Source of the DNA: Pseudolabrys sp.
GTDB lineage: Bacteria > Pseudomonadota > Alphaproteobacteria > Rhizobiales > Xanthobacteraceae
Assembly (NCBI GenBank): GCA_017849615.1
Contig: JAFIGS010000030.1
Span: 1-32,952 of the forward strand
Reading direction: 5' to 3'
Length of the DNA stretch: 32,952 bases
The notes beneath the pieces are model-generated. The model was not told the DNA's origin, made no database searches, and saw only the letters and a list, made by a program, of their open reading frames with translations. Positions 1-32,952 of this stretch are shown one piece after another. Positions within the stretch are counted from its first letter, which is position 1; each line of letters starts with the position of its first letter. A program made the translations under genes and the position numbers.

Positions 1-138
1 ATCATGGGAGCGATTGAAAAACGGCGATCCATCTATTTTGCTGCTTTTCCGTTATTCTTCATCGTCTTAAGCCATATTTCGGGACTTTCGCCAAGGTGTC
101 GATGTCGGCTCATTTCCGGCCGTTTGGCTCATTTTCGC
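1..138. repeat. Terminal direct repeat, left copy (IS21-like end motif)
   Basis: Bases 1-138 are identical to 32815-32952, so the window starts and ends with the same sequence in the same orientation. The repeat begins at the very first base and ends at the very last one, which is what an unresolved overlap of a circular assembly looks like. Near its right end it carries GGCTCATTT (116-124) and TGGCTCATTTTCGCG (125-139). Repeated GGCTCATTTT-type motifs are something I associate with the ends of one IS21-family subgroup. No istA or istB is present. The short reading frame across it matches nothing I recognise. Confidence 0.9.
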
Positions 139-327
139 GCCACAGGCATCATCACCGGATGTGATAGAGAAATTCCGGCTGAGGGGGAAGCGGATCACCA
201 CGAACACTCCTGCTGCCTTCAGATCATTGATCTCAAGCGACATTGAGCGATATCGCCCAATCGTCTTGGAAGCTGGCGTCCAAGTGAAATGAACGCTGGA
301 CGTCGTTCGCGCCATGAGATCGGTCAG
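139..327. other. Gene-free stretch after the terminal repeat
   Basis: No convincing gene is seen between the terminal repeat and the stop codon of the first MmgE/PrpD gene. Short minus-strand reading frames cross it, but they lack ribosome-binding sites and resemble no family I recognise. It could hold the outer tip of the IS21-like end and the transcription end of the long minus-strand operon. I see no GC stem followed by a T-run that would make a clear intrinsic terminator. Confidence 0.5.
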
Positions 328-1644
328 TCAAGTTAAGCCGAAGACCCAGCCCTCCGCCCCCAGCCTGCGCAAATAGGAAAGCCCGGGAAATGGCTTGCCG
401 GCCTGCTGCTCGAAATCGCGCAAGCAACCGCGTAACTTCTGGCGCAAGGCATCCGGCGCCGGCGGATCGTCCGGCGAACCGGGAATGGCCGCACGCTCGA
501 AGCGATCGACTATGCCGCCGCTGATCTGCAACGTGACCTTGCCGAACTCGATATCGCCGCCGCTGAGCTGCCCCTCGTCTTCAATGACAGTCAGGCGCTG
601 CATTACTGCCGCGACATCGCTCCGCTGCACGGTCTCCGCCGCATAGCTCTGCAAGGTCGGCACGCCGTCGAGCAGCGCCACCGCGACGTTGAAGGGACCG
701 GAAAACTTCGCCTCCAGCTCCGTCGCCGGCCAGTCGTATTTGAGCACTTCGACGCTGCCGGCGGGCACCATAACCGTGAACCGCACATCAGCGCGGCGTG
801 CGATGTCGGCGCCCAGCCGCTCGCGCGCGTCCATCGCCACGCCGATCAGCCGATGCGCGGCGTAGCAGCAGGGGTAGAGCTTGACCGAAACGTCGCCCGG
901 ATGCGCGACGAAGGCAGCGTCCTCCGGCATGTCGACGCCGTCAGCGCCGCCGTAAAGGTCAATGAAACCATTGCGGCCGAATACATCTGGCGCGCCGGTC
1001 ACGCCCGCCTGCGCCAGCCGCACCGCGCGCAGGCCTGCCACCGCGGCGAGCCCAGCGTGAACGGGTTTCGCCTGCGTGCCGAAATTGATGCGCAGCCCAC
1101 CGGACATCGAGCCGCACAGCGCAAAAGCCGATTTTAGCCGCTCCGGCGTGATGTTCATCAGACGGCCGACCGCGGCGGTGGCAGCAAAGGCACCCACGGT
1201 CCCGGTGCCGTGCCAGCCTTTGTTGTAGTGGCCCTGCCCCAGCCGCTGCCCGATCGCGCGGCCGGCGATCATGCCGGCGCAAAACGCGGCGATCACATCG
1301 TCCGGCGCATGCGTTTGGAGCGGTTCGGAAACGATGGCCGGAACGATGACTGCGCTGGCATGCGCCAAACTCACCAGATAGACGTCGTCGAAATCTAGCG
1401 CGTGGGCGGCGACCGCATTGATCAGCACCGCCGCCTCGAGACTCTCGCAGCCGTCGCCGGACCAAGTGGCCGCTACGCTGCCGCCATAGGCCCCGAGCGT
1501 GTTCCGCGTCACCGGCTCAAACGCGCCGGGTGCGGCGACGCATATCGTATCGGCAATAGCCCGTGTCGCCAGCCGCCGCATGTCGCCGTCGGTGACCTCG
1601 CAGCACAACACGGCTTCGACGAGACGGTCGAGAAAGCTGGTCAT
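328..1644 (-). CDS. MmgE/PrpD family protein (A)
   Basis: A 438-residue protein of the MmgE/PrpD superfamily. The family includes 2-methylcitrate dehydratase, cis-aconitate decarboxylase and iminodisuccinate epimerase, enzymes that act on polycarboxylic acids in the cytosol. Visible family features are the N-terminal helical AHALDFDDVYL segment, GWHGTGTVGAFAA in the middle, KPVHAGLAAVAG, and the KLYPCCYAAHR segment that lines the active site in relatives. The ATG at 1644 is chosen because it overlaps the stop of the upstream IclR gene as ATGA, which implies translational coupling. The longer in-frame extension reads through the IclR gene and looks non-coding. It is the last gene of the 19-gene minus-strand run and lies one gene away from a second PrpD, so the two may act on successive or isomeric intermediates. 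The exact substrate is unknown. Confidence 0.85.
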   Translation of the reverse strand: MTSFLDRLVEAVLCCEVTDGDMRRLATRAIADTICVAAPGAFEPVTRNTLGAYGGSVAATWSGDGCESLEAAVLINAVAAHALDFDDVYLVSLAHASAVIVPAIVSEPLQTHAPDDVIAAFCAGMIAGRAIGQRLGQGHYNKGWHGTGTVGAFAATAAVGRLMNITPERLKSAFALCGSMSGGLRINFGTQAKPVHAGLAAVAGLRAVRLAQAGVTGAPDVFGRNGFIDLYGGADGVDMPEDAAFVAHPGDVSVKLYPCCYAAHRLIGVAMDARERLGADIARRADVRFTVMVPAGSVEVLKYDWPATELEAKFSGPFNVAVALLDGVPTLQSYAAETVQRSDVAAVMQRLTVIEDEGQLSGGDIEFGKVTLQISGGIVDRFERAAIPGSPDDPPAPDALRQKLRGCLRDFEQQAGKPFPGLSYLRRLGAEGWVFGLT

Positions 1645-2462
1645 CGATCGCTCACATGCTTGGTCGAGGGTCGAGGATAGGGGCCCTGGTAGCCGAGCGC
1701 ATGGCTCAGTCGCTCGGCCTGCTGGCTGATGAGGCCGCCGAGTTTCTTCTCGTTGGCGGGATCGAAGCGGACCTGCGGTAGGGTGATGCACAGGCTGCCG
1801 ATCACCCGGTTGTCCATCTTGTAGATCGGCGAGCCCATGCCGAGCGCGCCGGTGATCTTCTCGCCGTACGACAATGCGTAGCCGCGCTCGCGGATCTCCT
1901 CGAGCTCCTGCTGCAACGTCTTGAAGCTCGGCAGCTTGCGGCCGCTGCCGGGCGCCTCCGCGCCGGCTTTATACGCCGCCGCCTGCTCTTCTTCGGACAG
2001 GAAAGCCAGCACCGAACGTCCGGTCGCACCCCACAGCAAACTGTGCGCATTGTAGAGCTGCATGTCGTAACGCAGCGGATGCGACGAATTGATGGCCGCC
2101 AGCACGCTGACCTGCAGCGTCGCCGGCAGATAGGCCACCAGCATGCAGGCCTCGTTGCAGCGATCGACCACCTCTTGCATGAAGGGCCGCGCGATGTCGT
2201 TGAGGCTGCGATTGGCAATGAGCAGCGAACTCAGCCGAATGAGCTCGGCGCCACTCTGATAATTCCGCGACTCGTCGTCCTTCTCGATGAGACCTTCCGA
2301 GGCGAGCAGGTTGAGCAGGCGGTGCACGGTGCTAGCTGGCAGATCGAGCGCTTCGGATAGCTCTTTGATCGACAGCGGGCGTTTGGCGTCGGCGATGCAG
2401 CGAAGCACCCTGACGACACGCAGAACCGTCCCTGTCGATTTTGTGTCTGTGGCTTTGGCCAT
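1641..2462 (-). CDS. IclR family transcriptional regulator (block A)
   Basis: About 273 residues, the usual length for IclR regulators. An N-terminal winged helix-turn-helix (around residues 12-70, with LSIKELSEALDLPASTVHRL as recognition region) is followed by the IclR effector domain, which includes the EACMLVAYLP strand, the LLWGATGRSVLAFL segment and a C-terminal GSLCITLP strand. Such proteins bind small organic acids and repress or activate catabolic operons. The ATG at 2462 is used; a TTG two codons upstream is possible and neither has a strong ribosome-binding site. The gene sits inside the operon it probably controls, 57 bp after one PrpD gene and overlapping the next by 4 bp. A palindrome array upstream of livH (18004-18027) is one candidate target. 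Confidence 0.88.
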   Translation of the reverse strand: MAKATDTKSTGTVLRVVRVLRCIADAKRPLSIKELSEALDLPASTVHRLLNLLASEGLIEKDDESRNYQSGAELIRLSSLLIANRSLNDIARPFMQEVVDRCNEACMLVAYLPATLQVSVLAAINSSHPLRYDMQLYNAHSLLWGATGRSVLAFLSEEEQAAAYKAGAEAPGSGRKLPSFKTLQQELEEIRERGYALSYGEKITGALGMGSPIYKMDNRVIGSLCITLPQVRFDPANEKKLGGLISQQAERLSHALGYQGPYPRPSTKHVSDR

Positions 2463-2519
2463 GGGCAAAGTCGTTGTTTCGATCTCTGAGTGTTGCGTGT
2501 CGCGAATTTCGACTACCGA

Positions 2520-3902
2520 TCAGTGATGCCGTCGCGCGGCGAGATTGAAGAAGGGCTGCAAAAAGGCGGCCACGTCGCGCTGCCGCTCGAGCGCCAGGCA
2601 CTGGTCGAGCAAGCTGCTGGCCGCCGCGGCGTCAAGACGTCGACCCGCCAGTTCGACAAACTTGCCCGCCAGGTCGTTATCACTCATCGGGTGCTCCAGG
2701 CTGCCGCGGCACACCTGGACATTGGCCTCGCGGCGACTGCCGTCGACATAGCGGACGCGAACCACGGCCGCCTGCCGCGACATGTCGGCGCGCGCCTGCG
2801 CCTTGATCCGATCGCGCAGCGCGGCCACGGACGGATCGCCTATCACTACCATCTGCGATTCGGCGATGCCGGCATGGCCGCGCAGCAAGGCGGCAGCGGC
2901 CCAATGATAGAGGCTGACCTGCGCCTCGCGCTCGTCGGCCGGATGACGCTGGTTCGTCAGTTCGATCGCCAGCGGATTGATTTCGATATCGACCGCATCG
3001 ATGCGCGCGCCGGAGGCTGCCGCGGCGATCTCGAGGCAGGCGTCGATGATCGGATGAATGACGACGCCGCAAGGGTACGGCTTGTAGCTGTTCGACAGCA
3101 CCTCGAAACGCGTACCGAGGCCGGCGAGCGCCGCCTCGAAATTCGGCCGGATGGCGAAAACATGGCCGAAGCCGCGCGGCCCCTCCAGGGAATGCGGCGA
3201 GCAGGTGAAGCCGTCTTTAGCCAGCATTGCCGACATAAGTCCCGATCTGGCGCCCTGCGCCGGGACGAGATAGCCCGCCATGCTCGAATGCGTCTGGCGG
3301 AAACCGGCGCCTTGCGCCGCCGCGGTGCCGAGCGCCGCCTCCATCTCTTCCTGGTCGAGTCCCAGCAGGCGGCCGACCGCCGCCGCCGCGCCGATGCCGC
3401 CGACCAGACCGGTCATGGAGAACCCGTTCGAGCACGCGGCCGGCGGCGTCGCCAGCATCACCGCGGCGCGACAGGCGACCTCGATTCCGACCAGCAGCGC
3501 GACGCCGAAATCCAGGCCGCTAACAGGCTTCTCCTCGGCCGCCGCAAGCAGCGCCGCCGTGACCGGCCCGCTCGGATGCAGCACGGTTCCCCAATGCGTA
3601 TCGTCGAACACCAGTACCGCGGAGCTGACAGCGTTCACAAGTGCCGCATGCAGGACATCGACACGCGCCGCATGGCCGATCACGCTCGCGCGCGGCGCCC
3701 CGCTCCAGCGCTGCGCAGCGGCCAGCGTCGCCAGAACCACCGGCTCGTCGCAGCCGCCGAGCATGCAGCCGAGAATATTGAGCAGCGCCCGCGGCGCCTC
3801 GCGACTCACCTCGGCCGGCAGGTCGCCGGGCCGTAAGCCGATGGCGAAGGCGGCGAGATCACGCGTGACCGCCGGCGTTGCCTGGTCGGTGGCTACACTC
3901 AC
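2520..3902 (-). CDS. MmgE/PrpD family protein (B)
   Basis: A 460-residue MmgE/PrpD superfamily protein, clearly divergent from PrpD (A). Recognisable segments are LVFDDTHWGTVLHPSGPVTAA in the N-terminal helical domain, FSMTGLVGGIGAAAAVGRLLGL, and the YKPYPCGVVIHP active-site loop. Family members dehydrate, isomerise or decarboxylate carboxylic acids. The start is the GTG at 3902. It overlaps the TGA of the upstream SDR gene as GTGA, mirroring the ATGA overlaps elsewhere in this operon. A longer ATG frame starting at 3968 would run through the SDR coding sequence and is rejected. The IclR gene follows after a 57-bp gap. A role as hydratase or dehydratase of a catabolic intermediate fits the neighbouring dehydrogenases, but no substrate can be assigned. 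Confidence 0.85.
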   Translation of the reverse strand: MSVATDQATPAVTRDLAAFAIGLRPGDLPAEVSREAPRALLNILGCMLGGCDEPVVLATLAAAQRWSGAPRASVIGHAARVDVLHAALVNAVSSAVLVFDDTHWGTVLHPSGPVTAALLAAAEEKPVSGLDFGVALLVGIEVACRAAVMLATPPAACSNGFSMTGLVGGIGAAAAVGRLLGLDQEEMEAALGTAAAQGAGFRQTHSSMAGYLVPAQGARSGLMSAMLAKDGFTCSPHSLEGPRGFGHVFAIRPNFEAALAGLGTRFEVLSNSYKPYPCGVVIHPIIDACLEIAAAASGARIDAVDIEINPLAIELTNQRHPADEREAQVSLYHWAAAALLRGHAGIAESQMVVIGDPSVAALRDRIKAQARADMSRQAAVVRVRYVDGSRREANVQVCRGSLEHPMSDNDLAGKFVELAGRRLDAAAASSLLDQCLALERQRDVAAFLQPFFNLAARRHH

Positions 3903-4678
3903 GGCAGATAGCCCCCGCCGTTGACGTGAATGGCTTGCCCCGTGACGAAACGACCAGACGGCCCGCACAGAAACGCGACCATCGCGGCGATTTCACCGGG
4001 CTGCCCAAGCCGCCCGGCCAGATTGGCTGGCATGGCCGGCAAAATATTGCCGCCGGCGCTGGCGCGGCGAACGGTATCGATCATGCCCGGCACGACGCAG
4101 TTGACGGTGACCTTGGGCGCGAGCTCCACCGCCAGGCCTTTGGTCAGGCCGATCAGCCCGGCCTTGGCACTGACGGCATGCACCCGCCCGGGGACGCCGA
4201 GATGCGCGGCGACGCCGCCGATGTTGACAAGCGCGCCGCGGCCCGATGCAGTGAGATGCGGCGCCGCCGCCTGCGACACGAAAAACGAGCCGTCGAGCGT
4301 GGCGCCGAGCACCTCGCGCCAGTCTTCCGGCGTGATGTCGGCGAGCATTTGTTGACGGCGCACCGACGCGTTGTTGACGACGAAATCCAGACGCCCGGTC
4401 AATTGCGCCGCCTCTGCCACCAGTCGCCGCGCTTCCTGCGGCACCGAAATATCCGCAAGTACGACGGCAGTTGCGCCGCCGCGCTCCTTGACGCCTTGGG
4501 CGGTCTGCTCCGCCATGTCCTTAGACCGCCGCGCATGAACGATGACGGCAGCGCCGGCATCCGCCAAGGCATAGGCAACCGCCCGTCCGATATTGTCAGC
4601 ACTGCCGGTGACCAGCGCGGTGCAGCCCGCCAGACCGCGATTGCTCGACTCGCCGTTCATGGTGCTCGACGCGCTCAT
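3899..4678 (-). CDS. Divergent SDR-family protein lacking Ser/Tyr catalytic pair
   Basis: A 259-residue Rossmann-fold SDR. The dinucleotide motif (TGSADNIG, residues 24-31), the NNAS motif (102-105), and the PG motif after the active site are present. Aligning on the catalytic lysine of AKAGLIGLTK (K172), the position of the usual Ser is Gly155 and that of the usual Tyr is Ala168, with His167 next to it. The canonical S-Y-K triad is therefore absent. I recall an SDR subgroup with an R-x-H-x-x-x-A-K signature like this one, so it may be a natural variant and not decay. The gene overlaps both neighbours by 4 bp (ATGA upstream, GTGA downstream) and lies between a hydroxyacid dehydrogenase and a PrpD gene. 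It may be a reductase, dehydrogenase or non-redox SDR; the reaction is unknown. Confidence 0.85.
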   Translation of the reverse strand: MSASSTMNGESSNRGLAGCTALVTGSADNIGRAVAYALADAGAAVIVHARRSKDMAEQTAQGVKERGGATAVVLADISVPQEARRLVAEAAQLTGRLDFVVNNASVRRQQMLADITPEDWREVLGATLDGSFFVSQAAAPHLTASGRGALVNIGGVAAHLGVPGRVHAVSAKAGLIGLTKGLAVELAPKVTVNCVVPGMIDTVRRASAGGNILPAMPANLAGRLGQPGEIAAMVAFLCGPSGRFVTGQAIHVNGGGYLP

Positions 4679-5574
4679 GATGACCTCTTGCTCTTGACCT
4701 CGACGCCGGCCTTCTTTTCGAAATAGCGCGCCATTTCCGAGTAGTCCTGTTCGGCGCCGCCTTGCTTCACGGCATCGTCCCAGATCTCTGCAATTCGCGC
4801 GCCGACCTTGGTCGGATAATGCAGCGCCTCGCCGAGTTCGAGATACAGCTCGAGGTCCTTGGTGCCGATCGAGAGCGGCCCGCCATAGTCGAAGGTCCGG
4901 GTAAGCACCGCGCGCGGAAATTTATCGACTGTCGCGGAGTTACGGCCCGTGCTGGCATTGATCACATCGAGCAGCACGTCGGCATCGACCCCGCCCTTTA
5001 CGCCCATGACGATCGCCTCGCTGGCGACAACCATGCCGGCGATCGAGATCGCATTATTGACCAGCTTGGCGACCTGGGCGAGGCCGGGCTTGTCGCCGAC
5101 GACGAAGACCTGCTTGGCGAGATCGGCCAGCACCGGGTCGAGCTTGGCGCGCACGTCCGGGGCCCCGGCGAGAATCGCCGTCAGCCGGCCTTCGGCCGCC
5201 CATTTCGGTCCGCCGCTCACCGGCATGTCGGCCATGGCAATACCCGCTGCCGCCAAACGGCCGGCGATCGCATCCACCGTCGGCTGCCCCAGCGTCGAGG
5301 ATTCCACGTAGATCTTCACGGCCTTGCCGGCGACGATACCGTCTTCGCCGGTCGCCACCGCCACGCTCGCCTCGCGCGACGGCAGGCAGGCGAACACCAG
5401 TTCGGCGCGGTCGCCTACTTCGCGAGGCGTCGCGGCAATAGTGGCGCCCTGCTCAGCCAGCGGCTTGAGCACGGCAGGATTGCGATCGAGAACGACGAGC
5501 TCATAGCCGTTGTCGATGAGGCGCTTCGCCATGGCGCCACCCATATGACCGCAGCCGATAAATCCTATCTTCAT
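4675..5574 (-). CDS. 3-hydroxyisobutyrate dehydrogenase-like NAD(P) oxidoreductase
   Basis: A 299-residue beta-hydroxyacid dehydrogenase. The N-terminal Rossmann motif GCGHMG (7-12) is followed by Asp30-Arg31 after beta-2, the substrate-loop motif DMPVSGG (117-123), and the catalytic Lys170 in KLVNN, with the all-alpha C-terminal domain complete. Family members oxidise 3-hydroxyisobutyrate, tartronate semialdehyde, 4-hydroxybutyrate or 2-(hydroxymethyl)glutarate, converting an alcohol to a semialdehyde or the reverse. The start is the ATG at 5574, directly before the Rossmann motif. The longer frame runs into the permease gene and is out of family. The gene overlaps the following SDR as ATGA and lies 32 bp after an ABC permease. 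It probably handles a hydroxyacid intermediate of the operon's pathway. Confidence 0.88.
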   Translation of the reverse strand: MKIGFIGCGHMGGAMAKRLIDNGYELVVLDRNPAVLKPLAEQGATIAATPREVGDRAELVFACLPSREASVAVATGEDGIVAGKAVKIYVESSTLGQPTVDAIAGRLAAAGIAMADMPVSGGPKWAAEGRLTAILAGAPDVRAKLDPVLADLAKQVFVVGDKPGLAQVAKLVNNAISIAGMVVASEAIVMGVKGGVDADVLLDVINASTGRNSATVDKFPRAVLTRTFDYGGPLSIGTKDLELYLELGEALHYPTKVGARIAEIWDDAVKQGGAEQDYSEMARYFEKKAGVEVKSKRSS

Positions 5575-5606
5575 ACTCTTGATCCCGTTCGCATTACTGG
5601 CATGAC

Positions 5607-6410
5607 TCAGCTTCGATGCCTCAAGGCCCGGCGCTCCAGCAGTGTCAGTCCTTCGGTCACAACGACGCAAAGCACGACGAGAACCAGCACAGCGGCAAAG
5701 ACGCCGGTGGAGTCGAACCGCGCCGCCGAGGATTCGATCAGGTATCCAATGCCGCGGTTCGACGAAAGAAGTTCGCCGACGACGGCGGTGGTCAGCGCGT
5801 AGCTCACGGCGACGCGCAGGCCGTTGTAGATCCACGGCAAGGTCGACGGCAGAATGACCTTGAACACGATCTCGTCGCGGCTGGCGCCCATCAGTTTAAG
5901 CGCGTCGATCAGGTCGGGATCGACGTCGCGGACGCCGTCGATCGTGCTGTACAGCACGAGAAACACCACGACGACGCTAACCAGCGCCACCTTGGATTCG
6001 ATGTCGATGCCGAAGGCAATGACGAACAGCGGCAGCAACGCGATCTTCGGCAGGCAGAACAGCGCGGCGATGAGCGGCGCCACGATCCGTTCCGCGCGCC
6101 GCCAGGCGCCGAGCACGAGACCGAGCGCCGCGCCGATCGCGCCGCCGATCGCATAGCCGAGGCCGGTGGTCAGGATGGTCGCATAGACATGCGGCCAGAC
6201 CGAACCTGACACCGCCCAGCTCCACAGCCGCTCAAGAATGCGGGCAGGATTGCTGATCCAGAAGATCGGAACAATCGTTCCGGAGGCGATTTGCCAGGCC
6301 GCGAGTAGCGCGGCGGCAATGGCGATCCGCCCGATCGTCAGGCCGATGCCCGATCGCAACATCGTGGCCAACGGGATCGCGCTTTTTCCCGGGGCGGCGC
6401 TGGCGGTCAT
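5607..6410 (-). CDS. NitT/TauT-type ABC transporter permease (block A, second)
   Basis: A 267-residue inner-membrane permease of the SsuC/TauC/ThiX type. Several hydrophobic segments are visible, for example around residues 25-45, 80-100, 115-140 and 235-258. The cytoplasmic EAA-like loop that contacts the ATPase lies in DALKLMGASRDEIVFKVILPSTLPWIYNGLR, with the conserved GA-spaced core. It overlaps the ATPase gene by 4 bp (ATGA). Together with the ATPase at 6407-7243, permease at 7246-7995 and binding protein at 8001-9062 it forms a transporter with two non-identical permease genes. Family substrates are sulfonates, nitrate, pyrimidine and thiamine precursors and aromatic acids; the one here is unknown. 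Confidence 0.87.
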   Translation of the reverse strand: MTASAAPGKSAIPLATMLRSGIGLTIGRIAIAAALLAAWQIASGTIVPIFWISNPARILERLWSWAVSGSVWPHVYATILTTGLGYAIGGAIGAALGLVLGAWRRAERIVAPLIAALFCLPKIALLPLFVIAFGIDIESKVALVSVVVVFLVLYSTIDGVRDVDPDLIDALKLMGASRDEIVFKVILPSTLPWIYNGLRVAVSYALTTAVVGELLSSNRGIGYLIESSAARFDSTGVFAAVLVLVVLCVVVTEGLTLLERRALRHRS

Positions 6411-7243
6411 GTCGTCAATTCCTTGCCGACGTCGTCCTTGAGTTCGTTCCAGAGGTCTTCGGCAAGCGCGCCGAACTCCGGCGTGAAGCGCATTCCAACG
6501 ACATCGCGCGGCTCGGCGGCCAGCACCTCCCGCTCGGCGCGGATGCGTCCGGGCCGGCCGCTGAAGACGCAGACGCGGTCGGCCAGCGTGACCGCCTCGG
6601 CAAGATCGTGCGTCACGAATACCACGGTCATATTGCGCACGCGCGTGATGCGCAGCAGCTCACGCTGCATGATGATCTTGAGCTGCGCATCGAGGGCGCC
6701 GAACGGCTCGTCAAGGAGCAGTGTCTCGGGCTCGTAGATCAGCATGCGCGCCAAGGCCGCGCGCTTTCTCATGCCGCCGGAAATTTCCGACGGATAGTGT
6801 TTTTCGAAGCCGTTGAGGCCGACGAGGTCGATGATCTCGCGCAGCCGCGCGCCGCGCTCGCCCGCCTCAGACGACCGGCAGCGCAGTTCGAGCGCAATGC
6901 GGATATTGTCCTCGACCGTGCGCCACGGCAGCAGCGTGTCTTTCTGCGTCATGTAGCCAACGCGCCGGTTTGCACCGCTGACGCGTTCGCCTCGGTAGGT
7001 CACCTCGCCGGCAGAAGGGTCCATCAGGCCCGCCAGCATGTTGAGGACCGTGGACTTGCCGCAGCCGCTCGGTCCGACCAACGCGACGAACTCGTGCTCG
7101 CGAACGGAAAGATTGATCGTATCGAGCGCCTTCACGCTGCGACCGCGCGTCTCGAACGACTTCGAGACCTTCCTGAGCTCGATCATCGTCTCACGGCCCT
7201 GCAGACGGGGCTGCGCATCGCCGGACAAACGGCACACAGTCAT
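6407..7243 (-). CDS. NitT/TauT-type ABC transporter ATP-binding protein (block A)
   Basis: A 278-residue ABC ATPase. Walker A is GPSGCGKS, the Q-loop lies in VGYMTQKDTLLPW, the signature is a slightly altered ISGGMRKRAALARML, Walker B is TLLLDEPFGALDAQ, and the H-loop is VFVTHDLAEAVTLADRV. This matches the SsuB/TauB family. The ATG at 7243 is preferred over an internal ATG at 7186 because a strong GGAGG lies about 9 bases ahead of it. That site is made from the last codons of the upstream permease gene, so the two genes are tightly coupled. The N-terminal 19 residues before the ABC domain are unusual and may not all be translated. It powers uptake by the two flanking permeases. Confidence 0.9.
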   Translation of the reverse strand: MTVCRLSGDAQPRLQGRETMIELRKVSKSFETRGRSVKALDTINLSVREHEFVALVGPSGCGKSTVLNMLAGLMDPSAGEVTYRGERVSGANRRVGYMTQKDTLLPWRTVEDNIRIALELRCRSSEAGERGARLREIIDLVGLNGFEKHYPSEISGGMRKRAALARMLIYEPETLLLDEPFGALDAQLKIIMQRELLRITRVRNMTVVFVTHDLAEAVTLADRVCVFSGRPGRIRAEREVLAAEPRDVVGMRFTPEFGALAEDLWNELKDDVGKELTT

Positions 7244-7245
7244 CG

Positions 7246-7995
7246 CTATTTCCTCCAGCGCAGCAATCTAGCTTCGGTCAGGGCTACCGCTTCACTCAGC
7301 ACGATGCCGAGCACCATCAGCACGAACAACGCCGCATAGACGCCCGTCATGTCGAATTGCGAGGCCGCCTGGGTGACCAGGTGACCTATGCCGCGTCGCG
7401 CCAGCATCATTTCGCCGACCGTGGCTCCGATTAGCGCATAAGGTACGGCGCTTTTCAGCCCGGACATGATCCAGGCCGCCGCGCCCGGCAACACCACCTT
7501 GCGGAAGGCTTCGTCCGGCGCGGCGCCCATCAGCCACAGCCCGTCGATCAGATCGCGATCGACCGCGAGAACGCCGGAATAGGCGTTGAAGAACATGATG
7601 AAGAAGGTGACCAGTGCGACCAGCACGATCTTCGGCAACACGCCAAGGCCGAACCACATGATCATCAGCGGCGCCAGCGCCACGAAGGGAATGCTGTTAA
7701 GCGCGACCACGACGGGGCTGAGCAGTCCCGCCGCGAGCGGGCTGCGGCCAAGCCACAGCCCGAGCAGCACGCCGGCGGGGCCGCCGATGGCGAGGCCGGC
7801 GCTGATTTCTCCAAGCGTCACAGCGATGTCGATGTGCAGCCCCGCCCCGATCATCTCGCCGAGCCGTATAACGATCGCGCTCGGACGGCTGATCCACTCG
7901 CCATTGGCGGAATGACCGGCCCATTCCCACGAGGCGAGCGCCAGGGCCAGCAACACGGCCCTGGGGATCCAGACGTCTTTGAGGGCCGCTGCCAT
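7246..7995 (-). CDS. NitT/TauT-type ABC transporter permease (block A, first)
   Basis: A 249-residue membrane permease of the BPD_transp_1 family with hydrophobic helices from about residue 12 onward. The coupling loop is GLWLMGAAPDEAFRKVVLPGAAAWIMSGLKSAVPYALIGATVGEM. It differs from the permease at 5607-6410, suggesting a heterodimeric membrane domain, though two separate homodimeric systems sharing one ATPase cannot be excluded. It begins 5 bp after the binding-protein stop codon and ends 2 bp before the ATPase start. All four transporter genes are therefore collinear and probably one transcript. Confidence 0.87.
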   Translation of the reverse strand: MAAALKDVWIPRAVLLALALASWEWAGHSANGEWISRPSAIVIRLGEMIGAGLHIDIAVTLGEISAGLAIGGPAGVLLGLWLGRSPLAAGLLSPVVVALNSIPFVALAPLMIMWFGLGVLPKIVLVALVTFFIMFFNAYSGVLAVDRDLIDGLWLMGAAPDEAFRKVVLPGAAAWIMSGLKSAVPYALIGATVGEMMLARRGIGHLVTQAASQFDMTGVYAALFVLMVLGIVLSEAVALTEARLLRWRK

Positions 7996-8000
7996 TAGCG

Positions 8001-9062
8001 CTACTTGCCCTTGAGCAGTTCGGCGGCCGCGGCCTTGGCGAAGCGGTCATCGACCACCTGCTCGAATTTCGGCGACGGCGCATCCTTGCTGGCGAGCTTC
8101 ATCCAGGCGGCCATCTTGTCGAACTGTTCGCGGGTGATGACCGGCGTCGTTGCCGCGGCCGCGCGATAGTTCGGCTCCGCCTTTTCGAAGATCGCCGGAT
8201 CGAGTTTTGGAAACAGCGTCTTGACCAGCTTCTGCGTCTCGACTGGATTCTCCTTCGCGTAGATCATGGCGCGCGTCAACGCGCGGACGACGGCAGCGAC
8301 CATCTCCGGCTGCTCTTGAATGACCTTCCGCGACGTCATCATCGCGCTGTACGGCACGTCCTCTAGCTCCTTGACCCCGCCCTTGAGCGGATCGATGACG
8401 ATGCGACCCTGGTTGCGCATCTCGACCAGCTCGGGGAACGGCGCTGACAGGATGTAGCCGTCGATCACGCCCTTCTCGAAGGCCGCCTGGATGGCGGGCG
8501 GGCTGCCAAGCGGCCGAATGGTGATGGAGCTGTCTGGATTGAGGCCTCTGGCCTGCAGCAGGCTACGCAGTAACGCGTCTGTCGAGCTGCCGACGCCAGT
8601 TATGGCGATGCGCATGCCTTTGAGCCGCGGCACGACTTCATCGGTGCTCATGCCGGGTTTGATATCGGATTTCTCGAGCGCCGCATTATTGAGAACAAGC
8701 TGCAAGGCGAAGCGGTCGAACAAAGCCGAGACCGCGACGATATCGGCGCCCTGAGCCGCGGCGCCAAAGGCCGTCTGCAGCCCCAACGGCGTGAACGGAG
8801 AAGCCCCGCTGACCAGCGCTGCGACCTGTTTGGTGCCTGAGCCGACGTCGATCCAGTCAATATTGACGCCTTCCTCGGCGAACAGTCCGGCCGCCCGCGC
8901 GACATAGGCCGGGTACCAGTGCATCGCATCGCCGGAGGTCGCCATGGTGATGTTATATTTCGCCGGCGTGGCCTGCTGCGCCGGCGCCCCACTCACCATG
9001 GCGCCAACGGCGATGGCCGTGGCGATGCCGCGCACCAGCCGTGTGCTCATCCAGTTCGTCAT
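8001..9062 (-). CDS. ABC transporter substrate-binding protein, NMT1/THI5-like (block A)
   Basis: A 353-residue periplasmic binding protein. An N-terminal signal peptide (about residues 1-28, hydrophobic ATAIAVGAMVSG then APAQQ) precedes the NMT1/SsuA-like fold: NITMATSGDAMHWYPAYVARAAGLFAEEGVNIDW at the start, the hinge and second lobe LKGMRIAITGVGSSTDALLRSLLQARGLNPD, and YILSAPFPELVEMRNQGR. The ATG at 9062 has a strong GGGAGG about 8 bases upstream, better than a second ATG at 9050. Relatives bind sulfonates, hydroxymethylpyrimidine, aromatic carboxylates and phthalate-like acids. Unlike the other two binding-protein genes in this window, no hairpin follows its stop codon. Confidence 0.87.
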   Translation of the reverse strand: MTNWMSTRLVRGIATAIAVGAMVSGAPAQQATPAKYNITMATSGDAMHWYPAYVARAAGLFAEEGVNIDWIDVGSGTKQVAALVSGASPFTPLGLQTAFGAAAQGADIVAVSALFDRFALQLVLNNAALEKSDIKPGMSTDEVVPRLKGMRIAITGVGSSTDALLRSLLQARGLNPDSSITIRPLGSPPAIQAAFEKGVIDGYILSAPFPELVEMRNQGRIVIDPLKGGVKELEDVPYSAMMTSRKVIQEQPEMVAAVVRALTRAMIYAKENPVETQKLVKTLFPKLDPAIFEKAEPNYRAAAATTPVITREQFDKMAAWMKLASKDAPSPKFEQVVDDRFAKAAAAELLKGK

Positions 9063-9112
9063 GTGTCATCCTCCCGCGTTGTGTTGCTTTGTTTTCTGAT
9101 CTCGAGAAAAGC

Positions 9113-9940
9113 CTAAGCCGATCCGCCGCCCCGTCGTTTGATAAAATCCCGCGTTACAGCAGCGGCGGCAGATGCCTCGGCCGCAGCGACGTGGAACGAG
9201 TCGCTCGGCAGGACGGCCAACTCGGAATCCGGAATGGTGCTCTGCCAGGCTCGAACCACTTCTTCGCTGGTCAGGTTCTGCGCTGCGTTGGTCGTGGACC
9301 CAGTGGTGATCACCAGCGTCGCACAGGCAATGTTCGGCAGATCATCGGTCACGTCGAGGGTCGGCACGAAACCGAAAATGCCGATCTGTGTGCTGGCGGG
9401 CGTGCGCCCCATCATCCGCGACCACCAATCATGAGCCTCGGGCGGCATGCTGCTGCCGAGACGATCGACCATGGTGCGCCGCGCCCAGTGTTCGACGCCG
9501 TGGGTTTCGATCTCCTCCGCCGAATAACCGGCCTTGCGGATGTCGCCTCCCGAAATCGGCGAGCCGAGAATGGTCAGCGACTTCAGCCGGGCGCTGTGCC
9601 GCGCGGCAAAGTGTATGGCCATCGTTCCCCCGACCTTGGCGGCGACGAGATGCACGCGCTCGGCGCCGACATGATCGAACAGCGCCAGCAGGTCCTCGTT
9701 CAGCCGCGTCATCGACCAGGCGAAGTCACGAGGCATCGGCGTTGAACGGCCGAAGCCGCGGATATCCGGCCGCACGACCCGGTAATGAGCGGCCATCTCC
9801 GGCATCCAGCCGAACCAGGCGTCGCCGCACTCGGCGACGCCATGGAGCAGTACGACGACGTCGCTCGTGGACCACGGCGGTGTGAAGTCGTCCACCGTGT
9901 AATCGAGCTCGCATCCATCATCGAGGCGCAGAATTGCCAT
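9113..9940 (-). CDS. Alpha/beta-hydrolase fold protein with Lys at the nucleophile position
   Basis: A 275-residue alpha/beta hydrolase. The oxyanion-region LLHGVAECGDAWFGW (31-45) and VVRPDIRGFGRS (55-66) match the epoxide-hydrolase/MenH-like branch. The nucleophile elbow, normally G-x-S-x-G, reads A-A-K-V-G with Lys102 where the serine belongs. The usual acid position after beta-7 reads TTGSTTN with no aspartate. The catalytic-type histidine (His240 in SDSFHV) is kept. The protein is either a non-hydrolytic member of the fold or uses a different mechanism. I have a vague recollection of related proteins with a GAKxGG elbow. It lies 17 bp downstream of the M29-like gene and 50 bp before the binding-protein gene, so it is probably part of the same pathway. 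Confidence 0.8.
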   Translation of the reverse strand: MAILRLDDGCELDYTVDDFTPPWSTSDVVVLLHGVAECGDAWFGWMPEMAAHYRVVRPDIRGFGRSTPMPRDFAWSMTRLNEDLLALFDHVGAERVHLVAAKVGGTMAIHFAARHSARLKSLTILGSPISGGDIRKAGYSAEEIETHGVEHWARRTMVDRLGSSMPPEAHDWWSRMMGRTPASTQIGIFGFVPTLDVTDDLPNIACATLVITTGSTTNAAQNLTSEEVVRAWQSTIPDSELAVLPSDSFHVAAAEASAAAAVTRDFIKRRGGGSA

Positions 9941-9957
9941 GACTTGAACCGCCGCCC

Positions 9958-10953
9958 CTACTCCACCAGAATCTTGCCGTCGCGGGCGATCACCTTGCCG
10001 TCCACAGTGATCTCCGGCTGGCGGATAACGCCTTCCAGGCGCAGGCGAGCGTGGCAGGTGCCGCCGAGCGCGATGGTGTCGCCCATACCGATATGCGACG
10101 TACCGAACATCTTCTTGTCGGTGCGCATGACGCCCGTCGGCGTGACTTTCGGATTGAGGCCGAGCGCGATTTCCGCCGGCGCGTTATAGCTGTTCCGGTC
10201 GCCGTGCTTCTCGAGGATCTCCTGCCAGATCTTGGCTTCGCGGCCGCCTTCGACCTTGGTGACCCAGCCCTTTTCGATGGTCAGCTTCAGCGGCTCCTTG
10301 ATGGCGCCGACGGAATGCGCCGTAAGATCGAACACGACGGTACCCTCGCCCGTGCCCTCGACCGGGCACACATGCGATTCACCGTCGGGGAACGCGCAGC
10401 CGCCGCCGCCATCGGGACGCAAGCGCAGCGGCATGCCGGCGATCGAACGGCCGGGCCGGCCCTTGATGCTCGCGGTCAGGTCGGTGCCGCCCGAGGAACG
10501 CACCCGCACGGTCTCGCCTTCGGTGAAAATCTTGGCGACCTTCTGACCGAGCGCATTGATGGCGTGATAGTCGGCGCCGGCGGGGCCATCCGGCGTGAGC
10601 ATCGCCGGGGTCAGCTCTTCCATCAGGATGAAGCTCTGGCCGCGCTGCACCAGATCCTCGGTGATCGGCGCATGCGCCATCGCGGTGCTGGTCAGATAAA
10701 CGGTGAGCGAGACGTCGTCGCCCATCGCGGCGCGGCGAATCGGCTCCACCGGATCGGTGGCGTGAGTTTCGCGTGGCTGCATGATCGTGACGATCGGCTC
10801 GATGTTCATTTCTCGCGCGGCCTGCGACAAGCCCTGCCAGAGAATGGGATCCATCGCTGTGTCGGTAATGATGAGGATTCTATCACCGGCTTTCGCATTC
10901 AGCGTCAGCGGCGTTCTGAACACCTTGGTGATGTCGGCGAGATTGGGCGTCAC
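9958..10953 (-). CDS. M29 aminopeptidase-fold / 2,5-dihydroxypyridine dioxygenase (NicX)-like protein
   Basis: A protein of about 331 residues with the overall layout of the M29 (aminopeptidase T) fold that also houses the Fe(II) ring-cleaving enzyme NicX. It has an N-terminal alpha/beta domain (AGDRILIITDTAMDPILWQGL), a central TEGETVRVRSSGGTDLTASIKGR segment, and a C-terminal part ending in EITVDGKVIARDGKILVE. Candidate metal ligands are His and Asp in SHIGMGDT and His in GGTCHARLRLEG. The H-x-D pair I expect near the C-terminus appears altered, so the metal site cannot be confirmed. The start is uncertain: GTG at 10953 has GGAG at the right distance, while a TTG two codons earlier is also in frame. 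A ring-opening role would suit the neighbouring amidohydrolase and alpha/beta hydrolase, but this is inference. Confidence 0.6.
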   Translation of the reverse strand: MTPNLADITKVFRTPLTLNAKAGDRILIITDTAMDPILWQGLSQAAREMNIEPIVTIMQPRETHATDPVEPIRRAAMGDDVSLTVYLTSTAMAHAPITEDLVQRGQSFILMEELTPAMLTPDGPAGADYHAINALGQKVAKIFTEGETVRVRSSGGTDLTASIKGRPGRSIAGMPLRLRPDGGGGCAFPDGESHVCPVEGTGEGTVVFDLTAHSVGAIKEPLKLTIEKGWVTKVEGGREAKIWQEILEKHGDRNSYNAPAEIALGLNPKVTPTGVMRTDKKMFGTSHIGMGDTIALGGTCHARLRLEGVIRQPEITVDGKVIARDGKILVE

Positions 10954-10985
10954 TTTCAACTCCGTTGTCGTCAGTATTCGAAGAC

Positions 10986-11759
10986 CTAGTTGTGCACCGT
11001 GTAGCCGCCATCGACATACAGGACCTGTCCCGTCACGAAGGCGGCAGCGGGCGATGCGAGAAACACGAGCGGCCCGGCGACATCCTCCGGCGTGCCATGA
11101 CGGCCGAGCGGCGTGCGCGCCAGCAGCCCCGCATAGAGTTGCGGTTGCGATTGCATCAGCTCGCGATTGAGGTCGGTGGCGATCGCCGTCGGCCCCAGCG
11201 CATTCACGGTAATGCCGGACGGTCCGAGCTCGACGGCAAGCGAGCGCGTCAACTGCAACACGGCCCCTTTTGTCGCCGAATAGCCCGAGCGGTTCGGCGC
11301 GCCGAAATGCGCGAGCACCGACGCCATGTTGATGATGCGGCCGCGGCGCCGCGCCGTCATGTCCGGCAGTACCGCCTTGATGGCATTAAGGGTGCCGGTG
11401 ACGTTGATGCTGAACAGGCGCGACCAGTCGTCGGCCGGGTAATCCGCGACGCCATGACCGGCGATGATGCCCGCCGAATTGAACAGAATGTCGATACGGC
11501 CGAACATTTCGAGCGCCGCCGCGGCCAGCGCTTCGGTCGCCGTCGCATCCGTGACATCGGTCGGGATCGCGAGCGCGCGTCGTCCGCTCGCCCTTTCGAT
11601 GCCCGAGGCAACCGACGCCAGCTTCTCGGGCTGCAGGCCAGCGACCACCACATTGGCTCCCGCCGTGGCTAGCGCCGCGGCACCCGCCGCGCCAAGCCCC
11701 GACGCCGCGCCCGTGACGATCGCGACCTGGCCTTCCAGGCTGAAGTTCGACGTCGGCAT
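10986..11759 (-). CDS. SDR-family oxidoreductase (classical)
   Basis: A 257-residue classical short-chain dehydrogenase. The cofactor motif is TGAASGLG, followed by NSAG (structural Asn motif), and a complete catalytic set: Ser in NMASVLAHFG, Tyr in SGYSATKGA and the Lys four residues later. The C-terminus FVTGQVLYVDGGYTVHN is typical. The ATG at 11759 is chosen because an excellent AAGGAG lies just upstream. A longer frame starting at 11822 runs into the cyclase gene. It is likely an NAD(P)-dependent alcohol or ketone interconverting enzyme. It lies 7 bp after the cyclase gene and before the NicX-like gene in the operon. Confidence 0.88.
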   Translation of the reverse strand: MPTSNFSLEGQVAIVTGAASGLGAAGAAALATAGANVVVAGLQPEKLASVASGIERASGRRALAIPTDVTDATATEALAAAALEMFGRIDILFNSAGIIAGHGVADYPADDWSRLFSINVTGTLNAIKAVLPDMTARRRGRIINMASVLAHFGAPNRSGYSATKGAVLQLTRSLAVELGPSGITVNALGPTAIATDLNRELMQSQPQLYAGLLARTPLGRHGTPEDVAGPLVFLASPAAAFVTGQVLYVDGGYTVHN

Positions 11760-11766
11760 AAGCTCC

Positions 11767-12501
11767 TTACGCCTCGACAACGCGCGCCATCGGGCGAGCA
11801 AAGCCGCCATCGGCCCCGGCAATGGCGATCGCCGGAATCATGAACTCGACCCGCTGGCCGGCGAGCCCGGCCACATTGTTGATATGCTCGGCGATCAGTA
11901 CGCCCTGCCCGAGCAGCGTGACATGCGCCGGGAAGTCGTAGTCCTTGGTGCGGCGATGCGAGCTCAGGTCCGGCGTGCTGAAATCGACACCGACCATCTT
12001 GACCCCGTTATCGACCAGCCACTGCGCGGCTTCGCGCGAGATGCTGGCATGATCCTCATAGGCGTGGGTGTTCACCTTCTCGGCCCAGCCGGTATCGAAC
12101 ATGACAATGTCGCCGGGCCTGACCTTGGGCGTTGCGCGCTCGAGATCGGCAACCTCGATCACCGCCTCCGGCCCCTTGCGGATCTGCCACACGACGCCGC
12201 CGCCGTGGAGCCGCTCGATCGGGATCTGATCCATGGTCGGCCCATCAATGAAGAAGTGGCTCGGCGCGTCGACATGGGTGCCGTGGTGAACAACCATGTG
12301 AACGTCGGTCACATTGGCGTTGTCGCGCGGCATCTCCACGATCTTGCGGATGACCGGTGGCGGGAACGCCGGCGAGCGCGACAGATTCTCGGTGATGACA
12401 TGAGACAGGTCCACCCACTCGCCGAGCGGACGGCCGGGCTTGCTCGTTGGCAGATCGCGCCAACCCTTCCACGGACCTCGCTTCTCGCACACGTCGCACA
12501 T
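11767..12501 (-). CDS. Cyclase-family metal-dependent hydrolase (kynurenine formamidase/isatin hydrolase-like)
   Basis: A 244-residue member of the Cyclase family (PF04199), which includes kynurenine formamidase KynB, isatin hydrolase and putative polyketide cyclases. The signature metal-binding motif HHGTHVDAPSHF is intact, and WVDLSHVITENL begins the conserved domain. The enzymes hydrolyse amides or lactams using a divalent metal. The ATG at 12501 (giving an N-terminal MCDVC) has GGAAAG at proper spacing. An ATG at 12513 is in frame but lacks a ribosome-binding site. Similar Cys-containing N-termini occur in relatives I recall. Position between two SDR genes and upstream of a NicX-like protein suggests hydrolysis of an amide, lactone or ring-derived intermediate. 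Confidence 0.83.
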   Translation of the reverse strand: MCDVCEKRGPWKGWRDLPTSKPGRPLGEWVDLSHVITENLSRSPAFPPPVIRKIVEMPRDNANVTDVHMVVHHGTHVDAPSHFFIDGPTMDQIPIERLHGGGVVWQIRKGPEAVIEVADLERATPKVRPGDIVMFDTGWAEKVNTHAYEDHASISREAAQWLVDNGVKMVGVDFSTPDLSSHRRTKDYDFPAHVTLLGQGVLIAEHINNVAGLAGQRVEFMIPAIAIAGADGGFARPMARVVEA

Positions 12502-12541
12502 GTTGCTTTCCATCCATTGGCGTTGATCGGGCGGCCTAAGG

Positions 12542-13345
12542 TCAGGCCCGGCCGGTCGTGGTCATCGACAAACCTCCGTCAACGACCAGTTTGGTGCCGT
12601 TGACGTATCTGGCTTCGTCCGAGGCGAGGAACAGCACCGCATGCGCGATGTCCCATGGCTCGCCGAGCTTGCCCGAAGGCACGTTCTTCTCGCGCTTGCG
12701 GACCTCGTCCATCCAGTTGTCGCCGAGCTCCTGCTTGAAGCGCGCCGTCATCCGTTCCGAGGTGATGTAGCCGGGCACGACGGCGTTGCAGCGGATGCCC
12801 TGCGCGGCGTGCTGCAGGCCGACGCCGGTGGTCAACGACAGCACCGCGCCTTTCGAGGCCATGTAGCCGACAGCCGGATACGAATAGCGCAAAGCGCCGA
12901 CCGAAGCGTTGTTGACGATGGCGCCGCCGCCTTGCGCGATCATGTGCGGCAGCACGGCGCGGCAGGTGTAGAACATGCCCTTGACGTTGACGCGCATCAG
13001 CCGGTCGAAGTTCTCTTCGGACAGTTCGAGCGGGCCGCCGACGGCCTGAATGCCGACATTGTTGAACAGCACATCGACCCGGCCCCAGCGCGCGACGCAG
13101 GCCTTGACCATGGCCTCGACCGCGCCACCGTCGGCGATGTCGCATTCGTGAAGTGCAACCTCGCCGCCAATGGCCTCAATGCGCTGTTTCGTTTCGGCGA
13201 GATGATCGAGCCCCACATCGATGGCGAACACCTTGGCGCCCTCGCGCGCGAACACCAACGCCGTCGCCATGCCGATGCTCAGGCCGCCCTTCGAGCTGCC
13301 GGCGCCGACGACGATTGCAATTTTGCCTTTCAACCGATCTGCCAC
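12542..13345 (-). CDS. SDR-family oxidoreductase (classical)
   Basis: A 267-residue classical short-chain dehydrogenase. The cofactor-binding glycine motif is slightly extended (GAGSSKGGLSIG), then NNVG, catalytic Ser in NNASVGALRYSY, Tyr in VGYMASKGA and its Lys four residues on. A C-terminal DEARYVNGTKLVVDGGLSM completes the fold. Asp in FAIDVG after beta-2 suggests NAD preference. It is the first enzyme gene after the branched-chain-type transporter genes, separated from the binding-protein gene by 62 bp that contain a perfect hairpin. It probably oxidises a hydroxy intermediate; the substrate is unknown. Confidence 0.88.
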   Translation of the reverse strand: MADRLKGKIAIVVGAGSSKGGLSIGMATALVFAREGAKVFAIDVGLDHLAETKQRIEAIGGEVALHECDIADGGAVEAMVKACVARWGRVDVLFNNVGIQAVGGPLELSEENFDRLMRVNVKGMFYTCRAVLPHMIAQGGGAIVNNASVGALRYSYPAVGYMASKGAVLSLTTGVGLQHAAQGIRCNAVVPGYITSERMTARFKQELGDNWMDEVRKREKNVPSGKLGEPWDIAHAVLFLASDEARYVNGTKLVVDGGLSMTTTGRA

Positions 13346-13369
13346 GTTATTCCATCCTGTCAGGTAAGG

Positions 13370-13396
13370 CGCCGCCGGCGCGGATCGCCGGCGGCG
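13370..13396. promoter_or_regulatory. Perfect 11-bp GC hairpin after the binding-protein gene
   Basis: CGCCGCCGGCG (13370-13380), a 5-base loop, then the exact reverse complement CGCCGGCGGCG (13386-13396). In the direction of transcription it begins about 12 bases past the binding-protein stop codon. No T-run follows, so it is not a standard intrinsic terminator. It may be a stabilising or attenuating structure that leaves the binding-protein message more abundant than the downstream genes. Confidence 0.7.
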
Positions 13397-13407
13397 ATAT
13401 CATGTGT

Positions 13408-14616
13408 TCAGAGCTTCGGCTTGGCGGCCTGATACTGCTTGGGCCACACGGTGCGCAGCTGGCCGTCGATCCAGCCCACCATGATGGGCTGGATGAACTT
13501 GTTCTGGCCGTTCTCGGCGAAAGCGATTTTGCCGCCCGGCATCGGCACCGCGACTTCGAGCGAGGCCAGCGTTTCGCGTACCTTCTTCGGATCGTCGGTA
13601 CCGGCCTTCTCGAGCGCGGCGCGGATCACCATGCCCAGGGTGTAGCCGGTGCCGATGGTTTCCGAGGCCGGCGGGAACGGCGCCTTCGGCTCAAGCTCCT
13701 TGTAGCCGTCGAGTACCTGCTTCACGCCGTCGATCGGCAAGTCCCAGTTCCAGCAGACGATGCCCATCAGGTTTTCCGAGGCTTTGCCGAGCGTGGCGCC
13801 GATCGTGTCGGTGGAGACGCCGCCGCCGCCGGTGATCACGGGCACGGTGATGTTGACCGCGCGCAGCGCCCGGGTGACCAGGATCACGTCCGACGTGAAC
13901 GAGCTCAAGAAGATGACATCGGGCCTGTTCTGCAGCGAGGCCGACACGATCTGGGTCGGATCGGTCAAGCCCGACTGGAACGAGATTTGCGAGACGATCT
14001 CGAAGCCGTACTTGCCGGCAAGATCGAGCGTCGCCTTGAGCAACGACTGGCTCGCCGAGTCGGAGCCGACGAACACGGCAGCTCGCTTCGGCGCCTGCCC
14101 TTTCAGTTCCTTCATCAACTCGCCGATATAAGCCATCTGCAGTTCGGCGAGACTGCTGCCCTGCGGCGGCAGCTTGAAGGTGTATTTGAGACCGCGCTGC
14201 ACGATCGGATCGGCATAGGACGTGGTCAGCAGCGGGATTTCGGCGCGCTCGGCTTCGATCTGCACCGACAAGGTCATGGCGCTGGTGTTGGCGCCGACCA
14301 GAATGCGCGACTTGTTCTCGTTGATCAGGCGCTGCGTCACGCTGGCGGCCTGGGTCGGGTTGTCGCCGGTGTCGACCGGGAGCACCTTGAGCTTGGCGCC
14401 GCCCATCGACTTGATGCCGCCGTCCTTGTTGATCTGCTCGGCGGCGATCTGCAGGCCGGTCACCACGCGCCGCCCGGCTTCGCCGAAGCTGCCGGTCATC
14501 GCGTTCGGCGCGCCGATGATGATTTCGGCCGGCTGCTGCGCCGACACCGAACCCGCCGCGCCGGCAATGGTCACCGCCGCGACGAGCACTCCTAAACGTG
14601 TGACGAACTTGCTCAT
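13408..14616 (-). CDS. Branched-chain amino acid-type ABC transporter substrate-binding protein
   Basis: A 402-residue periplasmic binding protein of the LivK/Peripla_BP_6 family. A signal peptide covers about residues 1-26 (VAAVTIAGAAGSVSA then QQ). The type I fold then shows IIIGAPNAMTGSFGEAGRRVVTGLQIAAEQIN, DTGDNPTQAASVTQRLI, and LTTSYADPIVQRGLKYTFKLP. Relatives bind branched-chain amino acids, amides, urea, or aromatic acids in catabolic clusters. It has GGAGG about 10 bases before the ATG and lies 34 bp after livF. With livH, livM, livG and livF it forms a complete HAAT-type importer. Its place in a degradative operon argues for a carboxylic acid or ring substrate and not leucine, but this is inference. 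Confidence 0.9.
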   Translation of the reverse strand: MSKFVTRLGVLVAAVTIAGAAGSVSAQQPAEIIIGAPNAMTGSFGEAGRRVVTGLQIAAEQINKDGGIKSMGGAKLKVLPVDTGDNPTQAASVTQRLINENKSRILVGANTSAMTLSVQIEAERAEIPLLTTSYADPIVQRGLKYTFKLPPQGSSLAELQMAYIGELMKELKGQAPKRAAVFVGSDSASQSLLKATLDLAGKYGFEIVSQISFQSGLTDPTQIVSASLQNRPDVIFLSSFTSDVILVTRALRAVNITVPVITGGGGVSTDTIGATLGKASENLMGIVCWNWDLPIDGVKQVLDGYKELEPKAPFPPASETIGTGYTLGMVIRAALEKAGTDDPKKVRETLASLEVAVPMPGGKIAFAENGQNKFIQPIMVGWIDGQLRTVWPKQYQAAKPKL

Positions 14617-14650
14617 GGTCTCAATTTCCTCCGCTGGTTATTTTTTAAAT

Positions 14651-15354
<704 letters not shown>

Positions 15355-15358
<4 letters not shown>

Positions 15359-16095
15359 GAGAAGGCTCCCCGCTTGCTGCCGAGATACGCCGTCATCACC
15401 TTTTCATTGCTGGCGACTTCGCGCGGCGCGCCGTCGGCGATGACCTCACCGAAATTGAGCACCACCAGCCGCTGTGCCATCGACACCAGAACCGGCAGAA
15501 CGTGCTCTACCACGACGATGGTGACGCCGAGTTCGGTATTGAGCGACAGTACGACGCCGACGAGTTCATCGGCCTCGTCCATGGTCAGGCCCGACAGGGC
15601 TTCGTCGAGCAGCAGAAGCCGGCAGCGGCCGACAATGGCGCGGCCGATCTCGATCTTCTTGCGGTCGGCGAGCGTCAGCTCGGCTGGATAGGACTGCGCC
15701 AGGCGGGTGAGCTTGAGACGCTCCATGACGCTTTGAACTTCGCCGCGCCAGTCGTCGTTCGACCGCGCGCACTGCATGGCCGCAATCGCGATGTTCTCCT
15801 GCGTCGTCAGGCTTTCGAACAGACGGACTTTCTGGAAGGTGCGGCTCATGCCGGCGCGGCGGCGGCGGTCCGGCGACACGGTCGAGACGTCGTCACCGAA
15901 CAGCACGATGCGCCCGGCCGTGGCGCGCATGTTGCCGCTGATCACCTCGAACAAGGTCGACTTGCCGGCGCCGTTCGGGCCGATGAGCCCGACCACCTCG
16001 CCGCGCTTCACCGACATCGACACATTGCTCAGCGCCTTGAGGCCGCCGAACACCTTGCTGACGCCTTCGACCCGGAGGACTTCATCCTGCGCCAT
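15355..16095 (-). CDS. livG: Branched-chain-type ABC transporter ATP-binding protein LivG
   Basis: A 246-residue ABC ATPase of the LivG subfamily. Walker A is GPNGAGKS, GMSRTFQKVRLFESLT is the LivG-type Q-loop, Walker B is CRLLLLDEALSGL, and VVVEHV is the H-loop. The signature reads ELTLADRKKIEIGRAI instead of LSGGQ; this kind of variation occurs in LivG relatives. The ATG at 16095 shares one base with the livM stop (TGATG). The longer upstream frame is the shadow of livM. It pairs with LivF beneath LivH and LivM. Confidence 0.9.
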
Positions 16096-17090
16096 CACGC
16101 GCCCCTCCGCGTACGGCCGAGCAAGCCACCGGGCACGAACATCACCACGATCAGCAGGATCGCGCCGTAAGCCAGAATGTCGAGGCCGTGGATCGCGGTG
16201 CGCGCCGACAACCAGTTGGTCACTTCCGAAACGAGGATCATGATGGCGCCGCCGATCACCGGACCGCCCGCCGTGCCGAGGCCGCCAATCAGCGAAGGCA
16301 ACTGGATCTGGATCGCCTGGCCGAGGCCGAAAGCCGCGCCTGGATCGATGGCGAGATAGAACTGGACATAGAGCGCGCCGGTGAGCGCCGTCATGCCGGC
16401 GCTTAGGATGAGCCCCCACATCTTGGTGCGGAACACCGGAACCCCGGAGGCGGCGGCAGCCTCCTCGTCATCGCGAACGGCCTGAAGCTGATAGCCGAAG
16501 TTGCTGCGCAACAGGCGGCGCGTCAGCACGTAATATGCGACGACCATGACCAGCGACGCGAAGAAGAACGGCAGCGGGCTGCGCGACTGCGCCGCCGACA
16601 GCGAGTCGCCGATGAAGCGCACCGCGAGGCCGGCATCGCCGCCGGTAATGCCGATGAAATGCCGCGCCAGTTTCTCGAGGCAGAGCGAGATCGCCACCGT
16701 CGCCAGCGCGAAATAGACGCCGCGCAGGCGGAAAGTCGCCGCGCCCATAAGGCCCGCGACGGCGATCGAAGCAACGGCGCCGAGCACGCCGCCGACCCAC
16801 GGCGTCAGGCCGAGGCTGTTGAACAGGATCGCCGTGCCGTAGGCGCCGACACCAAAAAATACGCCGTGGCCGAGCGACAATTGCCCGCCGATGCCGGCGA
16901 CCACGTTCCAGGCCTGGCCGAGTGCGATGAACAGCATGGCGCGAACCGCGATGCCGAGAAGATATGACTGAGTGCCGACTACAAAAGGCAGCAGCACCAT
17001 CAGCGCGATGACGGCGACCGGCACGATGAGACGCCAGTTGATGCGGCTGGTCGCGACGCCGTTGGCGGGAGACATGGCTGTGTCGCTCAT
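16095..17090 (-). CDS. livM: Branched-chain-type ABC transporter permease LivM
   Basis: A 331-residue multi-spanning permease of the BPD_transp_2/LivM type. There are about ten hydrophobic segments, the conserved QAWNVVAGIGGQLSLGHGVFFGVGAYG motif, and the coupling segment GYQLQAVRDDEEAAAASGVPVFRTKMWGLILSAGMTALTGALY. The C-terminal GGLGTAGGPVIGGAIM is typical. The ATG at 17090 is chosen because GAGG lies six bases upstream; an in-frame start at 17120 would overlap livH. It forms the membrane channel with LivH. Confidence 0.9.
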   Translation of the reverse strand: MSDTAMSPANGVATSRINWRLIVPVAVIALMVLLPFVVGTQSYLLGIAVRAMLFIALGQAWNVVAGIGGQLSLGHGVFFGVGAYGTAILFNSLGLTPWVGGVLGAVASIAVAGLMGAATFRLRGVYFALATVAISLCLEKLARHFIGITGGDAGLAVRFIGDSLSAAQSRSPLPFFFASLVMVVAYYVLTRRLLRSNFGYQLQAVRDDEEAAAASGVPVFRTKMWGLILSAGMTALTGALYVQFYLAIDPGAAFGLGQAIQIQLPSLIGGLGTAGGPVIGGAIMILVSEVTNWLSARTAIHGLDILAYGAILLIVVMFVPGGLLGRTRRGA

Positions 17091-17097
17091 GGCCGCC

Positions 17098-17979
17098 TCA
17101 ATGCGCCGTCTTGCGGCCAAGCAGGCCGAAGGGGAAGAAGGCGAGGAAGACGAGCAGCAGCACGTAAAGCGGTACGTCCTGCAAGGCCGGGCTCCAGAAC
17201 GTGCTGGTGAGCTGCTGCACGATGGCGCAGATGATGCCGCCGAGGAACGCGCCCTTGATGCTGCCGAGGCCGCCGATCACCGTGGCGATCAGCGCGATCG
17301 GCATCAAGGCCATGCCGGTCCCCGGATTGACCGGGTAATAGATGATGAGAACGCAGCCAGCGATGCCGGCGAGACAACATGACACCGCGAAGGCAACGGT
17401 GTTGATGGCGCGCGAATTGGCGCCCACGATCTCGGCCGCCTCCGGATCGTCGGCGACCGCGCGGATGAGCTTGCCCCAGCGCGTTTTCTGCAACAGCAGT
17501 TCAAGCACCCCGACGCAGATCACCGCGACGATGAAGGCCGCGATCTGGCCGTAGGAGAAGAAGAACGGCCCGTAGATCAGATACTGCGAGCCGAGCACCG
17601 ACTGAACGCCGCGCGTTTCGGGGCCGTAGATCATCTGCAGGATGATCTGAATGACCATTGATATGGCAATCGCCACCAGCAGCTGCTGCAGCGTGGCTTT
17701 GCCGACGAAGCGCTCGTAAACGACGAGATAGAGCCCCGCGCCGACCACCGTGAGGAATATCCCGACGATCGGAATGGCGAGCAGCGGATCGGCGCCGGTC
17801 AGCAGATAAACGGAGTAAGCGGCGTACATGCCGAGCATGACGAGCTCGCCATGCGCGAAGTTCACAATGCGCATGACGCCGAAGGCCAGACTGAACCCGA
17901 TGGAAAACAGGCCGTAGACGCCGCCAACGAGAAGCCCACTGGCAAGGGCCTGAATGAGACTCACAACCGTCGACGACAC
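17098..17979 (-). CDS. livH: Branched-chain-type ABC transporter permease LivH
   Basis: A 293-residue permease of the LivH type. The N-terminus IQALASGLLVGGVYGLFSIGFSLAFGVMRIVNFAHGELVMLGMYAAY is the family hallmark, followed by the coupling loop TRWGKLIRAVADDPEAAEIVGANSRAINTVAFAV and GGLGSIKGAFLGGIICA. It appears to start at a GTG (17979). A GGGAG lies about 11 bases ahead, somewhat distant, and a second GTG at 17964 is an alternative. It is the first gene of the 19-gene minus-strand run, so the operon promoter should lie between it and the IS5 remnant. Confidence 0.88.
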   Translation of the reverse strand: MSSTVVSLIQALASGLLVGGVYGLFSIGFSLAFGVMRIVNFAHGELVMLGMYAAYSVYLLTGADPLLAIPIVGIFLTVVGAGLYLVVYERFVGKATLQQLLVAIAISMVIQIILQMIYGPETRGVQSVLGSQYLIYGPFFFSYGQIAAFIVAVICVGVLELLLQKTRWGKLIRAVADDPEAAEIVGANSRAINTVAFAVSCCLAGIAGCVLIIYYPVNPGTGMALMPIALIATVIGGLGSIKGAFLGGIICAIVQQLTSTFWSPALQDVPLYVLLLVFLAFFPFGLLGRKTAH

Positions 17980-18003
17980 CCGCGCTTCACTCCCAACGAC
18001 ACG

Positions 18004-18027
18004 TTCCGTTTACCGGAATCGTATTCC
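18004..18027. promoter_or_regulatory. Palindrome array upstream of livH (candidate regulator site)
   Basis: Three alternating half-sites are seen: TTCCG (18004-18008), CGGAAT (18014-18019) and ATTCC (18023-18027). The first two form TTCCG-n5-CGGAA and the last two GGAAT-n3-ATTCC. The array begins 25 bp upstream of the livH start. IclR-family sites I know of are often GGAA/TTCC palindromes, so the IclR protein encoded at 1641-2462 is a reasonable candidate binder. No convincing -35/-10 pair was identified. Confidence 0.45.
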
Positions 18028-18117
18028 ATGTTTGTGACGTTACCAGCCTCAGGCAGGCGAGGCAACCACGCGCGCTGAAACGGAATTCAAATCGAGACGG
18101 TTCCAATCGGCCTCGTA

Positions 18118-18930
18118 GGTTCTGTACTCATAAGAAGTTGAGGAGCGTGAGCGGTCGTGATTCAAGGTCTTGGGAGGACCTTGGACATGGCCCGCTACGG
18201 TCTTTCCGAAGCCGAGTGGCGGCTGATCGCGCCGCTGCTGCCGAGCAAACCGCGTGGTGTGGCGCGTGTTGACGATCGCCGCATCATCAATGCGATCTTT
18301 TATATCCTGCGGACCGGTTCTCCGTGGCGCGATCTACCGGAGCGCTACGGCCCCTATACGACGGCCTATAACCGCTACAATCGCTGGGCCAAGGCTGGCG
18401 TCTGGCTCCGGGTCTTCGAGACATTGGCAGAGCGTTCGCCGCAATCCCTTCATCTGATCGACAGTTCGATCGTCCGCGCGCACCAGCATGCAGCGGGCGG
18501 TAAAGAGGGGGCCCGGATCACGCCATCGGCCGTTCTCGTGGAGGACTGAGCACCAAGATCAATGCCGTCGTGGACGAGAACGGATTGCCGCTGCGGATCG
18601 TGCTCTCGGCTGGTCAGGCCTCCGATAAAGCCGCGGTTGCTGGATGGGCTGCCGCCGGCCCGCGCCCTGGTGGCCGATCGCGGCTATGACGCCAGAGCCA
18701 TCATCGAATTGGTGAGGGAGCACGGCCGCATAGCGCACATTCCGACCCAGCGCGACCGCAGGGTTCAACGCTCCGTCGATCCGGCGCTCTACCGCCAGCG
18801 CAATCTGATCGAACGCTTCTTCTGCAAGCTCAAGCACTTCCGGCGCGTCGCAACCCGCTTCGACAAGCCGGCACGAAACTTCCTCGCCGCCGTCCTGCTG
18901 GCCTCAACACGCCTCTGAAATCGCGGCGAA
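18118..18930 (+). mobile_element. IS5-family (IS427-type) insertion sequence remnant, ends approximate
   Basis: The transposase gene plus short flanks. The left edge probably lies near GGTTCTGTACTCATAAG, which starts around 18118. No matching inverted repeat is seen to the right of the transposase, so the right end is missing or too diverged to see. The element separates the promoter region of block A from the tail of block B. The boundaries are estimates. Confidence 0.6.
18187..18918 (+). pseudogene. IS5-family transposase, frameshifted
   Basis: The first frame starts at ATG 18187 (GGGAGG upstream) and encodes MARYGLSEAEWRLIAPLLP through the first catalytic Asp (HLIDSS), ending in a TGA at 18547-18549. 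A run of five G at 18507-18511 allows a -1 shift into GGPDHAIGRSRGGLSTKI, the normal continuation in this IS group, so that shift is probably the programmed one. A second disruption near 18636-18645 is not expected. There the reading frame changes again between DKAAV and LLDGLPPARAL, consistent with a small deletion. The remaining part keeps the second Asp (LVADRGYD) and the Glu (LIERFFCKLKHF). The protein cannot be made intact, so the copy is probably dead. Confidence 0.85.
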
Positions 18931-19114
18931 GGCGCAGACGGGCGATGGCCCGCCTTGTTGAAACCATTCGGCCCCTGCCCCCACCATCGGCGGACCTCCA
19001 TTCCGCCGGCCTCGGCGCAGAAGTCTCTTATACGCGGCCGGCACGGCTCGGGAGGGCGGGATGCTGATCGACTCGTGGACGATATCGATATGACCTTTTG
19101 CCTGCCGGCTCCGG

Positions 19115-19570
19115 CTAATTCTCGTAGATCCCTACAACCCGGTTTTGCTCGACGATATTGTCCTTATAGCGCTCGAGGAATTGTTCGCGCGTCGGCGTAC
19201 CCTCGACGTTGGTGTCGAGCGCATAAACCCAGAAATAATAATGATGCGGGCCATGACCGGCCGGCGGTTGCGGACCGTAGTAGCTGAGCTGTCCGGCGCC
19301 GTTCGGTCCCACCCGAAACTTCTTCTGCGCATCGGTGAGGTCCGTCGTCTGCGGCGAAATGGCGTACAGCGTCCAATGCGTAAAACCCTGGGCGAGAGGT
19401 GCGTCCGGATCGTGGCAGATTACGGCCAATTCGATTGCCTCTTTCGGAGCACCGCTGATTTTGAGACGGGGAATGACGTTCCCCTTGTCTCCCGCGTGCT
19501 CGTCCTTCATCCGCCCGAGCGGCGCGAAGTCCAGACTTTCGATTTTCAAATCCTTGATGTTCAGCGGCAT
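19115..19570 (-). CDS. YbhB/YbcL (PEBP/Raf kinase inhibitor-like) family protein
   Basis: A 151-residue phosphatidylethanolamine-binding-protein homologue. The ligand-pocket motif CHDPDAP is followed by FTHWTLYAI, then SYYGPQPPAGHGPHHYYFWVYALD, which are the two conserved PEBP blocks. There is no signal peptide. The function of bacterial members is poorly known. It is the last gene of block B, 45 bp after the AA_synth gene and just before the IS5 remnant. Presence in a pyridine-degradation operon is unusual and could mean a small-molecule-binding role. It may also simply be the surviving neighbour at an IS-generated boundary. Confidence 0.88.
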   Translation of the reverse strand: MPLNIKDLKIESLDFAPLGRMKDEHAGDKGNVIPRLKISGAPKEAIELAVICHDPDAPLAQGFTHWTLYAISPQTTDLTDAQKKFRVGPNGAGQLSYYGPQPPAGHGPHHYYFWVYALDTNVEGTPTREQFLERYKDNIVEQNRVVGIYEN

Positions 19571-19615
19571 GCGACTGTCTCCCGACGCAAATGTTGAATG
19601 AGGTGTGCCTGTTGC

Positions 19616-20197
19616 CTAGGCCAGATCGCTCAGCGACTTGCCGCCGACACGCTGGTGGACGCGTCCGCCGGACGCGACGCCGACGCAGATCATCAGTTCG
19701 TCCGGCCGCGGACCGTCCGGAACGGCGATGGTGATCGCATCGTAGTGCGACCGGATGTAAAGTTCGTCTTTGTGGGCGAGCGGAATATCGATCGAGGTGC
19801 CTGCCGCCGCCGTCTTGGACGCCGACGAGATCCAGGCCAGACCGCCGCCGACCGCTTCGCGCAGCGCATCGCCAAACACCGTGGTGACGCAGGCCACGAC
19901 ATGTTCCTGCTCGCCCGCCGTACCGGCGATGCCGCCCTTGCCGTAGCTGTGAACCGGTCGGCCGCCGAGCAGTCCCCGCGCGCGCTGCCCGAGCACGGTG
20001 CCCAGCAACGCGCTCGACGCGGTCAGCGGCGACAAATCCGCTACGTACTGACCGGCGAACGGATTGCGCAGAATCACCGCGACGGCGGCCTTGACCAACG
20101 CTTCGCCGGGCTTGCCGCCGTCATGCTCGATCTCCTGCACGAAACTGTGTAGGGCGCGAACGTCGTAGGTAGCCTGCAACTCCTTCTCAACGCTCAT
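19616..20197 (-). CDS. Amino acid synthesis (AA_synth, DUF1185, PF06684) family protein
   Basis: A 193-residue protein of the AA_synth/DUF1185 family, a family without an established reaction as far as I know. Recognisable parts are the VILRNPFAGQYVADLSPL segment, the glycine-rich GGRPVHSYGKGGIAGTAGEQEHVVACVTTVFGDALREAVGGG region, and PDELMICVGVASGGRVHQRVGG near the end. The ATG at 20197 gives the usual family length. An extension to 20275 adds 26 residues of unlike composition and is rejected. It follows the MHPCO gene with a 114-bp gap. Relatives are often found beside amidohydrolases and other degradation genes, so a role on a ring-cleavage intermediate is plausible but unproven. Confidence 0.8.
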   Translation of the reverse strand: MSVEKELQATYDVRALHSFVQEIEHDGGKPGEALVKAAVAVILRNPFAGQYVADLSPLTASSALLGTVLGQRARGLLGGRPVHSYGKGGIAGTAGEQEHVVACVTTVFGDALREAVGGGLAWISSASKTAAAGTSIDIPLAHKDELYIRSHYDAITIAVPDGPRPDELMICVGVASGGRVHQRVGGKSLSDLA

Positions 20198-20311
20198 CTG
20201 ACTTTCACTCTCCAGGGTGCGATCTGTCGCGGCCGAAACCGCGATCTGACCGTCTGGCGCATGCCGCGCCGTCAATGATGGACTTCAGGGGTGACGCGGC
20301 TCAGCGCGGCC

Positions 20312-21445
20312 TCACCACGAATAGACGCGGCGCGTGGGATCGTAGCGCGCCGATTCGAGCGCCGCGGCCGTGAACTGGTTGCCTTTCGACAATGACCGAT
20401 TGGCGGCGTAGTCGCCCGAGATCGCCTGACACCGATCGGTGATCGGGCGAACGCGCTTTTCCCAGGACCGCAGCGCTTCCTCGATATCGGGGACTTCCTC
20501 AAGCTCGATGGCGAGGCTGAAGGCGTTAACCATGCCACAGCCGGCGCCTTGCGCCAGCGCAGGACACATGGCGTGCGCGGCATCGCCGACGAGAGCGACC
20601 TTGCCGCGAGACCATTCGTTAAGCTTCGTCGTCTCGTAGCGGTCGTAGCGTGCGCTGGGAAGCTTGGCGGCCTCGGCGAGCACCGGCTCCAAGAAGGGAA
20701 ACATTGCGACCCAGGTGTCGTAGTGAATTGGAACGCGCGAGCCATCCGGATCGTTGGCGGGCGCCATGAGGCCAAGATAGAGCTCGCTCTCGTTGCACGG
20801 CGAGTAGAGGATGCGGAGCACGCGCGGCCAAAAATTCCACATGTCAATGGTGTTGTCCCACTCGCCATGACCAAGCTCCTTCTTCTTGCGCGGAACGAGA
20901 AGACGGATCAGCCCGTCGGTCGAGATCCAGCGATCCTGCTCGAAGCCGATCGAATCGCGGACCTTCGAGCCGACGCCGTCGGCGCCGACAACGAGATCTG
21001 CCTCGAACATCTCGCCGGACACCAGCTTCACCTTGCCGGACGGATCGGCCCAGATCACTTCGGAATTGGTGCGAATGTCGACGCCCGCCTCGCGCGCGCG
21101 CTTCTCTAGCGCCTTATGCAGATGCGCGCGCGTCATGATGCGCCAGGGCAGCCCGTTGAAGGTCTCACGCGACACGGTGACGTTGTGCAATCGCGTTTCG
21201 TAAGTCGGCGGCGTATGCGAACCGTTCAGCACATCCTCGAGCGCATTGATGCCTTCGAGAACGCGTAGCCCGTTGTGCCATAGGTAGATTCCCGCACCGA
21301 TGGCACGCAGCTCAGGCCCCTTCTCATGCAGGCGCACGCTCCAGCCCCGTTGCGCCAGCGCAGTCGCCGCGGTCAGTCCGGCAAAACCACCGCCGGCAAT
21401 TTCGGCATGCAGGGTTTTGCCGCCCCGCTTGTTCACATTCGCCAT
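20312..21445 (-). CDS. 3-hydroxy-2-methylpyridine-5-carboxylate monooxygenase (MHPCO)
   Basis: A 377-residue FAD-dependent class A monooxygenase. It matches MHPCO of the vitamin B6 degradation pathway, which uses NADH and O2 to hydroxylate and open the pyridine ring of MHPC, giving 2-(acetamidomethylene)succinate. The FAD motif GGGFAG is at 18-23, the DG motif GADGVGS near 154, and the GD motif GDAAHAMCPALAQGAG at 287-302. The residues I recall as substrate-contacting in the crystal structure, Tyr82, Arg211, Tyr223 and Tyr270, are all present at exactly those numbers. The N-terminus (MANVNK) and C-terminus (RRVYSW) also look like the known enzyme. It follows the transporter's binding-protein gene, separated by 62 bp with a hairpin. 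This is the most confident functional call in the window. Confidence 0.93.
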   Translation of the reverse strand: MANVNKRGGKTLHAEIAGGGFAGLTAATALAQRGWSVRLHEKGPELRAIGAGIYLWHNGLRVLEGINALEDVLNGSHTPPTYETRLHNVTVSRETFNGLPWRIMTRAHLHKALEKRAREAGVDIRTNSEVIWADPSGKVKLVSGEMFEADLVVGADGVGSKVRDSIGFEQDRWISTDGLIRLLVPRKKKELGHGEWDNTIDMWNFWPRVLRILYSPCNESELYLGLMAPANDPDGSRVPIHYDTWVAMFPFLEPVLAEAAKLPSARYDRYETTKLNEWSRGKVALVGDAAHAMCPALAQGAGCGMVNAFSLAIELEEVPDIEEALRSWEKRVRPITDRCQAISGDYAANRSLSKGNQFTAAALESARYDPTRRVYSW

Positions 21446-21474
21446 GTCAGATCACCGTGTGTTGAGAACGAAGC

Positions 21475-21499
21475 GGTGCCCGGCGTCGCCGGGCACCGG
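21475..21499. promoter_or_regulatory. Perfect 11-bp GC hairpin after the binding-protein gene
   Basis: CGGTGCCCGGC (21475-21485), a 3-base loop, then the exact reverse complement GCCGGGCACCG (21489-21499). In the transcribed direction it starts 9 bases past the binding-protein stop codon and precedes the MHPCO gene. No T-run follows, so partial termination or message stabilisation is more likely than full termination. It parallels the hairpin at 13370-13396 without sharing its sequence. Confidence 0.7.
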
Positions 21500-21507
21500 C
21501 GTGCCAT

Positions 21508-22461
21508 CTATTTGTCCTGCCAGACCAGGCTATTGAGGTCGGCGGTCGCGTTGACGATGCCTTCCTTCTTGGCCGAATCGACCCAGTACTGCATGGCCGA
21601 GGCCGGCTGGTTCTTCTCCCAGCGGCCGAGGCCCATCTTTTCGATGACAGCCGGAGGCACCTTGGTGTTCGCGGCGATCGTGGCCCGCACGATCTTGGGG
21701 TCCTTGAAATCGTCGATCGCCTTGTTGATGGCGCGCAGGAAGCCGCGCACAACCTCTTTGTGCTGATCGACGTACGGCTGCATCGCGATGATGCCGCTGA
21801 ATACGATCGGCGACTTCACATCGGTGAAGTAATGGCCGAGCACCGTGGCGCCCTGCTCCTTGCCGAGCGTAATGAAAGGCTCGCTCACGCCCGCCGCGGC
21901 GATGGTCTTGTTGCGCAGCGCCGCCAGCATGTCGGGGAACGGCACCTCACGGAACGTCACGTCCTTCGGATCGACGCCGTTCTTGCGCAGCCAAGCGCGC
22001 ATCATCGTCCAGTCGGTGTTGTAGCTGAGATTGGTCGCCACGGCTTTGCCCTTCAGATCGGCCGGCGACTTGATCGCCGGATCCACCGCCAGCACGGCAT
22101 GGACCGGATCATCGGACGCCTGGGCAAAGTTGAACGACACGTAGGTGACCGGAATGCCGGCGTTGCGCGCGTTGAGGACGCCGAGCGCATCGGAAATGCC
22201 GAATTGCAGCGAGCCCGACTGCAGCGCCGGAATGATCTGGCCGCCGCCGGCCATCGGCAACAACTCGACCTCGATTTTCTCGTTCTTGAAATAGCCGGCG
22301 TCGCGGGCTCGCCAGAAATACGAATAGACGCCGATCGGAATATAGCCGACCTTGATCTTGGTGACGCCATCCTGGGCCTGAACCGGCTGCGCCGACACCA
22401 GGCTCGAGAGCCCCAGTGCGGCAACGAAGGCCAGCGCTCCTGTCGTGATCCGGAAGCTCAT
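21508..22461 (-). CDS. NitT/TauT-type ABC transporter substrate-binding protein (block B)
   Basis: A 317-residue periplasmic binding protein of the SsuA/NMT1 family. The signal peptide is about residues 1-28 (ALAFVAALGLSSLVSA then QPVQAQ). The mature protein begins KIKVGYIPIGVYSYFWRARDAGYF and carries LPMAGGGQIIPALQSGSLQFGISDALG and LKGKAVATNLSYNTDWTMMRAWLRKNG. The start is the ATG at 22461 with GAGGTGA seven bases upstream; the longer frame is the shadow of the ATPase gene. Located between the transporter ATPase and MHPCO, it is a good candidate for binding a pyridine carboxylate such as MHPC or a B6 relative. That specificity is inferred from context only. Confidence 0.87.
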   Translation of the reverse strand: MSFRITTGALAFVAALGLSSLVSAQPVQAQDGVTKIKVGYIPIGVYSYFWRARDAGYFKNEKIEVELLPMAGGGQIIPALQSGSLQFGISDALGVLNARNAGIPVTYVSFNFAQASDDPVHAVLAVDPAIKSPADLKGKAVATNLSYNTDWTMMRAWLRKNGVDPKDVTFREVPFPDMLAALRNKTIAAAGVSEPFITLGKEQGATVLGHYFTDVKSPIVFSGIIAMQPYVDQHKEVVRGFLRAINKAIDDFKDPKIVRATIAANTKVPPAVIEKMGLGRWEKNQPASAMQYWVDSAKKEGIVNATADLNSLVWQDK

Positions 22462-22465
22462 TATC

Positions 22466-23272
22466 TCACCTCTCTGTTTGGGTTTCTCGCGGCAACTTTT
22501 GGGCCTGCTGGCGCACCAGGGTGTAGACATGGTGGCGCAGGCGTAAGAACTCCGGCGTTTCCTTGGTGACGAGCTGATCGCGCGGATGCGGCAGATCGAT
22601 CGCGATCTCTTCCACGACGCGCGCCGGACGCGTCGAAAGGACGACGACTTTGTCGGCCATGAAGACAGCCTCATCGATGTCATGCGTGACCAAAAGCGTG
22701 GACAGTTGCATGCTGCGGCAGATGCCCATCACCATGTCCTGAAGATCGATGCGCGTCTGCGCGTCGACCGACGCGAAAGGCTCGTCGAGCAGCAGTAGTT
22801 TGGGTTTGACGACGATCGAGCGCGCCAGCGCGCAGCGCTGCTGCATGCCGCCCGACAACTGCCACGGATAGAGGTCGGCGGCGTGCTCTAGATTGACGGC
22901 GCTCAAGGCCGCCATGATCTGCGGATCGCGGGCACTCACGCCACGCAGCCCGAAGGCGACATTCTGGCGCACCGAGAGCCACGGAAAGAGGCTGCGATTG
23001 TAGTCTTGAAACACCACCGAAAGCCACGACGGCGGGTCGTCGAAATGCTGGCCGCGATGCAGGACTTCGCCCTCATCGGGCTGCATCAAAGCGGCAATGC
23101 AGCGCAGCAGCGTTGTCTTGCCGCAGCCGGACGGACCGACCACCGCGACGAACTGGCCCGGCTTCTGGTGAAATGTCATGCCGTTGAGGATGCGCGGACC
23201 GCCAGTCGTGAACGACTTACTGAGGTTCTGAACGGCGAGGATTGGCTTTGTTACGGCAGTGCTGTCAGCCAC
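22466..23272 (-). CDS. NitT/TauT-type ABC transporter ATP-binding protein (block B)
   Basis: A 268-residue ABC ATPase. Walker A is GPSGCGKT, the Q-loop is SVVFQDYNRSLFPWLSV, the signature is LSGGMQQRCALARSI, Walker B is LLLLDEPFASVDAQ, and the H-loop is LLVTHDIDEAVFMADKV. It belongs to the SsuB/TauB subfamily. It overlaps the permease gene upstream by 8 bp and ends 4 bp before the binding-protein start. It energises the two block B permeases. Confidence 0.91.
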   Translation of the reverse strand: MADSTAVTKPILAVQNLSKSFTTGGPRILNGMTFHQKPGQFVAVVGPSGCGKTTLLRCIAALMQPDEGEVLHRGQHFDDPPSWLSVVFQDYNRSLFPWLSVRQNVAFGLRGVSARDPQIMAALSAVNLEHAADLYPWQLSGGMQQRCALARSIVVKPKLLLLDEPFASVDAQTRIDLQDMVMGICRSMQLSTLLVTHDIDEAVFMADKVVVLSTRPARVVEEIAIDLPHPRDQLVTKETPEFLRLRHHVYTLVRQQAQKLPRETQTER

Positions 23273-24056
23273 GATTTGCCTCCATTAGGCCGCGCCAGCC
23301 GCGATGCCAGGCGAGTACACGCTTTTCGACAGCCAGCAACGTCAGGGTCAGGATCAGGCCGATCGTGCCGATCATGAGGACGCCGGCGTAGACATTTGCG
23401 GTCTGGAACAGACGCTGGTTGCGCAAGATGTAGAAGCCGAGTCCATCGTCGGCTGCGATGAGCTCTGAAATGACCATCATGACCAGCGCGATGCTCAGTG
23501 CGACGCGCACGCCGGAGAAGACCGATGGCAGCGCTGCCGGCAGCACGACGCGCCAGAGCCGCTCGATGGTCGAGAGGCCGCTGACGCGTGCGACGTCGAT
23601 CAAGGTAGGATCGACGCGGCGTGCCCCGTCAGTCGCCGCCAGCAGCACGGGGAAGACCGAGCCGAAGGCAATGACGAAGATTCGCATCTGGTCGGTCGGA
23701 CCGAGTAACAGCAGCGCCGCCGGCAAGATCGCGACCGCGGGAATGAAGCGCAGATATTCCAGCGTTGGCCGTACCCAGGGATCGAGCCCGCGCAGCGAGC
23801 CCATGGCGATGCCGACGACCGAGCCGACGACGACCGCGACGACGAAGCCAGCGAGCAGACGGTAGAGACTGGGCAGCAGCGCGCTGAACAGGAGTTCGCC
23901 GTGGCAAAGACGGATGTAACCGTCGGCGACGCGCTGGATCGGAGGCAGATAGACCGCCGGGTGGAAGATCGCGGCCCAATGCCAGATCGCCACGAGGGCG
24001 ACAATCGTGCCTGCCTGCCACGCCAGCGGCGTTATAGTAAGGGATCTAGCGGTCAC
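23265..24056 (-). CDS. NitT/TauT-type ABC transporter permease (block B, second)
   Basis: A 263-residue inner-membrane permease with a GTG start at 24056 that overlaps the preceding permease gene by 11 bp. Hydrophobic helices begin near residue 12. The coupling loop is LIDVARVSGLSTIERLWRVVLPAALPSVFSGVRVALSIALVMMVISEL, with the conserved ALPS.FSG.R core. It overlaps the ATPase by 8 bp. As in block A, two different permease genes accompany one ATPase, pointing to a heterodimeric membrane domain. Confidence 0.86.
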   Translation of the reverse strand: MTARSLTITPLAWQAGTIVALVAIWHWAAIFHPAVYLPPIQRVADGYIRLCHGELLFSALLPSLYRLLAGFVVAVVVGSVVGIAMGSLRGLDPWVRPTLEYLRFIPAVAILPAALLLLGPTDQMRIFVIAFGSVFPVLLAATDGARRVDPTLIDVARVSGLSTIERLWRVVLPAALPSVFSGVRVALSIALVMMVISELIAADDGLGFYILRNQRLFQTANVYAGVLMIGTIGLILTLTLLAVEKRVLAWHRGWRGLMEANRG

Positions 24057-24906
24057 GATATTCGGGACCCCACGGCATCAGCGCGCGCTCGATCGCCATG
24101 AACACGGCGTTGACGAGATATCCGAGCACGCCGGTGACGAAGATCGCGGCCCACATCTCCGTGACCAGGCCATTGAGGCGGACATTCTCGATGTAGGAGC
24201 CTATGCCGCCCTGGCCCGTCAGCATTTCGACGGTGATGGCGACGACGAGCGCGATCGCCGATGCCGTGCGCAGGCCGGTGGCGAACGCGGGCAATGCGGC
24301 CGGCAGGACGATTCGCAGGATGCGCGCGCCGGGTCTCAGATGCAGCACGCGGCCGGTTTCCATGAAACGCGGATCTACGCCCTCGACGCCCGTCTTGGTC
24401 GAGAACAGGACAGGCCAGATACTGGCGAAGGCGATCATGAACAGTTGCATCTGCAGCCCGACGCCGAGCACGAGTAACGCGACCGGGATGAGCGCTACCG
24501 ATGGGATCGGCCGCAGGAATTCGAGCAGCGGGCGGATCGCGATTTCGAGGCGAGGCAGCAGAGCGAGCGCAACGCCGCCCGCCGCGCCGGCGACGGCCGC
24601 CAGCAGCAGGCCCGGTGCCCAGGAGCCGACCGTCATGGCCACTGCGCTGGCGAGCTCGCCGCCCCGGAGGCCGTCGGCGACCGCGCGGACGATCGCGAAA
24701 GTCGATGGCAGGTCACGGGGATCGACCAGGCCAAGGCCCCGCACCGTCTCCCACATGGCGACGACGACCGCGGCGCCGGCCGCCCCCTTGGCCGAGTTGA
24801 CGGCGCGGGTCATCACCACGAACTGGATCGAACGTCCAGTCCCGGGCCAGCGCCTTGCCGCATCCGGCTTCAAAGGATCCAAAGTCGCCAGCCCCGGGCT
24901 TTGCAT
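24046..24906 (-). CDS. NitT/TauT-type ABC transporter permease (block B, first)
   Basis: A permease of about 286 residues from the ATG at 24906. An in-frame GTG at 24921 is equally possible, and neither has a clear ribosome-binding site. An N-terminal cytoplasmic stretch of about 30 residues precedes the first helix. The coupling loop is RVLHLRPGARILRIVLPAALPAFATGLRTASAIALVVAITVEML. The segment DLPSTFAIVRAVADGL is the periplasmic region typical of the SsuC family. It lies 27 bp after the hydrolase gene and overlaps the second permease by 11 bp. Confidence 0.84.
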   Translation of the reverse strand: MQSPGLATLDPLKPDAARRWPGTGRSIQFVVMTRAVNSAKGAAGAAVVVAMWETVRGLGLVDPRDLPSTFAIVRAVADGLRGGELASAVAMTVGSWAPGLLLAAVAGAAGGVALALLPRLEIAIRPLLEFLRPIPSVALIPVALLVLGVGLQMQLFMIAFASIWPVLFSTKTGVEGVDPRFMETGRVLHLRPGARILRIVLPAALPAFATGLRTASAIALVVAITVEMLTGQGGIGSYIENVRLNGLVTEMWAAIFVTGVLGYLVNAVFMAIERALMPWGPEYRDR

Positions 24907-24933
24907 GACACGTCGCACCACGCGCGAGTGAGA

Positions 24934-25761
24934 CTAATGACGGGAGACGAAATCGCGGATCGCCGCCGTGATGACGTCGGGCGCCTCCTCGTTGACATAA
25001 TGGTCGGTGTTGTCGACGACGAGGACGGGCAGATCCGGACGTAGCGCGCGTGTCTTCTCGAGGGCGGCCGACGACACTAGCTTGCTCAGCGCGCCGCGCA
25101 CCACCAGTACCGGACACTTGATCTTCTCGAACGCCCCAACCAAATCAGCGCGCAAGCCCTCCGCGGTCTGCGACATCGCATCCGGCGAAGCGAGCGGACG
25201 AAGTCCGCCGTCTACTTTGGCGTAGGCCGATTCGGCACGGCGACGTATCGTCTCCCGGGGCATCAGCGGATAGCGGCTCTGCAAATAGGCTTCAACGTCG
25301 CCCTGGGACCGGAAGAGACGGTCACCGCCATTCACGCGAGACGCAAGCTGATCGAACACCTCGGTCTCGATGTAAGGCGTGAAATCGATTGCCACGACGC
25401 CACGAACAAGTTCGGGGGCCAGCACCGCGGCTTCGACTGCATTACGCGCGCCAAGAGAGTGGCCAACAATGAATGCTGGCCCGGCATTCAACGTTTTGAT
25501 CAGCGCGATGATGTCGGCCGCATATTCATGGGCCGCATAGCCGCTACTTGGCTTGTCGCTGAGGCCGTGGCCGCGCTGATCGACGGCGACGCCACGCACG
25601 GTCTCCTTGAGGGCGACCAACTGCGGCGCCCAGACCGCGGAATTCGAAGTGATCCCGTGCAGATAAATGACCACCGGACCACTACCCGCCTCGCGGATAC
25701 TCAGGGCAATCCGGCCGGTTTCGATGCGGCGCGACGGCACTAGATCGAGCTTGATTTCCAC
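24934..25761 (-). CDS. 2-(Acetamidomethylene)succinate hydrolase-like alpha/beta hydrolase
   Basis: A 275-residue alpha/beta hydrolase strongly resembling the E-2-(acetamidomethylene)succinate hydrolase of Mesorhizobium B6 catabolism. That enzyme hydrolyses the MHPCO product to succinic semialdehyde, acetate, ammonia and CO2. LHGITSNSAVW forms the oxyanion region, VDQRGHGLSDKP follows, and the elbow is GHSLG with Ser102. The acid appears to be Asp126 in VAIDFTPYIETE, after beta-6, and the base His254 in TDHYVNE. I recall Ser106, Asp130 and His258 for the known enzyme, a constant offset of four. It starts at GTG 25761 behind GAGAGGGAAA. It is the first gene of block B, divergent from the GntR gene, and its pairing with MHPCO supports the assignment. 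Confidence 0.88.
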   Translation of the reverse strand: MEIKLDLVPSRRIETGRIALSIREAGSGPVVIYLHGITSNSAVWAPQLVALKETVRGVAVDQRGHGLSDKPSSGYAAHEYAADIIALIKTLNAGPAFIVGHSLGARNAVEAAVLAPELVRGVVAIDFTPYIETEVFDQLASRVNGGDRLFRSQGDVEAYLQSRYPLMPRETIRRRAESAYAKVDGGLRPLASPDAMSQTAEGLRADLVGAFEKIKCPVLVVRGALSKLVSSAALEKTRALRPDLPVLVVDNTDHYVNEEAPDVITAAIRDFVSRH

Positions 25762-25885
25762 GCCTGGTTTCCCTCTCGGCCTTCCCGATCAACGAACGAC
25801 CCGTGTCGCGAGTTTGATTGGCGAGCTATGACGGCCTGCCGCACGAGGAAGCCAACCACAAAGCCGCGCCGGCCGTCAACTGGAT

Positions 25886-25915
25886 TGTCAGACATTCTTG
25901 ACAATTTGTCTGACA
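25886..25915. promoter_or_regulatory. Two TGTCnGACA boxes, predicted GntR operator
   Basis: TGTCAGACA (25886-25894) and TGTCTGACA (25907-25915) are each a 4+1+4 palindrome and are reverse complements of each other. Their centres are 21 bp apart, two helical turns, so two dimers could bind the same DNA face. TTGTC...GACAA-type boxes are characteristic of FCD-type GntR regulators. The pair lies in the 383-bp divergent region between the hydrolase (start 25761) and the GntR gene (start 26145), so it could control both directions. No further gene is seen in that region. TTGACA-like hexamers at 25898 and 25925 lack convincing -10 partners. Confidence 0.65.
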
Positions 25916-26144
25916 CTCTGGCAATTGACACCGGCCTGGTGTATGGATGTCCCGCTGAAGAATGCTCTGCCTCTCGATTGCGCAAGGGGCGATGAAAACA
26001 ACGCCGGCCCAGCTGGAAAGACAGGCACTTACTGATTGTTGCCACTTCGGAGCGGGGTACTATTTGGCGAATCGATTCCGCTCACAGCTCAGACTTGCCA
26101 GGACGTCAGCCGCGGTCTCCGACCGCGACGATCAGAGATCAAGC

Positions 26145-26813
26145 ATGATTGCAAAGATGGATTTGCGAATAAACCGGAAGACTGTGCCGCAGGAGGTCGT
26201 CGAGAAACTTCGACACGCTATCCTTTCGGGGATTTACATGCCCGGCAGCCGGCTGGTGGAGACCGATCTGTGCAACTCCCTCGGCGTCAGCCGGCCTTCG
26301 CTACGCGAGGCGTTACGCAGTCTGCAGGCCGAGCGACTGATCGAAATCGTGCCCAATCGCGGGCCGCAGGTGCCGCTTCTGTCTTGGCGCGATGCGGAAG
26401 AAATCTATGAAGTGCGCGAGTTACTCGAAGGCGAAGCCGCCGCGCGCTGCGCCGTTACGATCCAGGAGGAGGATCTCAAGGCCCTTGGCGAGAGCCTTGA
26501 GGCATTCCGTCGCGCCGTTGTCAGCAGCAACTCAGCCAACGAACTCGTCACCACGACGTCCGACTTCTTCGCCATCATTCTGCGAAACTGCGGCAACAAG
26601 ATTATTGAAGAAACCCTTACCGGACTCAAGGCGCGCGTCAATTTTTTGCGTTCCCGATCTATGTCTTTGCCGGGACGCGCGAACAAAAGCTTCATTGAGA
26701 TGAAGGCGATCTACGCGGCCATTAAGATAGGCAACGCAAAACAGGCGCGCAAGGCGGCGCAGGAGCACGTCGCGAAAGCGCGCGATGCAGCAAAAAGCGC
26801 CTTTCTGCGATGA
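26145..26813 (+). CDS. GntR family (FCD-type) transcriptional regulator
   Basis: About 222 residues. The N-terminal winged helix-turn-helix includes EVVEKLRHAILSGIYMPGSRLVETDLCNSLGVSRPSLREALRSLQAERLIEIVPNRGPQV, the classic GntR signature. It is followed by an all-helical FCD domain (DAEEIYEVRELLEGEAAARCAV onward), which in relatives binds carboxylates, sometimes through a metal. One of the expected metal-ligand histidines is not obvious in the last third. The ATG at 26145 gives the normal family length; a second at 26157 is possible, and the in-frame extension back to 25962 lies in the promoter region. It is transcribed away from the pyridine cluster and probably represses it via the TGTCnGACA boxes. 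The inducer could be a pathway intermediate. Confidence 0.87.
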   Translation: MIAKMDLRINRKTVPQEVVEKLRHAILSGIYMPGSRLVETDLCNSLGVSRPSLREALRSLQAERLIEIVPNRGPQVPLLSWRDAEEIYEVRELLEGEAAARCAVTIQEEDLKALGESLEAFRRAVVSSNSANELVTTTSDFFAIILRNCGNKIIEETLTGLKARVNFLRSRSMSLPGRANKSFIEMKAIYAAIKIGNAKQARKAAQEHVAKARDAAKSAFLR

Positions 26814-26924
26814 TCGTATCTCGGTTACGCACATTCGCCTGAGGGCCCAGAATGCTCTCCGGGTATTTCCAGATACTTAAGCGGATAATTTGCGATTTGA
26901 CGTACCGGCGCGTGACATCGCCGA

Positions 26925-27246
26925 AATGGCTTCAACTTCGTGCGCCGGGCAAGCCTGATGCGTTGGTGCATCACTCAGACCGCGGCAGCCAATACACCAG
27001 CAGCGAGCAGTTCCAACGGTTGATGGCCGATCACGGTGTCGTCTGTTCGATGAGCCGCTCGGGCAATGTCTGGGACAATGCCGCAATGGAGAGCTTCTTC
27101 TCATCGCTCAAGACGGAGCGCACGGGGCACAAGATGTACAGGAGCAGGGACGAGGCCAAGGCCGACGTGTTCGACTACATCGAATGCTTCTACAACCCGA
27201 AACGTCGGCACTCGACGATCGGCTATATGGGCCCTATGGAGTTCGC
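26925..27246 (+). mobile_element. IS3-family transposase (OrfB) fragment
   Basis: The last third of an IS3-family OrfB (rve) transposase: KPDALVHHSDRGSQYTS with the second catalytic Asp, then SMSRSGNVWDNAAMESFFSSLKTER with the Glu, and the C-terminal FDYIECFYNPKRRHSTIGYMGPMEF. The upstream two thirds, including the first Asp and all of OrfA, are missing. Sequence left of about 26925 (back to 26814) shows no IS homology I recognise. The frame stops at a TAG that seems to come from the adjoining monooxygenase gene, so the IS 3' end is also lost. The element is dead and marks a recombination junction. Confidence 0.85.
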
Positions 27247-28196
27247 CTAGCTGGGTCGATTCGAAGCCCGACCGTCCCTATACGCCGGAAGAGCATCGGC
27301 GCTTCAAGGCCCTGCCCCTCATCGCGCGCTATATCCGGTGGAAACTCTTCTGGAACGGCGAGCGCAACTCCACCCGCTATCAAAAAGACACCAAAGGCAG
27401 CGCCGCGTTTCGGGCGCGCTGCTTTGCGGCGATCGACCGCTACATAACCGATCCGCAAAAGCGGGAAGCACTGCGTCCAAAGTACGCGGTGGGCTGCAAG
27501 CGACTGCTCAAATCGAACGATTGGTATCCGGCACTCGCGCGCGACAATGTCTCGATCGTCACCTCGAAGATCGAGAGATTGACGGAAGATGGCGCCGTCA
27601 CTGCGGATGGCAAGCATCATCGCCTGGATGCGATCATCTTCGCGACAGGCTTTCAGGCCACCCGCTTTCTCACTCCAATGAAGATTGTCGGCCTCGGAGG
27701 CGCAGTGCTCGCCGACCGCTGGCGCGACGGCGCCCAGGCCTACCGTGGCGTCGCCGTTCCTGGCTTCCCGAATTTTTTCATGATGTACGGGCCGAACACG
27801 AACACGCATAATTCGATCGTAGGCATGCTGGAAGGCCAGTCGGAATATATCGCCAAGCGCGCAAAACGGGTGGTCAAGAACGGAACCTACGAGCACGTCA
27901 AGGAAGCACCATTCCGCAAATACTCCGACATGGTTCAGTCCAAGGTCGGCAAGTATGCTTGGTCCGACGATTGCGGGAACTGGTACAAGGAAATCGGCGG
28001 CATCGTTACCAACAATTGGCCGGACTATGCCCACCGCTATCGCCTGATGATGCTGCTGAACGATAACGGCAACTATAATATTAACACTCCGACCGAAGCC
28101 CCAGGAACTATAGCCGCGGCAAACATAAAGGCCGCGCACCACACCGCCGCGCAGCCGGCGCCCGCTATGGCGCCCGGCCTCAGGGAGGCGCGCTAG
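27246..28196 (+). pseudogene. 5'-truncated Baeyer-Villiger monooxygenase (HAPMO-like)
   Basis: About 315 C-terminal residues of a type I BVMO. The open stretch begins PSWVDSKPDRPYTPEE, the place where intact relatives read QRTP-S-W. It continues through the HRLDAIIFATGFQATRF motif and FPNFFMMYGPNTNTHNS to a normal end at the TAG 28194-28196. The N-terminal FAD-binding GxGxxG, the BVMO fingerprint and the NADPH-binding motif are gone, replaced by the IS3 fragment. No start codon or ribosome-binding site precedes it. It resembles the 4-hydroxyacetophenone monooxygenase branch and is not a duplicate of the intact BVMO that follows. Its stop overlaps the GTG start of the next gene by one base, so the pair was once an operon. 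Confidence 0.85.
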
Positions 28197-29854
28197 TGCC
28201 GCGCGACATTCAAGCGAGGACCGACGCGGCCGGCGACGCAGGACGCGTCGATGCAGTTATCGTTGGCGCCGGATTTGCCGGCCTTTTCGCCATCCATCGC
28301 ATGCGTCAGCTTGGCCTGACATTGCGCTGCATCGAAGCCGGCGACGGCGTCGGCGGCACATGGTTCTGGAATCGATATCCCGGCGCGCGTTGCGATGTCG
28401 AAAGCCTCGATTACTCCTACTCGTTCTCGAACGAGCTTCAGCAGGAGTGGAAATGGTCGAGTCGCTTTGCCGACCAGTCTGAAATCCTAGCTTACCTTAA
28501 TCACGTCGCCGATCGATTCGACCTGCGCCGGGATATCCAGTTCGAAACCCGCGTCACGGCGATGCGCTTCGACGAGAAGCGCGACGTCTGGATCGTTTCG
28601 ACCGATAAAGGCGACGAAATTGAGGCCCGTTTCTGCCTGATGGCGAGCGGCAACCTGTCGGTGCCGCGCGTCCCCGATTTCGCTGGCATCGAACGTTTCA
28701 AGGGCAAGTGGTATCACTCGGCGCAGTGGCCGAAGGAAGGCGTGGACTTCACGGGCAAGCGCGTTGCCCTGATCGGCACCGGTTCCTCCGGCGTGCAGAT
28801 GCTGCCCAAGCTTGCGGCGCTAGCGAGCCACGTCACCGTATTCCAGCGGACGGCTAATTTCAGCGTTCCGGCCCGAAACGCCCCTATTCCGGACGACGAC
28901 GAGCGCAATCACAAGGCGCGTTACCCGGAGCTACGCAAGGCGGGGCTCAAGCAATCTTCCGGCATGTCGCGTATTCCGATTCCGACCATGGCCGCGCAAG
29001 ACATGCCGGCCGAGGAGCGGACAAAGTTCTATGAGGAGCTTTGGGCCAAAGGCGGCAGCGCGCGAATCATGACCGCCTTCAACAATCTTTTGCGGAACGA
29101 AGAAGCCAACGAGACATTGGCCTCCTTCGTTCGCAACAAGATCCGCTCGATCGTCAAGGATCCGGAGACGGCCGAACTGCTCACACCGCGCGGTCACCCG
29201 ATCGGGGCCAAGCGGCTTTGCGTCGATATGGACTATTTCGAGAGCTTCAATCGGGACAACGTGAAGCTGGTCGACGCCCGCCGCGCGCCGATCCAGGAGA
29301 TCACGGAAACGGGCATCAGGACGACCGAAGCCGAATACGAATTCGACGCGATCGTCTTTGCCACCGGCTTCGACGCCATGACCGGCGCACTCAATGAAAT
29401 CACGATCACCGGCCGGGACGGACGCCGGCTCAAGGACAAATGGGTCAACGGGCCGACGACCTATCTCGGCTTGATGGTCGCTGGCTTCCCGAACATGTTC
29501 ATCGTCGCCGGCGCCGGCAGCCCGTCGGTGAAATCGAACATGGTCACCGCGATCGAACTGCACATCGAGTGGATCGCCAATTGCCTGACCTATGCCGCAA
29601 GCCACGGGGCTTTGACGATCGAAGCGCAGCAGGACGCGGAAGACGAATGGGTGCAGCACGTCAATGAAGTGGCGAACGGCACACTCTTTCCAAAGGCGGA
29701 TAGCTGGTACATGGGCGCCAACATCCCCGGCAAACCGCGGGTCTTCATGCCCTATATCGGCGGCATTCCGGCCTACATCAAAGCCTGCGAGCAAGTCGTG
29801 GCCGACAATTATCGCGGCTTCGATTTCCGCAAGCTGAGCGCGTCCGGGAGCTAG
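28196..29854 (+). CDS. Baeyer-Villiger monooxygenase (flavin-dependent, type I)
   Basis: A 552-residue FAD/NADPH monooxygenase that inserts oxygen next to a ketone to give an ester or lactone. The FAD motif is GAGFAG (24-29), and the GTWFWNRYPGARCDVESLDYSYSF segment is typical of cyclohexanone/phenylacetone monooxygenases. The BVMO fingerprint FKGKWYHSAQWP is intact. The NADPH motif GTGSSG follows in VALIGTGSSGVQMLPKLA, and IVFATGFDAMTG is conserved. The start is the GTG at 28196, preceded by GGGAGG at seven bases. It is followed after 7 bp by an esterase, then an SDR: the enzymes needed to turn an alcohol into a ketone, then an ester or lactone, then an acid. The native ketone is unknown. 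Confidence 0.92.
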   Translation: MPRDIQARTDAAGDAGRVDAVIVGAGFAGLFAIHRMRQLGLTLRCIEAGDGVGGTWFWNRYPGARCDVESLDYSYSFSNELQQEWKWSSRFADQSEILAYLNHVADRFDLRRDIQFETRVTAMRFDEKRDVWIVSTDKGDEIEARFCLMASGNLSVPRVPDFAGIERFKGKWYHSAQWPKEGVDFTGKRVALIGTGSSGVQMLPKLAALASHVTVFQRTANFSVPARNAPIPDDDERNHKARYPELRKAGLKQSSGMSRIPIPTMAAQDMPAEERTKFYEELWAKGGSARIMTAFNNLLRNEEANETLASFVRNKIRSIVKDPETAELLTPRGHPIGAKRLCVDMDYFESFNRDNVKLVDARRAPIQEITETGIRTTEAEYEFDAIVFATGFDAMTGALNEITITGRDGRRLKDKWVNGPTTYLGLMVAGFPNMFIVAGAGSPSVKSNMVTAIELHIEWIANCLTYAASHGALTIEAQQDAEDEWVQHVNEVANGTLFPKADSWYMGANIPGKPRVFMPYIGGIPAYIKACEQVVADNYRGFDFRKLSASGS

Positions 29855-29861
29855 GACCGAC

Positions 29862-30812
29862 ATGCCGCTCGATCCCCAGATCGCGACGTTGCTGGCCGCC
29901 AAGCCGCAGTTGGCGCGTCATGCTTTGCCGATTGCCGAGCTGCGCGCCGCCTTGCTCACGCAACTTCCACCGAAATGCCCGCCGGTGGCCAGCGCGGAAG
30001 ACAGGATCATCCCCTCCGCGGAAGGCGGTGTGACGGTTCGCATCTATCGGCCGGAAGGTAAAGCCGCCGGCTGCCTCGTCTACTTCCACGGCGGCGGCTT
30101 CGTCATGGGCAGCCCGGATACACACGATCAGATCTGCCGCGAATTATGCGCCGGTGCGCAGACAGTCATTGTTGCCGCCGATTACCGGCTGGCGCCAGAG
30201 CATCCGTTCCCTTGCGGCCTCAACGATTGCGAGGCCGTGCTCCGCTGGGCGGCCGAGCATTCGGGCGAACTCGATGTCGACCCGGCGAAGATCATGGTCG
30301 GCGGCGACAGTGCCGGCGGCAATCTCGCCACCGTGCTCGCTATCCGCATGCGCGACAAAGACGGCCCCTATTTGCATGGACAGGTCCTGCTCTACCCGGT
30401 GACCGACGCGCCGTTGCCTTACAAGCCTTCGTATATCGAGAACGCCGTCGGTTATTCGCTGACGCGCGACGACATGCTGCGCTTCTGGCGCGATTATGCC
30501 GGCGATGGCCTCGCCGCGAACAATTCCGAGCTGTACCCGTTGCGCGCGCAAAGCCTTGCCGGCCTGCCCGCTTCGATCGTTATCACCGCCGGGTTCGATC
30601 CGTTGCGCGACGAAGGCAGGGACTACGCCCAGCGTCTGATGGATGCCGGCGTTCCAACGACACTGGAGCAATATGACGGCGCCATCCACGGCTTCGTGCG
30701 CCTCGGGCCGCAATTGGCATTGGCGAAAGACGCGCTGCAACAGGTCAGTCTCTGGATGACCGACCGCTTCAGGCGCCCCGGGCAAACCAGGCCGCGCGGC
30801 CAAGGGAGCTGA
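29862..30812 (+). CDS. HSL-family alpha/beta hydrolase (esterase/lactonase)
   Basis: A 316-residue hormone-sensitive-lipase family esterase. The oxyanion motif FHGGGFVMG lies near residue 75, and DYRLAPEHPFP is diagnostic. The nucleophile elbow is GGDSAGGN with the catalytic Ser. The acid is Asp in GFDPLRDEG, and the base is His in GAIHGF. There is no signal peptide. The gene starts 7 bp after the BVMO stop. It probably hydrolyses the ester or lactone made by that enzyme. The SDR gene follows after 5 bp with its ribosome-binding site inside the tail of this gene. Confidence 0.92.
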   Translation: MPLDPQIATLLAAKPQLARHALPIAELRAALLTQLPPKCPPVASAEDRIIPSAEGGVTVRIYRPEGKAAGCLVYFHGGGFVMGSPDTHDQICRELCAGAQTVIVAADYRLAPEHPFPCGLNDCEAVLRWAAEHSGELDVDPAKIMVGGDSAGGNLATVLAIRMRDKDGPYLHGQVLLYPVTDAPLPYKPSYIENAVGYSLTRDDMLRFWRDYAGDGLAANNSELYPLRAQSLAGLPASIVITAGFDPLRDEGRDYAQRLMDAGVPTTLEQYDGAIHGFVRLGPQLALAKDALQQVSLWMTDRFRRPGQTRPRGQGS

Positions 30813-30817
30813 AAGTC

Positions 30818-31576
30818 ATGCCAGACAAGGCCAGGAAGGTTTGTGTCGTCACGGGCGGCGGCAGCGGGCTCGGCAGGGTCGTGGCACGGCGGCTGGCGGA
30901 ACGCTGTGCCGTCGCCATCGGCGACGTCAATTTCGAGGGTGCGGAGGAAACCGCGCGGCTGATCAAGGCGCAGGGCGGCGACTGCATCGTTAGGCAAACA
31001 GACGTCACGCGTGCGGACGATGTACGTCGGTTGATCGACGATACGGTAAACGCCTTTGGCGGGCTCGACTATGCCGTCAACAATGCGGCGGTCGAAGGCG
31101 CGCGGGCCATGGTCGCGGATTACGACGAGGCCGAATGGACGCGCGTTATCTCGGTCAACCTAACGGGCGTATTCCTGTGCATGCGCCAGCAGATACCGCA
31201 TCTTCTGGCGCGTGGCGGCGGCTCGATCGTCAATGTGGCATCGACGGCGGGCATCCGGGCCGTCCCGCTGATGTCCGCCTATGTCGCGGCCAAGACGGCA
31301 CTCGTCGGACTGACGAAGACGGCGGCCCTCGAGGTGGCCGACAAGAACATAAGGATCAATGTGGTCTGTCCGGGTTCCCTGCGGACGCCGATGAGCGAGC
31401 GTCTGTACGGCGAGAACATCGGTACCACCCTCGCCAACCGGACGCCTATGCGCCGGGCCGGCGAACTCGACGAAATCGCCGAGCCGATCCTGTGGCTCTG
31501 CTCGGAGGCGACGACCTTCATGACGGGCAGTCAGGTTACGGTCGACGGCGGCAAAACCGCCGGCCAGATGCTATGA
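30818..31576 (+). CDS. SDR-family oxidoreductase (block C)
   Basis: A 252-residue classical short-chain dehydrogenase. The cofactor motif is TGGGSGLG, Asp in IGDVNF suggests NAD preference, and NNAA follows. The catalytic Ser lies in VNVASTAGIRAV, with Tyr and Lys in SAYVAAKTAL. The C-terminus FMTGSQVTVDGGKTAG is standard. GGGAG lies nine bases before the ATG. In BVMO modules such an enzyme usually oxidises a secondary alcohol to the ketone substrate, so it probably acts first although it is encoded last. Confidence 0.9.
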   Translation: MPDKARKVCVVTGGGSGLGRVVARRLAERCAVAIGDVNFEGAEETARLIKAQGGDCIVRQTDVTRADDVRRLIDDTVNAFGGLDYAVNNAAVEGARAMVADYDEAEWTRVISVNLTGVFLCMRQQIPHLLARGGGSIVNVASTAGIRAVPLMSAYVAAKTALVGLTKTAALEVADKNIRINVVCPGSLRTPMSERLYGENIGTTLANRTPMRRAGELDEIAEPILWLCSEATTFMTGSQVTVDGGKTAGQML

Positions 31577-31675
31577 TCTATCTCTCCTATTCTACCTGTC
31601 CCGGTGGCCCTCGACGTCCCTCGCAAGATAAGATAGCGGAACATATGAATCGGCCTCAAGAGGGTAAAACCTGTC

Positions 31676-32533
31676 TTGGATGACGGAAAGAAGATCAAAT
31701 CGCGGCCTAAACAGCGCGAGCCCGGCGAACACGAGCGGTCTCTCGTGATCGAGGGTACCGCAAAACCCGTTGTCGGCAAGCCGGTCGGAGCGGTGGTCGC
31801 AGGCGTCGCCGTCCTTCTTGCTTTGCATCGCGCGCAACGTCCGCTCCGGGCCAGCGAGGTGGCGGCAGCAGCGAAACTGCACAGGGGCACAGCGTTCAAC
31901 ATTCTCAAGACTCTGCATCGTGAGGGCGTCGTCGCCTTCAACGAGAGAGACCGCACGTACAGCGTTGGAACCTTGGTCTTGGAGCTTGCGCACGGTGTGC
32001 TGCGAACCAGCGGGCTGCTGGACGTCGTTCGTCCCGAGATGTTCTCGCTCGCCGAGCGGGTCAAAGTGACCGTCGCCCTCGCCAAGGTGACGGAAAACTA
32101 CGACCTCGTGATGCTTGACTTCGTCGGCGGCGGCTTCCGCGTCGATAGTTATTTCGGTGTGGGCCGGCGCTCGCCACGCTTTTCCGGCGCTTCAGGCCTC
32201 GTTATGGCGGCATTCTCCGGAGCGACTCCCGAATTCGTCGAAGAACAGTACGAGCATACGGAGTGGTTCCGACGGCCTCCGTTCGAAGAGTATGTCGAAC
32301 GGATCGCGACGACGCGGACACGCGGGTTCGCCCTCGACCAAGGCAACCGGCGCAATGGGCTGACTCAAGTCGCGGTGCCGATCTTTTCACAAAGTGGATA
32401 TCTCGCACTCGTCCTCACCGCTGCGGATTTCAGCTACGCAATGACAGAGGAGAAAATCGGCGAGGTCGCCAGGGCAATGCTGGCCTTCTCCGATCGAATG
32501 TCTTCGGAACTGGTGCGGCTTCGTTTGGAATAG
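31676..32533 (+). CDS. IclR family transcriptional regulator (block C)
   Basis: About 285 residues including a basic N-terminal tail of around 35 residues not found in the block A IclR. The winged helix-turn-helix is LRASEVAAAAKLHRGTAFNILKTLHREGVV, followed by the IclR effector domain (VTVALAKVTENYDLVMLDFVGG, SGASGLVMAAFSGA, TRGFALDQGNRRNGLTQVAVPIF). The frame opens with a TTG at 31676 preceded by AGAGGG about 11 bases upstream. A GTG further in, near VIEGT, is an alternative start. It lies 99 bp after the SDR gene on the same strand and probably controls the BVMO operon. The effector is unknown. Confidence 0.85.
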   Translation: MDDGKKIKSRPKQREPGEHERSLVIEGTAKPVVGKPVGAVVAGVAVLLALHRAQRPLRASEVAAAAKLHRGTAFNILKTLHREGVVAFNERDRTYSVGTLVLELAHGVLRTSGLLDVVRPEMFSLAERVKVTVALAKVTENYDLVMLDFVGGGFRVDSYFGVGRRSPRFSGASGLVMAAFSGATPEFVEEQYEHTEWFRRPPFEEYVERIATTRTRGFALDQGNRRNGLTQVAVPIFSQSGYLALVLTAADFSYAMTEEKIGEVARAMLAFSDRMSSELVRLRLE

Positions 32534-32814
32534 CCATCGGCACCGATAGCTCGGCGGAAAACAAAGCCGCGCGGTCAGCTTCAGAACTGCAACCAGCTCG
32601 CAGAAGGGGCGAGGATGAAAAAAGCGCTGAAATCGTCTGAGAATGGCCAGACCTGCACAAGGGATAGTCTATCCGATTTCTTACATTGCCCCACGGACCG
32701 AGACGAATAGCAAAGCTAAGGAACACACAAAGACAAAAACGGTACGACGCCGTCCGGACGCATCGCCCTAAGCCGTTGCCCTAACTGTTTTATTTTCGTC
32801 AAGCCACCCTCTCC
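32534..32814. other. Gene-free stretch before the terminal repeat
   Basis: No gene is recognised. An imperfect short inverted repeat (GCCATCGG/CCGATAGC, 32533-32550) sits right at the IclR stop but lacks a T-run, so it is at best a weak terminator. The rest is more A/T-rich than the coding blocks, with no family match. If the molecule is circular, this stretch joins bases 1-327 through the repeat. That makes a gene-poor interval of about 600 bp between the converging ends of blocks C and A. Confidence 0.5.
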
Positions 32815-32952
32815 ATCATGGGAGCGATTGAAAAACGGCGATCCATCTATTTTGCTGCTTTTCCGTTATTCTTCATCGTCTTAAGCCATATTTCGGGACT
32901 TTCGCCAAGGTGTCGATGTCGGCTCATTTCCGGCCGTTTGGCTCATTTTCGC
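32815..32952. repeat. Terminal direct repeat, right copy
   Basis: Exact copy of bases 1-138 in the same orientation, ending on the last base of the window. It contains the same pair of GGCTCATTT motifs. The sequence left of it (CAAGCCACCCTCTCC) does not encode an IS21 helper protein, so if this is an IS21-type end it is a remnant without its genes. Confidence 0.9.

Follow-up and report, generated by a model that had tools for sequence, protein, structure and literature searches.

A Pseudolabrys operon pairing the two ring-opening enzymes of vitamin B6 degradation with an apparent importer of its own

Background

The two enzymes that carry out ring opening in vitamin B6 degradation, 2-methyl-3-hydroxypyridine-5-carboxylate oxygenase (MHPCO) and 2-(acetamidomethylene)succinate hydrolase (AAMSH), are already known. 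MHPCO uses O2 and NAD(P)H to open the pyridine ring of its substrate (MHPC), and the resulting 2-(acetamidomethylene)succinate is hydrolysed by AAMSH to succinic semialdehyde, acetate, ammonia and CO2. The closest described system is the B6 cluster of Mesorhizobium loti. It has orthologues of the GntR, AAMSH, MHPCO, PF06684 and PEBP genes of the operon described here, identically ordered and oriented, and the same operator motif. Unlike that cluster, the operon is without pyridoxine 4-oxidase (PNO), hydroxymethylpyridine-dicarboxylate decarboxylase (HMPDdc), 4-pyridoxate dehydrogenase (4PADH) and FHMPC dehydrogenase (FHMPCDH), and it carries between AAMSH and MHPCO a four-gene importer that is absent from 56 of 57 HMPDdc-bearing loci (the contig of one locus, L068, starts inside MHPCO, and its importer state was read from L073, in the same genome). 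M. loti-type clusters have a NitT-type transporter downstream of FHMPC dehydrogenase, but it is a different one, the binding proteins being 23-24% identical in the two loci with a match listed.

AAMSH and MHPCO also stand side by side as a lower-only pair in Bradyrhizobium sp. dw_411 (L011), the genome of which yielded no upper-pathway orthologue (best 4PADH-like match 56%, best HMPDdc-like match 44%). This locus differs in having another NMT1-type binding protein, ATPase and permease set as well as a further ABC transporter upstream, and no GntR, PF06684 or PEBP homologue is listed nearby. No description of a lower-only, importer-linked operon was found in the literature searched.

Operon layout and proposed function

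The window, i.e. the whole stretch of DNA analysed (32,952 nucleotides), contains an eight-gene operon running from 25761 down to 19115, divergent from a gene for a GntR/FCD protein and comprising genes for AAMSH, an ABC importer of the NitT/TauT type (binding protein, ATPase and two permeases), MHPCO, and one protein each of the PF06684 and PEBP families. The genes named in an earlier reading, made from the DNA letters alone (the sequence-only reading), were all recovered at the coordinates it gave, and all nine frames, including that of the regulator, are open.

25962..26813, plus strand: GntR-family regulator with FCD domain (Pfam GntR, FCD)
25884..25915, strand not assigned: putative operator, ATTGTCAGACA (25884) and TGTCTGACA (25907), intergenic to the divergent genes
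24934..25761, minus strand: AAMSH, 2-(acetamidomethylene)succinate hydrolase by orthology (335 bits to PDB 3kxp; residues kept)
24046..24921, minus strand: ABC permease 1, NitT/TauT type (PF00528)
23265..24056, minus strand: ABC permease 2, overlapping permease 1 (PF00528)
22466..23272, minus strand: ABC ATPase, overlapping permease 2 (PF00005)
21508..22461, minus strand: periplasmic binding protein, NMT1/THI5-like (PF09084)
20312..21445, minus strand: MHPCO, 2-methyl-3-hydroxypyridine-5-carboxylate oxygenase by orthology (684 bits to PDB 3alj, 3gmb)
19616..20197, minus strand: PF06684 'AA_synth' (DUF1185) protein (PF06684, 197 bits; 2qtp, 3byq; synteny)
19115..19570, minus strand: PEBP (YbhB/YbcL-like) protein (PF01161, TIGR00481; synteny)

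The start of the PF06684 gene was picked by eye, as the ATG matching the start of its homologue in locus L009. The true start of the GntR gene, likewise read by eye, is probably internal, at ~26145 or 26157 rather than at 25962. The PF06684 and PEBP genes lie at the downstream end of the operon, and the M. loti-type cluster carries both too.

We consider it fairly probable that the operon is a self-contained unit that takes up MHPC, or a hydroxypyridine carboxylate very close to it, and cleaves its ring. In this scheme the compound would be captured in the periplasm by the binding protein, imported by the two permeases and the ATPase, and degraded by MHPCO followed by AAMSH through the chemistry given above. 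Control of the operon presumably falls to the divergent GntR/FCD protein, via TGTCnGACAat sites and in response to a pathway compound. Since no upper B6 orthologues were found in the genome (see below), the substrate would have to come ready-made; the simplest sources would be neighbours that degrade B6, or another supply of hydroxypyridine acids. The presence of only the last two ring-opening enzymes, together with an apparent importer, suggests an organism that lives on a half-digested B6 product made elsewhere and not on the vitamin. Scavenging of this kind had been proposed in the sequence-only reading, of which the enzyme identities, the complete importer and the lack of upper orthologues among five enzymes searched (with an ambiguous relative in the case of 4PADH) stood; the ligand and the outside source of the substrate we infer, and with the ligand, cross-feeding.

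Regulator and operator

A homologue of the GntR/FCD protein (48-75% identity) adjoins AAMSH in 61 of the 65 named loci that made up the comparison set. An AAMSH match was present in 63 loci. In 49 of them TGTCNGACAAT lies, on either strand, upstream of AAMSH at a distance of 330 bp or less, with no site in the remaining 1,258,530 bp of the 63; these counts reflect a motif selected after reading 11 of the same upstream regions, and loci that are related. Both regulator and operator motif are common to the lower-only operon and the full-pathway clusters.

The sequence ATTGTCNGACA occurs three times in the organism's own genome. The two other operator-motif sites in this genome are inside listed frames and not beside pathway genes, one of them within what we take to be a run of NADH dehydrogenase genes. 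As markers of hidden upper genes both were rejected on these grounds.

Ring-opening enzymes

For both MHPCO and AAMSH the match was to the solved M. loti enzymes. MHPCO aligned without gaps over 377 aa to the PDB MHPCO chains 3alj and 3gmb (684 bits, with the next family at 75 bits), and it has Y54, Y82, R181, R211, Y223 and Y270, which we take to be the residues that matter in this enzyme; Y54 is conserved in 62 of 65 rows and the other five in all 65. AAMSH matched 3kxp, labelled alpha-(N-acetylaminomethylene)succinic acid hydrolase, with 335 bits (next match 68 bits), and it retains the catalytic, carboxylate-binding and methyl-pocket residues. The identities assigned to both genes in the sequence-only reading are upheld. 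The substrate-binding residues named in PMC3538738 are conserved in this AAMSH, and the lower-only set retains the reported substrate-binding residues along with the hydrophobic pocket that receives the methyl of the acetyl group. By sequence, both proteins are orthologous to solved, characterised enzymes, and it is from this close orthology that their activities here are predicted.

The possibility that MHPCO is merely one of many group A monooxygenases was considered and rejected: 32 of 296 genomes of the family have a match at E ≤ 1e-60, yet only four, the own genome included, have one at 80% identity or more, the other 28 matches being at 39-50%. A plasmid search with MHPCO returned only distant matches (41-44%, in two records).

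The true substrate might instead be 5-hydroxynicotinate or another 3-hydroxypyridine-5-carboxylate unrelated to B6, with the operon acting as a general hydroxypyridine-acid catabolic unit, a reading that we regard as unlikely. It draws on a report that MHPCO is active on 5-hydroxynicotinate as well (PMC6180312), on the lack of any match to upper B6 enzymes in the window, and on a distant NicX-like gene in the window, which suggests other pyridine chemistry. However, the AAMSH residues that reportedly form the methyl cavity for the acetamido substrate are kept as in the full-pathway enzymes, whereas 5-hydroxynicotinate would be expected to give a formamido product without the methyl; the sharing of regulator and operator motif with B6 clusters also argues against this reading.

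Upper-pathway genes

The sequence-only reading had reported no upper B6 steps in the window, and indeed PNO, HMPDdc, 4PADH and FHMPCDH had no match there at 35% identity and 40% coverage; with pyridoxal 4-dehydrogenase (PLDH) and pyridoxamine-pyruvate aminotransferase (PPAT), the only match at 35% identity or above was an SDR (37% to PLDH). That reading would have been overturned by a full upper pathway elsewhere under the same regulator, and none was found when the host genome (listed as 99.99% complete) was compared with the M. loti enzymes for five steps, the two other motif sites being without pathway genes. There was no orthologue of HMPDdc (sole match 24% over 105 residues, query residues 78-182), pyridoxine 4-oxidase (best 38-41% over parts), FHMPC dehydrogenase (best 36%) or 4-pyridoxolactonase (26-32% over parts), and for 4PADH the nearest gene was an ambiguous 53% relative, a GMC oxidoreductase (G000:C35). 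Among full-pathway loci, HMPDdc, pyridoxine oxidase, FHMPC dehydrogenase and 4PADH are 67-100% identical, and the lactonase has a 96% match in the genome of L041. Four queries were identified by PDB match (4ha6, pyridoxine 4-oxidase; 3aj3, 4-pyridoxolactonase; 4om8, FHMPC dehydrogenase; and 3ndr); those for HMPDdc and 4PADH were putatively assigned by position.

The genome might still encode a complete pathway, with upper enzymes of other, non-homologous families away from the operon and imported 4-pyridoxate, for instance, as its starting point. In favour of this is the GMC gene, whose neighbours encode an NMT1-type binding protein and an aldehyde dehydrogenase. We judge this, too, unlikely. 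A congener without an MHPCO match at E ≤ 1e-60 (G077, 99% complete) carries a 95% orthologue of the GMC gene, whereas in G164, a congener that does have MHPCO, the match reaches only 55%. The gene was rejected as the missing 4-pyridoxate step. This 4PADH relative does not travel with the operon. The partial HMPDdc match and the operator motif, with just two other places and neither beside such genes, likewise speak against hidden upper enzymes.

Importer

Between the AAMSH and MHPCO genes lie an NMT1-type binding protein (PF09084), an ATPase (PF00005) and two permeases (PF00528), together the domain content of a NitT/TauT-type set in one operon, in agreement with the complete two-permease transporter described in the sequence-only reading. 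Although it has the same domain content as NitT/TauT-type importers, this one falls below the cut-off of the listed nitrate, taurine and sulfonate models: the NCBIfam models that fitted the ATPase best were those of nitrate, SaoA and taurine ATPases, none of which reached its cut-off, and the binding protein scored under cut-off for all seven NCBIfam models listed. When the binding protein was searched in 397 genomes drawn from the order (E ≤ 1e-50), the own genome was the sole match, and a plasmid search gave one distant match (30%, in one record). An AlphaFold model of the binding protein (six sequences) was poor, with a mean pLDDT of 42.9.

Comparison with other loci

The importer occupies the same place in four of the 65 loci (L009, L010, L050 and L066), which belong to diverged lower-only genomes of the same architecture (80-86% MHPCO identity). 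Searches of these four genomes for upper enzymes gave no orthologues; three of the four are MAGs by title, and L010 is listed as 86% and L050 as 98% complete. To be weighed against the proposed reading, some lower-only genomes besides the own one have HMPDdc-like genes (41-48%, in L050, L066 and L011) and 4PADH-like genes (47-56%). The operon of L066, from Tardiphaga sp. P9-11, is without a close PF06684 orthologue. Because it recurs in other genomes, the lower-only importer operon is more than a local accident. In Mesorhizobium 1M-11 (L041) the importer stands beside a complete upper pathway, and it is therefore not exclusive to scavengers.

It is highly improbable that the operon is a functionless remnant of upper-gene loss stranded between insertion-sequence fragments: transposase fragments (IS4/5-type and integrase-core) do flank it at 18157-18549 and 26852-27250, and the narrow distribution of close MHPCO matches in the family would fit, but its nine frames are open, its active sites are conserved and the four diverged lower-only genomes share its architecture.

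Enzyme trees and wider implications

In both ingroup enzyme trees (64 of the 65 loci for MHPCO, 62 loci for AAMSH), a branch with 100% support has the full-pathway loci on one side and the lower-only enzymes opposite. The lower-only enzymes may form one clade or a grade: the tree that groups them had a slight advantage for MHPCO (0.18 log units, p-AU 0.52) and an advantage of 11.6 units for AAMSH (p-AU 0.71). Some end branches in these trees are long (L070, 4.31 in the AAMSH tree). The outgroup tree contained 64 of the 65 loci, the window and six outgroups (L073, with only 104 MHPCO residues, was dropped); its outgroups are distant, and it has long branches that meet.

Tentatively, and at somewhat less than an even chance, we propose that MHPC is a public intermediate of B6 breakdown, that a guild of specialised MHPC consumers is spread over several lineages of Alphaproteobacteria, and that the binding protein belongs to an importer which, as far as our searches show, is the first to be recognised for any hydroxypyridine carboxylate in the pathway; the importer-linked lower half might be old and either distinct from the full cluster or its ancestor, with Mesorhizobium 1M-11 (importer plus full pathway) as a surviving link. 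If true, B6 degradation would be a community trait, divisible between cells at MHPC, and a named importer and regulator would make this split testable. MHPC would deserve to be measured in soil and in water, one group of NMT1-type importers, so far orphans, would gain a first ligand, and there would be an explanation for MHPCO genes that occur apart from the other pathway genes.

Divergence of the importer was correlated with that of the enzymes (r = 0.86; as high in 2 of 720 permutations). A recent transfer of the importer into Mesorhizobium 1M-11 was considered and rejected, its binding protein and ATPase being the most divergent of the six; in the same six-importer comparison, the permeases and AAMSH of L066 were as divergent as those of L041 or more so.

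Gene content and active sites of the operon

The module at 19115–26813 comprises nine frames, one divergent GntR/FCD gene and eight minus-strand genes, in the following order:

GntR/FCD regulator gene, divergent
2-(acetamidomethylene)succinate hydrolase (AAMSH), minus strand
permease, minus strand
permease, minus strand
ATPase, minus strand
21508–22461, binding protein, minus strand
20312–21445, oxygenase of 2-methyl-3-hydroxypyridine-5-carboxylate (MHPC), MHPCO, minus strand
PF06684 gene, minus strand
PEBP gene, minus strand

Neighbouring importer genes overlap or are separated by a few bases, and the whole module has the appearance of one operon. Gene identities proposed in the sequence-only reading held: MHPCO aligned without gaps to the solved Mesorhizobium loti enzyme in PDB (684 bits; next PDB family 75 bits), the first operon gene matched 3kxp, the solved AAMSH (335 bits; next match 68 bits), and the importer domains were present, with NitT/TauT-like content. 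Transposase fragments of IS4/5 and integrase-core type were seen on both flanks (18157–18549 and 26852–27250). Within 27066–29854, an FMO-like gene (28196–29854) is preceded by a Pfam-less open frame that by eye resembles a flavin monooxygenase in its C-terminal part and overlaps the transposase fragment.

The window MHPCO has Y54, Y82, R181, R211, Y223 and Y270, which we take to be the substrate residues; Y54 occurred in 62 of 65 alignment rows and each of the other residues in all 65. AAMSH retains the residues named in an excerpt of PMC3538738, namely nucleophile S106, H258, R146, R167, Y168, R179 and Y259, the oxyanion positions I41 and L107, and the acetyl-methyl cavity (I41, L107, F131, I135, L140, L143, L207, L232) except for F in place of L at 140, which is common to 29 of 56 full-pathway rows. 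MHPCO is reported to be active on 5-hydroxynicotinate as well (excerpt of PMC6180312); the retained AAMSH methyl cavity favours the 2-methyl compound MHPC over 5-hydroxynicotinate as the predicted substrate.

Upper pathway genes

Reference upper enzymes came from an M. loti genome (locus L033 and the following stretch, L098), with PDB matches 4ha6 for pyridoxine 4-oxidase, 3aj3 for 4-pyridoxolactonase, 4om8 for FHMPC dehydrogenase, and 3ndr (with 3nug and 3rwb) for pyridoxal 4-dehydrogenase. The references for hydroxymethylpyridine-dicarboxylate decarboxylase (HMPDdc) and 4-pyridoxate dehydrogenase are those we take to be these enzymes by position. The five enzymes tabulated below were searched in the window's own genome (99.99% complete as listed). 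For comparison, the oxidase, HMPDdc, 4-pyridoxate dehydrogenase and FHMPC dehydrogenase stood at 67–100% in full-pathway loci.

Best matches to upper-pathway enzymes (enzyme; own genome; five other genomes with lower-only loci)
HMPDdc; sole match 24% over 105 residues; at most 48%
Pyridoxine 4-oxidase; 38–41%, over parts; at most 41%, plus one 68-residue piece at 50%
FHMPC dehydrogenase; 36%; at most 43%, plus short pieces at 50–53%
4-Pyridoxolactonase; 28–32%, over parts; at most 34%, plus one 90-residue piece at 38%
4-Pyridoxate dehydrogenase; 53% (query assigned by position); at most 56%

The upper half, earlier reported as missing from the window, had no orthologue-level match in the whole genome for four of the five enzymes searched; for the fifth, 4-pyridoxate dehydrogenase, there is an ambiguous relative at 53%. 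This relative is a GMC oxidoreductase (stretch L101, G000:C35:200082–201788) adjoining an aldehyde dehydrogenase and an NMT1-type binding protein. Its 95% orthologue is in a congener (99% complete) that gave no MHPCO match, and the congener that does bear MHPCO offers only 55%, which argues that the gene does not travel with the operon.

Recurrence at other loci

One scan of named genomes yielded 65 loci. HMPDdc lay near MHPCO in 57, the exceptions being L009, L010, L011, L050, L066, L069 (a 4.5 kb contig), L070 and L073 (a contig end in the same genome as L068). The importer stood between AAMSH and MHPCO in five: without upper genes in L009, L010, L050 and L066, and with upper genes and a second NitT-type transporter in L041 (Mesorhizobium sp. 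1M-11). The pattern of lower enzymes and importer without upper orthologues recurs in other genomes. Whole-genome searches of the carriers of these four loci and of L011 likewise met nothing at orthologue level (table); the L050, L066 and L011 genomes hold HMPDdc-like genes at 41–48% and dehydrogenase-like genes at 47–56%, a caveat for absence there. Listed completeness was 98% for the L050 genome (G164, same genus as the window's), 100% for that of L066 (G114), both equated through identical match positions, and 86% for G173, apparently the carrier of L010; the L009 genome is a MAG. MHPCO at 80% or above occurred in 4 of 296 genomes of the family, own included, which marks the module as sporadic. 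Matches at 39–50% were not counted as MHPCO because KnmB1, a karnamicin biosynthesis hydroxylase, stands at 45% to it (excerpt of PMC9838390).

L011 (5451–14155, Bradyrhizobium sp. dw_411) is a second lower-only architecture: here AAMSH and MHPCO are next to an NMT1-type transporter of another kind and a further ABC transporter. Actinobacterial MHPCO (62–63%; L070:7154–14900, L069:242–4273) adjoins a transporter akin to the second one of the M. loti cluster (53–59%); L070 also has FHMPC-dehydrogenase-like (50%), AAMSH, PF06684 and PEBP genes, and no HMPDdc match at 35% or above. In L066 (4099–11691, Tardiphaga P9-11) the close PF06684 orthologue is missing between MHPCO and PEBP, and a 41–42% homologue lies instead beyond GntR.

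History of the enzymes and importer

In both the MHPCO and the AAMSH tree a branch with 100% support separated the full-pathway loci (57 and 56 rows, respectively) from the window, L009, L010, L050, L066, L011 and actinobacterial sequences; a tree with the lower-only sequences as one clade did no worse (p-AU 0.52 for MHPCO, 0.71 for AAMSH). Across the six importer-bearing loci, importer divergence correlated with enzyme divergence (r = 0.86, a value reached in 2 of 720 permutations; with AAMSH alone r = 0.83, with MHPCO alone 0.50). L041 has the most divergent binding protein and ATPase of the six; for the permeases, L066 divergence equals or exceeds that of L041. These data fit an importer present in the operon before the two groups split and later lost from most full clusters; alternatively, it may have been acquired by early transfer.

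Regulator and putative operator

A GntR homologue adjoins AAMSH in 61 of 65 loci. In 49 of 63 loci the motif TGTCNGACAAT stands no more than 330 bp upstream of AAMSH, a count that overstates independent support because the motif was picked after reading 11 of the same regions and many loci are closely related; it was found at no place in their remaining 1,258,530 bp. L009, L010 and L050 carry the variant TTGTCTGTCAAT. The putative operator in the window consists of:

25884, ATTGTCAGACA
25907, TGTCTGACA

ATTGTCNGACA occurs three times in the own genome, the two further sites falling within listed open frames that show no obvious connection to the pathway. A regulator and operator motif shared with the full cluster point to a common inducer, likely a compound of the lower pathway.

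Importer ligand

Importer scores stayed below the cut-offs of all NCBIfam models listed. Among 397 genomes of the order, the own genome was the only one to match the binding protein at E ≤ 1e-50 (a draw that may omit other carriers), its one match in the plasmid collection was at 30%, and an AlphaFold model from six sequences had a mean pLDDT of 42.9; we therefore infer the ligand from context alone. The known bacterial pathway leads, by way of 4-pyridoxate, from pyridoxine to succinic semialdehyde (excerpt of PMC6253932). Titles and abstract starts of open full-text papers, among the matches listed and with subscription papers outside, contained no lower-only B6 operon or MHPC importer, a silence that is weak evidence of novelty. 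Our best reading is that the operon would serve MHPC uptake and feeding on other organisms' products.

A second candidate cluster in the window

The minus-strand region 5607–13345 may be another cluster for ring cleavage on this contig. By eye, it includes a second NitT/TauT-looking transporter set (5607–9062), whose binding protein matches SsuA-family models below cut-off. The set adjoins an alpha/beta hydrolase, a PF04199 cyclase, two SDRs and a protein with 7cn3 (2,5-dihydroxypyridine 5,6-dioxygenase; E = 2.3e-8) as its sole PDB sequence match.
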